From positions 1 to 64,000 of the forward strand of contig JAEUHM010000054.1 of assembly GCA_016795485.1 (NCBI GenBank): DNA of 64,000 nucleotides, read 5' to 3'. This DNA comes from Verrucomicrobiaceae bacterium (GTDB lineage Bacteria; Verrucomicrobiota; Verrucomicrobiia; Verrucomicrobiales; Verrucomicrobiaceae). Shown here one piece after another: positions 1 through 64,000 of the stretch. Position numbers and translations under genes: made by a program. The notes under the pieces are model-generated. The model was not told where the DNA came from. It made no database searches and was given only the letters and a program-made list of their open reading frames with translations. Numbering within the stretch: the first letter of the stretch is position 1; every line of letters starts with the position of its first letter.

Positions 1-202
1 CGCTGGCTTCACCGAGGTGCTGCGCCTGACCTTCCCCGCCCACATCCGCTGGCCCGGCGAATGCCACCTCGCCTTCGATGGCGACGCGAGCCACCTGCTC
101 GCCCACACCGCCCTCGGCAGCGTGTGCCGTTGGGATTTGAAAATGCTGGAGACGGATTTGGACTTAGCCTTTGGTAGGAGTACGGCCGTTATTTCACATT
201 GA
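1..202 (+). CDS. C-terminal end of a WD40-like protein (5' truncated)
   Basis: The reading frame is open from base 2 and ends at a TGA at 200-202, so only the last 66 residues are in the window. The text AHTALGSVCRWDL looks like the last strands of a WD40/beta-propeller blade (small residue pattern followed by W-D). In this window a Ser/Thr kinase also ends in such blades, so this could be the tail of another kinase, but the catalytic part would lie outside the window. The following 192 bases up to the next start show nothing recognisable. Confidence 0.5.
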   Translation, partial: AGFTEVLRLTFPAHIRWPGECHLAFDGDASHLLAHTALGSVCRWDLKMLETDLDLAFGRSTAVISH

Positions 203-394
203 CTAAATAATCAACTCTCCTCACTATTCGCGCATGTACGTCGTGCGCAGAATCGTGCCAGCAGTTCGCCGCCTTTGGCTGGCGTTTTCGCATGTATGGT
301 CGCCACCGAAGTCGCGGATCGTGCTCATCAGTTCGCCTTTGGGCGTGATGATCCAGCATCGACGGAATCGCTAGTTTATGCTCGACTGTGGGAC

Positions 395-1711
395 ATGAAT
401 CCCCTACCCCGAGTGCTACTCAGCGCATTTCTCTCTTTGCAAAGTATCGCGGCTCTCCACTCGCAAACCCGGGATGAGAAGTTCCGCACAGCTGTGGATG
501 GCATGTTCGCTGAACTCGTCCAGACACGACGCAACCTGCACGCCAATCCCGAGCTTTCTAACGAAGAGAAACAGACTTCTCGCGTAGTAGCCGACAAACT
601 CAAATCTCTGGGGCTAGAAGTCACCGAGGGCATTGCCGGTTACGGGATCGTTGCCTTGCTCAAAGGCAAAAGTGAGGGCAGATGCCTCGCCGTTCGTGCC
701 GACATGGACGGGTTGCCAATTAAAGAACTGCGCTCAGTGCCCTATCGCTCGCGTAATCCAGGTGTGATGCATGCCTGTGGGCACGATGTGCACGTTACAG
801 TGGCTCTAGGGGTCGCCGAACTTCTTTCACGCTTCAAAGATGACGTTCAGGGCACCGTTAAGTTCATCTTTCAACCCGCTGAAGAAGGCATGCCAGCGAC
901 TTTCGAGGGCGATTGGGGAGCCAAGAAGATGGTAGCAGAAGGTGTCATGGAGAATCCAAAGCCGGAGGCTATTCTCGCACTTCATTCTTCAACCGCCGTC
1001 ACTAAGTTGGACTCAAATGGCGCTGATATTCCTGCCTACTTGGAGGCTGGCGAGTTGGGGTGGAACATCGGGCCCACCAATGCGAACTCCGATCGCTTCA
1101 AGATCACCATCAATGGCCAGATGGCCCACGGATCTGCACCTCACCGCGGTGTGGACGCTATCGCCGTTGCCGCTCAGGTCATTAACGCGCTTCAACTCAT
1201 TCGCAGCCGCGAGACCAACACTCAGCAACCCCTCGTCATCACCGTTGGCACTATTCAAGGTGGACAGCGCGAAAACGTCATAGCAGATCGCGTGGAAATG
1301 GCGGGCACGGTGAGAACCTATGATGACGCCCTTCAAAGCCGTGTGATCGACTTGATGAAGAGGACCATTGAAGGGATAACTGCGGCCCACGGAGCAACCG
1401 CCGAGTTCCACTATCGCAAATCGTACCCTATGGTGGTGAATGAAGCACCATTGGTTAACAAGCTTTTGCCGACCATGCGCAGAATCGCGGGCAATGATCA
1501 AGTCATTGAGTTAAGACCTGGGATGGGTGGGGAGGACTTTTCCTATTTTTCCCGCTTGGTGCCGGGCTTCTACTTCCGCCTTGGATGCGCCAACGTTAAG
1601 GAGGGAATCACTGGCGGACAGCATACGCCGGAGTTTGACGTGGACGAACGTGCGCTCAAGACCGGCGTGGAAGCCATGGCAGCTATGGTCTGCGACTTTT
1701 TGCAAGATTAA
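395..1711 (+). CDS. Secreted M20-family amidohydrolase (hippurate / IAA-amino acid hydrolase type)
   Basis: A 438-residue metal-dependent amidohydrolase of peptidase family M20D, which hydrolyses N-acyl amino acids or similar amides. The metal-ligand motif HACGHDVH, the catalytic QPAEEG and the late GMGGEDFSYF are all visible. I start it at the ATG at 395 because the protein then opens with MNPLPRVLLSAFLSLQSIAA, a signal peptide; the longer frame would need a TTG at 275. Length is normal for the family plus an export signal. Placement suggests it acts outside the cytoplasm. It ends 3 bp before a convergent membrane-protein gene. The exact substrate cannot be read from the sequence. Confidence 0.88.
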   Translation: MNPLPRVLLSAFLSLQSIAALHSQTRDEKFRTAVDGMFAELVQTRRNLHANPELSNEEKQTSRVVADKLKSLGLEVTEGIAGYGIVALLKGKSEGRCLAVRADMDGLPIKELRSVPYRSRNPGVMHACGHDVHVTVALGVAELLSRFKDDVQGTVKFIFQPAEEGMPATFEGDWGAKKMVAEGVMENPKPEAILALHSSTAVTKLDSNGADIPAYLEAGELGWNIGPTNANSDRFKITINGQMAHGSAPHRGVDAIAVAAQVINALQLIRSRETNTQQPLVITVGTIQGGQRENVIADRVEMAGTVRTYDDALQSRVIDLMKRTIEGITAAHGATAEFHYRKSYPMVVNEAPLVNKLLPTMRRIAGNDQVIELRPGMGGEDFSYFSRLVPGFYFRLGCANVKEGITGGQHTPEFDVDERALKTGVEAMAAMVCDFLQD

Positions 1712-1714
1712 CAG

Positions 1715-2839
1715 CTACAATGCCATCAGCGGTGCCGGGACCATGAACGCATGCTGTTCAAGCAGACTGCGCGCACCATTCCACGACAAATAAGGGGTGA
1801 GAGACACCACCAGTCCGTACGCCATCGCCACAGGCACCGTGGCAAATCTCGCAATCCAACGAGTAGCCCAATGACGAGGAGATTCCCGCCGCCTTGCACG
1901 GCTCACGGCCCAGCCAGTGAGAATGCGGGCTGGGAAGATGAAGACCACAAACACGAGGCTCGGAAGCCAGACAAGGTCACGCGGCGTTAGCTCGATTTTC
2001 AGAAGATAGAGCGGCAATGCCAGCAGTAGAGTCACCAGCAGCGCCAACCAAAAGGCCATCGGTGCATGTTTGAACCAGATTCGAACCTCCCGCCATTCCC
2101 ACATCGCAGAAAATTTGCCTGTAAGTGCCAGCCTCGCTTGCAAGAAAGGCAGATGAATGGCCACCAGGGCTAGCAACACCCCTCCCACAAACGTCAACAC
2201 TGCCCCAACACCTGCTACAGTGCTACTAGCGGCAAACATAAGTGCCACTGGAACAGCCAGCCACACCAGTGCCCCCGCAAACCCCTTCAATCCCAGCCCA
2301 ATGAGATAGGTGAGTCTCAACCTACCGATATACTGTGAAAACCTCCCTGCCATGTCCGACCACTTGGCCTCCTGTGAAAGCAAGCGGAAAAACTTCAGTG
2401 GCTGCGGCCAAAGAAACCAACGCAATTTTCCACCGCGAATGATGGCCCACACCACGTGAAGAAACGTCAATGCAGCCAATGCTAACACGACTGCGTGCCA
2501 CAGACCCGCATTACGAGAACCAGGGGCGATCAACTCGGCATCATGCCATAGTTCAACGGCCAACCTCAACGGCCAAAGCGCCAGCCAAGTGCCAAGGGCA
2601 ACACTGCCCAAGACCGAAGCCATTCGTACCCCACAAAATCCATCCCGAAAGCGACCTGTCTCCGCGACCCGACCACTCACGTGGAGCAAATACCCAAGGC
2701 TCAAAAAATTGAGCAACGGGACGACAGAACAGACCGCCAAAAGTCCAATCAACGCCACCAGACCGAATATCCAATCCCAAGCTCGCCCCATCCGTTGAAA
2801 AAACGAAGGCTTTTGACACTCGATGACTGCGTCTGACAT
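1715..2839 (-). CDS. Multi-pass membrane protein, DUF4013-like
   Basis: A 374-residue integral membrane protein with about six hydrophobic segments. The first is near residues 20-45 and is followed by NFLSLGYLLHVSGRV, a motif resembling the DUF4013 type of membrane proteins common in planctomycetes and verrucomicrobia. The ATG at 2839 (MSDAVIEC) is chosen over an upstream start at 2875, which adds 12 residues that look non-coding. It is convergent with the amidohydrolase gene and divergent from the enolase-like gene, so it is probably monocistronic. No function is known to me; transport or membrane organisation would be guesses. Confidence 0.75.
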   Translation of the reverse strand: MSDAVIECQKPSFFQRMGRAWDWIFGLVALIGLLAVCSVVPLLNFLSLGYLLHVSGRVAETGRFRDGFCGVRMASVLGSVALGTWLALWPLRLAVELWHDAELIAPGSRNAGLWHAVVLALAALTFLHVVWAIIRGGKLRWFLWPQPLKFFRLLSQEAKWSDMAGRFSQYIGRLRLTYLIGLGLKGFAGALVWLAVPVALMFAASSTVAGVGAVLTFVGGVLLALVAIHLPFLQARLALTGKFSAMWEWREVRIWFKHAPMAFWLALLVTLLLALPLYLLKIELTPRDLVWLPSLVFVVFIFPARILTGWAVSRARRRESPRHWATRWIARFATVPVAMAYGLVVSLTPYLSWNGARSLLEQHAFMVPAPLMAL

Positions 2840-3074
2840 CCCGATATCAAAACCACGAACCGCCCAAAGTCGCAAGCCATCATCATCTGCCTAGTTTTTG
2901 AGTTAAGGCGAACGTGTTCTGATGGGGAGACCAGGCAGATTCAGTCAACTTTGAAGACTCCGCTCGAAGGATTGCGATCACATTAAAATCTTAATCCGCC
3001 GGCCTCCAAGAATGGCCAAAATCAATCCACGGTCCATCTTGTATCCAGGCAGCGGGCACGCTAAACACTTGGCG

Positions 3075-4430
3075 ATGAGCAAACCCACAGACATCCAGGT
3101 GCGCGAGGCCCACACGAGTTTTATTGACGTCAAATTGCGCGTTCCGCTGAAGTTCGGGCGTGAGACGGTGACTTCAGCCACTTGTCTGCGGGTGAAGGTG
3201 ATCGTGGAGAATGCCCAAGGAAAGCGTGCTGAAGGCTGGGGCGAGACCCCTCTGAGCGTATCCTGGGTCTGGCCAGGCAAGCTGAGTGTCGAAACTCGTC
3301 TTGAGCGAATGAAAGCCTTTTCGGACCAGATCGCTCCCATGCTTTGCTCCTCTGATATCAAAGGTCACCCGATGGAGATCGCATCTGATTTTCAGCATAC
3401 GCACCTCCTACCGGCTTTAGAGAAAGTGAATGCAGCTGCCGGAGGCGAGCCTATGCCCTATCTGGGAGGTCTGGTCGCATTCAGCGCTTTCGACATCGCC
3501 GTGCATGATGCGTTTGGGCGACTATACAACGTCGACTGCTACCAGACTTACAACGCGGACTGGATGAATCGGGATCTCGGCGCTTATCTGCATGACGAGC
3601 AGTTTGCTGGGAAGTATCCTGCCGACTACTTCACGAAGGATGTGCCCAAAACATTGCCCGTGTGGCATCTCGTGGGCGGTGTGGATGCTCTGGAGACACA
3701 GGATCTCAATGGCACCGAGCCACAGGATGAATACCCACTGCTGCTAGCGGACTGGATTGTGCAGGACGGGCTGAAATGCCTCAAGGTGAAGCTTCGTGGC
3801 ACAGACGCTGCATGGGACTATGAGCGGATGGTGCGTGTGGCTCGCATTGGTCTGCCGCTGGGAGTGCGTTGGCTCAGTGCAGACTTCAACTGCACGGTGC
3901 AAGACCCTGCTTATGTGAATGACATTCTGGACAAGCTTTTGCAAAATGAGCCAGAGATCTATGCACGTACTCTGTATGTGGAGCAGCCATTCCCGTATGA
4001 CTTGGAGGCGCATCAGATCGACGTCCGCAGTGTCTCCGCTCGCAAGCCCTTGTTCCTGGACGAGTCAGCGCATGACTGGGAGTTTGTAAAGCTAGGCCGC
4101 AGTTTGGGCTGGAGTGGTGTGGCGCTGAAAACGTGTAAAACACAGACTGGTGCACTTCTCAGTCTCTGCTGGGCTAAGCAACATGGTATGCCGCTCATGG
4201 TGCAGGATCTCACCAACCCGATGCTCGCCATGATTCCTCATGTGCGGCTCGCTGCTCACGCGGGAACGATCCAGGGCGTGGAGTGCAATGCGATGCAGTT
4301 CTATCCTGATGCCTCGAAGAAAGAGGAAGCCGTGCATCCGGGCCTGTATCGTCGTCGTGACGGAGTCGTGGACCTCAGCACCCTGGGAACAGTGGGCATG
4401 GGCTATGGTGCAGCGGTGAGCCAGTCTTGA
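3075..4430 (+). CDS. Enolase-superfamily (mandelate racemase-like) protein
   Basis: A 451-residue protein with the two-domain layout of the mandelate racemase/muconate lactonizing branch. An N-terminal capping domain (REAHTSFIDVKLRVPLKFGR) is followed by a barrel with a KVKLRG strand, LSADFN, VEQPFPYD and FLDESAHD, the usual positions for the catalytic Lys and the Asp/Glu metal ligands. Start chosen at the ATG at 3075; an upstream ATG at 3012 adds 21 residues lacking family character. The substrate is unknown; sugar-acid dehydratases and epimerases belong to this group. Its last 28 bp overlap the 3' end of the convergent kinase gene. It is distinct from menC further along. Confidence 0.8.
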   Translation: MSKPTDIQVREAHTSFIDVKLRVPLKFGRETVTSATCLRVKVIVENAQGKRAEGWGETPLSVSWVWPGKLSVETRLERMKAFSDQIAPMLCSSDIKGHPMEIASDFQHTHLLPALEKVNAAAGGEPMPYLGGLVAFSAFDIAVHDAFGRLYNVDCYQTYNADWMNRDLGAYLHDEQFAGKYPADYFTKDVPKTLPVWHLVGGVDALETQDLNGTEPQDEYPLLLADWIVQDGLKCLKVKLRGTDAAWDYERMVRVARIGLPLGVRWLSADFNCTVQDPAYVNDILDKLLQNEPEIYARTLYVEQPFPYDLEAHQIDVRSVSARKPLFLDESAHDWEFVKLGRSLGWSGVALKTCKTQTGALLSLCWAKQHGMPLMVQDLTNPMLAMIPHVRLAAHAGTIQGVECNAMQFYPDASKKEEAVHPGLYRRRDGVVDLSTLGTVGMGYGAAVSQS

Positions 4431-7400
4431 AGTCTGGCATCCAGGCCTTTAGGCAAGGCAGACCGATCAGTGCTTCGGAGCCGGGTGGCGTTTCCGTCAT
4501 CGTCAATTTTGATTCCAACGTGATGTTCCAACCAACTCGGGAACCACTCGGGGCTTTGTTTCAAAAGCGGTGGCATGGGCACGCCTTTCGCTAAACCTTT
4601 TGCCGTAAAACACCAGAGAATGGCATCGTCAGGGGACCACGCCAACCTGGATGAGGTATTTGGCGCACTCATTTGTCCCAAAACTCGCCGGCCGGTGTTC
4701 ACATCCACGACATGTAGCGCGCCATTACTACCCAGTGCAGCCAACCTTTCACCTGCTCCACAGGCAGACAACGACACGATGGTGCCTCCTAACTCAATAG
4801 GAGTCGGCAGGAGTCGATTGTTCTTCCAATCACAGATCTGCACCAAGCCAGAAACCGCTACGGCTAGTCGCTCGTCAGAAATGAAGCAGATCTGATGGAT
4901 CGCCCCGCGTTGCCAGTCTCTGACGAAGCACTCCTGCTCCGTCGTCAGATCAAACAGACGGACTTCACCCGCTGGATAGCCTAGTGCAGCGAGTTTACCT
5001 GACGGAGACAGCGCCAGAGCGCTAGGTTTTCCCCAGGAGAACACCTTTGGATCTACCTTTGGTCTGCACAACGCCACACCTGCACCATCTGCGGTGTCTG
5101 CCAGCACAGCTTGAGCATCTCTACTCACACAAGCCAGTCTGAGCGCCTCAGTTCCCCGCTGCCACAATGTCTTCACCTCGCCTTTGGGGGAAACTTGGCA
5201 AACTTTCCCCTTACTGCTCACAGCACGCCAATCCATTCCATTGTCTGCCACCACAAGGGCCAGCCACTCATAGTCCGCACTCTTGAGTTCTGGCCGCTCA
5301 ACCTTTGCAACCAACTGCATCCACTCGATGACCAAGTGGTCTTCGTGCGCAAAGACCATCACTCGGCTGGATGGATCAGCAGCGCAAGTAACACGCCCCT
5401 CCATGCCCGAGATGTCCTCTGCGATCATCGAATCGTCAGAGAAGTCCAACACGGATGGTCTTCGAAAGTTGGCCTGCATCAAGACGGCTGCCCCACCCAC
5501 CGGAAGAAGGGTCTTGAGTGGGTCCTCATTTGAGAACGTTCTCGCCAGACCACCGCTCAAGGGGTTCCAAAGAGAAATGGCAGAAGGTTGTCGGATCCAC
5601 AGGGCACTCTCGTCTCGCAGAAAGCTTAGATTGAGAACTGTGTCACTCGTCACATAGGCACTGGTTCTGCCATCTCCATGATTCAACCAAACATCACCAC
5701 TCCTCCAAGCTGCGGCCACCCGTTGCCCATTCGCATCAACGGCCAAACCCGAGAACGGAGCAGGAATAGGAGCCTGTAGCACGCTTGGAGAAGACGCATC
5801 GTCAGTTCCGAACAATAATATGCGCCCTCCTTCTGTCCCCACTGCCACTTGATTACCGTCGATAGAAGCGGCACTGCGCCACTCTCGACCTGGGAGCACG
5901 CTTGTGGCCATGGTGGCTTCACCAGCGGCACTAAACTGGGAGACATTCTGCACCGCAACGCACCATAGTTTCTCTTCGGCAGTCCAAGCGAGCAGACGAA
6001 GACCTTCCACATCCAACTCGCTCGCTTGCCAGGTTCCATCCTTTTGCAAAAGGCCAACCGGACCTCGATTCCCCGCCACAGCCACATGACCGGCTGACGA
6101 AACGGCTAAGTGCGCGATCTTGCCGTCAGCCGGAATGGGAAAGGCTTCCGCTTGTGGCGCTCCTCGACGCGCCCTCACCAATATCTCGCCCTTCTCGACT
6201 TCCATTACCACAGCAACCCATTGGCCGTTGGTTGATACTTGGAGCAGGCGGACTTTTCCTGCGGGCAACGGCGTGACCGGAGCTATGACTGCGGGATGGC
6301 TCCGATGCCGCAGGGTAGCGAGCGCAATGCCGAGCGCGGCTTGATTCTGCGGGTCCTGGCGCAGGGCATGGGCCCAGTGCGCTAGTGCAAGCGTGGGGCG
6401 GCGGCGCTCGCGGGTGACACCCATGAGGTAGCTTTCGTTAGAGGAGCGCCGCAGGGTCTCGGTGTGATTTTGTTCAGCTTGCTGGAGGGCTCTGCGTATC
6501 TCCAGGTTCTTCCCTGTCAGCAACAACAGGGAGGCGATGAGCGTGACTAGCAACAGCACGCTGACAACCGCAGCCGAGCGATGTCTCGCCGCCCACTTGC
6601 TGATGACGTAGAGCGTGCTCCGAGGTGCGGCTTTGAGCGGCTGGCCCTCAAGCCAGGCTGCCAGATCGTCGGCAAGACCATCCGCATTGGCATAACGGAG
6701 ATCCATGTCGGGATCGGTTGCCTTCTCGGTGATCCAGCGGAGTTCGTTCGGTATGCCGCGTGCATTCGGCAGCGTCACGCGGGTGCTGCTGCCATCGGGA
6801 CTCTGCAATGGAGTGCTGCCACTGAGCAGTTCCCAAAGAATGGCTCCAAGCGCGAAGACATCTGTGCGTGTGTCGGCACTTTGGCTGATTTGTGAAGTGT
6901 GCTGCCGCTCTGGACTCATGTAACCGGGTGTGCCCACGACTTGACGTATCTGCGTGAACATCACCTTCGTCACCAGCGGACCATCGAGCGCCTTGGCGAT
7001 ACCGAAGTCAATCACACGCGGCTCTGGCTTGCCGTGGTTATCAGTGATGAGGATGTTGGAGGGCTTCAAGTCGCGGTGGATGATGCCTTTGTGATGCGCA
7101 TGAGCTACGGCGCGACTGACATCGAGCATGAGCGAGACGCGATCACGCTGCGGCAGGGATTTGGCGCGCTTGTCGATGGTCTGTCCGTCCACCATCTCCA
7201 TGGCGATGAACGGGCGTCCGTCCTCCGTCTCGCCGGCGTCATAGATGCGGGCGATGTGCGGATGATTCATCAAAGCGAGTGCCTGGCGCTCTTGTTCAAA
7301 GCGCACCAGCAGCTCGCGTGTGGTGCAGCCGGGACGCAAGACTTTGAGCGCGACTCGTCGGCGGATCGGCACCCGCTGCTCTGCCTCATACACCATACCG

Positions 7401-7639
7401 AAACCGCCCTCGCCCAATAGGCGGATGAGCTTGTAGCCCTCGATGAGTGGCAGATCGGCGCTGAGATCGACCGCAGCCTGATCCATGTCCTCCTCTGACG
7501 ACATGCCGAAGAAGGCAGCCTCCAGGAGGTTGGCGGCGGCAACGTGGTCCGCACAGTCCTCTGTGCGGGGTTCGCTGGATGAAGGAGCATCCGCACAGGG
7601 GACTGTGCGGGCCACTTTTTTTGACTCTTCTTCGTTCAT
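4403..7639 (-). CDS. Membrane Ser/Thr protein kinase with WD40-like sensor domain
   Basis: A 1078-residue Hanks-type kinase. The glycine loop GEGGFG is at about 76-81, the ATP-binding Lys in VALKVL at about 99, IIHRDLKPSN at about 187-196, VIDFGIAKAL at about 209-218, and GTPGYMSPE in the activation segment. One membrane helix sits at about 356-376. The rest (about 700 residues) is a series of beta-propeller blades of WD40/PQQ character, likely outside the membrane. The gene starts inside the stop region of the upstream sigma-factor gene (ATGA overlap), so the two are translationally coupled. This pairing is common in Verrucomicrobia and Planctomycetes, where the kinase is thought to control the partner sigma factor. 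All catalytic residues are present, so it should be active. Confidence 0.92.
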   Translation of the reverse strand: MNEEESKKVARTVPCADAPSSSEPRTEDCADHVAAANLLEAAFFGMSSEEDMDQAAVDLSADLPLIEGYKLIRLLGEGGFGMVYEAEQRVPIRRRVALKVLRPGCTTRELLVRFEQERQALALMNHPHIARIYDAGETEDGRPFIAMEMVDGQTIDKRAKSLPQRDRVSLMLDVSRAVAHAHHKGIIHRDLKPSNILITDNHGKPEPRVIDFGIAKALDGPLVTKVMFTQIRQVVGTPGYMSPERQHTSQISQSADTRTDVFALGAILWELLSGSTPLQSPDGSSTRVTLPNARGIPNELRWITEKATDPDMDLRYANADGLADDLAAWLEGQPLKAAPRSTLYVISKWAARHRSAAVVSVLLLVTLIASLLLLTGKNLEIRRALQQAEQNHTETLRRSSNESYLMGVTRERRRPTLALAHWAHALRQDPQNQAALGIALATLRHRSHPAVIAPVTPLPAGKVRLLQVSTNGQWVAVVMEVEKGEILVRARRGAPQAEAFPIPADGKIAHLAVSSAGHVAVAGNRGPVGLLQKDGTWQASELDVEGLRLLAWTAEEKLWCVAVQNVSQFSAAGEATMATSVLPGREWRSAASIDGNQVAVGTEGGRILLFGTDDASSPSVLQAPIPAPFSGLAVDANGQRVAAAWRSGDVWLNHGDGRTSAYVTSDTVLNLSFLRDESALWIRQPSAISLWNPLSGGLARTFSNEDPLKTLLPVGGAAVLMQANFRRPSVLDFSDDSMIAEDISGMEGRVTCAADPSSRVMVFAHEDHLVIEWMQLVAKVERPELKSADYEWLALVVADNGMDWRAVSSKGKVCQVSPKGEVKTLWQRGTEALRLACVSRDAQAVLADTADGAGVALCRPKVDPKVFSWGKPSALALSPSGKLAALGYPAGEVRLFDLTTEQECFVRDWQRGAIHQICFISDERLAVAVSGLVQICDWKNNRLLPTPIELGGTIVSLSACGAGERLAALGSNGALHVVDVNTGRRVLGQMSAPNTSSRLAWSPDDAILWCFTAKGLAKGVPMPPLLKQSPEWFPSWLEHHVGIKIDDDGNATRLRSTDRSALPKGLDARLQDWLTAAP

Positions 7640-8376
7640 CTGCGGCGCAACATGGCGATCATCTCTCGTATCTCGCCTTCTACTTGATCTTCCCGCTCCA
7701 CAGTGGCGGCGATATGGCGGTAGAGCATGTTCCGATAACGCAAACGCAGCCGATGGAGCGCGACTCGCACGGCTCCGGCGTTCATGCCGAGCTTCTCGCC
7801 CATCGCATTCGCGTCCGTTTGCCCATCCGCTACGGACAATGCGGGGCTGAGAGCTTCAAATAGGTCCTGCTTGCCCTGTTGTGCGTAGTCGGCACGCAGT
7901 TCCTTCATGACATTGTCCAGCACGGTGAGCGCCCACTCGCGATCAAACTCTGCATCGGGCGTCTGATGATCCGGCAGCACCGGCGAATCCTTTTCATCTT
8001 CATGATCGAGCGAAATGTGTGCAGCACCGCTACCAAGACGCTGCGTTTTGCGATCGCGCCAAACGTTGGCCAGGAAGTGATTGAGTGCCGTGAGCAAGTA
8101 AGAGCGCAGTTTGCCCTTGGCAGGATCAATGCGCTCGAACTGACCCTTCAGCACGATGAGGCTGAGAAACTCCTGTGTGAGGTCTTCTGCATCATGTGCT
8201 GAGAAGCCGCGCTTCATCATGCAAACATGAATGGGTCGCCAATACAGCCCCACGACGTGGCCGAGCGCTTCATTCGCCACAGTGTCGCCACCGCGCGAGC
8301 GGATAAGCTGCGTCCACGGTGTGTTGGGCAGCAGACCGGTGCGTGAGGTGGCGCGTTTGGGGCCGAAGGAGGTCAT
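7636..8376 (-). CDS. ECF-type RNA polymerase sigma factor, partner of the kinase
   Basis: A 246-residue sigma-70-like factor. Region 2 is visible as LYWRPIHVCMMKRGFSAHDA followed by EDLTQEFL and the RSYLLTALNHFLANVWRD helix. The C-terminal half carries a region-4-like helix-turn-helix (MGEKLGMNAGAVRVALHRLR). The arrangement matches the kinase-linked ECF group of Planctomycetes and Verrucomicrobia. Its stop overlaps the start of the kinase gene by 4 bp. It is downstream of the secreted FG-GAP-like genes on the same strand. No own promoter is obvious in the 43-bp gap to the preceding gene. Confidence 0.9.
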   Translation of the reverse strand: MTSFGPKRATSRTGLLPNTPWTQLIRSRGGDTVANEALGHVVGLYWRPIHVCMMKRGFSAHDAEDLTQEFLSLIVLKGQFERIDPAKGKLRSYLLTALNHFLANVWRDRKTQRLGSGAAHISLDHEDEKDSPVLPDHQTPDAEFDREWALTVLDNVMKELRADYAQQGKQDLFEALSPALSVADGQTDANAMGEKLGMNAGAVRVALHRLRLRYRNMLYRHIAATVEREDQVEGEIREMIAMLRRR

Positions 8377-8419
8377 GGAGCAATGACGAATGAAGAATGC
8401 CGGATGTCGAATGAGAAGA

Positions 8420-11053
8420 TCACTCGATGATACCGATCATCACGCTCTTGTTGCTGAACGCGAGTTGCACGGCCACTCGATTGCCACCAATAGCGCCGCC
8501 GAGACCACGACTGCCGATGCCAGCGCTCTCGGTTGGCAGCAGCATCTTGATCGAACTGAGCGCTGAGGTGCTGCCGAACAAGCCCTGGTAGCTGCCTTTG
8601 CGCAAGGCCATGCGTGGACGCAGCAGTTCCTCTTGTCCAGGTGCAGGGGCGATGTCTGCATCTCCGACAAACAGCGCTTGGTTGGAGGACGAAACCGCAC
8701 CGCTGAGAGAGGCGATGATGGCGTAGGTGGCATTCACTTCATCCACATCAATCTGGCTGATGCTGCCGATCTTTGTGCCCTGCCCATCAGGCGCGTAGTC
8801 GCCCTCGCGCATCATCACATGCAAACTGCCGTCTGGGAGAGCAAGGAAGAGCGCGCAGTCGTTGCTGCTCTTCACGCCGGTGCCCTTGAGCTTGGCAAGG
8901 AAAAGCACACGATCTGTGGGCAGCATCCAGGCGCGGATGAAGCTGGAGAACATCACGCCCGTATCGAGACCGGTGACCTGAGTTCCTTTTTGCGCCACAA
9001 GACCGAGCGATGCACCACGATTGGCCCAAATGCCTTCGTTGGTCGTGCTGCTGACACCGCTGAGTGATGCGCGGATGATGGGTTGGTTCAGCGCATTGCT
9101 CCCTTCACCAATGAAGCTACTAAAGAAGCCGGTGGTGCCGGGTGCGGCATCGCCTTTGCGTGCTACCACGAAATCGGGTCCTGCGGTGCTCAGGCGCACG
9201 ACCGCAGCGTTCTGTGATGTGTCCCCGGTGAGCGAAGCGGACACCAGCGCATCACTGCCAGTCATGCTCACGCGATTGGTGACTTGTCCGTAGTTGATGA
9301 GAGCGAATGGGCTGGCCGCGCCTTCACGGACGCTGTCGGCCACCACATTGGAAGCGATGTTGTGAAGAATCACCGCACTGTCTGCTGTGCTGTCCGCAGT
9401 CAGTGACGAGAAGACCGAGACGAGTTCATCCGTGGTGCTGCTGGCTTGTGCGCCGAGGGACTGGATCACCTGACCGGTGAAGCCACCCGCGTTCAGGGTG
9501 TTGCTCTCTTGAAGCAGGATCGTGATGCTGCTGCCATTCTCACCCACCAGCATCATGTCATTGGCGCTGGTGATCAGGCTGCCTTTGAGCTTCATCTGAA
9601 AGGCTGCACGGCCTGCGTGCTGGAGTTGTGGATAGGAGAATGCGGTGGCGTATTCATCTCCATCCAGCGCGAGACCGGTGCGCAAGACTTGATCGTGAGT
9701 GCCTGACAGTGTGCTGTGAAGGGCGATGTTTTTCCCTCCAGTCGTGCCTGAGCCAGAAAGCTTCGATTGGGCGAGCGTCTCCCCATCAGCATTGATCTGG
9801 AGAGCATTGAAACTGCTGAACACCGCCTCACCAACGTCGGTGACATAATCGCTTTTCTTCGCGAGCACCTGAAGCGGCAGAGGTGCGGAGAAGCCGGTGA
9901 AGAGATAGCACGCGCCAGAAGCAAAAGACCCGTCATCTTGGACACCATGACCACCCACGGAGAAGCTGCCGCCTGCAAACGCAACCGACTTCCCAATCCG
10001 CTGGTTGGCATGTGGATCGCTGACAGTGATCTTGTGCACCTGCCCGCCCGTCATCCAATCAAATAGGTAAGCGGAACCCTGGTTGCTGTAGCCATTATCA
10101 TCTTCGTGACAGCCCACCAACGCCAGCCGACCACTCACAGCAAGGGAGTTACCAAACTCCGATGCCGCAGTTGCATCCACTGCCTGAAAAGCGGCCGTCT
10201 GAACACCGGTGCGAAGGTCAAACACAAACACGGCACCCGTTCCTGAAACCTGACTGGGCGCACCCGCAAGTCCGTGATGGCCGCTCATAGCTACCGAGGT
10301 TCCGAGCGCCGCACTTGCCAGGCTGAAACTGCTGCTGGCTAGTAAGCGATGAAGCTTGGTGCCGGAACTGATGTCATAAACATAGACAGCACCCGAGTTG
10401 GTTGCCGGACTATCCACACCTGGGGCACCAATCAGGGCGAGGCAACCGTTCAACGCTAGACTCTGTCCAAACTGATCCCCATCCACCGCATCGTCTGCGG
10501 TGAGCTTCCGGATCTCTATTCCCGTGGTAGCATCGAACACATACACGGCACCACGCTGGTTGTTGGGATTGGTTGTCCCCACCAGAACCCGGTCACCGTG
10601 GACGGCGGTGGAACGTCCGAACAGATCTCCTGCCACCGAGTCGGAGCCGGTCAACTTGAACAACTGTTTGCCCGTCGAAACATCAAAAACATAAGCTGCA
10701 CCTGCTTGTGCGCCGAGGCTGTCCTCGAAGTAAGCTCCCACTACCGCCAGATTGCCACTCAAGGCCACACTGATACCGAACTGATCGCCGCTTTCTGCAT
10801 CCGTTGCGAAGATCTGGCGCAGGAGTTTCCCAGACTTGGGTTCATAGACGTTTACCGCACCGGCACCCGCTGCTTTGCTACTGTTTCCGGGTTCACCCAC
10901 AAGCAGCCATTTTTCGTTCCCGGCTAATGCCCAACCCATGGAGCCACCCTGGGAACCAGAGGGAGAACGGAGTTTCAAGATCGTCGGACTGATGGCAGTG
11001 GCCGTGGTCGATACAGCGAGCACGGATGCAAGAGCAAGAAGGAGTGTTTTCAT
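8420..11053 (-). CDS. Secreted FG-GAP/beta-propeller protein with DUF7453-like C-terminal half (paralog 1)
   Basis: An 877-residue exported protein. Start at the ATG at 11053 gives the signal peptide MKTLLLALASVLAVSTTATA. Residues about 30-370 are roughly seven blades of the type VAVHGDRVLVGTTNP ... GAVYVFDATTG, i.e. an integrin-like FG-GAP propeller. The second half has repeated motifs such as LVGENGSSITILLQ, ARKGDAAPGTTG and MMREGDYAPDGQG, which resemble the DUF7453 (choice-of-anchor-like) repeats. Two paralogs lie at 11182-13848 and 17593-20121. A candidate ECF promoter is 27 bp upstream of the start and a terminator separates it from the upstream paralog. Function is unknown; surface binding or matrix roles are plausible for such propellers. 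Confidence 0.85.
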   Translation of the reverse strand: MKTLLLALASVLAVSTTATAISPTILKLRSPSGSQGGSMGWALAGNEKWLLVGEPGNSSKAAGAGAVNVYEPKSGKLLRQIFATDAESGDQFGISVALSGNLAVVGAYFEDSLGAQAGAAYVFDVSTGKQLFKLTGSDSVAGDLFGRSTAVHGDRVLVGTTNPNNQRGAVYVFDATTGIEIRKLTADDAVDGDQFGQSLALNGCLALIGAPGVDSPATNSGAVYVYDISSGTKLHRLLASSSFSLASAALGTSVAMSGHHGLAGAPSQVSGTGAVFVFDLRTGVQTAAFQAVDATAASEFGNSLAVSGRLALVGCHEDDNGYSNQGSAYLFDWMTGGQVHKITVSDPHANQRIGKSVAFAGGSFSVGGHGVQDDGSFASGACYLFTGFSAPLPLQVLAKKSDYVTDVGEAVFSSFNALQINADGETLAQSKLSGSGTTGGKNIALHSTLSGTHDQVLRTGLALDGDEYATAFSYPQLQHAGRAAFQMKLKGSLITSANDMMLVGENGSSITILLQESNTLNAGGFTGQVIQSLGAQASSTTDELVSVFSSLTADSTADSAVILHNIASNVVADSVREGAASPFALINYGQVTNRVSMTGSDALVSASLTGDTSQNAAVVRLSTAGPDFVVARKGDAAPGTTGFFSSFIGEGSNALNQPIIRASLSGVSSTTNEGIWANRGASLGLVAQKGTQVTGLDTGVMFSSFIRAWMLPTDRVLFLAKLKGTGVKSSNDCALFLALPDGSLHVMMREGDYAPDGQGTKIGSISQIDVDEVNATYAIIASLSGAVSSSNQALFVGDADIAPAPGQEELLRPRMALRKGSYQGLFGSTSALSSIKMLLPTESAGIGSRGLGGAIGGNRVAVQLAFSNKSVMIGIIE

Positions 11054-11079
11054 GAATGCGGAATGGGTTGCGTGCGGGA

Positions 11080-11106
11080 ATGCACGGTTTTTCCGCAAGC
11101 GTTACA
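11080..11106 (-). promoter_or_regulatory. Candidate ECF promoter TGTAA-N11-AAACCG upstream of paralog 1
   Basis: On the minus strand TGTAA (bases 11106-11102) is followed after exactly 11 bp by AAACCG (11090-11085) and then TGCAT. The same motif with the same spacing occurs before two other secreted-protein genes (14641-14662 and 29597-29618). TGTAAC with a CGT element 14 bp further on resembles ECF-type -35/-10 elements. The motif ends about 27 bp before the ATG. Promoter activity is inferred. Confidence 0.5.
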
Positions 11107-11115
11107 GCCCTGGGC

Positions 11116-11150
11116 AAAAAAAATCCGACACCCTTGTTTTCGGGTGTCGG
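11116..11150 (-). terminator. Rho-independent terminator after paralog 2
   Basis: On the minus strand CCGACACCC pairs with GGGTGTCGG around a 7-8 nt loop, directly followed by a run of eight T. It lies about 30 bp after the stop of the gene at 11182-13848 and so separates it from the gene at 8420-11053. Confidence 0.88.
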
Positions 11151-11181
11151 AGCAGAGTTGCGATCGGTCTTGCTGCGGTGC

Positions 11182-13848
11182 TCAGTCCAACTGCATTTCC
11201 ACGGCCTGAGTTCCCCCGGTGGAGAACTTGAGGATCAATGCGGCCCGTCCGTCATCTCCGACAGCGGTGGGCAGTCCTTTTTCAGATGCGCCAGTGACAT
11301 CGCTGGATCGCACGCCGAACGCCATGCTGGTAATCTTCGCCTGATTGCCAAACTCAGTGCGGAACAAGCTGCCTTTTCTCATTTCCAAGACGGGTCTTCT
11401 CTGAACGGCACGTCCCAGTGGCGCATCTACGAGATTCCCGATAAACAAAGCTTGATCCTGACCAGCTACTGCCCCCGTCAGCGAGGCGATGACATAGTAA
11501 TGCCGATCTTCGGAGTCCACCTCTACCGATTGGATCACACCGATTCGGCTGCCATCACATCCAGAAGCTGTCCCGCCTTCTTGGAGGAGGATGGTAAAGT
11601 TGTTGGCGGCTTCATTTGCAAGGATCAATGCTACGTCATTCGAAGGAGTTGTGCGAGGGCCCTTGAGTTGAACGAGAGCCACTACCTGCTTCTCGTTCAC
11701 TGACCAAAAACGCAAAACCTTGGCGAGAACAGTGCCTGGAAAGACTGGCAAAGTCCCAATCGCCTCACCTTTCTGGAGAACGTTCTCTAGACTCCCGAAC
11801 CGATTAGATATCAACATCTCATTGTTAGCTTCAGTGATGGTGCTACCCGAGACCTTTGCACGAAACACCACCTTATCATCGCCCGAGACTGCCTCTCCCA
11901 AAAACCGGTCTATCTGCGCACCATCCACCGTGTCCCCCTGGCCCGCCATCTGTGCGCCCACAACTGAAGGCCCTGGGTCAAAAGTGCCGATAAACAATCC
12001 TTCTCGGATGGTCGTACTCTGCACGGCTGCGTGATAGACATAGAGCTTGTTCGCAAATGCCACACGTGGGCTGATCTGACCCAGCCGAGTCGGTCCGCCC
12101 GTTCCTGGCAATAGCATATTCTCTTGGTCCGCAGCATCCAGGGCCTGATTGATATCTGGCACCAACACAACGCTGTCGTTGATTGCGCTCACTCCATTTG
12201 AACCCACCCTGAACTTGCCTGCCATCGCAAATCGATCACCCACGGTGTCCGTCGACTGCACCACCTGAGAAATAGCAGCCAGTGTGCCCACACCAGACCC
12301 ACCGAACGAAGTCGTGTTGAAGGTAAATCCCAGACGAACAAGCGTGAAGGTTAGTGGACCATCCTTCAGCAAGATGGCATCAGCGGAACTGGATGTAACA
12401 TTTGGTACTTTGAACGAAGCTGGCATGAGAGCCATGCCCGAGTTATTGGCCAGTGGTACGCCAAACCCCTTCACAAACAGCTGTACGGTGGGTACGAGAG
12501 ATAAGTTGGAGGTAGTCAAAGTGGTAGGCTGTAGACTAGTAGTAAACCGATCCCACACCCCGCTTACTCTGCCTGCCACGGCGCGAAAAAGGATGTCCTC
12601 CTCATCATCGGCCCCAAGAACGGCAGCGGTCACCTGACCAAACTTAGCCGCACCCGCTCCTGGAGCGGCATCACCGACCCGTAGACCTAGTCCCAGCGTC
12701 CCATAGATCGGAGGCAACACTTTGCTGAAGCGATAGACAACCGCATTGCCGCCAGGATCTGCCGAAGCGAAGACTGACGAGTTGCCGCCGATGGCTACTG
12801 TGCTGCCGATTTTATCATCGGGTGTCCCATCCGAAGTCACAATCGCCAACGGTTCCAGCCCATCACGATCAAAGACAAACATCCTGCCAGAACCACCACT
12901 ATTCTCCTCAGGCTGGCCCACCAAAAGCATGTTCTCACGCACTGCCATGCCGAAGCCGAACTGCGCACCGAAGCCAATCACCGGAGAAAGGATGCTCCTA
13001 ACTAAGTTCCCGGTCACCATATCATAAATGTTCACCGCACCAGCTTGAGTCACCGCATCCGGTCGGCTGGCAAAGACCCGCCCACACGCAAGCGCCACTC
13101 GAAAACCAAGACGATCTCCCGCACTGGCAGACGTCGTAATCTTGAGGAGTTGCGCATTGCCTTGTCGGTCAAACAAATGCACAGAGCCACGCGAGCTGGC
13201 TTCGTCCGGCGCACCGACCACTAAAAACGTGCCGTCCGTATCCACTGAAGTACCAAATCCGCTGCCTGCTACCCTCGGAGCAGCCACACTCTTGAAAAGC
13301 TCCTCTGAACTCGCAGCTAAGCCCTGAATCGAGTAAACATGGACTGACCCCAGCCCGCTGTCATCTCCCGGCACACCTACCACCACCGAGTCACCCGCTA
13401 TCGCAACGGCCGCGCCCAGTCTGTCACCATCGGATGGTGAGCTGGATACCATTTGCTCAACTTCACGGCCCGTCACTGCGTCAAAGAGATAGGCCTTTCC
13501 ACGGCCTGAGTCCTTGCCCGGCGCACCAACAACAATACGATTCCCGCTCACTGCCACGGCTGAGCCGAACGAGTCACCAGCAGCACCATCACTGGCCAGC
13601 AGTTTCCGTTTCAGGGCACCCGTGTTGGCGTCAAAGAGATAGGCCGCTCCCGCATTACTTCCTTTCTCACTATTACCCGTTTCTCCCACCACCAGCCAGC
13701 GATCCGATCCAGCCATCGCAAGACCAAAGGAATCGTCGAACGTGTTCCCATCCTTCCGAGAAGAGAAGAGCTTGGATTCCACCGGATCCAATGCATGGAC
13801 CTGGAGTGTCGCACCAAGAAACACCAATGAGAAAAGGATAGGTTTCAT
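11182..13848 (-). CDS. Secreted FG-GAP/beta-propeller protein with DUF7453-like C-terminal half (paralog 2)
   Basis: An 888-residue exported protein with the same order of parts as paralog 1. The ATG at 13848 gives the signal peptide MKPILFSLVFLGATLQVHA; the longer frame to 13905 has no leader character. N-terminal blades repeat the pattern DRWLVVGETGNS ... GAAYLFDANTG (about seven). The C-terminal half has LRVGDAAPGAGAAKFGQVTA, MLLPGTGGPTRLGQI and NFTILLQEGGTASG. The last about 90 residues (DQALFIGN ... LEMRKGSLF) align well with the end of paralog 1 (NQALFVGD ... MALRKGSYQ). It ends at a strong terminator. No copy of the TGTAA-N11-AAACCG motif is seen in the 97 bp before its start. Confidence 0.85.
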   Translation of the reverse strand: MKPILFSLVFLGATLQVHALDPVESKLFSSRKDGNTFDDSFGLAMAGSDRWLVVGETGNSEKGSNAGAAYLFDANTGALKRKLLASDGAAGDSFGSAVAVSGNRIVVGAPGKDSGRGKAYLFDAVTGREVEQMVSSSPSDGDRLGAAVAIAGDSVVVGVPGDDSGLGSVHVYSIQGLAASSEELFKSVAAPRVAGSGFGTSVDTDGTFLVVGAPDEASSRGSVHLFDRQGNAQLLKITTSASAGDRLGFRVALACGRVFASRPDAVTQAGAVNIYDMVTGNLVRSILSPVIGFGAQFGFGMAVRENMLLVGQPEENSGGSGRMFVFDRDGLEPLAIVTSDGTPDDKIGSTVAIGGNSSVFASADPGGNAVVYRFSKVLPPIYGTLGLGLRVGDAAPGAGAAKFGQVTAAVLGADDEEDILFRAVAGRVSGVWDRFTTSLQPTTLTTSNLSLVPTVQLFVKGFGVPLANNSGMALMPASFKVPNVTSSSADAILLKDGPLTFTLVRLGFTFNTTSFGGSGVGTLAAISQVVQSTDTVGDRFAMAGKFRVGSNGVSAINDSVVLVPDINQALDAADQENMLLPGTGGPTRLGQISPRVAFANKLYVYHAAVQSTTIREGLFIGTFDPGPSVVGAQMAGQGDTVDGAQIDRFLGEAVSGDDKVVFRAKVSGSTITEANNEMLISNRFGSLENVLQKGEAIGTLPVFPGTVLAKVLRFWSVNEKQVVALVQLKGPRTTPSNDVALILANEAANNFTILLQEGGTASGCDGSRIGVIQSVEVDSEDRHYYVIASLTGAVAGQDQALFIGNLVDAPLGRAVQRRPVLEMRKGSLFRTEFGNQAKITSMAFGVRSSDVTGASEKGLPTAVGDDGRAALILKFSTGGTQAVEMQLD

Positions 13849-13893
13849 GACGCAGATGATACCCATTTCGTAGCAGCGGTGCAACGCATCAAA

Positions 13894-13921
13894 CCCGGCA
13901 CCCACTTTCGTAGATGCCGGG
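13894..13921 (-). terminator. Hairpin between the small secreted-protein gene and paralog 2
   Basis: CCCGGCA (13894-13900) and TGCCGGG (13915-13921) form a 7-bp stem with a 14-nt loop, 24 bp after the stop of the gene at 13946-14569. There is no T-run, so termination is uncertain. Confidence 0.4.
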
Positions 13922-13945
13922 CGTGCTCATCCGAGTGCAATGCGA

Positions 13946-14569
13946 TCAGTCGTCGGCAATATCAGGATTGTGATCCTGAGAGTCGCCAGCGAGATGAAGG
14001 CTCTGGCCGAGCATGATGGAGGGATTGTGCGGCACTAGGGGCTGCAGGTTGTCACTTCCCGGACCACCGAGAATGATGCTGTTGGCAGCGCCTTTGGTGC
14101 CTGCGCTGTTTTGATCAAGGTTAACGCCGTCATCAGGGTCACCCGTCAGGTCATCCAAGCCATCGTCCCCATCCAGGCCAACGACGACTCCCGTCAGCAA
14201 AAGCCAGTCCATGTAGCCACGAAGTGCATCTGCTTCAGGACCTTGGGCATGAAGCGCATCGCGAAGAGCGGGCACTTGCATCAGTTCACGCAGCAGAAGC
14301 GGCTTGTCGTCCGATGAGGCGCCGATGAGCTCATTGAGCTGCTTTTTGGCCTGGGTGAAATCGATCGTCGCACTGGGCTTGGTCTTTGCCGGAGTCGGAG
14401 CAGTCGCGCCCAATGGATCGGTAGCCAGACCGCCTCCGATCGCACCACCAGGGGCGAGCACGGGATGCAGCGGTGCGACCGGTGCGTTGCTGAGAGGGTC
14501 GGTAATGAGTCCTGCCTGAGCCGTGACTGACAGGGCAAGAACGAGAAGAAGAGAAGACGTGAGTTTCAT
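13946..14569 (-). CDS. Small secreted protein of unknown function
   Basis: A 207-residue exported protein. The ATG at 14569 gives the signal peptide MKLTSSLLLVLALSVTAQAG. The body is Pro/Ala-rich at first (ITDPLSNAPVAPLHPVLAPG), then has one helical patch (IDFTQAKKQLNELIGASSDD) and an acidic Asp/Gly-rich stretch (GLDGDDGLDDLTGDPDDG) that could bind calcium. I recognise no family. It heads a minus-strand series with the two FG-GAP-like genes and has its own candidate ECF promoter 72 bp upstream. Its co-location suggests a shared surface or extracellular role, but this is inference. Confidence 0.65.
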   Translation of the reverse strand: MKLTSSLLLVLALSVTAQAGLITDPLSNAPVAPLHPVLAPGGAIGGGLATDPLGATAPTPAKTKPSATIDFTQAKKQLNELIGASSDDKPLLLRELMQVPALRDALHAQGPEADALRGYMDWLLLTGVVVGLDGDDGLDDLTGDPDDGVNLDQNSAGTKGAANSIILGGPGSDNLQPLVPHNPSIMLGQSLHLAGDSQDHNPDIADD

Positions 14570-14640
14570 AGGAATAGATGTTGGAGTTGCCGCATCGACT
14601 GGCGATAAGCCGCCAGCAGTTGCTTCGGGTGGGGAATGCA

Positions 14641-14662
14641 CGGTTTTCACCGGAGCGTTACA
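14641..14662 (-). promoter_or_regulatory. Candidate ECF promoter TGTAA-N11-AAACCG
   Basis: TGTAA (14662-14658) and AAACCG (14646-14641) on the minus strand, 11 bp apart, followed by TGCATTCCC exactly as in the copy at 11080-11106. Similarity between these two copies extends over about 30 bp although the genes they precede are unrelated in sequence. Confidence 0.5.
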
Positions 14663-14787
14663 GGTGTGAGAGAAGTTTTTTCACTTTGGGCAAAATCGAC
14701 GTCTCTGAATGTGGCTTGGCTGAGCCTTGAAAAGTTCACCTGCTTACTCGACATCCCTTGAGCTACTCGTCACATTGGCGGCCCTCC

Positions 14788-15702
14788 ATGGAGTTCACCG
14801 GCCCACTTCTCTTCGATCCCATCTACCAGACCCGCGTCTGGGGTGGGGATTTGCTTGAGTCAGAGCTCGGTCGAACACTTCCTGCTGAGATTCAGCGTCC
14901 CGTTGGTGAATCTTGGGAACTCGTCGACCGCCCGGAGTGTTCCAGTGTTGTGGCAAACGGTCCAGCACGAGGAAAGACGCTCACGGAGTTGTGGGCAGGG
15001 TATCGCGTGCAAGTCTTTGGCCCCAACGCGCTCAACTGTGGGCGCGGACGCTTTCCGCTGCTCATCAAGGTGCTAGATTGCGGTGATGATCTGTCCATCC
15101 AGGTGCATCCACCCGAGGCACAAGCCGAACAACTAGGTGGCGAACCCAAAAGCGAGATGTGGTACGTCCTTGGAGCCAAACCAGGTGCCCGTATCATCGC
15201 TGGCCTAAAGCCAAACGTCACCGCAGAGGATTTCCGCTCCGCTTTGAGCCAAGGTAGCGTGGCTGCGTGCATCCACGAGGTCCATCCACGCACTGGCGAC
15301 TGCATGATGGTCCCGTCTGGCCGACTTCATGCCCTTGGGGCCGGTCTTCTCGTCTTTGAAGTCCAGCAAAACAGCGATACCACCTATCGCGTCTACGACT
15401 GGGATCGCCTCGGCCTTGATGGCAAGCCTCGGGAAACCCATGTCGAGCAATCTCTAACGTGTATTGATTTCAACGACGTCGAGCCCGCGCTAAATCATGC
15501 GGAGGTGGATCAAGTCGTAGCCGAGTGCGACTTTTTCCGTGTCACGCGCTCCCGCACAGGACATCCGCGCATCCTCATGGCCCTAGAGACTACGCAATGG
15601 GGAGGCACAAGCATTGATCGTGGTCGTGTCGCCATCTGGCCTGCTAGTCTGCCACCTCAGCAGCCTCAGGGCGAGTGGCTTGAGATTGAAGTCCCTTGGT
15701 AG
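14788..15702 (+). CDS. manA: Mannose-6-phosphate isomerase, class I
   Basis: A 304-residue zinc enzyme interconverting mannose-6-P and fructose-6-P. Visible features are the opening LLFDPIYQTRVWGG, the zinc-site strand LSIQVHPPEAQAEQLGGEPK with KSEMWYVL just after, and the late GRLHALGAGLLVFEVQQNSD with YRVYDWDR. The length fits the short bacterial (Bacillus-like) class. The ATG at 14788 is used rather than a TTG at 14758. It is followed after only 10 bp by menA, so the three plus-strand genes probably form one transcript even though their pathways differ. Confidence 0.9.
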   Translation: MEFTGPLLFDPIYQTRVWGGDLLESELGRTLPAEIQRPVGESWELVDRPECSSVVANGPARGKTLTELWAGYRVQVFGPNALNCGRGRFPLLIKVLDCGDDLSIQVHPPEAQAEQLGGEPKSEMWYVLGAKPGARIIAGLKPNVTAEDFRSALSQGSVAACIHEVHPRTGDCMMVPSGRLHALGAGLLVFEVQQNSDTTYRVYDWDRLGLDGKPRETHVEQSLTCIDFNDVEPALNHAEVDQVVAECDFFRVTRSRTGHPRILMALETTQWGGTSIDRGRVAIWPASLPPQQPQGEWLEIEVPW

Positions 15703-15712
15703 ACTCTTTGCC

Positions 15713-16564
15713 ATGGCCACCGCAGCAGACTGGATCCACGCCGCCCGTCCAAAAACCCTTGGAGCCGCCGTTGCACCCGTCATCGTAGGCACCGCCCTGG
15801 GTTGGAAGTTACAACATCAATGGCATCCACTGCTCGCGGTATGCACTTTGTTGTCATGCGCGGCTCTGCAAGTGGCTACCAATTGGTTCAATGATGCCCT
15901 AGACGCTGTCAAAGGCGCAGACACCGCCGCGCGCCTTGGACCTCGCCGCATTACAGCTAGCGGCATCGTCTCGGTCCGCAGCGTTATGCTCGCTGCGGTG
16001 GCCATGTTAGGCGTTGCCACTGTGCTCTCCGTGCCTCTCATTCATGCTCGCGGCTGGCCCATCATCGCCATTGGTATTCCATCGCTCTACTTTTGCTTCG
16101 GCTACACAGGAGGGCCATGGCCACTCGCTTATCGCGGTCTAGGGGAGCTATTCGTATTACTGTTCTTTGGCCTGATTGCCGTAACGGGCTCCACTTTTGT
16201 GCAAACCGGCGCTTGGCACACAGAAGCACTCATCGCTGGCTTCCAGGTCGGCTGCCTGTCCACTGTCCTCATCGCCATCAACAATCTCCGGGATCGCGCC
16301 GAAGACGCCACCACGGGCAAGCGCACCCTTGCGGTTCGCTTCGGAGATCAGTTCGCACGGATCGAGATCGTGCTTCTCACCATCTTGGCTTATGCCCTTG
16401 CCCCCAGCATCTGGACCCTCCCTGCCCTCCTGCTCGGCATCGTCGTGTTCGTCAAAGTCATGCGGGGAGCCCACGGAGAGGCCCTCAACAAGTTGTTAGC
16501 CGCATCCGGCGGCCAACTTGTGCTTTTCTCCATCCTTTACGCCCTCGGCTGCATTTTCTCATGA
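15713..16564 (+). CDS. menA: 1,4-dihydroxy-2-naphthoate polyprenyltransferase
   Basis: A 283-residue membrane prenyltransferase of the UbiA superfamily that attaches the isoprenoid tail in menaquinone synthesis. It opens with WIHAARPKTLGAAVAPVIVG, typical of MenA. The Asp-rich motif NWFNDALDAVKGADT binds prenyl diphosphate and Mg. A second Asp-containing motif, NNLRDRAEDATTGKRT, is also typical. About eight hydrophobic segments are present. Start at 15713; the frame further upstream overlaps manA. The last codons overlap the start of menC (ATGA), indicating translational coupling. Confidence 0.92.
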   Translation: MATAADWIHAARPKTLGAAVAPVIVGTALGWKLQHQWHPLLAVCTLLSCAALQVATNWFNDALDAVKGADTAARLGPRRITASGIVSVRSVMLAAVAMLGVATVLSVPLIHARGWPIIAIGIPSLYFCFGYTGGPWPLAYRGLGELFVLLFFGLIAVTGSTFVQTGAWHTEALIAGFQVGCLSTVLIAINNLRDRAEDATTGKRTLAVRFGDQFARIEIVLLTILAYALAPSIWTLPALLLGIVVFVKVMRGAHGEALNKLLAASGGQLVLFSILYALGCIFS

Positions 16565-17526
16565 CTGACGAGATTTGGGTGCACCGCTATGTCCTGCGCG
16601 CTGGAGCAGCACTTAACTCTGCTTCCACACGTATTGAGTTCCCTGGTGCCCTGCTCCGGGTAGGAGACGGATTTGCCGCACTCCATCCTTGGCCAGAGTT
16701 TGGCGATGCACCACTCAACGAACAACTCCGCATCCTTGCAGACGGTGGCACCACCCCACTGTTGGATCGCACACTCCATGCAGCCGCAGTAGACGGCGAG
16801 GCACGCCGGGCCGGCGTCAGTCTCTTTGCAGGGCTCAGTGTTCCGCCCAGTCACTACTCCTGGAGCTTTGCCTTGCCCACCCGCCCACAGATTGAGTTCA
16901 TTCAGAGCAAAGAGTTCCGTGCTGTGAAGATCAAAGGCTTCAACAACTACGGCGAGACCACGCGTTTCCTCGATGCCACTGCCAAGGCATGCCCTAACTT
17001 ACGTCTGCGGGCCGATTTCAATGGCTGCTTAGAGCCGGCTGGCTTTCGTAAGTTCGTCGAGTTCATGCCTCTTCGCATGTATCGGCAGATGGACCTCATT
17101 GAAGACCCCACACCATACGATCCCGCACTCTGGGAAAGCGTTCGCAATCACTGGAACGTGCGCCTAGCCCTCGATAAGGGTTGGCAGAACGGCAACGGTG
17201 GTTTCGACGTCGTCGTGGTCAAACCCGCCCGCCGAGACTGGCGCGCCGTGGCAGCACGTCATCCCGGAGTGCCCTTGCTGCTTACCTCCGCCATGGATCA
17301 TCCCCTCGGTCAAGCCTGGGCCGCCTACGAGTCAGCTCTCGCCTGGCAGGAACTTGGAGACAACCTTGAGCTCGGAGGCTTGATCACCCAGCACCTTTTC
17401 CAAAAGGACGCCTTCAGCGACAAACTTGGCGTTGATCAAGGCGGCACCCTCACCGTAGACGCCCAAGGTACCGGCCTTGGCTTCAACGAAGAACTGCAAA
17501 CCCTTCCCTGGGAACGCCTGCGTTAG
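16561..17526 (+). CDS. menC: o-succinylbenzoate synthase
   Basis: A 321-residue enolase-superfamily enzyme that dehydrates SHCHC to o-succinylbenzoate in menaquinone synthesis. The catalytic residues are visible in order: KIKGF (Lys pair), RADFNG (metal Asp), LIEDP (metal Glu), LALDKGW (metal Asp) and VVVKPA (second catalytic Lys). The start at 16561 overlaps the stop of menA by 4 bp; a much longer open frame exists upstream but lies inside menA. The other men genes are not in the window. It ends 66 bp before a convergent gene. Confidence 0.9.
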   Translation: MTDEIWVHRYVLRAGAALNSASTRIEFPGALLRVGDGFAALHPWPEFGDAPLNEQLRILADGGTTPLLDRTLHAAAVDGEARRAGVSLFAGLSVPPSHYSWSFALPTRPQIEFIQSKEFRAVKIKGFNNYGETTRFLDATAKACPNLRLRADFNGCLEPAGFRKFVEFMPLRMYRQMDLIEDPTPYDPALWESVRNHWNVRLALDKGWQNGNGGFDVVVVKPARRDWRAVAARHPGVPLLLTSAMDHPLGQAWAAYESALAWQELGDNLELGGLITQHLFQKDAFSDKLGVDQGGTLTVDAQGTGLGFNEELQTLPWERLR

Positions 17527-17592
17527 ACTGGAACAGCTTGGTATTGCCTCAAGCTGTGACGGCAACCAACCTCACTCTTTGTTCCGAACATC

Positions 17593-20121
17593 CTAGTAGC
17601 CCCAGATGCCGCTGACGGCGAGCTCTGTGCCATGCTTGAAGGTGGCACGATGCAGGATGCTGCCGTTCTCCGCCAGACGAGCCTGACCCAGTGTACCCAT
17701 GCCTGCTGCATCGGTGTTGTTCGTCGGCAGGGCCAGACCGAGGAGTGTAGAAGCTGGCACTGCACCGTCGATCGCATTGCCTTTGCGCATCACGACCGAA
17801 TGGAGCAGGTCCACACTGACTCTTCCGCCCAACAGCACTTGGTTCTGTGCAGCAGGGCTACGGCCGAGCCTGGCCAGCAGCGCCCAACTGCCATCGCTTC
17901 CGACATCGACTTGTTGGATGACCGAGATGACGGCTCCGTTGCAGTTTGGCACGACTTGTCCTTCACGAACCATCAGGGCGGGCGCATTGGAACCAAGGGC
18001 GCACCGCCAGAATCCAACGTCATTGCCGGCATTGATGCCGGGTCCTTTGACCTGGGCGAGAAAGAGAATGCTGCCGTCTGTGGTAGCGAACGTTTTCAGG
18101 AATCGGCTCCAGGTCACACCAGAAGGCAACCCGGGCACCTGGCCGCGGGCCCAGGCCACGGAGTGCTTGGCGCTATTGCTGTGATTGAAAGACCAAATGC
18201 CGTGTGCTGTGGAACTACCCGTCTTATAAGTGGCCCGCATGACGGTGACTCCCGCGCTCACGGCCTCTCCGACGAAGCTGCTGAACTTGGCATCGGGAAA
18301 CTGACTGGCGGTGCCGACGGGAGCCTGTCCTTTTTCCGCAGCGACCTCCGTGCTGCCGCTGATCACCTTCGTGAAAACGGCGGCATTGCTTGCCGTAGGC
18401 CGACCGGCCAGAAAGGAACTGTAAGCCAAGCGCGAGGCAGTGGCTGCCAGGCGCGGACTGAGCTGTGCGTGGAGTACGCTCGGTATGGCAGACTGCCGCC
18501 CTTCTCGTGCTTCGCTCAACGCCAGAAGGCCAGGCCTCGCGATGAGGCTGTCACTGTTCAGGTCAGCATTTGCACCCGGTTTCAGAATGAGGTTCACGAC
18601 GGCTGCGGTGTTCTGCATGCCTGAGGCGCTATTGATTTTTGAGACGGTGGAAACCGATGAATCTCCCGACATGAAAATGGAGCCGCCAGCGGTGACGAAA
18701 GGCACCAGCGAGCCGCCGCTTTGTTTCCAAATCGAGACTGCTCCGGTTGAAGAGCGCGTGAAGCAATAGGCGGTGCTGCCGTCTGGACTAAAAAAGGGGC
18801 GAAATGGTGTACCTGCTTTGCTCCCGGAAGTTACGGCACCCTCGCGAAGAAGCAGACTGCTCATGCCTGACCCTCCGGTCCACAGCCCACTGTTGTTGGC
18901 CGGAGTGACACCATTGCCGGAGACGCTGGCAGCAAACAAAGCTGTGCCAGCACTGTCGATCGTGGCGTCCGTCAGACTGGAGAACAGCGGTCCTCCAAGC
19001 CCACCTGCTGCCTGCTTGGTCACAGCGGCTATGCTGCCGTCCATCCGGCCACCTGAGACTCCCACTGAGCGGAACACCTTGCTCCCCGCCTTGCCAGCGG
19101 CAAATTGCCCGCACAAGCTCGACCCCGTAAACAGCACGGGTCCACCAGCCTGGGCTTCCGTGAAGATGATGTGCAGATTGCCCGTGTTGCGGTCAAAAAG
19201 CCAGGGGCTGCCCGCAGCCTCGATGAGCAGCAAGTGACCGCTCGCAGAGAGGCTTGAACCAAATGCCGTATATGACGGAGATGGGGGCGTGATCGTTTCC
19301 AGCAGCGTGAGCGTCCGCATGTCATAGTGATAAACTCGGCTCCTTGCATGGCAGCCCACATAAAGACTATTGCCGCTAATGGCTAGTGACCCACCAAACT
19401 GATTGCCGTTAGCTGGGTCCGGGTTGTTGATCTTGGTCGAAGCCCCGGCGGGATTGACTACAAAGACTGCACCCGCTCCGGTGAATGCGCCCACTGAGTT
19501 GCGAGGTGAGCCAATCGCATACCATCCACCTTCAATCGCGAGCGAGTTGCCTGGAGCATAGTCGATGGCCTCCAGCCAGGAACTCGCGCCCACTGCAGTC
19601 CCTGTTTTGGCATCCAACACCGCACCGACCACCTCCAAGGTGTCGAGAAAGCCGACCAGAACACGCACACCGTCTGTAGCCAGTCCGGTGACAGTGCTCG
19701 CAGGAAAATCCACTCGCCACAGTGAGTTGCCGGTGGCGCAGTTGAATGCTCGAACGCTGTATTCGCCTTCGCTTACGACCACCAAGTCACCAGAAGCTGC
19801 CAAGACTTTGGAGAAATTGGCATACGGATAGGGGAGTGGTGAACGCAGGCGTCGGACAAGCTTTCCGCTGGCGTTGCTGTAAACAAGCGCCTCGCCTACG
19901 GCTGGAACTTGCTCCCCTTTTGCAGTGACATGATTGGCATTGATATTGGATACCACTGTCCAAGACTGTGTCACAGCGGTGTTTCCTGCCGTAGCGCCAG
20001 TTGGCAGGCCCAGTTCGGAAACGACGCCGGAGCCCGCGTGTGCTGGTCCGGGCTGGAGCATCCAAGTGGCGGCACACGCGAATGCCATCACAGCGGTATC
20101 AAAGCGGTATCTCAGATTCAT
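17593..20121 (-). CDS. Secreted FG-GAP/beta-propeller protein with DUF7453-like C-terminal half (paralog 3)
   Basis: An 842-residue exported protein. The ATG at 20121 (MNLRYRFDTAVMAFACAATW) is preferred to a GTG 6 bp upstream; a signal peptide ending near PAHAGSG follows. Blades such as LAASGDLVVVSEGEYSVRAF and LAISGNSLYVGCHARSRVYH make up the first 350 residues. The rest carries LLREGAVTSGSKAGTPF, AEKGQAPVGTASQFPDAKFS and MVREGQVVPNCNG, matching the C-terminal halves of the two paralogs. It is more divergent than they are from each other. The 190-bp upstream region has no copy of the TGTAA-N11-AAACCG motif. Confidence 0.82.
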   Translation of the reverse strand: MNLRYRFDTAVMAFACAATWMLQPGPAHAGSGVVSELGLPTGATAGNTAVTQSWTVVSNINANHVTAKGEQVPAVGEALVYSNASGKLVRRLRSPLPYPYANFSKVLAASGDLVVVSEGEYSVRAFNCATGNSLWRVDFPASTVTGLATDGVRVLVGFLDTLEVVGAVLDAKTGTAVGASSWLEAIDYAPGNSLAIEGGWYAIGSPRNSVGAFTGAGAVFVVNPAGASTKINNPDPANGNQFGGSLAISGNSLYVGCHARSRVYHYDMRTLTLLETITPPSPSYTAFGSSLSASGHLLLIEAAGSPWLFDRNTGNLHIIFTEAQAGGPVLFTGSSLCGQFAAGKAGSKVFRSVGVSGGRMDGSIAAVTKQAAGGLGGPLFSSLTDATIDSAGTALFAASVSGNGVTPANNSGLWTGGSGMSSLLLREGAVTSGSKAGTPFRPFFSPDGSTAYCFTRSSTGAVSIWKQSGGSLVPFVTAGGSIFMSGDSSVSTVSKINSASGMQNTAAVVNLILKPGANADLNSDSLIARPGLLALSEAREGRQSAIPSVLHAQLSPRLAATASRLAYSSFLAGRPTASNAAVFTKVISGSTEVAAEKGQAPVGTASQFPDAKFSSFVGEAVSAGVTVMRATYKTGSSTAHGIWSFNHSNSAKHSVAWARGQVPGLPSGVTWSRFLKTFATTDGSILFLAQVKGPGINAGNDVGFWRCALGSNAPALMVREGQVVPNCNGAVISVIQQVDVGSDGSWALLARLGRSPAAQNQVLLGGRVSVDLLHSVVMRKGNAIDGAVPASTLLGLALPTNNTDAAGMGTLGQARLAENGSILHRATFKHGTELAVSGIWGY

Positions 20122-20261
20122 GATCACAAGAGATAAGCCAAGGCCACTGACTGGAGTATCAGACTTCCAGCCTAGGACTTTAGTCGGACATGCGCCTCCC
20201 TTCGAAAATCTGCCGGGATGAGTTTAGCATCCCATGCTTGAGCCCCGCCTATTGAAACAAC

Positions 20262-20292
20262 GACAATCAGATGGTCTCCTCATCTGATTGTC
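20262..20292. terminator. Perfect 12-bp stem hairpin between two secreted-protein genes
   Basis: GACAATCAGATG (20262-20273) and CATCTGATTGTC (20281-20292) are perfect reverse complements around a 7-nt loop. It lies 28 bp after the stop of the giant repeat-protein gene (minus strand) and about 140 bp before paralog 3. There is no T-run, so it is either a factor-assisted terminator or an RNA-stabilising structure. Confidence 0.6.
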
Positions 20293-20319
20293 CGATTGTC
20301 TCCAAGCCTCCCCGGCCTC

Positions 20320-23300
20320 CTACGGAGCCGCGATGACTTTGATCTCCCCACCTTCGTAAGCATCCTTGGCGTAAAGATAGCAGCCGATGGCTTGCACATC
20401 CGCTGTGCCGCTCAGACCCGGCACGGCCAATCCGGCAATCGCCATGTTCGTGTTCGTCGGGGACTTCACTGTGCCAGTCAGTTGACCAGAGGCATTGATC
20501 CGCAGCAGCGTCAGAGGCGCGGATGGCAGTGGCGTGAATGCATGAGCCACGCTCAGCGTGAGTGTCTTCGTTGTCGGTGATGCATGGCCAGCGCCCGTCA
20601 TCGTCGCTTGCACCTGCCCGGCCCCGTTCGTTGTCAGCACCCGGGTGCCAGCCGATGGCTTGACATACTTGCCGCCCACCGTGTCATAGTTGCCGCTAAA
20701 CCCAGTCCCATGCAGCGCGCCCTTGGCGGTGGCTTGGGGCAGCTTGTTAAACTTCATCGTTCCGCTCACTGCTCCTCCCAGCGTCAGGTTCAACACGCCT
20801 GCATACTCCGTCTTTGGATTGCTCTGCAAGCCGTTGGCATAGACCATCACTTGCCCGCCTACCACGATCGCTGTGGCACAGCTCACTGGCAGGGTATCGG
20901 GTCCACGTCCCGATACCGTGACGGCTCCGCTCTTCGCCACCAGCATCCGCATCCAACCCGGTGAGGCTGGCAGACCTGTCTGGCCGCTCTGCGCGATCTG
21001 GGCGGTGTGGTAGTAGCCTACCCCGGCCACGCTCACCGGTGAGGGCGAACTGTAGGCGTGAAGAATCGCGTTCCCGGTAAAGGTAACGCCCGTGTCCACG
21101 GCCACCACGCTCAGATGCTGCCTCGTCTCGCCTACCACCGTGCCTGCCATCTGCATCTGCACCTCAAACGTTACCCCAGCACTCACCAGCGAGTCCGCTC
21201 CAGTGCTATCCAGGCGTCCGCTAAGGCCAAACACACGACCATTCAGCACCGCACGTCCCGTCAGGTTGCCGTTGCTCGCCACTGTTGCGCGGAAGATGCC
21301 ATCTGCATGGCCAGTGCCGTCATCCAGCAGGCCCGTGTAGGTTCCCGCCAGGCTGTTGTAGCTGGCTACGATCACCGCCGCAGTGTCCTCGCCACCTTTG
21401 CCATCGCTCACCGTGTAGGTGAAGCCGTCCTGGTCATCGAAGGTCGCGCCGTCCTTGGTGTAAGTGATGCTGTTGCCTGTGAACGTCACACTCCCTGTGC
21501 TCGGATCACCCACGTCGATGATGGTCAGCGTATCGTTGTCAGGATCAGTGTCGTTGAGCAGCGGATTAAAGGTAGTCGTGGCTCCAGAGAAGGTCACGAC
21601 GTCATCCGTGGCCACCGGGGCACGATTCGCTTGGCTGACGTTGATCGTTAGCACGGTGCTTGGGTTCCCTGCCGTGTCGGTAGCCACCAGCGTCACTGCC
21701 AGCGGCCCACCATTGTAGGTGGTTCCTGCCGCAGGCGTTTGCACCACGGTGATACTGCCTACTGCATCATAGCTCACCGCTTGCGCGGCGTAATCTGGCA
21801 GCGGACTCATCGGCAACACCTCCAGAGGAGCAAAGCCGCCCACAGGAGCTTGCAAGGTTGGCGCTGTGGTATCCCGCACACCCACCACGAAGCTCCCGGT
21901 CGTGTTTCCTCCCATGCCGTCCGTAGCACTCACGTTCACCGTCGTGTCACCCAGGGCAAAGAGGCTGCCGCTGGCTGCGGAGACCGTTGGCGTCAGCGGA
22001 CCATCTTCCGCATCATCAGCCGTCACGGTGAAGGTCACCGTTGCACCAGCACCGCTGGTTGCCTCTGCGATCACGGGCGAGGTAGGCAGACTCAGTGTCG
22101 GCAGCGTGTTACTCACCGTGGTGAAGGTGCCCGCGCTCGTGTAGCTCGTGCCCACGCTATTGGTCGCATACGCCTTGAAGGTATAGCTGGTTCCCTGGCT
22201 CAGCCCACTCACGGGCACGGTGAAGACCCCGGTCGTCCCGCTGGTGGTGACGTTGGTCACATTGGTTCCGCCGATCTCCGGGTTCGCGTTCTCGCTGGTC
22301 TTGGAATAAACCACGCCCCGCGCGGTGATGCTCGCCCCGCCGTCACTGGTCACATTCCCGCCAAGAGTGGCGGTGGTAATGGTCACGCTTGTGCTGGTAG
22401 GTGCGCTCACCGTTGGCGCGACCGTCGTGATGCCCCCGAGCAGCCGGGCGTATCCGACGCGTACCACGTCGTTGACCGAGTTGAAGGTGCCCCCGAGGAC
22501 CAACTGTCCATCGCTCTGCACCGCCACGGCCAATACGGTCCCGTTCGGCCCGGCCAGCCCATTGCCAAAGTCGGTGTCCAGCGTCCCGTCGCTATTGAGC
22601 CGCGCGATCCTCCCCCGCGCCGTGCCATTGACCGTGCTGAAGCTCCCCCCGATGACCATCTTCCCATCGCTCTGCACCGCCACAGCGTTGACGTTCAGGT
22701 TCGCCCCGCCCAGCCCATTGCCAAACCCGGTGTCCAGCGTCCCATCGCTGTTGAGCCGCGCGATCCGGACCCGCACCGTGCCATGGACCGCGCTGAAGTC
22801 ACCCCCGAGAACCACCTTCCCATCGCTCTGCACCGCCGCGGCATAGACAGTGTTGCTCGCCCCGCCCAGCCCATTGCCAAAGGCGGTGTCCAGCGTCCCG
22901 TCGCTGTTGAGCCGCGCGATCCGGTTCCGCGTTGTGCCATTGACCGAGGTGAATACGCCCCCGATGACCACCTTCCCATCGCTCTGCACCCCCACGGCAT
23001 AAACAATCCCGTTCGCCCCGGCCAGCCCATTGCCAAAGTCGGTGTCCAGCGTCCCGTCACTATTGAGTCGCGCGATGGAACCCCGCGTCGTGCCATTGAC
23101 CGTGAGGAAGTTGCCCCCGATGACCACCTTCCCATCGCTCTGCACCCCCACGGCATAGACCGTCCCGTTCGCCCCGGCCAGCCCGTTGCCAAACCCGGTG
23201 TCCAGCGTCCCGTCGCTGTTGAGCCGCGCAATCCTCCCCCGCGCGATGCTATTGACCAAGGTAAAGAAGCCCCCGATGACCACCTTCCCATCGCTCTGCA

Positions 23301-24954
23301 CCGCCACGGCATTGACGGCCGAGCCCGCCCCTACCAGCCCATTGCCAAAGCTGGTGTCCAGCGTCCCATCGCCGTTGAGCCGCGCGATCCGGTTCCGCGT
23401 CGTGCCATGGACCGAGGTGAAGGTGCCGCCGATGACCACCTTCCCATCGCTCTGCACCGCCACGGCAGAGACTTGGTTGTCCGCCCCGGCCGGCCCATTG
23501 CCAAAGCCGGTATCCAGCGTCCCATCGCTGTTGAGCCGAGCGATCCGGCCCCGGGATGTGCCATGGACTGAGGTGAATAAGCCCCCGATGACCACATTCC
23601 CATCGCTCTGCACCGCCACGGCAATGACTTGGCCGTTCGCCCCGGCCAGCCCATTACCAAAGTCGGTATCCAGCGTCCCGTCGCTGTTGAGCCGCGCGAT
23701 CCGGTTCCGCGCCGTGCTGTGGACCGAGGTGAAGGCGCCCCCGATGACCACCTTCCCATCGCTCTGCACCCCCACGGCATTGACGGTCGAGCCCGCCCCG
23801 GCCAGCCCATTGCCAAAGGCGGTGTCCAGCGTCCCATCGCTATTGAGCCGCGCGATCCGGTTGATCGTCGTGCCATTGACCGCGTTGAAGGCGCCCCCGA
23901 TGACCACCTTCCCATCGCTCTGCACCCCCACGGCATTGACGGTGTTATTCGCCCCGCCCACCCCATTGCCAAAGCCGGTGTCCAGCGTCCCATCGCTGTT
24001 GAGCCGTGCGATCCGACCCCGCGCCGTGCCATTGACCGATGTGAATAAGCCCCCGATGACCACCCTCCCATCGCTTTGCACCGCCACGGCATTGACGTTC
24101 GAGTTCGCCCCGGCCAGTCCATTGCCAAAGTCGGTGTCCAGCGTCCCATTGCTGTTGAGCCGCGCGATCCGGTTGATCGTCGTGCCATGGACCGTGGTGA
24201 AGAAGCCCCCGATGACCACCTTCCCATCGCTCTGCACCGCCACCGCCAAGACGGTCGAGCCCACCCCGGCCAGCCCATGGCCAAAGCTGGTGTCCAACGT
24301 CCCGTCGCTGTTCAGACGCGCGATGTAGTTCTGAGTCGTGCCATTGACCGTGGTGAAGTTGCCCCCGATGACCACCTTCCCATCGCTCTGCACCGCCACG
24401 GCATAGACAGTGTCGTTTGCCCCTACCAGACCCTGGCCAAACCAGTGATCCGTCGTGCCGTCCGCATTGAGCCGTGCGATGCGCCCGCGCACCGCCCCGC
24501 CCACGGTCGTAAAGGCCCCCCCGATGATCACCTTCCCATCCGCCTGCACCGCCACGGCATTGATGTTGCCATTGACGGAGGCCCCTCCGGCAAAGCCGAA
24601 ATCCACATCCCCCGTCACCGCCGCGCGGACCGTGAGCGCCGCGCCGGTGCTGGTGGCCGAGCTGGGGTCCGCATCACTCACCACCACCGAGTAAGTGGCC
24701 GCATCCCCCGCCGCCACCGGATTGAGCACCAGCCCCTGCTAAGTCGCCCCGTCGATGTCGGTCCCATCCTTCTTCCACTGGTAAGTGAGCGTCCCCGTGC
24801 CCGTGGCCTGCACGGTAAAGACCGCCAGATCCCCCGCCAGCTTCGTGGAAGCCTGTGGCGGCGTGGTGATGGACACCGCCCCATGCGCCCCCAGGGTGGT
24901 AAAGAGTAGAAGGGTGGCAGAAGAAGTGAGGAAATGGCGAATGCGTGTGATCAT
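20320..24954 (-). pseudogene. Giant secreted delta-60 repeat protein, interrupted by an in-frame amber codon
   Basis: The frame opens at an ATG at 24954 with a signal peptide (MITRIRHFLTSSATLLLFTT) and an Ig-like domain, but TAG at 24739-24741 stops it after 71 residues. The same frame then runs 1473 further codons. The Ig-like domain text is continuous across the stop (TYQWKKDGTDIDGAT, stop, QGLVLNPVAAGDAATYSVVV), so one base change or a sequencing error explains it. After the stop come 14 delta-60 blades (NAVAVQSDGKVVIGG), a fibronectin-III-like domain, two HYR-like domains, a cadherin-like DTDPDNDTLTI domain, and a C-terminal domain of about 330 residues almost identical to that of the next gene. 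The 51-bp gap to that gene suggests one transcript. If read through, the product is a very large exported adhesin-like protein; its binding target is unknown. Confidence 0.8.
22432..24561 (-). repeat. Tandem 156-bp coding repeat (13 full units plus a partial), delta-60 blades
   Basis: Each 52-residue unit reads approximately AVAVQSDGKVVIGG ... ARLNSDGTLDTxFGNGLAGA. Units differ mainly at the blade-tip positions (FTTVNGTT, FTSVHGTA, FNAVNGTT). DNA identity between units is high enough that long spurious open frames appear on both strands, which points to recent expansion or gene conversion. Confidence 0.92.
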
Positions 24955-25005
24955 GGTGGGGGCGGGAGTTAGTAGCTGACTTTGTTGTTTGGGTTGCTCA
25001 GAGGA

Positions 25006-28000
25006 TCACGGAGCCGCGATGACTCTGATCTCCCCGCCTTCGTAAGCGTCTTTGGCGTAAAGATAGCAGCCGATGGCTTGCACATCCGCTGTGCCGCTCA
25101 GTCCGGGCACGATCAGGCCTGTGATTGCCATGTTCGTGTTCGTTATCGACTTCACCGTGCCAGTCAGTTGACCTGCGGCAGTGATCTTCAACTGACTTAG
25201 CGGCAAGGATGGCAGCGGTGTGAACACGTTGGCCACGCTCAGCGTGAGTGTCTTCGTTGTGGGGGATGCATGGCCTGCTCCGGTCATGGTTGCTTCTACC
25301 TCACCTGCTCCGTTGGTGGTCAGAGCGCGTGTGCCTACTGCGGCCTTGGTGTATTTGCCTCCCACCAGGTCATAGTTACCGCTGAACCCGGTCGCGTGCA
25401 GCGCGCCCTTGATTGCAATTTGTGGTAGCTTGTTAAACTTCATCACTCCCGTGACTCCTCCTCCCAGGGTGATGTCCAGTATCCCGGCATACTCCGTAGC
25501 AGGGTTGGTTTGCAGGCCGTTGGCATACACCATCACCTCTCCGCCCTCTACAATCGCTGTGGCACAGCTCACTGGCAGGGTATCGGGTCCGCGTCCCGAG
25601 ACAGTCACCGCCCCGCTCTTGGCCACCAGCATCCGCATCCAACCCGGTGAGGCGGGCAGACCGGTTTGACCCGTCTGCGCGATCTGGGCGGTGTGGTAGT
25701 AGCCTACTCCGGCTGCACTCACCGGTGATCGCGAGCTGTAGAGGTGCGCTATCGCGTTGCCAGTGTAGGTCACGCCTGTCTCCACGGCTATCACGGCCAG
25801 ATGCTGCCTCGGTTCACCGATGTCCGAGCGGGCTGGTATGGTCTGCACATCGAAGGTAGCTCCTGCGCTCACCAGCGAGTCCTTTCCACTATTGTCCAGG
25901 CGACCACTGAGGCCAAACACCCGTCCGTTCATCACCGCACGTCCCGTCAGGTTGCCATTCACCGTGACAGTCGCGCGGAAGATGCCATCTGCGGTGCCTG
26001 TGCCGTCATCCAGCAGGCCCGTGTAGGTTCCCGCCAGGCCATTGTAGCTAGCCACGATCACCACCGCCGTGTCCTCGCCTCCTTTGCCATCGCTCACCGT
26101 GTAGGTGAAGCCGTCCTGGTCATCAAAGGTCGTGCTGTTCTTGGTGTAAATGATGCTACTCCCAGTGAACGTCACACTGCCTGTGCTCGGGTCGCCCACG
26201 TCGATGATCGTCAGCGTGTCGTTGTCAGGATCAGTGTCATTGAGCAGTGGACTAATCGTCGTGGTAGCTCCACCGAAGGTCACGAAGTCATCCTCGGCCA
26301 CTGGGGTTGCATTGGGCATGATGACCAGGAAGCTGCGGTCCACGGGAGTGGCTGCTTCGTAGTCGTTGACCCCACCAGCTTGGGAGGCGCGGATGGTTAC
26401 TGTGCCTGTCGTGCCAGCCAGCGTTACCGTGTCCCCGCTGATGGATGCAGGTCCAGACTGCACCGAGAAGCTCACGGGCAGCCCACTAGTGGCCGTGGCG
26501 CTCAGCGCAAAGGGGGCCGCATTGGTCATCTTGTTCGTCAATGCATCAAAGGTGATGCTCTGAGTGAGTTGCACGTCGGTGATCGTCACGCTGAAGTCCT
26601 TCTCATACGTCAGCGATCCGTTGCCATTGTCCGTAGCCCGGATGCGGAGGCTGTAGCTGTTCTTCACCTCGAAGTCTGCAGGGTCATTGAGACGCAGGTT
26701 GTTCCCCACGATGGTGAATGCAGCGTCATCCGCTCCACCCTCTAGCGTAAAGGTGTGGGAGTCGGCTACGTCAGCATCCACTGCACTCAGGGTGCCCACG
26801 TTGGCCGCAGCAGTGTTGTTCTCCGCCAGGGAGGCATTGCTCAGCGTGATGTCCGTGGGCGCAAAGTTCGTCTCCTCAGCCACATTGAGCTTGGCGATGG
26901 ATGGAGATACTGTCGGAATGTTCCCCACCACCTGGAAATAGCCGCCAACGAAGAGGTCATGGTCCGCATCCACTGCGAGTGCCAAGACCCCGTCATCAAC
27001 ATTTACTGAGCCGATTGCGCGCGCCCACTCCACATCTTCACCCAGCAACAGCCTGATGCCGTCTGAAAAATCACCTCCTGCCCACAACTTACCATTCTTG
27101 GCTGCCAGTGCATAGACTGTTCCATGTAGCGGATCGTTTGGATCACTGGCTGCCGTCCACACCCGGCCATTCCACTTGGCCACATTGGTCACGTACTCAT
27201 CCCCGGCAAAATCGAACTCACCGCCGGCATACAAGTTGCCACCCATCAAGGCCAGCGCGTACACCTTACCATTCAATCCGGTTCCCAGAGCTGACCACTT
27301 GCTGCCATCCCACTGGGCGACGTTGTCGATTTCGCCTTCATCTCCAGCACTACCAAAATCTCCCCCGGCATAGACAGTGCTGCCAGAGACCGCCAACGCA
27401 TTAACGGATGGCAAGCCTCCTCCGAGGGCAGACCAGGTCGTGCCATTCCACTTGGCGATGCTGAAGGCAGTCACCCCGCCAGCCGTGCCAAACGCACCAC
27501 CCACGTAGAGGTCACTCCCACTCAGCGCTAAAGCATAGGCCGTGTTGTCCAAACCCGTGCCGAGGGCTGACCAGCCCGTGCCATCCCATTTGGCGATGTT
27601 GTCGGCAGGCACACCTCCTGTATGAGTGAACCCACCAGCCACATAGAGGTTGCCACTGCCATCCAAAGCCAGGGCATTGACCCGTGCTAGATTTCCAGTA
27701 ACCCCGCCACCAAGACCAGACCAGATGCCATTCTCCCATTTGAGGATGCCGGAGGACAAGACCCCGTCCGCACCCTTGAACTCTCCGCCCACATACACCG
27801 TGCTGCCGCTCACCGCCAGGGCTCTTACATTACCATCTTTGCCAGAACCCAGGGCTGACCAGGCTGTGCCATTCCATTTCGCTACTCTGGAAGCACTCAC
27901 TCCACCGATGTCAGGAAATGCACCGCCCACATACAGATCACCACCCATGATCGTCAGAACATTACCAAACTCTGCCGCGTTGCCCACGCTGGACCAACTG

Positions 28001-29550
28001 CTGCCGTTCCACTGCGCCACTCCAACACCCCCATCGTTCAAGTAAAAGGGGCCACCTGCATAAAGCAAGCCGCCAGGCGTGACGGCCAGAGAAAACACAT
28101 CGCCAAACGAAATGCCACTCCCCATACCAGACCACACTGTTCCATCCCATTTGGCTACTCCGGCGGTATTGAGCCCACCCGCCAGGGTAAACTCTCCCCC
28201 CACGTAAAGGTCAGTTCCATGAAGCGCCAGTGCTCTCACACGCCCGGACGTACCAGAGCCCAAGCTGCTCCACGCACTGCCGTCCCACTTCGCCACCCGG
28301 TTACAACTCACGTTGCCCGCCATCATGAAGTCCCCACCTGCGTACACCGTGCCGCCACTCACAGCCAGTGCCCGCACCGTATTATCGGTTCCATTGAAGG
28401 CACCTGTCCCCGTGCCCAAGGCTTCCCAGGTGCCAGTAGCAGGCTCATACACCGCTACCCTCCTAGCCACGATGGAGTCCTCGAGGACCCTGGTGAAAGA
28501 TCCGCCCACGTAGAGCTTGTCGTTGCTCCATACCAGCGCAGAGACGGCTCCACCTACAAACATACTTCCCACTCCCCCAGTCTCGAACTCAGCCAGGGAA
28601 AGACTTAATAGATGGCCTTCATCAGGCAGATTGCCGCCGATATATAGGGTGTCATGAGACACGGCAAGGGCAGAGACCGTTCCCCCTATGAAGTTCGACT
28701 CGTCCAGCCCCTTCCACGAGGTGCCGTCCCACTTGGCCACCTTCGATGTAGATTCGCTGCCCGCGAGAGTAAAACGCCCTCCAACGTAGAGATTCCCCGC
28801 AGCATCCACCGCCATGGCATTGACCGTGTCGTTGACGCCAGCAATGGAGCTCATGCTCAGCCACTCCCAGTCCCCCAGGGTGGGATCTATACGCACTGGA
28901 TACACAGCGTGCTCATCTTCCACCTTCACCGTGAGGCGGTGCGCACCGCTCACCAGCATCTGGGCGGGTACTATCTGGCCACGTGAGTCCGTCACCTTCA
29001 GCTTGTGATAGAGCAACTCACGTCCGCTGCCTTCCAGCGTCAGCTTTACCCCGCGAGCGGCCTCAGTGGCACCCGCCCCCAGCACGCCCAGGTCCACCTT
29101 CAGCGCGCCGTTGCCTGCGGGCCGCCTCAACAAAACAAAGTCCTGCCGCACACCATCCGCGCTCACGCTATACTCCTCTACCAGTCCATCCCGCATGTAG
29201 CTGACCAGAGCGCCAGACGGCACCACACTGCCCGTAGGCTCCAGCGCTTGAGCAGTACTGCCCTCACGGCCCACCGCAGTGGCCTTCAGCGTCACACTGC
29301 CGCCCGCCGCCTCGGTGGAGGTCACCCTCAGCCCATCCGCCGTCACCCGGCCCTTCAGCTTTTGGAAACCCGTGCGCAACTCCGCCCCTCCAGGCACCAA
29401 CGAGATACCTACCACCTTCCCCCCATCTTGCTCCGTGGCCCTCTGGCCCAGTTCAGCCAAAGGAAAGGCAGTCGAGGATTCAGCAACAGGGGCAGCACTG
29501 GCCCACATCGCGGGGACCATGCATAGAGTGACTAACAAGTTCAGTTTCAT
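25006..29550 (-). CDS. Giant secreted beta-propeller / cadherin-like protein
   Basis: A 1514-residue exported protein starting at the ATG at 29550 with signal peptide MKLNLLVTLCMVPAMWASAA. An N-terminal beta domain ends in YPVRIDPTLGDW. Then come a dozen or so kelch-like blades (VAKWDGTAWSALGSGKDG ... LYVGGEF) to about residue 880. A cadherin-like module (LAENNTAAANVGTLSAVDAD) and an MBG/Ig-like module (QSITFDALTNKMT) follow. A DTDPDNDTLTIIDVGDP cadherin-like repeat and a C-terminal domain from about 1170 (AGTYTGLLDDGTGTADG) to the end EIRVIAAP are shared nearly unchanged with the neighbouring giant gene. It is divergent from a sigma/kinase pair and has a candidate ECF promoter 47 bp upstream. 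Likely a cell-surface protein; ligand unknown. Confidence 0.88.
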   Translation of the reverse strand: MKLNLLVTLCMVPAMWASAAPVAESSTAFPLAELGQRATEQDGGKVVGISLVPGGAELRTGFQKLKGRVTADGLRVTSTEAAGGSVTLKATAVGREGSTAQALEPTGSVVPSGALVSYMRDGLVEEYSVSADGVRQDFVLLRRPAGNGALKVDLGVLGAGATEAARGVKLTLEGSGRELLYHKLKVTDSRGQIVPAQMLVSGAHRLTVKVEDEHAVYPVRIDPTLGDWEWLSMSSIAGVNDTVNAMAVDAAGNLYVGGRFTLAGSESTSKVAKWDGTSWKGLDESNFIGGTVSALAVSHDTLYIGGNLPDEGHLLSLSLAEFETGGVGSMFVGGAVSALVWSNDKLYVGGSFTRVLEDSIVARRVAVYEPATGTWEALGTGTGAFNGTDNTVRALAVSGGTVYAGGDFMMAGNVSCNRVAKWDGSAWSSLGSGTSGRVRALALHGTDLYVGGEFTLAGGLNTAGVAKWDGTVWSGMGSGISFGDVFSLAVTPGGLLYAGGPFYLNDGGVGVAQWNGSSWSSVGNAAEFGNVLTIMGGDLYVGGAFPDIGGVSASRVAKWNGTAWSALGSGKDGNVRALAVSGSTVYVGGEFKGADGVLSSGILKWENGIWSGLGGGVTGNLARVNALALDGSGNLYVAGGFTHTGGVPADNIAKWDGTGWSALGTGLDNTAYALALSGSDLYVGGAFGTAGGVTAFSIAKWNGTTWSALGGGLPSVNALAVSGSTVYAGGDFGSAGDEGEIDNVAQWDGSKWSALGTGLNGKVYALALMGGNLYAGGEFDFAGDEYVTNVAKWNGRVWTAASDPNDPLHGTVYALAAKNGKLWAGGDFSDGIRLLLGEDVEWARAIGSVNVDDGVLALAVDADHDLFVGGYFQVVGNIPTVSPSIAKLNVAEETNFAPTDITLSNASLAENNTAAANVGTLSAVDADVADSHTFTLEGGADDAAFTIVGNNLRLNDPADFEVKNSYSLRIRATDNGNGSLTYEKDFSVTITDVQLTQSITFDALTNKMTNAAPFALSATATSGLPVSFSVQSGPASISGDTVTLAGTTGTVTIRASQAGGVNDYEAATPVDRSFLVIMPNATPVAEDDFVTFGGATTTISPLLNDTDPDNDTLTIIDVGDPSTGSVTFTGSSIIYTKNSTTFDDQDGFTYTVSDGKGGEDTAVVIVASYNGLAGTYTGLLDDGTGTADGIFRATVTVNGNLTGRAVMNGRVFGLSGRLDNSGKDSLVSAGATFDVQTIPARSDIGEPRQHLAVIAVETGVTYTGNAIAHLYSSRSPVSAAGVGYYHTAQIAQTGQTGLPASPGWMRMLVAKSGAVTVSGRGPDTLPVSCATAIVEGGEVMVYANGLQTNPATEYAGILDITLGGGVTGVMKFNKLPQIAIKGALHATGFSGNYDLVGGKYTKAAVGTRALTTNGAGEVEATMTGAGHASPTTKTLTLSVANVFTPLPSLPLSQLKITAAGQLTGTVKSITNTNMAITGLIVPGLSGTADVQAIGCYLYAKDAYEGGEIRVIAAP

Positions 29551-29596
29551 AAGGAGTTGAGCGACGTGGGTGGAAAGACACGTCCCTACCTCTATC

Positions 29597-29618
29597 CGGT
29601 TTCTCCTCGGCCATTACA
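29597..29618 (-). promoter_or_regulatory. Candidate ECF promoter TGTAA-N11-AAACCG before the giant propeller gene
   Basis: TGTAA (29618-29614) and AAACCG (29602-29597) on the minus strand with the same 11-bp gap as the two other copies. Here the downstream bases are GATAG instead of TGCAT. It lies in the divergent region between this gene and the plus-strand sigma-factor gene. Confidence 0.42.
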
Positions 29619-29691
29619 CCAAAAGATAAAAAAACTTTCGCCCCCCTTGCACGAGCGCCATGATCGGCGCGTTCCTTGCTGCCTCTCCCCG

Positions 29692-30432
29692 ATGGCAAAT
29701 GACGCTCCTGACATTTTCCCGCCCACCCGATGGACTCTCTTGCAGCGCCTGCAGGACGGCTCTGGCGGTGACGCCATGGCGGCCCTGGAGCAGATCTGCA
29801 AGTCCTACTGGAGTCCCCTCTACTTCGTCGCCCGCAGCCGAGGCTACACCACCCATGACGCCCAGGACGCCGTGCAGGGTTTCTTTGAAAGCCTTCTCCG
29901 CCGGGAGACCCTGGCCAAGGCAGACCAGGCCGCAGGCAAGCTCCGCCAGCTACTGCTCCGCTCCTTTGAGAACTACTGCGGCCAGCAGTGGCACAAGGCC
30001 GCCCGCGTAAAGCGCGGTGGTGCCGCAGAGCACGTCCCCTTTGCCGAGTGGATGGACAGTGACGAGGCAGAGCGCCACTTCCTCCAGACCGGCACCAGCC
30101 ACTCCACCGCTGAACAACTTTACAATCGAGAGTGGGCCAACTCCCTGCTGAAACGCAGCCTCACCTCCCTCCAACAAGACTACACCCACCGTGGCTGGAC
30201 GGAGCGCTATGATGCTTTGGTTCGTCTCCTCTTAGAGCAGGACGATGGCACCGCCATGGATGCCGCTACCCAGCGCCTGGGCACCACCACCAACAACGTC
30301 CGCGTCATCCTCCACCGCATGAGAGGTCACTACCGCGACCACATCGAGCGCGAGCTGGGCCGCACCCTGGACACCGACGATCCCATCCTCATCCGCAAGG
30401 AAATGGTAGAGCTATTCCAAGCCATGGCATGA
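29692..30432 (+). CDS. ECF-type RNA polymerase sigma factor, partner of the TPR kinase
   Basis: A 246-residue sigma factor of the kinase-linked ECF group. Region 2 features are visible as PPTRWTLLQRLQDGSGGDA, ICKSYWSPLYFVARSRGYTT and DAQDAVQGFFESLL, with region 4 near MDAATQRLGTTTNNVRVILH. The ATG at 29692 (MANDAPDIFPPTRW) is chosen; upstream codons to 29557 lie in the divergent promoter region and look non-coding. It is similar in length and motif order to the sigma factor at 7636-8376 but clearly different in sequence. Its last bases overlap the kinase start (ATGA). Confidence 0.9.
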   Translation: MANDAPDIFPPTRWTLLQRLQDGSGGDAMAALEQICKSYWSPLYFVARSRGYTTHDAQDAVQGFFESLLRRETLAKADQAAGKLRQLLLRSFENYCGQQWHKAARVKRGGAAEHVPFAEWMDSDEAERHFLQTGTSHSTAEQLYNREWANSLLKRSLTSLQQDYTHRGWTERYDALVRLLLEQDDGTAMDAATQRLGTTTNNVRVILHRMRGHYRDHIERELGRTLDTDDPILIRKEMVELFQAMA

Positions 30433-33068
30433 ACGACACCACCCAGCTCCTGCGGGACAATGCACGGTTCGTCATGAGCCAGTTGCTAGACGACCGCCAC
30501 ATCCCCGAGGCCGAGATCAGCGGCGACATGATAGGCCCCTACCGCCTCGTCTCCCTGCTCGGTGCCGGAGGATTTGGCAACGTCTGGAAGGCAGAGCAAA
30601 TCGACCCCGTCCGCCGGGACGTTGCGCTCAAGCTCATCAAACTCGGCATGGACACCGTGCAGGTGCTGGGCCGGTTTGATCTGGAGCGTCAAGCCCTGGC
30701 CACCATGGAGCACCCATGCATCGCCAGCCTGCTAGACGCCGGCATCGGACCCGGCGGCAGGCCGTTCTTCGTCATGGAACTCGTCAATGGCGAGCCCGTC
30801 ACCAAATGGTGCCTCACCACCAGTGCCACCCTCCCTGAGAAGCTAGAGCTCTTCACCCAAGTCTGTGCCGCCGTGGAGCACGCCCACCAAAAAGGCGTCG
30901 TTCACCGGGACCTAAAGCCATCCAACGTCCTCGTAGCCACCGTGGACGGCCAACCCACACCCAAGGTCATCGACTTCGGCATTGCCAAGGCCATCCAGAG
31001 CGTGGGAGCAGACGGCGGCACCCTCTTGACCCAGGGAGATCAAGTCATAGGCACTCCCCTCTACATGGCCCCAGAGCAGTTGGAGCGGAACCAAGCCGCA
31101 GACACCCGCACGGACGTCTATGCCCTCGGCGTCATCCTTTATGAGATGATCACCGAGACCCAGCCCTTCTCCCAGATCACCCACGGTGCCACCGACCTCG
31201 GCACCATGAGGAGAATCATCACCGGCACCCGCCCAGAGAAACCCAGCACCGCCATCAAGCGCCTCTGCCGTGCAAGCCAGGCCCACCCACGGAAGCCCGC
31301 CGCCATCCCCGCTGACCTGGACTGGATCATGATGCGCGCCCTGGAGAAATCCCCAGAGCGCCGCTACCAGGGCGCGGCAGAACTCGCCGCAGACCTCCAC
31401 CGCTTCCTCAGAGGCGAGGCCGTGGAAGCCCGCCCGCCCAGCTTCGGCTATCTAGCTGGCAAATGGATCAGCCGGAACAAATTAGCCTTCCTAGCCGCCT
31501 GCATCACCCTGGCCAGCCTCATAGGCGGTGCCGCCATGGCCGTGTGGCAGGCCCGCCGTGCCGCAGATGAAGCCATCCTAGCCAGAGCCGCAGAGAAAGC
31601 CGCCCTCACCTCCCAACAACAAGCCGAGGCCGTGGCAGGTTACCTCTCCCTCCTGCTAGACAAAACCGGAGAAGCCGTCAGCAAAGGCCGCAGCCCAGAG
31701 GCACTCAAAGACGCCCTCACTGGCACCAACCACGAGATCCTCGAACTCAATCTCGACGCACCCAAGCGCATCGAGCTACTCCAACTCGTAGAGCGCGTTT
31801 ACTCCGAGATCGGCGAGAAGAAACAATCCATCCAAATGGGTGAATCCATCCTCGCCGAGCTAACCAAGCTCCACGGACCAGACGCAGACCAAGTCATCGC
31901 CACCGAGATCCAGTTACTCTATCAAATCATGGGCTTTGGCGAGCGCCAGACCGTCCCCGCCCGCCTCCTGGCACTGCGGGAACGAGTGGAACGCACCTCA
32001 GGCAAAGGCAGTGCGCGCTGGATGGAAATACAGCGCGGCCTCAGCCGCTGCTACATCAAGCTGGAACACATGGACTCCGCCATCCAGGCAGCCCAGGAAC
32101 TCATCGCCGCCGCCCAGGAAGCCCGCTACAGCAAAAGCCGCCTCGTCTTGCCCCAGGTCATGCTCGCCACCGCCCTCAATGAGGCCAACAGGGCAGACGA
32201 AGCCCTCCAAACCCTCATGGCCGCCCTGCCCCAATGTAGAGACGTCAGACATGCAGAAGTCCTCTTTGAGCAACTCCTGCGCGCCTACGAGCGCCAGGGC
32301 AACTACCAGCCCGCCATCCAACTCCTGACCAACCAGCTCCACCCCATGCAGGAGCACCTCGGCAAAGACGACCCGGCCCTGCAACCCCTCCTCCTCACCC
32401 TCGCCAGGCTCCAAAGCAAAAACGCCGACCACACCCAAGCCCTAGCCCATGCCACCCAGGCCGTGGACATCGCCCGCCTCCACAGCCAGCCCCAGGACCT
32501 CTGGCTCACCCTCTCCACCAAAGTCAGCTACCTCGCCTCCGCCAAGCAGCTAGACGAGGGCATCCGAGTCGCCAAAGAAGCCCTCCAACTCGCCAGAAAG
32601 CTAGACAACCCCATGCTCATCGTCGCCTCCCACATCGACCTCGCCGAAGTCCACCTCCTCGCAGGCCGCTACGACCAAACCGCCCAGGAATACCGCTCCG
32701 CCTTCGAACTCGGCGTCAGCAACAACTCCAATCCCCGAGACGCCGAGCTAGTCCTCATCGAGCTCGCCAGCGTCCAACAAAAACAAGGCAAGCCCCAGGC
32801 CGCCATCGAGACCACCCAAGAACTCTGGACCCTCCTCCAAGCCCGCCTCCACGAGGAAGAAGCCCTCTATCTCCACTGGCTCGTCGAAAGCCTCATCCAC
32901 CGCGTGGACGACATCCTCAAGCAGCACCCCGCCCTCCCCCCACCCCCAGAACTAGCCACCTGGCGGCAACAACTTAGCGAGCAAGCGCAAAAGCTAACCC
33001 AACAACAAAAGCAAACCGCAGCCCCCTTCGGCAAAGTAGACCGCTGGCGCATCCCAACAACGAAGTAG
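30429..33068 (+). CDS. Membrane Ser/Thr protein kinase with TPR-like C-terminal domain
   Basis: An 879-residue Hanks-type kinase. The glycine loop GAGGFG is at about 45-50, Lys in VALKLI at about 68, VVHRDLKPSN at about 158-167, VIDFGIAKAI at about 180-189, then GTPLYMAPEQ. A membrane helix (LAFLAACITLASLIGGAAMA) sits near 343-362. The remaining about 500 residues are helical pairs with TPR character (VERVYSEIGEKKQSIQMGES, ATALNEANRADEALQTLMAA). The start overlaps the sigma-factor stop by 4 bp. The first kinase carries a propeller instead, so the two pairs probably sense different inputs. The gene has many Ala/Leu CTC and GCC codons, as in the neighbouring core genes. Confidence 0.93.
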   Translation: MNDTTQLLRDNARFVMSQLLDDRHIPEAEISGDMIGPYRLVSLLGAGGFGNVWKAEQIDPVRRDVALKLIKLGMDTVQVLGRFDLERQALATMEHPCIASLLDAGIGPGGRPFFVMELVNGEPVTKWCLTTSATLPEKLELFTQVCAAVEHAHQKGVVHRDLKPSNVLVATVDGQPTPKVIDFGIAKAIQSVGADGGTLLTQGDQVIGTPLYMAPEQLERNQAADTRTDVYALGVILYEMITETQPFSQITHGATDLGTMRRIITGTRPEKPSTAIKRLCRASQAHPRKPAAIPADLDWIMMRALEKSPERRYQGAAELAADLHRFLRGEAVEARPPSFGYLAGKWISRNKLAFLAACITLASLIGGAAMAVWQARRAADEAILARAAEKAALTSQQQAEAVAGYLSLLLDKTGEAVSKGRSPEALKDALTGTNHEILELNLDAPKRIELLQLVERVYSEIGEKKQSIQMGESILAELTKLHGPDADQVIATEIQLLYQIMGFGERQTVPARLLALRERVERTSGKGSARWMEIQRGLSRCYIKLEHMDSAIQAAQELIAAAQEARYSKSRLVLPQVMLATALNEANRADEALQTLMAALPQCRDVRHAEVLFEQLLRAYERQGNYQPAIQLLTNQLHPMQEHLGKDDPALQPLLLTLARLQSKNADHTQALAHATQAVDIARLHSQPQDLWLTLSTKVSYLASAKQLDEGIRVAKEALQLARKLDNPMLIVASHIDLAEVHLLAGRYDQTAQEYRSAFELGVSNNSNPRDAELVLIELASVQQKQGKPQAAIETTQELWTLLQARLHEEEALYLHWLVESLIHRVDDILKQHPALPPPPELATWRQQLSEQAQKLTQQQKQTAAPFGKVDRWRIPTTK

Positions 33069-33285
33069 GGACAAACGTCTCCCGTCCTCCCTCAAGGCTG
33101 TCTAGCGAGGAGGTCCACGCTCCCATTGATGCAGGCATCCTCTCCCACAAAGCTGTTAAACTTGGCACGCACCTAGTGCCTCATCCCCTTTGTGGGCAAT
33201 CACCTTGTTCACTCCGTTGCTCACAACTTGACGCAACACGATCGCATGGTTTGCACTGCGAGCCGTTGCACCCGCGCCATTCCAA

Positions 33286-33381
33286 GTAGCTTCGATTGGC
33301 AATCGAAGTGCTGTGCTCAGTTGGGTTCGCGGCCATCGCAAACCCCGCAGCCGTTCCACTTCGAGTGCCACTCGAAGCTAC
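33286..33381 (+). repeat. REP-like element with two internal hairpins (copy 1)
   Basis: Outer arms GTAGCTTCGA and TCGAAGCTAC are perfect reverse complements. Inside are two palindromes: TTCGATTGGCAATCGAA near the left end and CTTCGAGTGCCACTCGAAG near the right end. A second copy in the same orientation lies at 34560-34654. The rest of the 497-bp gap (33069-33565) holds only another repeat at 33423-33474. Confidence 0.75.
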
Positions 33382-33422
33382 GCTCAAGCCCCCGTAGCGG
33401 AATGCGCCAGCATTCCGACCTC

Positions 33423-33474
33423 CCACCGCTCCGAACCTCCGCTACGCCTGCCGCCTCAAAGAGACGGACTACAC
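33423..33474 (+). repeat. Interspersed repeat X (copy 1)
   Basis: Contains CCACCGCTCCGAACCTCCGC and then CTGCCGCCTCA-A-AGAGACGG. A close copy lies at 34481-34532. Two more relatives, sharing the CTGCCGCCTCACAGAGACGG part, are near 49975-50010 and 50228-50263. It includes an imperfect stem (CCGCCTC with GAGACGG). Confidence 0.65.
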
Positions 33475-33565
33475 CGAATGATCCTCTCGCTGAAGCTGTA
33501 GTTCTTGCCCCAGATGAGTCGGAGAGCTTCCCCCGGGACCCATAGCCTTCTCTGTCGGACTTGAT

Positions 33566-34147
33566 CTATCTTTTTGCAGCCCCAAACAAACCAACAAGCT
33601 CTTCCCATCGGGCCACACTGATGCCTTCCCGCTGCTCTACCGCCAAGGGATGATCGGTGGGTTCTAACTCAATCTGCGGCGCCACTCCTGGTGGTTGGCT
33701 ATGGACTCGACTCTTCAAGTGCAGCGTTTGAGGGTAACCAGGCAGTTGGGTGAGAAGCCATCCAAAATAGGGAGCACTTGTAGCGCGGTTCGGATCTCCC
33801 CAGTGGTCTATCATGTGGCGATAGCTCTGCTCACTCAATGAAGTCCAAACGGCGATGCTCAAGGATTGCGAATGTCCGTGGATCGGCAACTCGATAAGCC
33901 CCCGAACCATAAAGGTCTTGCTGTCGATAACACACATATCTGGGGTGAGTTCCACGCGTGACGCAAACTCAGATTCAATCACATACTCACGCCAAGGCGC
34001 TTCACTCCCAAACGACGTAGGCAAGCCTGAATGCACCTTCCCGCACGTTTTACACACCCAATCAGCTGACTGCCTTTTCTTGCTGAAGAAGTAAAATGCT
34101 ATGCCAGCGATCAAGACGATGAAAAAGAGGGTGATCGGAAGCTTCAT
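33566..34147 (-). CDS. DUF2199-like protein with N-terminal membrane anchor
   Basis: A 193-residue protein. Residues about 3-21 form a single hydrophobic helix (LPITLFFIVLIAGIAFYFF). It is followed by VCKTCGKVHSGLPTSFGSEA, which fits the zinc-ribbon-like start of DUF2199 proteins, and by a domain with SKTFMVRGLIELPIHG and VWTSLSEQSYRHM. DUF2199 has no established function that I know. The gene stands alone between two REP-like elements and two X repeats, which suggests it arrived or is maintained as an accessory gene. Start at the ATG at 34147; no strong ribosome site seen. Confidence 0.75.
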   Translation of the reverse strand: MKLPITLFFIVLIAGIAFYFFSKKRQSADWVCKTCGKVHSGLPTSFGSEAPWREYVIESEFASRVELTPDMCVIDSKTFMVRGLIELPIHGHSQSLSIAVWTSLSEQSYRHMIDHWGDPNRATSAPYFGWLLTQLPGYPQTLHLKSRVHSQPPGVAPQIELEPTDHPLAVEQREGISVARWEELVGLFGAAKR

Positions 34148-34480
34148 TTCAAGTTCGGTTCTCTTGCCTTCTAACTCAATACTCTAAAACCTTCCGGCAG
34201 ACTACCTCATAACCTGTCGCTACCTCCGATGGCAACTGTTCAAACCCCGATCAGCCATTTAGCGCGTCCTCAGGATACATCCGCTTAGGACGACACAGAA
34301 AATCGCAAGCGCATTGGTAAATCGACAATGCAGCCTGTTGGGACACGACCAAAGCAGCTCGCTTTGGATATTGCCACGTTGCTGTGGGATCATCTTGAAC
34401 AAACCTATCGACCAAACGAAGCCCACGGCAAGCTGTAGCTTGGCTCTTTGAGCCAGGAGACGTAGGACACCATCTAAAGC

Positions 34481-34532
34481 CCACCGCTCCGAACCTCCGC
34501 CAGGCCTGCCGCCTCATAGAGACGGCCTACAA
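34481..34532 (+). repeat. Interspersed repeat X (copy 2)
   Basis: Same orientation as copy 1: CCACCGCTCCGAACCTCCGC, then CAGGCCTGCCGCCTCATAGA. Differs at only a few positions. Together with copy 1 it brackets the DUF2199-like gene. Confidence 0.65.
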
Positions 34533-34559
34533 CACCCAGCCCACCATGCGGGGCTCCGG

Positions 34560-34654
34560 GTAGCTTCGATTGCCAATCGAAGTGCTGTGCTTTGTTGAGC
34601 CGTCCGCTTTGAAGTGTCAGGAGACGTTCCTCTTCGAGTGACACTCGAATCTAC
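34560..34654 (+). repeat. REP-like element with two internal hairpins (copy 2)
   Basis: Starts GTAGCTTCGATTGCCAATCG and ends CTTCGAGTGACACTCGAATC-TAC. Both internal palindromes of copy 1 are kept (TTCGATTG-CCAATCGAA; TTCGAGTG-A-CACTCGAA). The 517-bp gap 34148-34664 otherwise shows nothing coding that I trust. Confidence 0.75.
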
Positions 34655-34664
34655 TCCCGGCCCC

Positions 34665-35042
34665 CTATTTCCGATACTCAATCAGCTCGATCTCGTACCC
34701 TTCCGGCGCGTCGATGAACGCAAAGCGGCCGCTGCTGCTTTCCGTGGGGCCGTCTGACAGCGGGTAGCCTAGCGCGGTGGAGTGTTTGGCAAACTCCTCG
34801 ATGCTTTCGACTTCAAAGGCGAGGTGCGTGAGGTCGGAACAGAAGGTGACTTCACCGCTGGCGGGGTAGGAGCAGATCTCGATCAGCTCATCGCTGTTAG
34901 GGGTCTTGAGAAAGACGAGTTCCGAGCCGCGTGGTGACTTGTGATGGCGAATCTCTTCAAGTCCCAGCACCTTGGTATAGAAATCCACGGTCTTGGCGAG
35001 GTCGTTGACGCGATAGCGGGTGTGAAGGAGCTTTTTTACCAT
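34665..35042 (-). CDS. Glyoxalase/VOC-family protein (lactoylglutathione lyase-like)
   Basis: A 125-residue single-domain vicinal-oxygen-chelate protein. It opens LLHTRYRVNDLAKTVDFYTK-VLGLEE, the classic glyoxalase I start with a His ligand (H7) and tyrosine. It continues with ELVFLKTPNSDELIEI, DLTHLAFEVESIEEF (His ligand) and APEGYEIELIE (Glu ligand near the end). This is a full glyoxalase I-like layout, so methylglyoxal detoxification is likely, though other VOC enzymes share it. It follows oppC on the same strand after 52 bp and could be co-transcribed. Confidence 0.85.
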   Translation of the reverse strand: MVKKLLHTRYRVNDLAKTVDFYTKVLGLEEIRHHKSPRGSELVFLKTPNSDELIEICSYPASGEVTFCSDLTHLAFEVESIEEFAKHSTALGYPLSDGPTESSSGRFAFIDAPEGYEIELIEYRK

Positions 35043-35094
35043 GCTGAGGTCTTAGCCGGGACGCACGGTTTTGCCACTGCGATGATTTATTCGC

Positions 35095-35928
35095 TCAGCG
35101 CATCCTAGCTTTGGGGTCGAGCACGTCACGCAAGGCATCGCCCAGGGTATTGAGGGCCAGCAGGGTGGAGGCAAAGAAGCCCGCAGGAGCTAGCAGCAGC
35201 CAGGGATGATCACTCATGGCCGCTGCACCTTCACTGATCATCGTGCCCCAGGACGCGAGTGGTGGCTGAATGCCTAGCCCCAGGAAGCTGAGCATGGCCT
35301 CCAGCATCATGACGCCGGGCACGGTGAGACTGGCGTAGACGATGACCGTGCCGAGCACATTAGGCAGGAGATGGGCGAACAAGATGCGCGTGAAACTGGC
35401 TCCATAGGTCCTAGCAGCCAAAACAAACTCCTGCTTCTTCAACCCCAGCACCTGGGCGCGCACTACACGGGCCATGGTGAGCCACTCCACCGCACCGATG
35501 GCGGCAAACACCAACCAGAACTCTTTCCCAAAGACCACCATAAGGATGATGACAAACGTCATGAAGGGGAAGGAGTAAAGAATGTCCACCACACGCATCA
35601 TGACGCCATCCACGCGCTCAGATGCTAGGCCAGAGACCATGCCGTAGGTGACGCCGATGACCATCGCCACGAGTGTGGCCAGCACGCCCACTAACAAAGA
35701 GATCCGCCCTCCGTAAAGCACGCGCACCAGGACATCGCGCCCCAAGATATCTGTCCCAAACCAATTGCTAGCCGATGGAGGGCTGGCACCCAGGGTCAGA
35801 TCTTGCGCGGTCTGGCTGTGGCTTGAGATGAACGGCCCTAACAAGCAGGCGAGCAACAGCAGCACAAGAAACCCAAGAGCAATCACCCCGCTTCGATGCT
35901 GACGAAACTGAACCCAGAACTCACGCAT
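35095..35928 (-). CDS. Peptide/nickel-type ABC transporter permease (OppC/DppC family)
   Basis: A 277-residue inner-membrane permease. WFGTDILGRDVLVRVLYGGR after the first helix is diagnostic for the OppC/DppC family. The permease coupling loop is seen as YGASFTRILFAHLLPNVLGT. Six hydrophobic segments are present. Start overlaps the end of the oppB-like gene by 8 bp. The substrate-binding protein and ATPases are not in the window, so the substrate cannot be assigned. Confidence 0.93.
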   Translation of the reverse strand: MREFWVQFRQHRSGVIALGFLVLLLLACLLGPFISSHSQTAQDLTLGASPPSASNWFGTDILGRDVLVRVLYGGRISLLVGVLATLVAMVIGVTYGMVSGLASERVDGVMMRVVDILYSFPFMTFVIILMVVFGKEFWLVFAAIGAVEWLTMARVVRAQVLGLKKQEFVLAARTYGASFTRILFAHLLPNVLGTVIVYASLTVPGVMMLEAMLSFLGLGIQPPLASWGTMISEGAAAMSDHPWLLLAPAGFFASTLLALNTLGDALRDVLDPKARMR

Positions 35929-36844
35929 GGCCGAGGGTGATGCGTGGGTTGAGCATGGCCTGGAGCACGTCCACCAGGAGGTTGAAAATCACGATCCACA
36001 ACGCGTAGAACGCGGCGGTAGCCATCGCGAGGGTGTAATCTTTGTTCACTGCGGCAGCCACGAAGTGCTGACCCAGCCCTGGAAGCTGAAACACAGTCTC
36101 GGTGACGAAGGAACCCGAGAGCAGTCCCGCCGCAGCAGGTCCGAGGAAGTTGATCAGCGGGATCACGGCCAACTTTGCCGCGTGCCGCACCACGATGACG
36201 CCTTCACTCACGCCTTTGGCCCTGGCAGTGCGGATGTAGTCCTGGCTCAGCGTCTCCCGCAGGCCCGTGCGCATCAGCCGTGCGATGTAGGCGCTGTAGA
36301 TGATGCCGAGCGTGAGCGAGGGCAACACCCAGTCATCCGCGTCATACCAGCCGCCGGCATTGAACCAACGGAGCTTCACGCCGAACAACGTGGCCATGAC
36401 CGGGCCGAGCACCAAGCTAGGCAAACATAAGCCCAGGGACGACAGCAGCATCGTGGCCCGGTCTTCAAAAGTATTCACCCGCAATGCCGCTAGCGAGCCT
36501 GCGGGCACCCCGATCAATAGCGCGATGCCTAACGCGGCTAAGCCGACCTTGGCTGAAATAGGAAAGCCCTGAGCGATGATCTCGCCCACGCCCATGCCTT
36601 TGAACCGATACGAGTCCGGCAGGTCCAGCGTGGCATAGCTCTTCAGGTGGCGATAGAGCTGCACATACCACGGCTGATCCAGCCCATACTGACGCTCCAG
36701 ACTGGCCTTGACGTGCTCTGGCACCTCCTTGTCCCGATCAAACGGCCCGCCCGGAGCCATCCTCAGCAACAGGAAGGTGATGCAGAGGACGGCGAAGATG
36801 ACGACGATGCCCTGCAACACCCGGCTGATGAGAAAGCGGAGCAT
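35921..36844 (-). CDS. Peptide/nickel-type ABC transporter permease (OppB/DppB family)
   Basis: A 307-residue permease starting MLRFLISRVLQGIVVIFAVL, followed by FLLRMAPGGPFD, the standard opening of OppB/DppB. The coupling loop reads YIRTARAKGVSEGVIVVRHA. Six membrane segments are present and it ends ALWIVIFNLLVDVLQAMLNP-RI, also typical. It lies 18 bp after the aminotransferase gene and overlaps oppC, so the run is a likely operon. Confidence 0.93.
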   Translation of the reverse strand: MLRFLISRVLQGIVVIFAVLCITFLLLRMAPGGPFDRDKEVPEHVKASLERQYGLDQPWYVQLYRHLKSYATLDLPDSYRFKGMGVGEIIAQGFPISAKVGLAALGIALLIGVPAGSLAALRVNTFEDRATMLLSSLGLCLPSLVLGPVMATLFGVKLRWFNAGGWYDADDWVLPSLTLGIIYSAYIARLMRTGLRETLSQDYIRTARAKGVSEGVIVVRHAAKLAVIPLINFLGPAAAGLLSGSFVTETVFQLPGLGQHFVAAAVNKDYTLAMATAAFYALWIVIFNLLVDVLQAMLNPRITLGHA

Positions 36845-36862
36845 CGCGTGCCAGAGTCGGGG

Positions 36863-37939
36863 TTACAGTTTGCTCAGAGCGTCATCCAGAGCACCAATGA
36901 GTGCTGTGATGGATTCATCCGTCTCGTCTCCCATGTTGGAGATGCGGAAGGTCTTGCCCTTGAGCTTGCCGTAACCACCATCAATGATCAGCGAGTGGTC
37001 GCGCTTCAGATTGGCAATGAATGCCGCCACGTCGATGCCCTTGTTGTTCGCCACACAGGTGAGCGACTTGGAGCGGTAGCCCTCTGGTGCAAAGAACTCG
37101 AACCCGTTCCTCCGCACCCACTCATGCACCATGCCATTGAGACGTGCATGGCGCGCATAGCGATTGTCCAGACCCTCGGTCAGCATTTGATTCAACTGAT
37201 GCTTCAAGCCGTAGATCAGGGAGATGCACGGCGTGGACGGCGTCATGCTCTTCTCGCCATTGGCGCGGAACTCGATGAAGTCGAAGTAGTAGCCACGGTC
37301 ATCGATGGTCTCAGCACGCTTCATGGCTGCCGCAGAGGCGGCGAACAGAGCCAGACCTGGAGGCAGAGCGAACGCCTTCTGGGAACCGGTGAGCAGGACA
37401 TCAATGCCCAGCTCGTCGAAGTTCACGGGCACCGTGGTGAATCCAGACACCGAGTCCGTGATGAACATCACGTCTGGGTATTTCTTCTTCAGAGCAGCGA
37501 TCTCCGCGATAGGGCTGAGCACGCCCGTGGAGGTCTCGTTGTGAATGAAGGTCAGCGCATCGAACTCGCCCGTGGCCAGACGCTTGTCGATCTCATCAGC
37601 CATCACCGGCTGGCCCCACTCCACTTGATAGGCCTCAGCTTCCTTGCCGCAGCGCTTGGAGACGTCGAACCACTTGTCGGAAAACGCGCCATTGCAGCAG
37701 TTGAGCACCTTCTTTTTGACCAAGTTGCGGATGGACCCCTCCATGACGCCCCAGGCAGAGGACGTGCTGAGGAAAACTTGCTGCTTCGTGCCGAACAGGG
37801 CCTGAAGTTTTGGCTGGATCTCAGCATAGAGATCCACAAAGCCCTTACCGCGGTGTCCCATCATAGGGGCGCTCATAGCGGCATACGTGGCGGGCGAAAC
37901 TTCGACGGGGCCTGGAATGTAGAGTTTAACGTGGCTCAT
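36863..37939 (-). CDS. Class V aminotransferase (alanine/serine-glyoxylate or phosphoserine type)
   Basis: A 358-residue PLP enzyme. It opens KLYIPGPVEVSPATYAAMSA and MMGHRGKGF, typical of the serine-pyruvate/alanine-glyoxylate group. FITDSVSGFTTVPVNFDELG holds the Asp that pairs with the PLP ring, and the PLP Lys is in LLTGSQKAFALPPGL. Some members of this group act as phosphoserine aminotransferases, so a role in serine synthesis is possible. It is first in a run with oppB-oppC. The upstream 278 bp (37940-38217) contain a decayed permease fragment. Confidence 0.85.
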   Translation of the reverse strand: MSHVKLYIPGPVEVSPATYAAMSAPMMGHRGKGFVDLYAEIQPKLQALFGTKQQVFLSTSSAWGVMEGSIRNLVKKKVLNCCNGAFSDKWFDVSKRCGKEAEAYQVEWGQPVMADEIDKRLATGEFDALTFIHNETSTGVLSPIAEIAALKKKYPDVMFITDSVSGFTTVPVNFDELGIDVLLTGSQKAFALPPGLALFAASAAAMKRAETIDDRGYYFDFIEFRANGEKSMTPSTPCISLIYGLKHQLNQMLTEGLDNRYARHARLNGMVHEWVRRNGFEFFAPEGYRSKSLTCVANNKGIDVAAFIANLKRDHSLIIDGGYGKLKGKTFRISNMGDETDESITALIGALDDALSKL

Positions 37940-38011
37940 GGGTGATTTTACGGGCCAGCGACCCTAGGCGGCTCTTCCAAAAAGGGAAGCGCTAAAACAC
38001 ACGCCACCCTG

Positions 38012-38193
38012 CTCGTGCCGGAAGGCTTCCCCGGCAGTCTTGGAGGCCGCGTGCCTTGCTAGATAGATAGCACAGGCAAAGGCAGTGATGACCGACACGT
38101 AGAACGCCAGAATCAAAGCCCAGCGCATGATAACCACGGTGATGCCGACGACATGACTAATGGCGACTGGGAGGTCTGGTGCCCAACGAACTC
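38012..38193 (-). pseudogene. Relic of a MacB-type permease gene 3' end (copy 1)
   Basis: On the minus strand this translates as DLPVAISHVVGITVVIMRWA then LILAFYVSVITAFACAIYLA then RHAASKTAGEAFRHE. The end of the intact permease at 50381-51706 reads GIPVAVSHFAGVTTVIKPWA then PILAFSVSVITGIAFGIYPA then RRAASMNPVEALRHE. The match is unmistakable but the relic has no start, no upstream part and many substitutions. The motif GAAGCGCT lies just past it (37986-37993), as it does past the intact gene (50372-50379). Confidence 0.82.
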
Positions 38194-38217
38194 CAATCTT
38201 ACGCCTCAGTGTGGACG

Positions 38218-38568
38218 CTACTTGTGGAGCGATTTGCGATCATGGAGCTTGGCCTCAGCTTGCCCCAGTTGCTTACTGCGCTCCTTGATGGCTTCATCTG
38301 GTGGAAGAATCTTCACCTTTACCACCTTACCCTGGTCGTCACATAGATACACTCGCCCGAGTGGTGGCAGCCAAAAAGTTTCTCCGCTACTTCCCTGCAC
38401 TTCTTCCATGGGATGAGTTTGGTAGTCCCAATGACTGAATCTCGAAAACCTCTCTTTGGATGTGAGATGAGGACTGGCTGGCGGACTTGGATTCACTGAC
38501 ACCCAAGTAGCTCGCACGGCGAGATAAATTACGATGGTGCAAACTGCGAAAAGGATTGCCTTTTTCAT
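38218..38568 (-). CDS. Small protein with one N-terminal membrane segment, unknown
   Basis: A 116-residue protein starting MKKAILFAVCTIVIYLAVRA, a membrane anchor or uncleaved signal. The rest is hydrophilic, with a compact beta-rich stretch (FWLPPLGRVYLCDDQGKVVK) and a charged helical end. I recognise no family. Its stop lies 24 bp beyond the permease relic at 38012-38193. Genes here are all on the minus strand and look lower in GC than the flanking core genes. Confidence 0.55.
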   Translation of the reverse strand: MKKAILFAVCTIVIYLAVRATWVSVNPSPPASPHLTSKERFSRFSHWDYQTHPMEEVQGSSGETFWLPPLGRVYLCDDQGKVVKVKILPPDEAIKERSKQLGQAEAKLHDRKSLHK

Positions 38569-38659
38569 TATTGCGCGCTGCTGGTGTCCCAGACTCTTCT
38601 GGCAGATTCAAGTGTCTAACACTTTATTGCCGAAAGCCCATCCTTGGTCTCCAAAGACT

Positions 38660-39310
38660 TTAGTGCCTCAAGGCGGCAATTTGAGAAAATCGAATGGCAA
38701 CCTTGTACCTTGGCGCCCCTGCCCGTTGGTTGCCTAATGTGAGTTTAACCGAGCTTTCCTGGGGGGCCGCTCGTATCTGAAAGTCGCCTATGCTCAGGTG
38801 TTGATCGAGAATCCGTTGGTCAGACGAAATGATTTTCGTTCCATCCCGCAATACGATGCCCAGATGTGTTTTGCCGGCGATCGGCACGACCACCAAAGAA
38901 AGCTCTGGGTCCGACATGTCATCCATGCGCTGCAACACGATCGGCGGAACGGCAGGTGTGGCAGAATCACCATCTTCAATCTCGACCAATGGCGAAAGAG
39001 CCAGATGCGGCGAGCAAGGGATCCGAAGCGCACTCGCCCCAAACAGACTTATCACCTCGTCGAAATCGGGTATTCGCCTTTGCTGTGCGGCGTTGATCGC
39101 ATCGTCCATTGAGGCGAAACCTTTCTTCTTGGCACCATTACCTGAGCCCTGACTGAGTCGACCCGCAGACGGAACTGAAGGAGAATCTTTCTGGGCAACC
39201 TTAGGTTCATGAACCATGTCATCCTCCCAGAGCAGATGCGTCACCAACGCTCCGACACAGCCACCAAAAACTGCCGCAAGAAATGGTAATCCTAGCCTTC
39301 TCATGGGCAT
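38660..39310 (-). CDS. Membrane-anchored hypothetical protein
   Basis: A 216-residue protein. Residues about 8-26 (GLPFLAAVFGGCVGALVTHL) form one membrane helix. A Ser/Gly-rich linker follows, then a globular part with ASMDDAINAAQQRRIPDFDE and a beta-rich end (IGDFQIRAAPQESSVKLTLG). Two ATGs, at 39310 and 39304, are equally possible. No family recognised. Confidence 0.55.
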   Translation of the reverse strand: MPMRRLGLPFLAAVFGGCVGALVTHLLWEDDMVHEPKVAQKDSPSVPSAGRLSQGSGNGAKKKGFASMDDAINAAQQRRIPDFDEVISLFGASALRIPCSPHLALSPLVEIEDGDSATPAVPPIVLQRMDDMSDPELSLVVVPIAGKTHLGIVLRDGTKIISSDQRILDQHLSIGDFQIRAAPQESSVKLTLGNQRAGAPRYKVAIRFSQIAALRH

Positions 39311-39382
39311 AACTTCGTGGGTAACGACCTCGTTTCAATTGCCGGTTTCAAAATGGGAAGAAGCGCTAAAAATCCCCCTTTT

Positions 39383-39470
39383 CTAGCCCCGCCAGAGAGC
39401 TTCTAACGCGGTCCCAAAGGCCGCGTGCCTTGCTGGGTAGATGCCGAAGGCGATGCCGGTGATGACCGAC
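39383..39470 (-). pseudogene. Relic of a MacB-type permease gene 3' end (copy 2)
   Basis: Minus-strand translation is VSVITGIAFGIYPARHAA then FGTALEALWRG and a TAG stop, against VSVITGIAFGIYPARRAA then SMNPVEALRHE and stop in the intact gene. A run of 38 bases (39429-39466) is identical to 50427-50464 of the intact permease. GAAGCGCT follows the stop again (39360-39367). The first relic shares CCGCGTGCCTTGCT with this one and not with the intact gene, so the two relics are closer to each other. The rest of the gap 39311-39563 shows nothing else. Confidence 0.85.
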
Positions 39471-39563
39471 ACAACAAGCCTCAAGTGCTTGGCACCAATA
39501 CCTTTGTTCTAAGCTTTTGGCCGTCGGGAAGAGAAACGAGGTCCGATCAGTCTTGTAACGTCT

Positions 39564-39902
39564 TCACTTTTTCCCACGTCTAAGATCTTCCAACAAAGCT
39601 TTGTCATCTGTATCCGACCGTGTTTTTTGCGCGTCATACCTAGCCCTTAATTGTTCAGCATCCGGTCGTTTAACATACCGCTTAGTACCATCTTGAAACT
39701 CGATCAACGCTTCGTCCATCGCTGGCAGTTCGAGCACGCTACCGTCTGCCTGTTTTACCTTTGTTCGCACGAAGAGGTCGCCGTTCCCACGGGGTGAATC
39801 TCCGTATGGATCTAAACGTTTAGAAATGAAGTAGCTCGCCGGAACCACAAGCAACAACCATGTGCCCACGCCGATAGCAATCAAAGTCTTCAGTGTCTTC
39901 AT
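39564..39902 (-). CDS. Small membrane-anchored hypothetical protein
   Basis: A 112-residue protein with a single N-terminal helix (LIAIGVGTWLLLVVPASYFI), a basic patch, then a short beta domain (VRTKVKQADGSVLELPAMDE, IEFQDGTKRYVKRP) and a charged helix to the end (DDKALLEDLRRGKK). Not recognised. It stands alone with about 160 bp of featureless sequence before the next gene. Confidence 0.5.
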   Translation of the reverse strand: MKTLKTLIAIGVGTWLLLVVPASYFISKRLDPYGDSPRGNGDLFVRTKVKQADGSVLELPAMDEALIEFQDGTKRYVKRPDAEQLRARYDAQKTRSDTDDKALLEDLRRGKK

Positions 39903-40060
39903 TGGATAATTGGATTACGCAATCCTGACGATTTCAAAGCTCCGTTGCTTCAGTCAGGGAGTTTTGTTGCAGTTTTTTGATATGTTCTAAATGTCTTGTG
40001 GACCAACTGCCGATCAACTAGCTTTCTGCGGACGCCAATCAAGCATTTGGTCGCTTCGGG

Positions 40061-40465
40061 CTACTTCTCAGACGGGGAAGCGATCTGAGCTGAATACCTA
40101 ACGGACGATACGAAAGCGCAGGCCGAAACAAAAGCCGCCCAGGTCAAGAGGACAACGAGCGGGTAAATACTCGCTGGTAGCCTCGTGGGTTCTGGAAGGA
40201 GAACTCTCCACCACCTCGCAATCAACGCAGTAGCAACGAGCCCACAGATGCCGGTCGAAAAAACGGCCAGCCATCTCTGCGATAATGTAGCCGACGCGAT
40301 CAGAAGACCAACTGACCCAAGTGTGACAATGTCCACAGGGACACGGATGATACCCACCGACCGACCAACCATGACGTCCCAAAATGCACTGCTCAAACAA
40401 ACGAACGCTACCCCTCTAACAAAGACGGGGAATGAGATGCCGTAAGGTGGTGCTGTCGTGCTCAT
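40061..40465 (-). CDS. Small four-helix membrane protein, unknown
   Basis: A 134-residue protein with about four hydrophobic segments (FPVFVRGVAFVCLSSAFW; IVTLGSVGLLIASATL; WLAVFSTGICGLVATALIA; YPLVVLLTWAAFVSACAFVS). This layout suits an integral membrane protein, but I know no family for it. Start at the ATG at 40465. Confidence 0.55.
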   Translation of the reverse strand: MSTTAPPYGISFPVFVRGVAFVCLSSAFWDVMVGRSVGIIRVPVDIVTLGSVGLLIASATLSQRWLAVFSTGICGLVATALIARWWRVLLPEPTRLPASIYPLVVLLTWAAFVSACAFVSSVRYSAQIASPSEK

Positions 40466-40531
40466 CGCAGTGATAAAATTGTTCCGAATCCGTGGCCTAC
40501 TCGGCAGGCGTCCAAGTAGGTCCAGGGTAAT

Positions 40532-40657
40532 TCAACCCCGAAGTGTCAACTTCATGGTCGAACCAAATATCGGGGCCTCAGTTCCGTATTCACCCCCCCA
40601 AAGAGCGATATGGGTGCCTCGCAAAGCATTTAGCACCGCATCACCAGTATCTTTCAT
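40532..40657 (-). CDS. Very small ORF coupled to the upstream gene by ATGA overlap
   Basis: A 41-codon frame (MKDTGDAVLNALRGTHIALW ... FGSTMKLTLRG) whose ATG overlaps the stop of the 261-residue gene by 4 bp, as in coupled operon genes. No homology recognised. It could also be the remnant of a longer gene, since the sequence down to 40466 is otherwise empty. The strand and overlap are the only support. Confidence 0.35.
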   Translation of the reverse strand: MKDTGDAVLNALRGTHIALWGGEYGTEAPIFGSTMKLTLRG

Positions 40658-41439
40658 TTTTGCAGGTCAGCAAGAAACAGCATCTCGTCGCTAGTCATGC
40701 CGAACTTCTCGATAAATGGTTTCTCATTTCCCGTGCCATGCAACTCGCGCCAGCGAGCGACGACATCTCGCAGGTATCCAACGTCAATCGATTTACTTGT
40801 GGTGCGCTCTTTGCGCAGGGCCGCGAGATGGTCGATCCGAGCAGACTTGATCTCGGCATAGATTTGTTCCGCAAAAACAGGATTTCTACACGCTGAAATC
40901 AGATGCAGCTTAAGTTCCGCCTCGCTAGCCTTCAATAAATTAGATCGTTCGACTTCTATTTGAGAGTTTTTCGCAGAAATAGATGGGATGAATTCAGGGT
41001 TAGGTATTGTTTGAAGAGCATGATACTTCTTCCAATAATTCAATTGATTTAACTGATATTGTGAAATGATCACATTCGCCATCTCTGCCCTCAGTCCTAA
41101 TTTTGCTACGCTCCTATATATAGCCGGACCGACATGCTTGTCGACTTCCGATTGGAGCGCAGAGGCAATTGCCGTCTCATTAAGGGAACGCATTTTGATC
41201 TTCTCTAAAAGATGACGCGTTCGATGGGCATCATCCATGGCAGTATCTGTTGTAACAAACTGTAATTTCGGCTGCTGAGGATTCTCAACTTCGCTCGGAG
41301 GGCCACTTTTGTGGAACGGCGATAGGAGGACATTGGAACCGGTAACCTCAATTATTTGGGTAGACTGTTGATTGATGGCGAGAAAAAGCACAAGAAACAA
41401 GCTTGCTAAAATTCCAAAAAGGCGTGTCGCAGCTTTCAT
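40654..41439 (-). CDS. Exported or membrane-anchored helical protein, unknown
   Basis: A 261-residue protein starting at the ATG at 41439 with MKAATRLFGILASLFLVLFL, a signal or anchor. The remainder is mostly helical and rich in Leu, Ala, Glu and Gln (HLLEKIKMRSLNETAIASAL, SNLLKASEAELKLHLISACR). It begins 32 bp after the thrombospondin-repeat gene and likely shares its transcript. It is relatively AT-rich for this window. No family recognised. Confidence 0.6.
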   Translation of the reverse strand: MKAATRLFGILASLFLVLFLAINQQSTQIIEVTGSNVLLSPFHKSGPPSEVENPQQPKLQFVTTDTAMDDAHRTRHLLEKIKMRSLNETAIASALQSEVDKHVGPAIYRSVAKLGLRAEMANVIISQYQLNQLNYWKKYHALQTIPNPEFIPSISAKNSQIEVERSNLLKASEAELKLHLISACRNPVFAEQIYAEIKSARIDHLAALRKERTTSKSIDVGYLRDVVARWRELHGTGNEKPFIEKFGMTSDEMLFLADLQK

Positions 41440-41471
41440 AGCAGAGTTCAATATTATCAATCAGCCTGTGT

Positions 41472-43931
41472 CTATGGTGACCCGGCGCATGTGCAGCCAA
41501 AGACATCTCCTCCACATACCTCACAATGGTAAGGACAAGGGGCAGTGTGCGTACAATGGCCATCAAGACTCGGTTCAAAACCAAGGGACTCATGAGCATC
41601 GATTTTCTGCTCAAGCGCAGGAATCGCAAAGTTGTCGAGCCTCAACCACTCCAGTTGCAGAAACGCTTTTTCGTTTCTCAATCGGGTTAGTTCAGCGTAA
41701 TCAGGCGGTTCTTTTTCTTCCTCGCCTCGAATGGCTTTATCTAGTTCGGCTAGGTCACTCTCAATTGAATTACGGCGGTCGTACATCGCGCGCAAAAGTT
41801 CTAGATCTTGTCGTTGTTTATCAGCCTCTAACGCCCAAAGGAATTTTGCCCAGGCCCTATCATCAAAGCACGGTTGGCACGGCCCATTCGGGATAACACT
41901 AGGCAGGCGCGCCAAACATTTCTGACAATTGCTACCAATGCTTAAATCTTCGCCACCTGTTCCGCCCTCCTCAACTGTTTCACCACTCTCATTGGCCTCC
42001 TCTTCCTCAGTCTCAATCTCAGTGTCGTGCCCTTCCTCGGCAGCAAGGGGTGGCAATGGATTTTCCACCAAACTCTGAAAGTTCATCAGCGTGGTGGCAG
42101 ACACTTGGCTAGCGATGATTGCCGCAGCGATGGCTTGAGTGGTGGGCATACTGGCGGCGTTGCGATGGTTCGTGCTGAACACGACGATCTCATCCACGTT
42201 GCTGACCCCGTCGTTGTCCCAGTCGTTCTCCTCGTAGCTCATGTCCACATTGTGGTTGGTCATGACTTCATTCCAGTCGAACCCTAGCGCCTCGACCTGG
42301 GCTTGATTGACAAACACCTGAGGGTTCAATCCCATGTTATATTTTTCCAGGTTGGTCATGAAGTCGCCAACAATACTGCCTGCGGCATCAGTGGCGTCAC
42401 TGGGGTCTAATCCGTTAGCGATCTCCCACACATTGGGCATGCCGTCCCCATCGTCATCGAGAACGGTCTCATCGACTGGCAGCGGTTGATTGAGGGGATG
42501 ACCAGGGAAGTTGTTGAACACATCCAAATAGCTCACCGTGTCCTCTACTCCGTTGATCACTCGGAGGTTCTGCGCATCCGCCACCTGTGGATTCAGGTGT
42601 CCTGGATACTGCAACTCTACACTGTCACTCAAGCCATCCCCATCGGTGTCATTGTTGTTGTAAGGATCACCAGGAAACGGATCAGCCGGGTCATGGATGC
42701 CGTCACCGTCCTCGTCCACGAACACTCCTGCGTACTCGGTCGGCTGGAACTCAACCACATCGTTCTGAATCGTGAAGGACAGGGTAGACTCAGGCCAAGT
42801 AAACACTGAAGGCGCTTCTTCGTCAGGCGGATCGATCTCTACATTCTCCTCGCTGCCAGCCGAAGCGACCGAGGCAAGGTAGTCGCTGATGACGTTGGAC
42901 AAATCAATGTCATCGGGGATGCCATTACCGTCCGCATCCACCGCTGTGGCGGCGTGCCATTGCCCAGCCACATTTAACGTGGCGGACGGAACGCCCTCCG
43001 CTGAAAACTCGAAGGCCCCTCCCGGCCACCAAGCGCTGTTGTTTGAAGGGTCTGTGGGGTAAGGGTCTGCCACATCTGCAATGTCATCCGCATCCTGATC
43101 ACTGAACAGGCCGGAGTAGTCAGCCGGAGGGAACACGCTCATCTGGCCATCCACCCGAAAGCTGCCTCCAGGCCAACTGAAGTAGGTATTGTTCCATGCA
43201 TCACTTGGATACGGATCAATCTCATCTGGCAATGAATCCCCGTCCGTGTCTTCCACACTGTCGGCAAAGTAATGAACAGGGTCAAACGTGCTCCACTCCC
43301 CATTGATGAGCAAAGTGCCGCCCGCCCAGTGTTGGAGCGTGCCGTGGTTCGATGGGTTGTAGAACCAGTCTTCCAACACATCAGGAAGTCCGTTGGAGTT
43401 GGAGTCGGTATCCTCACCCGCATAGATGCCCGCACGGAAGGCATGGCGGATGTTATTGATCAAATAAGAGCCACCCTGAAACTCAAAGCTGTTGTTCGTA
43501 GGGTCTGTGGGATGGGTATCCACAACGTCTGGCAAACCATCCGAGTCACCATCTGGAATCGTGCCACCAACCGCTGCCAACCACTGACCACCGTATGAGT
43601 TCCAGACACCGTCCTCTGCAAAACTACCACCAGACCAGAAGGAAACGGCTCCACTGGCCACTGCATTCGTAAACTCTACCATCCACGCCGGATCATTGTT
43701 CTCATTCGGCGTATCATCCAAGGCCCCCGCTACGTCAGACTCTCCAGGTAGAGCCAACCAAACAGGCTGGCCAGCCTCATCCGGCACATAAATCGCTCTG
43801 GAAGTTTGAACCGGCATGACGGACATCATGGTTACGGCCACAATCTGTGCCCAAGAGGCAACGGCGCGGAAACGACGCCGACTTAGCAGCCCGCTAGAGG
43901 CTGAGAGGCTGAGAGGCTGAGAGGTATTCAT
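41472..43931 (-). CDS. Secreted thrombospondin-type-3 repeat protein with Cys-rich C-terminus
   Basis: An 819-residue exported protein. The ATG at 43931 is used, with a long basic leader and a hydrophobic run (ASWAQIVAVTMMSVMPVQTS). Calcium-binding type-3 motifs are frequent: DSDGLPDVVDTHPTDPTNNS, DTDGDSLPDEIDPYPSDAWN, DQDADDIADVADPYPTDPSN, DEDGDGIHDPADPFPGDPYN. They alternate with WPGGSF modules. After about residue 620 come an acidic linker, CQKC and CQPC pairs, a charged coiled-coil-like helix (SIESDLAELDKAIRGEEEKE) and a final Cys/His-rich tail (HCTHTAPCPYHC, CEVCGGDVFGCTC). The tail looks like a small metal-binding or disulphide knot. Role unknown; possibly a surface or matrix protein. 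Confidence 0.82.
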   Translation of the reverse strand: MNTSQPLSLSASSGLLSRRRFRAVASWAQIVAVTMMSVMPVQTSRAIYVPDEAGQPVWLALPGESDVAGALDDTPNENNDPAWMVEFTNAVASGAVSFWSGGSFAEDGVWNSYGGQWLAAVGGTIPDGDSDGLPDVVDTHPTDPTNNSFEFQGGSYLINNIRHAFRAGIYAGEDTDSNSNGLPDVLEDWFYNPSNHGTLQHWAGGTLLINGEWSTFDPVHYFADSVEDTDGDSLPDEIDPYPSDAWNNTYFSWPGGSFRVDGQMSVFPPADYSGLFSDQDADDIADVADPYPTDPSNNSAWWPGGAFEFSAEGVPSATLNVAGQWHAATAVDADGNGIPDDIDLSNVISDYLASVASAGSEENVEIDPPDEEAPSVFTWPESTLSFTIQNDVVEFQPTEYAGVFVDEDGDGIHDPADPFPGDPYNNNDTDGDGLSDSVELQYPGHLNPQVADAQNLRVINGVEDTVSYLDVFNNFPGHPLNQPLPVDETVLDDDGDGMPNVWEIANGLDPSDATDAAGSIVGDFMTNLEKYNMGLNPQVFVNQAQVEALGFDWNEVMTNHNVDMSYEENDWDNDGVSNVDEIVVFSTNHRNAASMPTTQAIAAAIIASQVSATTLMNFQSLVENPLPPLAAEEGHDTEIETEEEEANESGETVEEGGTGGEDLSIGSNCQKCLARLPSVIPNGPCQPCFDDRAWAKFLWALEADKQRQDLELLRAMYDRRNSIESDLAELDKAIRGEEEKEPPDYAELTRLRNEKAFLQLEWLRLDNFAIPALEQKIDAHESLGFEPSLDGHCTHTAPCPYHCEVCGGDVFGCTCAGSP

Positions 43932-44160
43932 ACGGGAAACGACTGGAAGGCGGTTAGGTAACAAATACGGGCTTTTGCCAATATCAGAGCGCGTTTTATC
44001 AAGTCCCTAGCCAAGTGAGAAGAAAAATCTTAGTGGCTCGTTAAAAAACATTCCACTCCAGCGGCTCACGACGCACGGCATCCAACAGGCTCCGCACGTG
44101 ACTTTCGGGGCTAAAATGAAGCCTCAGGGTGCCATTCCAGACCACTCGCGGCCAAAAACC

Positions 44161-44748
44161 ACTGGTCGGATGAGCCAAACCACCAGTCGGATGGGTCAAA
44201 CCACTGGTCGGACGGGCCAGACCACTGGTCGGACGGACCAAACCACTGGTCGGATGAGCCAAACCACTGGTCGGATGAGTCAAACCACTGGTCGGACGGG
44301 CCAGACCACTGGTCGGACGGACCAAACCACTGGTCGGATGGACCGCACGGCTAGTCGGATGGACCAAACGGCTAGTCGGATGGAGCAAACGGCTAGTCGG
44401 ATGGAGCAAACGGCTGGCCGGACGGACCAAACGGCTGGCCGGACGGACCAAACGGCTGGCCGGACGGACCAAACGGCTAGCCGGACGGACCAAACGGCTA
44501 GCCGGATGGAGCAAACGGCTGGCCGGACGGAGCAAACGGCTGGCCGGACGGACCAAACGGCTAGCCGGATGGAGCAAACGGCTGGCCGGATGGAGCAAAC
44601 GGCTGGCCGGATGGAGCAAACGGCTGGCCGGATGAACCAAACGGCTGGCCGGATGGAGCAAACGGCTGGCCGGATGGAGCAAACGGCTGGCCGGATGGAG
44701 CAAACGGCTGGCCGGATGGAGCAAACGGCTGGCCGGACGGAGCAAGCC
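44161..44748. repeat. 21-bp minisatellite, 28 units (locus 1)
   Basis: Twenty-eight exact-length units with the form GCTGGCCGGATGGAGCAAAC-G. Units 1-9 at the left end have ACTGGTC where units 13-28 have GCTGGCC or GCTAGCC, and units 10-12 are intermediate (GCTAGTC). Because 21 is a multiple of three, several frames on both strands stay open; I do not regard any as a gene. The gap 43932-44160 left of it shows nothing. Confidence 0.95.
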
Positions 44749-44817
44749 CCCAATCTTTCGCGGCCCGCCACCACCCCATCTGCGCGAAGCAGAGTAGTCC
44801 ATCAAGCCCCCTACCCT
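44742..44817. repeat. Conserved right flank of the minisatellite (locus 1, with internal deletion)
   Basis: Runs from GCAAGCCCCCAATCTTTC through CACCCCATCTGCGCGAAGC to AGTAGTCC and ATCAAGCCCCCTACCC. The same block follows the arrays at 46705 and 47748. Here about 30 bp carrying the CCTCTCG/CGAGAGG hairpin are missing between AGTAGTCC and ATCAAGC. Confidence 0.85.
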
Positions 44818-44890
44818 GCCGACCCCACTCAGCGCCCGGTTTTGGACCCAACCATGCGCCTAGGCCCTCCGCTCTGTCATGCTCAATGAG

Positions 44891-44960
44891 GCCCCAGAGC
44901 AACCACCGCAACCCCGAGCAACAAGATGGGCTTTGTTGTTGGTCTATTGGGGTTGCTTTG
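44891..44960. repeat. Hairpin repeat A at the 3' side of the pseudopilin-like gene
   Basis: GCAACCCC (44908-44915) pairs with GGGGTTGC (44949-44956), and inside it CAACAA (44919-44924) pairs with TTGTTG (44933-44938). Related sequences lie at 45721-45777 (B) and 47641-47700 (C). They share ACCACC-NN-AACCCCGA-N-CA-N-CA. Confidence 0.6.
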
Positions 44961-44985
44961 GTGAAGGTCTTTTGATTGGTGAGGC

Positions 44986-45507
44986 TCAACGAATGTCATC
45001 CTCCGTTCCCTCTTGGTTGATCTGATCGGGTCCATCTGACCACACAAAATAGTCACCCACAACCTTCCGATGCCCCGTGTCTACCCGCCCATCTCCATCG
45101 TGGTCAAAGTGGTAATGATAAACTCCACCCCAGCCATCACGCTGCTCCCCCGCTGGAATGTTCCAGAATACTATTCGATCAGAGTTCCGGCGATAAACGT
45201 CTGTCAATTGACCATTCAAGTCATGTCCAAGTGTGATGCTGAACTGATAGTCACTCTGTGGGCTGTTAAACGGCAAATGTCCGTAGTGGGATTTGAAGGC
45301 ATCGAGCGCTATTCTGATGGATGCGAGATCGGACCGCGTCCTTTGCAACTTCCAAGACTCAAACACGGCAAGGTTGGGCAGCCGATGAACAGGAAATCGT
45401 GCGTATTTCTCCGAATACCACATCCAACCTGAACAAGCTGCCGCAAGAAAAACCAATAGCACGACAGAGTAGCTAGTTTTCTTGGCACCCGATTTCATCT
45501 CACTCAC
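44986..45507 (-). CDS. Type II secretion pseudopilin (GspG)-like protein
   Basis: A 173-residue protein with an N-terminal membrane helix (YSVVLLVFLAAACSGWMWYS). ARFPVHRLPN and SDLASIRIALDAFKSHYGHL follow. The C-terminal part, GWGGVYHYHFDHDGDGRVDT then GDYFVWSDGPD, has the layout of the calcium-binding loop of GspG major pseudopilins (D.WG.PY ... Y.V.S.G.DG). The usual prepilin cleavage motif is not present, so it may be a GspG-like domain reused in a non-pilin protein. Other secretion genes are not nearby. It is an isolated gene in the accessory island. Confidence 0.6.
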   Translation of the reverse strand: MSEMKSGAKKTSYSVVLLVFLAAACSGWMWYSEKYARFPVHRLPNLAVFESWKLQRTRSDLASIRIALDAFKSHYGHLPFNSPQSDYQFSITLGHDLNGQLTDVYRRNSDRIVFWNIPAGEQRDGWGGVYHYHFDHDGDGRVDTGHRKVVGDYFVWSDGPDQINQEGTEDDIR

Positions 45508-45720
45508 GGCTTGTTGTTAGTTGCCCGAGAGTTTATGGCTACGGTCTGGTCAGTGCAAGCCGGTTGGAAAAGGCATGTTGTGCTGGTCGCCGCAGTGTCG
45601 CGCGCTGCTGCTAGAGTATGATGGGGACTCCCGATCTGACTTTCCAAGCAATCAGCACCACAAGCACAGAATATGCAATACCGGGCCAGTTTGAGCCTGA
45701 GCGTAAGTGCTGGCTCGATA

Positions 45721-45777
45721 CCACCACAACCCCGACCAGCAGTGCGGTCTCTACTGGTCAGCGATTCTGGGTGTTGG
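45721..45777. repeat. Hairpin repeat B overlapping the 3' end of the DUF7079-like gene
   Basis: GACCAG (45734-45739) and CTGGTC (45754-45759) form an inner stem, and CCACAACCC (45724-45732) with GGGTGTTGG (45769-45777) an imperfect outer stem. The gene at 45751-46158 stops inside it. The remaining gap 45508-45720 holds nothing recognised. Confidence 0.6.
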
Positions 45778-46158
45778 TTCATCGAAGGTTGGGAGTAGGG
45801 CGACGATGCGGTGCCAGTGGCGCTCAGTGGCGTATGTCATAAGTACCCGCCCAATGCGAACAAAGACCCAAAAGCGGAGCCAGAGGCTACGATGGTCGGC
45901 GCGCTTGCGAGCCTCGGCGTGTAACCACTGCTCGTCGAAGCCTTTCCACTCGCCTGCGACTGTGAGAAGATTGGGACTTACTACCGGAGCGACCTCGTAG
46001 AGATAGATGTCGCGCAACTCGGCAATGGTGTAACCCGAAGCGGCGGCTATGTGCGCGATTCGCTTCAAGTCTTCGTCCTCAAGTTCTGTGTCGAGCCAGA
46101 ACTGGGAAAATGCAGTCCAGACAGGCTTACGGCGCTCGAACTCTGCCTCGGTAATCAT
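45751..46158 (-). CDS. DUF7079-like small protein
   Basis: A 135-residue soluble protein. The ATG at 46158 (MITEAEFERRKPVWTAFSQF) is chosen; a longer frame to 46245 lacks coding character. Core text FWLDTELEDEDLKRIAHIAA, ELRDIYLYEVAPVVSPNLLT and GEWKGFDEQWL resembles the short DUF7079 proteins, which I recall only from hypothetical-protein annotations. A role as an immunity or accessory protein is possible but unproven. Confidence 0.65.
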   Translation of the reverse strand: MITEAEFERRKPVWTAFSQFWLDTELEDEDLKRIAHIAAASGYTIAELRDIYLYEVAPVVSPNLLTVAGEWKGFDEQWLHAEARKRADHRSLWLRFWVFVRIGRVLMTYATERHWHRIVALLPTFDEPTPRIADQ

Positions 46159-46281
46159 CGCTGGATTGCTTTCATCTCCGCGGACGGCAAGCAAACGCCG
46201 ACCCACTTGGTCGAGACGATGGCCGGAGGCTGAAAGTGCTGACACGACTCATAGACTTTGACCATGTCCCGGTGGTTTTCG

Positions 46282-46596
46282 CTATGTAGTGGCGTCGTCA
46301 TCCGATGGCTTGATCTTTTGTGGGCCTCGCGCGGTTGGCTCGTCAACGCGATCTGTCTCCACAAGCTTGATGGTGATCTCGTCCCCGACCTGAAAGTCGT
46401 GCCGGAACCAACTTAGATGCTCCGACGTCAGATGATCCAGGGCGGAGAGAGAAAAGCCAGCCTGCCAATCTTTATCTGGATTGGCTCCCAAGACAGAAGG
46501 TATGAAAACCCAGTTAGCTATTGCTGAGACTACCCCCTGGTGAAGCCCAGCAGTGGCGACGTGCTTCCCGTTAACTGTAACTTGATATGCGATCAT
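46282..46596 (-). CDS. Small hypothetical protein
   Basis: A 104-residue soluble protein starting at the ATG at 46596 with MIAYQVTVNGKHVATAGLHQ. A beta-rich first half is followed by DFQVGDEITIKLVETDRVDE and an acidic end. The opening strand pattern recurs in many short orphan proteins, but I cannot name a family. Minus strand, like all neighbours. Confidence 0.55.
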   Translation of the reverse strand: MIAYQVTVNGKHVATAGLHQGVVSAIANWVFIPSVLGANPDKDWQAGFSLSALDHLTSEHLSWFRHDFQVGDEITIKLVETDRVDEPTARGPQKIKPSDDDATT

Positions 46597-46704
46597 CTGA
46601 AGTAGCCTAGCGTCGATGTGTAGCACCGGTTACCGGGAGCGCCACATCATAACAGAGTTAAGGGTTGTAGTCCGGAGGCTCTTATTGAATAGGAGCGGCC
46701 AACC

Positions 46705-46746
46705 AGTGGTCGGATGGACCAAACGGCTGGCCGGATGGAGCAAGCC
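46705..46746. repeat. 21-bp minisatellite, 2 units (locus 2)
   Basis: Two units (AGTGGTCGGATGGACCAAAC-G and GCTGGCCGGATGGAGCAAG), one of each sequence class seen in locus 1, followed by the conserved right flank. This may be the ancestral or a contracted state. Confidence 0.85.
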
Positions 46747-46844
46747 CCCGATCTTTCTCGGCCCGCTACCACCCCATTTGCGCGAAGCAGAGTAGTCCTC
46801 TCGCTCCGCGAGAGGACCCTGTGGCCCATCAAGCCCCCTACCCA
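46741..46844. repeat. Conserved right flank of the minisatellite (locus 2)
   Basis: Full version of the flank. It includes a hairpin with 7-bp arms CCTCTCG (46797-46803) and CGAGAGG (46809-46815), then ACCCTGTGGCCCATCAAGCC. Nearly identical to locus 3. Confidence 0.85.
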
Positions 46845-46902
46845 TCGCCCACCAATGAAGACGAACCGCCTCAATGGCTAGCAGCGATATGGCCTTTATT
46901 GT

Positions 46903-47337
46903 TCAGAATGGCATCGAATGACCACCAGCCACCTTCACGACCATCTTCGTATCAGGACCGTTCACCTGGGTTAGAGGTGCTTTTACAGCAATTTTGAAAT
47001 GCTCCTTGGCACCACCAACGATGTCAGACCGAATATACTCGTTCTGCTCATCAATGAACACGCCAGAAGCGTCGAAGAACTCAACCTCAACGATGACGCT
47101 AGAGAACTTGTATTTACCGTTATTCGTGACTAGACCGACGATCTCAAGCTTATCCCCAGCTGTCCGTTTTTGAACCTCCGAGATAACCAGGTCTCGAGTG
47201 GCCTCACCCTTAAACCAAAAGAGCTTAATCAACGGCACGAAGCCAATAAGCATGATCGGCAGGACGATCCACAGCTGCTTCTTTCCCCAGGACATGTTCA
47301 AGTTCGACATCTCAGCTCCACAGTTTGAGCATTTCAT
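46903..47337 (-). CDS. Zinc-ribbon, membrane-anchored protein with FxLYD-like domain
   Basis: A 144-residue protein. MKCSNCGAEM is half of a zinc ribbon. One membrane helix follows (LWIVLPIMLIGFVPLIKLFW), then a beta-sandwich-like domain (LEIVGLVTNNGKYKFSSVIV, EVEFFDASGVFIDEQNEYIR, GGAKEHFKIAV) typical of FxLYD domains. Start at the ATG at 47337; another ATG at 47349 adds four residues. Such proteins are often of unknown function. It lies between minisatellite loci 2 and 3. Confidence 0.72.
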   Translation of the reverse strand: MKCSNCGAEMSNLNMSWGKKQLWIVLPIMLIGFVPLIKLFWFKGEATRDLVISEVQKRTAGDKLEIVGLVTNNGKYKFSSVIVEVEFFDASGVFIDEQNEYIRSDIVGGAKEHFKIAVKAPLTQVNGPDTKMVVKVAGGHSMPF

Positions 47338-47640
47338 CTTGGCGATCATAGATTGAGTAGATTGTTTGAAGGTGGGCCCTGTTTCTTGAGCGATTCAGTG
47401 AAAAGTTTAGAATGTCCGACGTCCCCCGAAAAGACTCCTGCGGACGGAACCACTGCACTCGCCTCCGTAGGTAAGGGGGTCATTGGAACTTCTCTCGTTT
47501 ATGGTGTGAGTGAGGGTTGATACCTCTCATCATGTGGGGAGGGCTTTGGAATGTCGAGCAAATCTTGCTGTGTGTCTCGGTCACTTTCGGCCACAGGGCG
47601 TTCAATCCAGGTCTGCCGAACCCAGCAACGGGCTCGCTGA

Positions 47641-47700
47641 AGCCCCAGAGCAACCACCTAAACCCCGAGCAGCACTGCGGCGTTTATTGGTCGGCCATGG
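47641..47700. repeat. Hairpin repeat C, left of minisatellite locus 3
   Basis: Shares AGCCCCAGAGCAACCACC and AACCCCGAGCA with repeat A and continues AGCACTGCGGCGTTTATTGG like repeat B. Base pairing of the inner stem is weaker here (GAGCAG against TTGGTC). The remainder of the 410-bp gap 47338-47747 shows no gene I can support. Confidence 0.55.
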
Positions 47701-47747
47701 TTTTTGGATGCACGAAGTGCCGGCTCGATGAAGCCCCGTAGCAAGCG

Positions 47748-48146
47748 CCTAGCCGGACGGGGCAAACGGCTGGCCGGATGGAGCAAACAGCTAGCCGGAC
47801 GGAGCAAACGGCTAGCCGGACGGAGCAAACGGCTAGCCGGACGGACCAAACGGCTGGCCGGATGGAGCAAACGGCTAGCCGGACGGACCAAACGGCTAGC
47901 CGGACGGAGTAAACGGCTAGCCGGACGGACCAAACGGCTGGCCGGACGGACCAAACGGCTGGTCGGATGGGCCAAACGGCTGGCCGGATGGAGCAAACGG
48001 CTGGCCGGATGGAGCAAACGGCTGGCCGGATGGAGCAAACGGCTAGCCGGATGGAGCAAACGGCTAGCCGGATGGAGCAAACGGCTAGCCGGATGGAGCA
48101 AACGGCTGGCCGGACGGAGCAAACGGCTGGCCGGATGGAGCAAGCC
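47748..48146. repeat. 21-bp minisatellite, 19 units (locus 3)
   Basis: Nineteen units of the same 21-bp repeat as locus 1, nearly all of the GCTAGCC/GCTGGCC class, with one GCTGGTC unit in the middle. Same orientation as loci 1 and 2. All frames without stops are by-products of the unit length. Confidence 0.95.
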
Positions 48147-48233
48147 CCCGATCTTTGGCGGCCCGCTACCACCCCATTTGCGCGAAGCAGAGTAGTCCTC
48201 TCGCTCCGCGAGAGGACCCTGTGGCTCATCAAG
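48141..48233. repeat. Conserved right flank of the minisatellite (locus 3)
   Basis: CAAGCCCCCGATCTTT, GGCCCGCTACCACCCCATTT, GCGCGAAGCAGAGTAGTCC, then the CCTCTCG/CGAGAGG hairpin and ACCCTGTGGCTCATCAAG, after which similarity to locus 2 ends. Confidence 0.85.
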
Positions 48234-48264
48234 GATTGGACTTGGAACCAATTATATGTCCTCA

Positions 48265-48513
48265 TCACCGCCGACGCCTTACCGCGCCTCTGTAAAGACG
48301 GCCAAGCACATACCCCAGCAGAGTGACAAATGTGACAATCAGGGACAGAGAAAAGGCTGCATAACGGACTGATGTCACCCAAATGATTGCAACCACGACG
48401 ATCAAAGTCATTACGATGATAGTGAAGGCTCGGTGACATGCCGCCGCAATTACAGCAGACGTGGCAAACGGCAACCCAACGACCACGATCGTTAACGTTA
48501 GCTCGCTCATCAT
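48265..48513 (-). CDS. Small integral membrane protein, unknown
   Basis: An 82-residue, strongly hydrophobic protein with three helices (LTIVVVGLPFATSAVIAA; FTIIVMTLIVVVAIIWVTS; AFSLSLIVTFVTLLGYVLG) and a basic tail (RLYRGAVRRRR), which would face the cytoplasm. Two adjacent ATGs at 48513 and 48510. No family known. Confidence 0.6.
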   Translation of the reverse strand: MMSELTLTIVVVGLPFATSAVIAAACHRAFTIIVMTLIVVVAIIWVTSVRYAAFSLSLIVTFVTLLGYVLGRLYRGAVRRRR

Positions 48514-48632
48514 TTAGAAACTGGCCCCGTAGATGAGGTAACGTAACGGACTAGGCGACGGCGAGGGGTGGACATTGCTGACACGGCACAACGCTCGTGA
48601 GCCGATCCCTGCGTCCATTGTGGTCAGCTTCC

Positions 48633-49091
48633 TCATGGCTGGCGGCCGGGTCTGTTTTTTCGCAGCCACAGGAGTATTGTGCTGAACGCGCTGAGGCCAG
48701 CTCCAAGGTAGAGCGGAAATGGAACAGAGCGGAGCTCTTTGAGTGCGTTAACATGCATCGAGTGACCAGTGCTGAGCCGCGACCAATAGTCATCTCCAAG
48801 ATCATCGGTGAGGTGCAAAACGTGAATAAGGATCGCAGCAGCCCCCAAAATCACAGGGGTCAGAACTGCAAACACCGTAACGTGCGGGGATGTCCTTCGG
48901 AGGATCAGGAATATTGCAACAAAGAAACTGATCATCATCAGGGCGTTGGCCCCTATATACAACGCCCCGACTGAGCAGAGTGACTCAAAGTAAGAATGGG
49001 GCTGCCAACTCGTCACAAACTGCCGCCGTGCCTCTCCGAGCCAATCAGGAGGTGCCCCATCTTGAGCCATGATTATTGGAAGTGCGCTCAT
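48633..49091 (-). CDS. Hypothetical membrane protein
   Basis: A 152-residue protein with three hydrophobic segments (ANALMMISFFVAIFLILRR; VTVFAVLTPVILGAAAILIH; YLGAGLSAFSTILLWL). Start at 49091 (MSALPIIMAQDGAP) lies 6 bp after the upstream stop; an ATG at 49070 is an alternative. Its closeness to the upstream gene suggests co-transcription. Unrecognised. Confidence 0.55.
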   Translation of the reverse strand: MSALPIIMAQDGAPPDWLGEARRQFVTSWQPHSYFESLCSVGALYIGANALMMISFFVAIFLILRRTSPHVTVFAVLTPVILGAAAILIHVLHLTDDLGDDYWSRLSTGHSMHVNALKELRSVPFPLYLGAGLSAFSTILLWLRKNRPGRQP

Positions 49092-49096
49092 CGTGG

Positions 49097-49669
49097 TTAG
49101 CCGAGACGTTTTGGCTGTGGTCCATCGAGCCAATACTCGATCAAATCTCGTTCGATGGCTGGGCGTGAAAACTCGGAATCCACGTCCTCGGATAGAAACT
49201 CAAGGAACCTGGCAACGGCCGACTTCTGAGTGGGCGATAGCAAAGAGAACTGCGAGCGCCGCAAATCATCAAGCTCGGAGAGTCTGATATCCAATCCCAT
49301 CCTATATTCGCCTCGGAGTTCGCAACAAATGAATGCTGGGAGATGAAATCGCATCCCTAGAGGATCGAAAAAGGAGAGGCTGCTGTGACAGGCGTTGAGG
49401 TGCTTTGAATCGATTCGCCTCCAATCCTCCTTCTCATCACGGGCGCGTTTCCGTTCTCTTTCTGCTTCAGACTCGTAGTTGTCGATCGCCTGCCCCTCGA
49501 ATAGCCCAACACCCGCCCCAAGTTTGACGCCCAGAAAAGCCTGCTCAATTTCGGCGGAAACTTCTTTAGCCTCCAACAATCGGTCTTCGGCTGGCTCGGA
49601 ATAAAGAGTCGACTCGTCGAAACCGCGCGCCCGGCGTTCTTCTACGTGGTTCTGTGTCAGGAAAAGCAT
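49097..49669 (-). CDS. DUF6714-like protein
   Basis: A 190-residue soluble protein. The middle reads LSFFDPLGMRFHLPAFICCE, then LLSPTQKSAVARFLEFLSED, then IEYWLDG. This order (F-x-P-x-G-x-R-F-x-L-P-A-F, then the S-x-x-Q-x-x-A-V-x-x-F-L helix) resembles the DUF6714 group, which often occurs among orphan or immunity-like genes. It is the first gene of the island next to the efflux operon. The function is unknown. Confidence 0.62.
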   Translation of the reverse strand: MLFLTQNHVEERRARGFDESTLYSEPAEDRLLEAKEVSAEIEQAFLGVKLGAGVGLFEGQAIDNYESEAERERKRARDEKEDWRRIDSKHLNACHSSLSFFDPLGMRFHLPAFICCELRGEYRMGLDIRLSELDDLRRSQFSLLSPTQKSAVARFLEFLSEDVDSEFSRPAIERDLIEYWLDGPQPKRLG

Positions 49670-49828
49670 TTCTTGGCGTCAAAGTGAACTCATCGAGGCA
49701 AACCTCGTTTTGTCAGCACCCTTGTATCCGACAAGACTGTTTGCGTTACGACGGGCTTTTTCGGTCATGCCGTTGTTCTACCCGAACTTCAGATGAAATG
49801 ACAAGCTCGAAGAGGAGAGTTCTTTGTT

Positions 49829-50345
49829 CTTGGCTTCATTGCGGCTCAGTGACTGCAAACTACTGCGAACTGACACCTGCTTGGTCCGTGCTTGAGCGGG
49901 ATGCGGACAGGAATGTCCGCGCTCCTTTTTGGCGAACTGTCGCAAACCACTGGGCTGGTGGCTTGAACGGAGCGCCACGTCTGCCGCCTCACAGAGACGG
50001 CCTACAGACTGAGGCGTGGGAGGTGAGACGATGTTCTTACCATGAATATTCTTACCGTTGCTGTTAGGAGACACGGAGGTTTGGTTCTTGGTGAGCTGAA
50101 TCTGTGGGAGATTTGATCGGCTGTGGCTCCGGCAAATTGGGGTGCTGCTCTTGGTTCTTGGCTTCATTGCCATTCAGCGACTGCAAACTACTGCGAACCA
50201 CTGTGCCGACGGCTTGAACGGAGCGCCACGTCTGCTGCCTCACAGAGACGGCCTACAGACTGAGGCGTGGGAGGTGAGGCGATGTTCTTGCCATCCATGT
50301 TCTTACCTTTGGTGTCAGGAGGCACGGAGACGTGGTTCTTTGTGC
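49829..50345. repeat. Imperfect tandem duplication downstream of the permease gene
   Basis: Two related units. Each begins CTTGGCTTCATTGC and CAAACTACTGCGAAC, then has GGCTTGAACGGAGCGCCACG, the X-repeat core CTCACAGAGACGGCCTACAG, and ACTGAGGCGTGGGAGGTGAG-CGATGTTCTT. The first unit carries an extra about 75 bp with a perfect hairpin GCGGACA/TGTCCGC (49913-49930). No gene is visible in 49670-50380. Confidence 0.75.
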
Positions 50346-50380
50346 CTTGTTCCTGGTGCTTGGCTTCGGATGAAGCGCTG

Positions 50381-51706
50381 TTACTCGTGGCGGAGGGCTT
50401 CCACGGGGTTCATGGAGGCGGCGCGTCTTGCTGGGTAGATGCCGAAGGCGATGCCGGTGATGACGGAGACGGAGAAGGCCAAGATGGGGGCCCAGGGCTT
50501 GATGACGGTGGTGACGCCGGCAAAATGGCTGACGGCCACGGGGATGCCCAGGCCGAGGACGACTCCCAGGATGCCGCCTACTCCAGAGAGCAGCACGGTC
50601 TCGATCAAGAACTGCAACACGATGTCTACCTGCCGCGCTCCTAGTGCCCTGCGGATGCCAATTTCCCTGGTCCGCTCGGTGACGGATGCCAGCATGATGT
50701 TCATGATGCCGATGCCACCCACGATGAGGGAGATGGCGGCGATGGAGCCGAGGACGATGGAGAAGATTTGCTTGGTGCGCTCTGCCTGCCGCAACAACTC
50801 CACGGGCACCACCATGCGCCAGTCGTTTTTCTTGTGGTTGCGCTCCAGGATGTGCCGCACGGCTTCGGCGCGGGTCTCGACTTCCTTGATGTCGCCCACC
50901 CGGATGACGGCTTCGTGAAACTCCACTTTTTCTGCCTCAAAGGAGCCGGAGCGGTAGCGGAAGAACGTCTCGCCATACTGGTCCATGAGCGTGGAGAACG
51001 GGATGTAGAGCTGGGCGCTGGAGTCATTGCTGGCGGAAGACTTGCCGGTATCCCCTGGTGAGAAGGAGGACTCGTCCTCAATGACGCCGATGACTTTGTA
51101 ATAGTGGCGCTGAACCCGGACGGCCTTGCCGGTGGGGGTATTGAGCGGGAAGAGCTTGCTGGCGAGTGCCTCATTGAGCACGCAGACGGCGGCCCGGTCC
51201 TCAATCTCCAGGTCGGTGAAGAACCGGCCCTGTAGGAGCGTGCGGTTGCGCATTTGAGGATAAATGGGCAGCGCGCCGATGATCTGGCTGTCCTCTTTCT
51301 TCTGCCCCGCCCAGGCCACGTCGGCAATCTGGCGGCTGGGGACCACGATGCTGATGCCGGGGACGGTTTGCTTGATCTGCTGGATGTCCCTGGTGGTGAT
51401 GCCGTATTCCAAGATCATGCTGCGGGTCTCGTTGGTGGCCCCGGAGGAGTCTGAGGGTTTCACGGACTGCAAAATGATGTTCTGGGAGCCGAGTTTGCGA
51501 ATCTGCTCCTGAGCCTCGTGGGACGCTCCTTCACCGATGGCCAACATGGCTACCACGGACGCTACCCCGAAGACCACGCCGAGCGCGGTAAGGAAGGACC
51601 GCAGTCGGTGGAGCCAAATGGACTTCAATCCCATGGCCATACTGCGCCCCAGATGCTGGGGGGACAGGATCAGACGCAAGATGGGATGATGAGAGAGAAA
51701 GGGCAT
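50381..51706 (-). CDS. MacB-type ABC transporter permease (FtsX fold)
   Basis: A 441-residue membrane protein. One N-terminal helix (LHRLRSFLTALGVVFGVASV) is followed by a large periplasmic domain of about 240 residues. Three C-terminal helices come with the FtsX signature (IMLASVTERTREIGIRRALG; GVGGILGVVLGLGIPVAVSH; ILAFSVSVITGIAFGIYPAR). The family uses ATP-driven mechanotransmission to expel substrates through a TolC-like channel. It is the last of four minus-strand genes (TolC, adaptor, ATPase, permease), 15 bp after the ATPase. Two decayed copies of its 3' end lie about 11-12 kb away in the island. Start at 51706 is possible; an ATG at about 51640 (MAMGLKSIWL) would also fit. Confidence 0.92.
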   Translation of the reverse strand: MPFLSHHPILRLILSPQHLGRSMAMGLKSIWLHRLRSFLTALGVVFGVASVVAMLAIGEGASHEAQEQIRKLGSQNIILQSVKPSDSSGATNETRSMILEYGITTRDIQQIKQTVPGISIVVPSRQIADVAWAGQKKEDSQIIGALPIYPQMRNRTLLQGRFFTDLEIEDRAAVCVLNEALASKLFPLNTPTGKAVRVQRHYYKVIGVIEDESSFSPGDTGKSSASNDSSAQLYIPFSTLMDQYGETFFRYRSGSFEAEKVEFHEAVIRVGDIKEVETRAEAVRHILERNHKKNDWRMVVPVELLRQAERTKQIFSIVLGSIAAISLIVGGIGIMNIMLASVTERTREIGIRRALGARQVDIVLQFLIETVLLSGVGGILGVVLGLGIPVAVSHFAGVTTVIKPWAPILAFSVSVITGIAFGIYPARRAASMNPVEALRHE

Positions 51707-51721
51707 GGATTTGGGGCAATA

Positions 51722-52471
51722 TCAGGCAGCCATGAGCGCCCTTTTGGTTCTTGTATCGGAGTCCACAAACCCGTCCTTTAGCCTGATAATACGGCTACAG
51801 CGCTCGACCATGCGTTCGTCGTGGGTGACGAAGACCAGGGTCTTGCCCTCGCGGTTCAAATGGTCAAATGCGTCCAGGATTTCATTGCCGCTTTTGGAGT
51901 CGAGGTTGCCCGTGGCCTCGTCGGCAAGGATGACGAGTGGCTCATTAGCCAGGGCGCGCGCAATGGCCACCCGCTGCTGCTGACCACCGGACAACTCGGT
52001 GGGCTTGTGGTGCATCCGGTGAGAAAGACCCACCTTTGCGGCCAAGCGCTCGGCTATGGGACGCATCTCGGAGTCCTTCATGCCTTTATAATAGAGAGGC
52101 ACCTCAATGTTCTCGAGCACCGAAAGCTGCTGAATGAGATTGTAGCTCTGGAAGATGAAGCCGAGCTTGGTGCAGCGCGCCTGAGACAGCTCGTCGTCAT
52201 TGAGTTGGGCGATGTCTTGCCCGCCGAGCATGTAAACGCCCGAAGTGGGCTGGTCCAGACCGCCGAGGATATTGAGCAGCGTGGACTTGCCGCACCCGGA
52301 AGGCCCCATGATGCAAACATACTCGCCCGGCATGATGTCCAGGGTGACGCCCTGCAACACATGGGTGGTAAACTCGCCCTGCTGGTACGATTTACGGATG
52401 TCCTGGAGCGAAATGATAGGCTCCACGGCTCGTGACACCGCTGAGGTGCCACTCTGAGGCGCGCCTGCCAT
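51722..52471 (-). CDS. MacB/LolD-type ABC transporter ATPase
   Basis: A 249-residue ATPase. Walker A GPSGCGKST, signature LSGGQQQRVAIARAL, Walker B VILADEATGNLDS and the H-loop FVTHDERM are all present, with Q-loop text FIFQSYNLI. The ATG at 52471 (MAGAPQSG) is preferred to a TTG at 52480. The gap to the adaptor gene is 5 bp. It powers the neighbouring permease. Confidence 0.95.
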   Translation of the reverse strand: MAGAPQSGTSAVSRAVEPIISLQDIRKSYQQGEFTTHVLQGVTLDIMPGEYVCIMGPSGCGKSTLLNILGGLDQPTSGVYMLGGQDIAQLNDDELSQARCTKLGFIFQSYNLIQQLSVLENIEVPLYYKGMKDSEMRPIAERLAAKVGLSHRMHHKPTELSGGQQQRVAIARALANEPLVILADEATGNLDSKSGNEILDAFDHLNREGKTLVFVTHDERMVERCSRIIRLKDGFVDSDTRTKRALMAA

Positions 52472-52476
52472 AGGGA

Positions 52477-54276
52477 TCAACTCTTGGCGAGGTCCGCCTT
52501 GCTCTTGTCCTTCTGGGGTTTGGTCTCACCGGGCTTCTTCGGCGCGGGAGCAGCCCCCTCAGGAGCTCCTTCAAGGCTCAAAGCCTTCGGAATGGTGAGC
52601 GCTACCGCATCTCCGACGGAAACACCGGACTTCACCTCGATGAACTCGTCATTGAAAGCTCCCGTTTTGACCGGGCGGCGCTCAAGCGATGCCCCGGAGT
52701 TCACATAGCAGAAGTGCTGATCGTTCTCGACCTCAATGGACTGCACCGGCACGTAGACGATGTCATCGAGTTGATTGATGACGATCTCGATCTTGGCGTT
52801 CATGCCCGGCTTGAGCCAATCCTGGAGTCCAGCAATGTGAATGGTGGACGGGTAGACCTTCAAGGTGGGCGTGTAGCGTGAGGAAGAAGAGTCAGGAAGC
52901 ACGGCGACCTCGGCTACGGTGCCTTCGAGCTGACGATCTGGCTCAGCATCCACGCGGACGATGGCACGCTGGCCGATTTTGACCTTCTTCACCTGAGATT
53001 CATGGATGGCCACGTGAGCGCCCATCTGGGTCATGTCAGGAATGGTGAGTATGGTCTGCCGGAAACGCACCGTAGCGCCTTCCTCGATAGGCTCGTTGTA
53101 GCGATACGAGCTGGAGGCATTGATCGGACCGTAAGCCACGAGGCCGGGTTGGGTGGCCTTGATCACACAAGCCTTCAACTGACGCTCAAGGTCTTCTTTC
53201 TTGGCCAACTCCATGTCATAGCGGCGCTTGGCGGTCTGGAAACGGGACTCAGCTTGGGCAAACTTGGAGCGGTTCTCACGAATGGTGCGCTGAAGTTTGT
53301 GCAGAGCTTCCTGATAAGCCGCGAGGAAGGTCTCGCACTGCTTGGGGAACTCGTACTTCTTGAAGAGATCAAGCTGAGTAGTGGCGGTCTTCACCAGGAG
53401 GTCCACTTTCTCAAAGCTAACCTGATCGTTCTCCAGCGCGCTCTTGTTGATGAAGCCCTTGGCTGCCAGACGCTCAGAGGCTTCCACAGTTTGCTTGGCC
53501 AGAGCGACCTCTGACTTGTGCAGCAGAAGCTCATCCTGAAGTTGCCGCAACTTCTGCTGAGCCTCACCATCTGCACCGACGTTGGCATCAAGCAGAGCCG
53601 CGAAATCCGTGCGTGCCGTGATGACAGGCTTCACCGTCTTGGCCCTGGGCAAAGGGAGCTCCTTGGGTGCACCACCAAGACTCTCAGACTTGGGAGCCAT
53701 GGCCGCAGAGGCCTCCATATTGGCCACATGCTTGTCAAAAGACTCCACACTCTCTGGCAGTCCACGCGACTTCAGCAGCGTCTCCGAAGATACTTTCCCG
53801 AGGTATTTCTCAAAATCCATCAGAGCAAAGAGCGCGAGGTTCTTGGTCTCACGCACCACGCTCTGGTTCTCGCTCTTCACGATCTCGCGGTTCTCGTCCG
53901 CCTCAATGTAGCTGGCGACCGTCGTTTGGAACTGGATGTCGTGATCGACGATCTTGGCCTTGAGCTCGGATGCATCGAGTTCAACGAGGACCTTGCCCTC
54001 GCGGACGTCTTCCTCGCTCACCTGATAGCCTTCAGGGATGAGGGAAATGATTTTCGTGATGTATTCGATCTCGGACTTCACCTCGAAGTTCTTCAAAGCG
54101 CGGATCTCACCGCCTTGAAGCACGTTGATCTGCAAAGAGCCCTTCTGGACTGTGTAAGTGGGCACGTCAGCGCTGGAGACGCCTGACGGAGCCGCGAAAT
54201 AGTAATAAGCGCCAGTCGCTAGAGCCGCTCCAGCCGCCGCCACATACCACCATCGCCTGTTTCTGGGTTTGCTCAT
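52477..54276 (-). CDS. Periplasmic adaptor subunit (MacA/HlyD-type membrane fusion protein)
   Basis: A 599-residue adaptor, long for the family. An N-terminal anchor helix (WWYVAAAGAALATGAYYYFA) is followed by the first barrel half (KGSLQINVLQGGEIRALKNF) and a long alpha-helical hairpin between about 100 and 370 (KLRQLQDELLLHKSEVALAK). The second barrel half (GATVRFRQTILTIPDMTQMG) and a beta-domain (VYVPVQSIEVENDQHFCYVN) follow, then a Pro/Lys-rich end. It bridges the permease to the outer-membrane channel. The start overlaps the TolC gene stop by 4 bp. Confidence 0.9.
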   Translation of the reverse strand: MSKPRNRRWWYVAAAGAALATGAYYYFAAPSGVSSADVPTYTVQKGSLQINVLQGGEIRALKNFEVKSEIEYITKIISLIPEGYQVSEEDVREGKVLVELDASELKAKIVDHDIQFQTTVASYIEADENREIVKSENQSVVRETKNLALFALMDFEKYLGKVSSETLLKSRGLPESVESFDKHVANMEASAAMAPKSESLGGAPKELPLPRAKTVKPVITARTDFAALLDANVGADGEAQQKLRQLQDELLLHKSEVALAKQTVEASERLAAKGFINKSALENDQVSFEKVDLLVKTATTQLDLFKKYEFPKQCETFLAAYQEALHKLQRTIRENRSKFAQAESRFQTAKRRYDMELAKKEDLERQLKACVIKATQPGLVAYGPINASSSYRYNEPIEEGATVRFRQTILTIPDMTQMGAHVAIHESQVKKVKIGQRAIVRVDAEPDRQLEGTVAEVAVLPDSSSSRYTPTLKVYPSTIHIAGLQDWLKPGMNAKIEIVINQLDDIVYVPVQSIEVENDQHFCYVNSGASLERRPVKTGAFNDEFIEVKSGVSVGDAVALTIPKALSLEGAPEGAAPAPKKPGETKPQKDKSKADLAKS

Positions 54277-55982
54277 GGTTTTTTAGGGTTTCCAGGGGCT
54301 GGGGCACCCTTGGGAGGTTCATTTTTCAATACGTCTACCCAGCGACCATCTTTCTGTATGGTGAGAATCCCCATGTCTCGCCACAACTGAAGCCTCGCCA
54401 CCGTGTGGGCAACGAGGGCCGCCATGCGCTGATCTCGCGCGTCAATCAAGTCCTGCTGGGCATCAATCAAGTTCCGTGCATCCCCGCGGTTCTCTTCCGT
54501 GAAGGCCTCTTCTTGCTCAAGACGCCGCACGCAGAGCTCCACGGTGACTTCTGCAAGCTCATACAGCCTGCGAGCCACATCAAGATTCCGCCAAGCCAGA
54601 CGGATTTGCTGCCTGACATTCTCTTCCTCAAGGTCCAGAGCCCGGCGGGCCGCTTGCTCAGCAATCTGAGCCGCACGCAGGTCATTTCGGCGAGGAAGCT
54701 GGTCGAGATTGAGGTCCAGATCCAGCTTCACACCGTAATCGCGGCGATGTCCGTCCAGGTTGCTGCCATCAGCGTCCTTGTCCCCCACGACATTGCCAAA
54801 ACCCGTGACGCTCAATCCAGGAAGGAGGTTCTGTTTGGCGATCCGCACTCGACGCTCGGCATCTTCCAGTTCGTCACGTTTGTTCCAAAGCTCAAGCCGA
54901 GTGGACATGGCCGTGTCCAGCGCGCCTTCGAGCGATCCCGGCGGATCAACGAGCTTCATGGAGTAGAGCTCATCTTGATCCAGGATGAACTTGTCATTGA
55001 CCGGCAGCCCGAGCTGAATCTTCAGCCGATCCAACGCCTCTTCATAAGACTTCACGGCATTGATCCAGCGGCGATGATAAGTCAGCACGGCCTGCTCCAT
55101 GAGGCCGACTTGGGATGGAGTGCGCTTGTTCTCCTCACCCATGGCCTTCTCCCGCTCCACCACTTCCTCAAAGGAGTCATATGCCATGAAGGCGTTCCGA
55201 GCAGCATCCCGACTCCGGAGCGTCTCATAAAAGGCGGAAGTGACATCCACCGTGAATGACTTGCGGAACTGCGTGAACGTCCGGATCGCATACAGAGTGG
55301 TCCGCTCGCCCTGAGTGAGGGGCTCCGATGCCGCCATGACTCCCGCGCCCCTCAAAAGGGGCTGACTAAGTGACACAGCGAGCTTTGAGTTGCTCACATC
55401 ACGAAGATTGCCGGTCAGTAGGCGTGTAAAGTCAGTCGTGAGATCAACTGCCAGCCGTGCGCCTGTTCTTGCCAAGGTAGAGAGGCTAAAAGCGCCGGTA
55501 TTCGTCAGGGTGCTATCCTTGACGAAGTTGTTGACCGTCTGCTCAACGTTCTGCGTCTGGTGAGTGCCGCTTCCCGTCCCGACAAGCAGCGGTCCGTGAA
55601 CCCAACGGGCGGAGGTCAGGTCCAACGCGGTCAAATAGAGCGACTCCTTCTCAGTAAGGTAGGAGCGGTTACGCGTCACTGCGTAATCCAAGGCATCGCT
55701 CAGCTTCACCACCCGAGCGCCTTTTTCCAAATGAGCGCTCTTGCCGAGGAAATCGACGTCCTTGTTGCTCTTGCTGAGCTTGTCCACGTTCAACTTGCCC
55801 GGCGGCGTGATGCTCAGCAGGTCAGTGCCGGAGTTTGGGACCTTGGCGGCCTTCCTCCTGAGGATGCCGAACACCTCTTTGTCCGCCCACTTTTTGTGCA
55901 ACGCACCCGTGCATGACGTTAAGCCACACCACACTCCGACTTGCAAAAGGAACAAGGCGAAGACGCGATGAGAGTGACGCAT
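54273..55982 (-). CDS. TolC-family outer-membrane efflux lipoprotein
   Basis: A 569-residue outer-membrane factor. The ATG at 55982 (MRHSHRVFALFLLQ) gives a signal peptide ending in the lipobox LTSC, so it is probably lipidated. The TolC fold is visible as duplicated long helices (SFTVDVTSAFYETLRSRDAA; EEALDRLKIQLGLPVNDKFI; RQQIRLAWRNLDVARRLYEL; NLIDAQQDLIDARDQRMAAL). It heads the efflux operon; the adaptor gene overlaps its stop. Substrates are unknown; antibiotics, toxins or lipids are typical. Confidence 0.88.
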   Translation of the reverse strand: MRHSHRVFALFLLQVGVWCGLTSCTGALHKKWADKEVFGILRRKAAKVPNSGTDLLSITPPGKLNVDKLSKSNKDVDFLGKSAHLEKGARVVKLSDALDYAVTRNRSYLTEKESLYLTALDLTSARWVHGPLLVGTGSGTHQTQNVEQTVNNFVKDSTLTNTGAFSLSTLARTGARLAVDLTTDFTRLLTGNLRDVSNSKLAVSLSQPLLRGAGVMAASEPLTQGERTTLYAIRTFTQFRKSFTVDVTSAFYETLRSRDAARNAFMAYDSFEEVVEREKAMGEENKRTPSQVGLMEQAVLTYHRRWINAVKSYEEALDRLKIQLGLPVNDKFILDQDELYSMKLVDPPGSLEGALDTAMSTRLELWNKRDELEDAERRVRIAKQNLLPGLSVTGFGNVVGDKDADGSNLDGHRRDYGVKLDLDLNLDQLPRRNDLRAAQIAEQAARRALDLEEENVRQQIRLAWRNLDVARRLYELAEVTVELCVRRLEQEEAFTEENRGDARNLIDAQQDLIDARDQRMAALVAHTVARLQLWRDMGILTIQKDGRWVDVLKNEPPKGAPAPGNPKKP

Positions 55983-56026
55983 GTAGACGAGGGTTTTTCG
56001 CCCATGGAAGACGACCATGGACTCTA

Positions 56027-56050
56027 GTTAATTGGGGGGACTTAATTAAC
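56027..56050. promoter_or_regulatory. Inverted repeat, likely operator, between the efflux operon and the methyltransferase gene
   Basis: GTTAATT (56027-56033) and AATTAAC (56044-56050) are exact reverse complements around a 10-bp G-rich spacer. The site is 45 bp before the TolC start and about 100 bp before the methyltransferase start, so one dimeric regulator could control both directions. Confidence 0.45.
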
Positions 56051-56153
56051 GACGTGTGTTCATGAATCTTTCATCAAACCGGCAGATGTGAACGTGACAT
56101 GCACCTTGTCGCTGCTCCGTTGGCGTGCTTCATCATCTCACACGCTCGATTTT

Positions 56154-57158
56154 ATGTCTCTCACACCCGATCACATCCTTCAGACTGGAATGGCCTTCTG
56201 GGCATCCAAGACCCTGCTTAGTGCCATCGAACTTGAGGTTTTCACGGCGCTCGCTGCACAATCTGGGGATCTCGCAGCTCTGGAGCAGCGGCTTGGATTG
56301 CATCCTCGTGGCTCCCGTGACTTCCTCGATGCACTCGTGGCCCTGGGTTTCCTGAATCGCACGGAAGGTGTCTACACCAACACACCCGAGACCGACCTGT
56401 TTTTGGACAAAGCCAAGCCTTCCTACATCGGAGGCATCTTGGAGATGTGCAACAAGCGCCTGTATGGCTTCTGGGACAATCTCACCACAGCGCTGAAGTC
56501 TGGGCAGCCACAGAATGAGGCAACCAAGGGCGAGGACATGTTCGCAACCCTTTACGCAGATCCCGATAGGCTCCGTGGCTTCCTCAGCGCCATGACCGGA
56601 GTGAGTCGAGGTGCCAACATGGCCATCGCGCAAAAGTTTGATTGGGCCAAATACACGTCATGCGCTGACATCGGCACCGCTCAAGGTGACTTGGTGACTC
56701 AGATTGCCTTGGCTCAGCCACACATTCGGGGGATTGGCTTCGATTTGCCTGAAGTCGGCCCCATTTTCTCAGACTACGTTCAGCACAACGGCCTAGCGGA
56801 TCGCGTGACCTTTGCCGGTGGAAGTTTCTTCACGGACGACCTTCCGAAGGCCGATGTTCTTCTCTTCGGGCACATCCTTCACGACTGGGACCTCCCAACC
56901 AAGAAAATGCTGCTCAAGAAAGCCTACGAGGCCTTGCCAGAAGGCGGTGCAGTCATCGTCTACGAGGCTTTGATCGATGACGAACGTAAAGCAAACGCCT
57001 TCGGCCTCCTCATGAGCCTCAACATGCTCATCGAAACGCACGGCGGCTTTGATTACTCAGGAGCCGATTGCATCAACTGGATGACCGAAGCAGGATTCAA
57101 GAACTGCCGCACCGAGCATCTGGTGGGACCGGACGCCATGGTCATCGGCTTCAAGTAG
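56154..57158 (+). CDS. SAM-dependent O-methyltransferase (family 2 type)
   Basis: A 334-residue enzyme. An N-terminal winged-helix-like dimerisation region ([20 protein letters not shown]) precedes a Rossmann domain. The SAM motif is [20 protein letters not shown]; later motifs are [29 protein letters not shown] and [17 protein letters not shown]. This is the layout of plant-type and polyketide O-methyltransferases, whose acceptors vary. The ATG at 56154 is preferred to a GTG at 56088. It sits between an efflux operon and SAM-cycle genes, 1 bp before the convergent regulator-methyltransferase gene. Confidence 0.85.
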
Positions 57159-57159
57159 A

Positions 57160-58101
57160 CTAAGCCTTCTCGGCAAGTGCCAGCACCGTCTGGAAATGCG
57201 GGCTATTCTGTTCGCGGTGGACGACCTTGGTCTCCACGTTCTTGAAGCCAGCTGACTCGATCATTTCCTGCAAATCCACCTCGGAAAAGCCGAGCCAAAC
57301 ATCAGCGTAAAGCTCACGAGCCTTCTCGAAGTTGTGCTTGAGCAAATCAAGCACCACCAAGCGGCCTCCAGGCTTAACGATCCGATAAGCGGCCTTCAGT
57401 GCACGCTCAGGCTGCCCAGCATGGTGCAATGCTTGGCTAAACAGCGCTAAATCGACCGTGCTGTCATCAATGGGCGGCTCTTCCAGATCACCCAGCCGAA
57501 ACTCCAAGTTCGTAAAGCCATGCTGCCGAGCCAAATCCGCTCCGTAGGCCACCATGTTGGGCGCATTATCGACTGCGATGACTTTCTCAGCGTGCTGGGC
57601 CAGCAATTGAGAAAGGGTTCCCTCCCCTGCCCCAAGGTCGGCGATCACCATCGGCGGCAGCAGGTGAATGAGCGTCTCAGCCAGTCCCTTCCATGAGCGT
57701 CCAGGGATGTAATGACGACCAAACTTGCCCGCCAGAGCGTCAAAATAGGCCTGAGCAACGTTGGCGCGCTTCCTTCGCACCACTTTGAGCGCCGTCTGAT
57801 CACGCTTCCGCTCAGGCATCTCGGCTCCGGCCAGTTCTACGACGTTGAGAAACTCCTCTCGGGCATCAGCAGCTCGCTTTTCGACCGGCATGAGGCTGTA
57901 GAGCTTGTTCTTCCCAGACCGGCGATCCATCACCAAGCCCCCAGACTTCAATTTGGCCAACTGAGCCGAGATATTGGACTGCGGCATGGCGAGAATCTCC
58001 TGCAGTTCTGCCACGCTTAGCTCTTCCTCACGAAGCAACAGAACCATCCGCACCCGGGTCGGGTCGGCCATGAGACTGAGTGATTTCAAGATTGACGCCA
58101 C
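57160..58101 (-). CDS. ArsR-family regulator fused to a SAM-dependent methyltransferase domain
   Basis: A 313-residue fusion. Residues 1-90 are an ArsR winged helix ([40 protein letters not shown]). Residues about 130-313 are a class I methyltransferase ([50 protein letters not shown]). The GTG at 58101 keeps the first helix intact. It is divergent from metK over a 59-bp gap. This suggests autoregulation and control of metK and ahcY in response to SAM or S-adenosylhomocysteine, as described for the ArsR-type SahR regulator in Proteobacteria. That role is inferred here. Confidence 0.85.
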
Positions 58102-58160
58102 GGCTTGTCCAGGACATACATATCAACGTATCATCATCTATCAATATTAATCTAACCACC
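58102..58160. promoter_or_regulatory. Divergent control region with three TATCA half-sites
   Basis: The short AT-rich gap between the regulator and metK has TATCA at 58121, 58129 and 58139, i.e. steps of 8 and 10 bp, within CATACATATCAACGTATCA and CATCTATCAATATTAATC. Repeated half-sites in such a gap are what a dimeric ArsR-type regulator would bind. No riboswitch-like structure fits in 59 bp. Confidence 0.5.
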
Positions 58161-59360
58161 ATGGCGAACTCCTACATCTTCTCTTCTGAATCCGTCGGCG
58201 AGGGTCACCCAGACAAGGTCTGTGACACCATCTCTGACGCCATCCTCGACGCATGCCTCGCCTATGACCCAAAAAGTCGTGTTGCTTGCGAGACTTTTGC
58301 TAAGTCCAACATCGTGGTCGTCGGTGGTGAGATCACCATTCCAAAACTGGGAGTCGGCAAGCCTTTGAGTGATGCCATCAACGTGGAAAAGATCATCCGT
58401 GACGCTGTGCGCGGCATCGGCTACACCCACGACGATGACGTGTTCCATGCTGATCGTCTTTTCATTAACAACTACCTCACGGCTCAGTCGATTGACATCG
58501 CTCAAGGGGTAGACGCCAAGAAGGCCAAGCACAAGGACCACGCCGAACAAGGCGCTGGCGACCAAGGCATCATGTTTGGTTACGCTTGCAATGAGACCGA
58601 AGAACTCATGCCAGCTCCTATCATGTATGCTCACCGCCTGGGCCGCGAGCTGACCCGCATCCGCAAGACGGGCAAGGTCAAGTGGCTGCGTCCAGACGCT
58701 AAGAGCCAAGTTTCCGTGAAGTACGAGAACGGTAAGCCAACCAAGATCGTGAACGTGGTGATCTCCACCCAGCACGCCGCTGATGTAGAGCATCCTGACA
58801 TCCGTCAGTTCTGCGTTGAGCAAATCATCAAGAAAGTGCTGCCAAAAAACATGCTCACGCCAGACACCGAGTTCCTCATCAACCCAACTGGTCGTTTCGT
58901 GGTCGGCGGTCCTCAAGGCGACTCCGGCCTCACGGGCCGTAAGATCATCGTCGACACCTACGGCGGCATGGGCCGTCACGGTGGTGGTGCTTTCTCTGGT
59001 AAAGACCCGTCCAAAGTGGACCGCAGTGCTGCCTACATGGGCCGCTGGGTCGCCAAGAACGTCGTAGCAGCCGGTCTTGCCGAGCGTTGTGAAGTTCAGT
59101 TCGCTTACGCTATCGGTCACCCACGTCCAGTCAGCGTGCACATCGACACGTTCGGCACCGGCACCGTGGACGACAACAAGATCCTCAGCGCTGTTCTCAA
59201 GACCTTCTCCTTCAAGCCAGCCGACATCGTCGCTCAGCTTGATCTTCTTCACCCGATCTACTCCAAGTCGACCAACTACGGGCACTTCGGCAAAGACGAT
59301 CCAGAACTCACCTGGGAGCGCACCGACAAAGCGGAAGCGCTGAAAAAGGCGGTGAAGTAA
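58161..59360 (+). CDS. metK: S-adenosylmethionine synthetase
   Basis: A 399-residue enzyme making SAM from methionine and ATP. Visible motifs are [20 protein letters not shown] (the HPDK ATP site), [15 protein letters not shown] (the family signature), and [20 protein letters not shown] (the second signature). The ATG at 58161 directly precedes the family-typical [13 protein letters not shown]. Length and motifs are complete. Confidence 0.98.
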
Positions 59361-59380
59361 GTAGAACCAAGATGCAAGAC

Positions 59381-59786
59381 TTCAAGATTCAAGACAGCCG
59401 ATGCCAAATCATCAGTTTGAAGATCTTGAAGTCTGGAAGCGAGCAGCCCGAGTGGCAGTTGAAATCTTCAATCTCGTTGAACCATTCAAACTATTTGCCC
59501 TCAAGGACCAGATGGCTCGTTCTGCCATTTCAATACCTTCAAACATTGCTGAGGGTGCTGAACGTGACAGTGATAAAGAGTTCGTCCGCTTTCTTCGCAT
59601 AGCAAAAGGTTCAGCTGCTGAACTCCGCACCCAACTTTACCTTGCTGCAAGAGCAAACATTATCCCCACCGAAACATCCAACATCCTGACAACTGAGCTC
59701 AAGCAAATCGGATCAATGCTACAAGGCCTAATACGGTCTATCTCACCAGCCTAAGCCTCTTGTCTCTTCTAATCTTCAATCTTGAA
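59381..59786. repeat. Inverted repeat bracketing the four-helix-bundle gene
   Basis: TTCAAGATT at 59381-59389 and AATCTTGAA at 59778-59786 are exact reverse complements 389 bp apart. Both arms sit in AT-rich sequence with further short partial copies (CAAGAC; AATCTTCAATC). They lie just outside the gene, which spans 59401-59754. Confidence 0.55.
59401..59754 (+). CDS. Four-helix-bundle protein (23S rRNA intervening-sequence type)
   Basis: A 117-residue helical protein of the family first seen in 23S rRNA intervening sequences and also related to Avd-type bundles. Diagnostic text is FEDLEVWKRAARVAVEIF, DQMARSAISIPSNIAEGAER and FLRIAKGSAAELRTQLYLAA. Function is uncertain; nucleic-acid association has been proposed for the family. 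It interrupts the metK-ahcY pair and is flanked by an inverted repeat, consistent with a mobile or cassette-like origin. Confidence 0.9.
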   Translation: MPNHQFEDLEVWKRAARVAVEIFNLVEPFKLFALKDQMARSAISIPSNIAEGAERDSDKEFVRFLRIAKGSAAELRTQLYLAARANIIPTETSNILTTELKQIGSMLQGLIRSISPA

Positions 59787-59791
59787 TCTAT

Positions 59792-61195
59792 ATGTCCGAC
59801 TACAAAGTAAAAGATATCGCGCTCGCTGACTTTGGGCGCAAAGAACTTGAAATCGCCGAGCACGAAATGCCCGGCCTCATGGCCACCCGTGAGAAGTATG
59901 GTCCCAAGAAGCCTCTCGCTGGCGTTCGTGTCACCGGTTCGCTGCACATGACCATCCAGACCGGTGTGTTGATCGAAACATTGAAGGAACTCGGTGCAGA
60001 TGTGCGCTGGGCTTCCTGCAACATCTTCTCCACTCAAGATCATGCTGCTGCGGCTATCGCTGCTTCCGGCACTCCTGTTTTCGCCTGGAAGGGCGAGACA
60101 CTGGAAGAATACTGGTGGTGCACCTGGCAGGCCATCATGTTCCCAGGGAACAAGGGCCCACAACTCATCGTCGATGACGGTGGCGATGTGACTCTGCTCA
60201 TCCACAAAGGCTATGAGATGGAGAACGGCGACAAGTGGGTGGACACCCCGAGCGACAACCATGAAGTCAAAGTCATCAAAGACCTTCTCAAGGACATCGC
60301 CAAGAAGCAGCCAGGCATTTTCCATGAGATCGTCAAAGAACTGAAAGGCGTCTCTGAAGAGACCACCACCGGTGTCCATCGTCTCTACGAAATGGCCAAG
60401 GCTGGTAAGCTGCTGATCCCTGCGATCAACGTCAACGACAGCGTCACCAAGTCCAAGTTCGACAACCTCTACGGCTGCCGCCACTCCCTCACCGATGGCA
60501 TCTTCCGTGCCATGGACGTCATGCTTTCCGGTAAAGTGTCCGTCGTCTGCGGTTATGGCGATGTGGGCAAAGGTTGCGCGCAAGCTCTCAAGGGCCAAGG
60601 TGCTCAAGTGATCGTCACCGAGATCGATCCTATTTGCGCGCTTCAGGCCGCTATGGAAGGCTATCGCGTAATGCCGATTGAGGACACACTTGGCATCGCT
60701 GATGTCTACGTGACCACCACGGGCAACAAGGACATTATCACCCTGGAGCACATGGAAGCGATGAAGGACCAAGCCATCGTCTGCAACATCGGTCACTTCG
60801 ACAACGAGATCCAAGTGGATAAGCTGAACGCTCGCAAAGACGTCAAGCGCACCAACATCAAGCCACAGGTGGATCGCTACACCTTCCCCAAAGGCAACAG
60901 CATCTACATGCTTGCTGAAGGCCGCCTCGTGAACCTCGGATGCGCCACTGGCCACCCCAGCTTCGTGATGTCCAACAGCTTCACCAATCAGTGCCTCGCG
61001 CAGATGGAACTCTGGGCTACCAAGGACAGCCGCCCAATCGGCGTCACCGTTCTGCCCAAGCAACTTGACGAAGAAGTTGCTCGCCTTCACCTCGGCAAAA
61101 TCGGCGTCAAGCTCACCAAGCTCACTCAGGAACAAGCCGACTATATCGGCGTGCCTGTGGACGGCCCCTATAAGGCCGATCACTACCGCTATTAA
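59792..61195 (+). CDS. ahcY: Adenosylhomocysteinase (S-adenosyl-L-homocysteine hydrolase)
   Basis: A 467-residue NAD-dependent enzyme splitting S-adenosylhomocysteine into adenosine and homocysteine, which relieves product inhibition of methyltransferases. Visible are [19 protein letters not shown]-like text at about 45-65 ([18 protein letters not shown]), [14 protein letters not shown], the NAD motif [16 protein letters not shown] and the C-terminal [10 protein letters not shown] that contributes to the cofactor site. Length suits the bacterial form with the extra insert. The terminator follows within 50 bp. Confidence 0.98.
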
Positions 61196-61208
61196 TTGTG
61201 TAGTGTGT

Positions 61209-61228
61209 TGCAGGCTTTCCAGCCTGCA
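61209..61228 (+). other. Short perfect hairpin after ahcY
   Basis: TGCAGGCT (61209-61216) pairs with AGCCTGCA (61221-61228) around TTCC, 13 bp past the ahcY stop. There is no T-run; it may protect the 3' end together with the terminator that follows. Confidence 0.5.
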
Positions 61229-61241
61229 TTCAGCCCCCACC

Positions 61242-61276
61242 AACGCGGATGGCCCAAAAAGCCATCCGCGTTTTTT
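61242..61276 (+). terminator. Rho-independent terminator of ahcY
   Basis: AACGCGGATGGC (61242-61253) pairs with GCCATCCGCGTT (61261-61272) around a 7-nt A-rich loop and is followed by a T-run. Confidence 0.93.
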
Positions 61277-61333
61277 GTTGGCAGATCAGTTCTAAAGTTG
61301 ACCATCTAGCCAATCCATCCCTCGGTAACCCGC

Positions 61334-62545
61334 ATGCGCATTCTCCACACCGCTGACTGGCATCTCGGTGCTCGACTCATCGAGCGGGACCGTCTTGCTG
61401 AGCACGCGGCATTCATGGACTGGCTGATCGAAACGATTCGCTCCGAGAAGATCGACGCGATGCTTGTCAGTGGCGATGTTTTTGATGCAGCAAACCCGCC
61501 ACAGGACGCCGTGGCGCTCTACTTTGACTTCATCAAACGCCTTGCCGACCTCAAGACAGTCAAAGCCATCATCACTGGCGGTAATCACGACTCAGCATCC
61601 CACCTGAATGCCCCGCGCGACCTGTTAAAGCGTTTCGACGTGCACGTATTTGGCCACTCAGGAGACAACCTCGTCGATCTTGGCGATTGCGTTGTGGCCG
61701 CAGTGCCTTTCCTGCGGGAACGCGATCTGCGGCAAGCCGTCGGTGGAGAAACATTGACCACCGTTCACGAACAACTCCGTGCAGCCATCAAAGACCACTA
61801 CTCTCATCAACTCGCTGCAGCGCAATCTTTGGCAAAGGGTCGTCCATGCATCGCCATGGGGCATCTCACCGTGATGGGAGCCACAACCAGCGACAGCGAG
61901 CGCGACATCCACATCGGCAATCTAGGTTCCGTGGGAGCAGATGTGTTTGAAGGCTTCGACTACACCGCCCTCGGCCACCTCCACCGCCCACAACGTGTCG
62001 CAAGCAAAGAAACCATCCGCTACAGCGGCTCTCCCATCGCCCTAAGCTTCTCTGAAGCCGCCGACACAAAGTCCGTTGTCCTCATCGACACCGAAAATCA
62101 TTCTTCTGCCACCATTCTCCTGCCATCAGAAGCTTCAAACTGGCAGAAGAATGAAGGCAGAAGAATGGCGCTGAAGATTTTGCCAATCCCCGTCACCCGT
62201 CAGCTCATCCGCGTGAAGGCCGCGCGTGCGACACTGGCCGCCGATCTCGAAAACGTGCCCGCAGGAAGCTGGGCAGAAGTCACCGTGAAGTTAGACGCCC
62301 CCGAGCCCGACCTTGACCGTCAAGTTCGCGAGGCAGCAGCCAACCGCTTCGAAGTCCTCAAAGTCCTAGCCGACCTCCCCGTATCCGACACCGCCCCCTG
62401 GCAAACCAAAGCCCCCACACTCCAAGACCTCCAACCCCGCGACGTCTTCCGCGAACTCCTAACCGAAAAGCAAATCGAGGGCGATGAACTCAGCGCCGTG
62501 TTTGATGAGCTGTTGGCGTTGAGGCAACACGAGACACCGAACTAA
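61334..62545 (+). CDS. sbcD: Exonuclease subunit SbcD
   Basis: A 403-residue Mn-dependent nuclease of the Mre11/SbcD family. Phosphoesterase motifs in order are ILHTADWHLGARL, MLVSGDVFDAANPP, IITGGNHDSASHL, AMGHLTVMGA and YTALGHLHRPQ. It forms a complex with SbcC to cut hairpins and blocked DNA ends. sbcC begins 4 bp after its stop. Confidence 0.97.
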   Translation: MRILHTADWHLGARLIERDRLAEHAAFMDWLIETIRSEKIDAMLVSGDVFDAANPPQDAVALYFDFIKRLADLKTVKAIITGGNHDSASHLNAPRDLLKRFDVHVFGHSGDNLVDLGDCVVAAVPFLRERDLRQAVGGETLTTVHEQLRAAIKDHYSHQLAAAQSLAKGRPCIAMGHLTVMGATTSDSERDIHIGNLGSVGADVFEGFDYTALGHLHRPQRVASKETIRYSGSPIALSFSEAADTKSVVLIDTENHSSATILLPSEASNWQKNEGRRMALKILPIPVTRQLIRVKAARATLAADLENVPAGSWAEVTVKLDAPEPDLDRQVREAAANRFEVLKVLADLPVSDTAPWQTKAPTLQDLQPRDVFRELLTEKQIEGDELSAVFDELLALRQHETPN

Positions 62546-62549
62546 AACT

Positions 62550-64000
62550 ATGCGTCTCCTCGCCGTCCGACTTCAGAATCTCAACTCGCTCAGCGGGGAG
62601 CATGTCGTGCGGTTTGATGAGGCTCCTTTGAGCGCCGCCGGGGTGTTTTTGATCACGGGGCCGACGGGGGCCGGGAAATCGACTTTGCTCGATGCGATGA
62701 CGCTGGCGCTTTACGGTCGCGCGGCGCGTTACGGGAACGAAAAGGCAGATGAAATGATGAGCCGACACACGATGGAGTGCTTGGCGGAGGTGGACTTCGA
62801 GACCGGAGGGCGTCGGCTGCGGGCGACGTGGAGGCTGGGAAAGACGAAGTCGGGCAATTTGAAGCCCGTGCAGCGCACGCTGGCCGATGCGGACACGCTG
62901 CAAATCCTCGCCGACAAAGGCCGCGAGGTGGATGCGATGATCGAATCGCTCACCGGGCTGGATGCGCAGCGCTTCCTGCGCTCCGTGCTGCTCGCGCAGG
63001 GGCAGTTCGCAGCATTCTTGAAGGCGAAGCCGAACGAGCGTGCCGAGCTGCTCGAAAAGATCACCGGCACCGAGATCTACCGCGACCTCTCCATCCTCGC
63101 ACATGAAACGCATCGCGAGAAAGACGAGCACGCTCGCCAGCTCAAAGCCGCGCTCGGCGCCGTCACTGTGCTCGACGATGAAGCGCGAGTAAAGATCGAT
63201 GACGACCTCACCGAGGCCCGCACCGCTGCCTCACGCCTGCAAATTGAGCAAGCTGCCGCCAGCCAGCATTTCCAGGCACAGCTAGAACAATCGCGCATCG
63301 TCGCCGATCTCACGAAGCTAGCCGCCATCGCAAATCAGCTTCAAGGCGCCCAAACCGAAGCAACTGCTAAGGCTGCCGAAGCCCGAAAAGCCAGCGAACT
63401 TGCCAAGCAGCAGCGCGCACAACGCGAACCCATCTGGGAAAAGGCTGCTGGTATGGCTGCGCAAAGCGAACAGCTCGAAATGCAGCTCAGGGACAGTCGC
63501 GCGACCTATCAAACGTGGGCTAAAGATCAAAAAGAGGCCTCCCTTCGTCGCGAAACAGCCGAGAGGGAGCTCACAGCACATCTCGATGCCGCCCAGATAC
63601 TCGAAGCTTGGCTGAAGGAACACGCGGCTGATGCTGACCTCGGCAATCAATTGCCCAAACTTCGTTTCGCCATCCGCGAGTGGCGAGTGGCACATGAAAA
63701 GCTCGCCGATGGCCGAAAACGCCATGCAGAAGCGCAAACACTCAGAGCGCGACTCCAAGCGTCCGAGACCCAAGTGGTCTCTGGCACCAAAAAGGCGGTC
63801 GAATACCTCGGCAAGATCAAACTGGATCGTGAAGCACTGGAACAGCTCACGAAGAAGCTCGATTCGCAACGCGAGATCACTCGCCACGCCGAACTTGTGG
63901 CAGGACTTGACGAACATCGTCATGATTTACGCCCTGGCGAACCTTGCCCACTCTGCGGCGCAACGGAGCATCCCTTTGTTTCGTCAGAGGTGAACACTGA
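62550..64000 (+). CDS. sbcC: Exonuclease subunit SbcC (3' truncated by window end)
   Basis: The first 483 residues are in the window. MRLLAVRLQNLNSLSGEHVV is followed by the Walker A text FLITGPTGAGKSTLLDAMTL. The Q-loop region FLRSVLLAQGQFAAFLKA and a long heptad-rich coiled coil follow (charged, rich in Ala, Glu, Gln and Arg). The zinc-hook start LRPGEPCPLCGATEHPF lies near residue 466-478. Because its frame has no stop within the window it is left open. Function is the ATPase arm of the SbcCD nuclease. Confidence 0.96.
   Translation, partial: MRLLAVRLQNLNSLSGEHVVRFDEAPLSAAGVFLITGPTGAGKSTLLDAMTLALYGRAARYGNEKADEMMSRHTMECLAEVDFETGGRRLRATWRLGKTKSGNLKPVQRTLADADTLQILADKGREVDAMIESLTGLDAQRFLRSVLLAQGQFAAFLKAKPNERAELLEKITGTEIYRDLSILAHETHREKDEHARQLKAALGAVTVLDDEARVKIDDDLTEARTAASRLQIEQAAASQHFQAQLEQSRIVADLTKLAAIANQLQGAQTEATAKAAEARKASELAKQQRAQREPIWEKAAGMAAQSEQLEMQLRDSRATYQTWAKDQKEASLRRETAERELTAHLDAAQILEAWLKEHAADADLGNQLPKLRFAIREWRVAHEKLADGRKRHAEAQTLRARLQASETQVVSGTKKAVEYLGKIKLDREALEQLTKKLDSQREITRHAELVAGLDEHRHDLRPGEPCPLCGATEHPFVSSEVNT

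Follow-up and report, generated by a model that had tools for sequence, protein, structure and literature searches.

Our analysis supports the view that the tract on the 3' side of a MacB/FtsX-type permease gene in a Verrucomicrobiaceae genome (6.5 Mb in 61 contigs, about 99.9% complete) is accessory DNA, and on the far side of this island lie two decayed copies of the 3' end of the permease gene, relic 1 and relic 2. Local duplication and decay of the permease end within a recombination-prone accessory tract is the best fit to the observations, and we give this explanation about an even chance of being correct. The island is a patchwork of a decayed integron attC site, a truncated relative of proteins that adjoin RHS-repeat genes and several local direct duplications, and a single mobile element need not be invoked to explain it. 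The features are collected in Table 1, with positions in the window, that is the whole stretch of 64,000 nucleotides that was analysed.

Table 1: Features of the permease locus, the island and its left border.
Feature	Position	Strand	Remarks
Aminotransferase gene	36863-37939	minus	left border of the island; upstream sequence common in relatives is missing
Tail of relic 1 (approximate)	37970-38011	minus	includes AGCGCTTC; runs to the aminotransferase gene start
Relic 1	38012-38197	minus	matches the 62 terminal permease codons; identity 67.7% nt, 56% aa; no stop codon
116-aa ORF	38218-38568	minus	between the relics; stops just before relic 1
216-aa ORF	38660-39310	minus	between the relics; without relatives in 59 family genomes
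Tail of relic 2 (approximate)	39345-39394	minus	includes AGCGCTTC; homologous to the tail of relic 1
Relic 2	39395-39472	minus	26 codons from the 3' end of the permease; 81% nt identity; 38-bp identical run
830-aa TSP3-repeat secreted protein	41472-43964	minus	relatives of 900-1700 aa in sister genera; truncated here
21-bp tandem repeat array	44162-44745	.	about 27 copies
DUF7079 gene	45751-46245	minus	
Second 21-bp tandem repeat array	47740-48143	.	about 19 copies; shared flanking pieces
82-aa ORF	48265-48513	minus	after the attC
Decayed integron attC	48536-48624	minus	between two small genes; 37.3 bits, E 2.8e-7
166-aa gene	48633-49133	minus	directly before the attC; former cassette; weak DUF4386 match
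190-aa gene	49097-49669	minus	DUF6714
Direct duplication (152 bp, 87.5%)	49932-50344	.	with dispersed REP-like repeat; adjoins the permease on its 3' side
Permease gene (MacB/FtsX-type)	50381-51706	minus	441 aa, intact; closes a tolC-macA-ABC-permease operon

Two relics of the permease 3' end

The preliminary description had placed two decayed permease 3' ends here, both on the strand of the gene, and tblastn and alignment found them at these places. With the last 99 permease residues as query, relic 1 was recovered at 38197-38012 (62 aa, 56% identity, E 1e-14) and relic 2 at 39472-39395 (26 aa, 77% identity, E 3e-6). The relics are about 1.4 kb apart, the permease follows about 12 kb beyond them, and relic 1 sits inside a 91-codon frame free of stops (38239-37964). 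When the whole genome was searched by BLAST with the relics, DNA copies of the permease 3' end above chance appeared at these three places only, all of one locus. The relics are therefore a real observation beyond chance.

The run of 38 identical bases that had been reported for relic 2 and the permease was found by alignment and is improbable if the 15 differences of relic 2 were spread evenly (P = 0.00016). It is confined to these two copies: relic 1 differs within the run, and relic 2 matches relic 1 on both sides of it. In its sequence relic 2 thereby looks like a mosaic, as expected from recombination between copies. The relics had also been thought to resemble each other more than the intact gene. 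Over the common 78 bp this was not the case, with an identity of 81% between permease and relic 2, of 73% between permease and relic 1 and of 73% between the two relics, and only AGGCACGCGGCC together with a tail that extends about 45 bp beyond the stop is found in both relics and not in the gene (p<0.001 vs shuffles). The 3' flank of the permease has little in common with these tails beyond AGCGCTTC. This motif does follow all three ends, as previously described, but at a different offset (4 bases after the last sense codon in the permease, about 18 in the relics), and its count in the window is near chance (6 vs 3.3 expected, with 11 of 100 shuffles reaching 6). It is thus a weak marker of the permease boundary, although it belongs to the tail that both relics have.

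In a tree with 29 family orthologs the relics and the permease of the same genome form one group (support 93/95) in which the relics are sisters (91/85); these support values are rough and the relics short. Since the relics group with their own permease and have a tail in common that is absent from the gene, we take them as sister copies and not as two independently displaced ends. A paralogous permease, brought up earlier as a possible donor, therefore finds no support among these orthologs; judged by the tree, the relics derive from the permease gene of the lineage itself, and probably one of them is a copy of the other. Relic 1 has fewer amino-acid changes than expected under neutrality, with P 0.003 for uniform rates and 0.012-0.024 for base-specific rates in simulations that are themselves rough, which points weakly to past coding constraint.

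Gene content and repeats of the island

That the tract is accessory, as the preliminary description had it, is borne out by the gene content of relatives, since in other genomes no close relatives of the island proteins occur near the permease or aminotransferase genes, by the lower GC content (about 53% vs about 58% in the flanks) and by the integron attC. Nearly all genes between the relics and the permease had been described as small, unrecognised and on one strand; the genes here indeed all lie on the minus strand and most are small and unrecognised, with the exception of the 830-aa protein. Besides the families given in Table 1 an FxLYD-like protein was recognised among the island proteins. 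A tRNA attachment site was rejected, as the window is without a tRNA.

The attC was detected with a covariance model built from four attC of the genome's own integron (the array beside IntI on contig C16), and it separates the 166-aa gene and the 82-aa gene exactly, from which we infer that one or more of the island genes came in as a cassette of an integron. A strict attC motif search of the window gave no match because the sole clear attC is decayed, and a second candidate (46197-46279) scored at chance level (E 3.4 and 8.5). With one clear attC, the idea of the whole island as a cassette array is unsupported. The chromosomal integron on contig C16 (L248, 64-5423) has small ORFs with 89-bp attC sites between them, and its integron integrase (TIGR02249, 382 bits) is in divergent orientation to these ORFs. 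A lone attC-like site (29.7 bits) was also seen elsewhere in the genome (L250, 7920-8011).

Relatives of the 830-aa protein occur in genera g8 and g10, and two of them sit directly before RHS-repeat genes. In two genomes of genus g10 (G009 and G016; L227 and L231) TSP3-type proteins are followed by RHS-repeat genes and small genes in polymorphic-toxin-like loci. Outside the island, two large secreted-protein genes in the window share a 1.3-kb stretch (20322-21620 and 25008-26306, 82%), and the first of them also contains 156-bp tandem repeats (22472-24560). For the 112-aa and 116-aa ORFs upstream of the relics, descent from one duplicated gene as part of a tandem unit was rejected, their likeness not being significant.

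The tract is rich in direct duplications. Apart from the 152-bp pair adjoining the permease (49942-50093/50193-50344) they comprise 46707-46833/48107-48233 (95%), 44709-44800/46707-46798 (92%) and 49821-49870/50149-50198 (90%). The two 21-bp arrays are nearly restricted to the island tract within the genome, and the flanks common to both include a CTCTCGC/GCGAGAG hairpin, with a third partial copy at 46698-46833. The permease-adjoining duplication was also considered as a pair of attC sites, which we rejected because the copies contain dispersed REP-like repeats. The REP-like repeat GCCACGYCTGCCGCCTCACAGAGACGGCCTACA is present at 33440, 34498, 49974 and 50225 of the window and on many other contigs, and forms an array with a spacing of about 133 bp on contig C49.

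At the left border, the tail of relic 1 replaces, down to about 40 bp from the start codon, the sequence that is common upstream of the aminotransferase gene in other genera. The sequence TTGCAC...TACTAT, present upstream of the gene in genus g10 and in similar form in g8, is missing at 37940-38000 of the window, and the aminotransferase may now be expressed from another promoter. An empty site with the permease 3' end directly before the aminotransferase gene, which the preliminary description had expected in related genomes, was looked for and not found in the relatives compared (family genomes outside the source genus), because there the two genes are nowhere adjacent and lie on different contigs or megabases apart, with differing flanks. 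Likewise, none of 64 further permease loci had a relic closer than 10 kb. In genus g10 the aminotransferase and a probable metK (58080-59360 in the window) are neighbours in the same direction; in the window they flank the permease operon in opposite directions, indicating a past rearrangement. In the two g10 genomes (G009 and G016) integron integrases precede the aminotransferase gene at a distance of about 4.5 to 8 kb on its upstream side (L257 4669-5688 and L258 7350-7844).

Origin of the relics

Local duplication would have begun with recombination in the direct-repeat-rich tract, by which the permease end and a short downstream tail would have been placed on the far side. This far-side copy would then have been duplicated to give relics 1 and 2, both of which decayed, and the tract between the relics and the permease would have grown step by step: at least one integron cassette would have been captured, genes of a TSP3-repeat-protein locus gained or lost, and non-coding repeats duplicated in direct orientation. 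The sister relationship of the relics with their common tail, the restriction of all three copies to this locus, the direct duplications, the attC, the mosaic character of relic 2 and the absence of a recombinase among the island ORFs tested all favour this course of events. The weak coding constraint on relic 1 counts against it, as it is unexpected in a freely decaying truncated copy, and so do orphan permease 3' ends in two other genomes, for which no 5' pieces were found.

The preliminary description had explained the relics by repeated insertion at the permease 3' end. Elements carrying this end would have integrated there serially, in the manner of prophage e14 at icd, with each insertion restoring the gene and leaving its former end at the far border, and both elements and integrases would since have been lost. 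We consider this somewhat unlikely, although geometry and strand fit, relic 1 with 186 bp is sized like icd' (163 bp, PMC6379469), and the weak constraint on relic 1 would agree with it. The common tail is not predicted by serial displacement unless the elements carried it, the relics are sisters, and their left edges are unequal with 62 vs 26 recognisable codons; the insertions are thus not borne out at the locus itself. There is also no empty site in relatives and no integrase in the island: Pfam, PHROGs and NCBIfam found no recombinase among the island ORFs tested, and none of ten integrases of the genome matches the window, so that the earlier remark that no integrase is visible holds. The nearest tyrosine recombinase (PF00589) on the contig of the window, C4, lies at 364 kb, about 314 kb away.

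The permease gene itself gives a further hint of insertion, as its last 62 codons resemble other genera unusually strongly at synonymous sites, with 85% of codons the same as in genus g4 vs 60% elsewhere in the gene. However, replacement of this end by foreign DNA was rejected, the trees being compatible with the normal grouping (AU p 0.27). A structured RNA in the permease end was rejected as well, on the basis of fold z-scores (about 0 for the permease end and relic 2, -1.4 for relic 1) and of an Rfam search that gave no match in the permease end. The relic motif and the permease end were not found in viral contigs, and a literature search returned no paper on macB as an integration site.

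Orphan permease ends in other genomes

The orphan search covered two permease regions and the aminotransferase as one control gene. With the last 62 permease residues as query against 68 family genomes, it detected orphan 3' ends in the genomes G031 and G080. The former (contig C41, 3510-3616, 107 bp) is 92% identical to G031's own permease and lies beside sppA; its recognisable homology stops at about the stop codon, and the native downstream neighbour of the permease was not found behind it. The latter (contig C359, 949-1066, 82%) lies about 15 bp after an hsp70 gene and is then interrupted by an insert. This insert (L235, about 1067-1200, about 135 bp) is MITE-like: its ends, ACTGC...GCAGT, are inverted, and it may have a target duplication, TAT. 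Equal-length searches of the 68 genomes for the permease 5' region (codons 21-82) and for the aminotransferase 3' end yielded no convincing orphans, one aminotransferase copy at a contig edge being probably an assembly artefact. Orphan 3' ends in the absence of 5' pieces suggest something particular about the permease 3' end, for which they are the strongest evidence we have, and this speaks for serial integration; three events vs none are weak statistics, however, and both orphans have chromosomal genes (sppA, hsp70) as neighbours, without a visible mobile element around them. A wider reading, that a mobile-element family of the Verrucomicrobiaceae uses the permease 3' end as an attachment module, scattering orphan ends and exchanging the end of the working gene between lineages, appears unlikely to us.

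The G031 orphan bears on another explanation too. In a Phragmitibacter genome sppA is located about 8 kb upstream of the permease (4 kb before the operon) in the same relative orientation as at the orphan, which therefore may mark a former permease site. By analogy, our relics could be the last remains of a complete second permease gene or operon that was deleted from its 5' side, with relic 2 as a local duplicate. In many relatives the permease is split from its ABC and MacA partners and has differing neighbours, and it must therefore have moved often, so that a left-behind locus is conceivable; the stop-free frame and the weak coding constraint of relic 1 fit as well. Nevertheless we regard decay in place as quite improbable. 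No other piece of a second permease, MacA, TolC or ABC gene was found near the relics, about 20 bp lie between the end of the intact 116-aa ORF and relic 1, the permease 5' region is matched nowhere else in the genome, and the sppA link comes from one genome.

Which of these explanations is right matters beyond this locus. If insertion at the 3' end were true, the permease gene would be a new integration site, and the elements could be traced by the orphan ends. If local duplication is true, the locus is an ordinary but well-documented example of the growth of an accessory tract by small duplications and cassette capture, and a caution that displaced-looking gene ends need no integrase.

Comparison with known systems

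Mobile elements of the phylum Verrucomicrobiota seem to be little described, and our literature search for genomic islands and integrases of Verrucomicrobia and Prosthecobacter found no paper. From other bacteria, the closest geometry is that of prophage e14, whose insertion at the Escherichia coli icd 3' end leaves a displaced pseudogene icd' of 163 bp (PMC6379469). As there, a 3'-terminal gene copy of similar length lies beyond accessory DNA on the same strand, but the locus described here has two sister relics with unequal left edges, neither an integrase nor prophage genes, and no empty site in relatives.

The island also recalls sedentary chromosomal integrons and CALINs (clusters of attC sites lacking an integron integrase), as its small unrecognised genes lie on one strand, its attC is like those of the genome's own integron and the integrase is encoded elsewhere in the genome. 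In contrast to these it has one clear, decayed attC among about a dozen genes and no integrase in cis, and is thus below the threshold of two attC that IntegronFinder 2.0 sets for a CALIN (PMC9024848). A third comparison is with the RHS/TSP3-repeat secreted-protein loci of the Verrucomicrobiaceae with their trailing small genes. Although the island has no RHS-repeat gene among the proteins scanned and its 830-aa protein is shorter, this protein is homologous to the proteins that precede RHS genes in genus g10.
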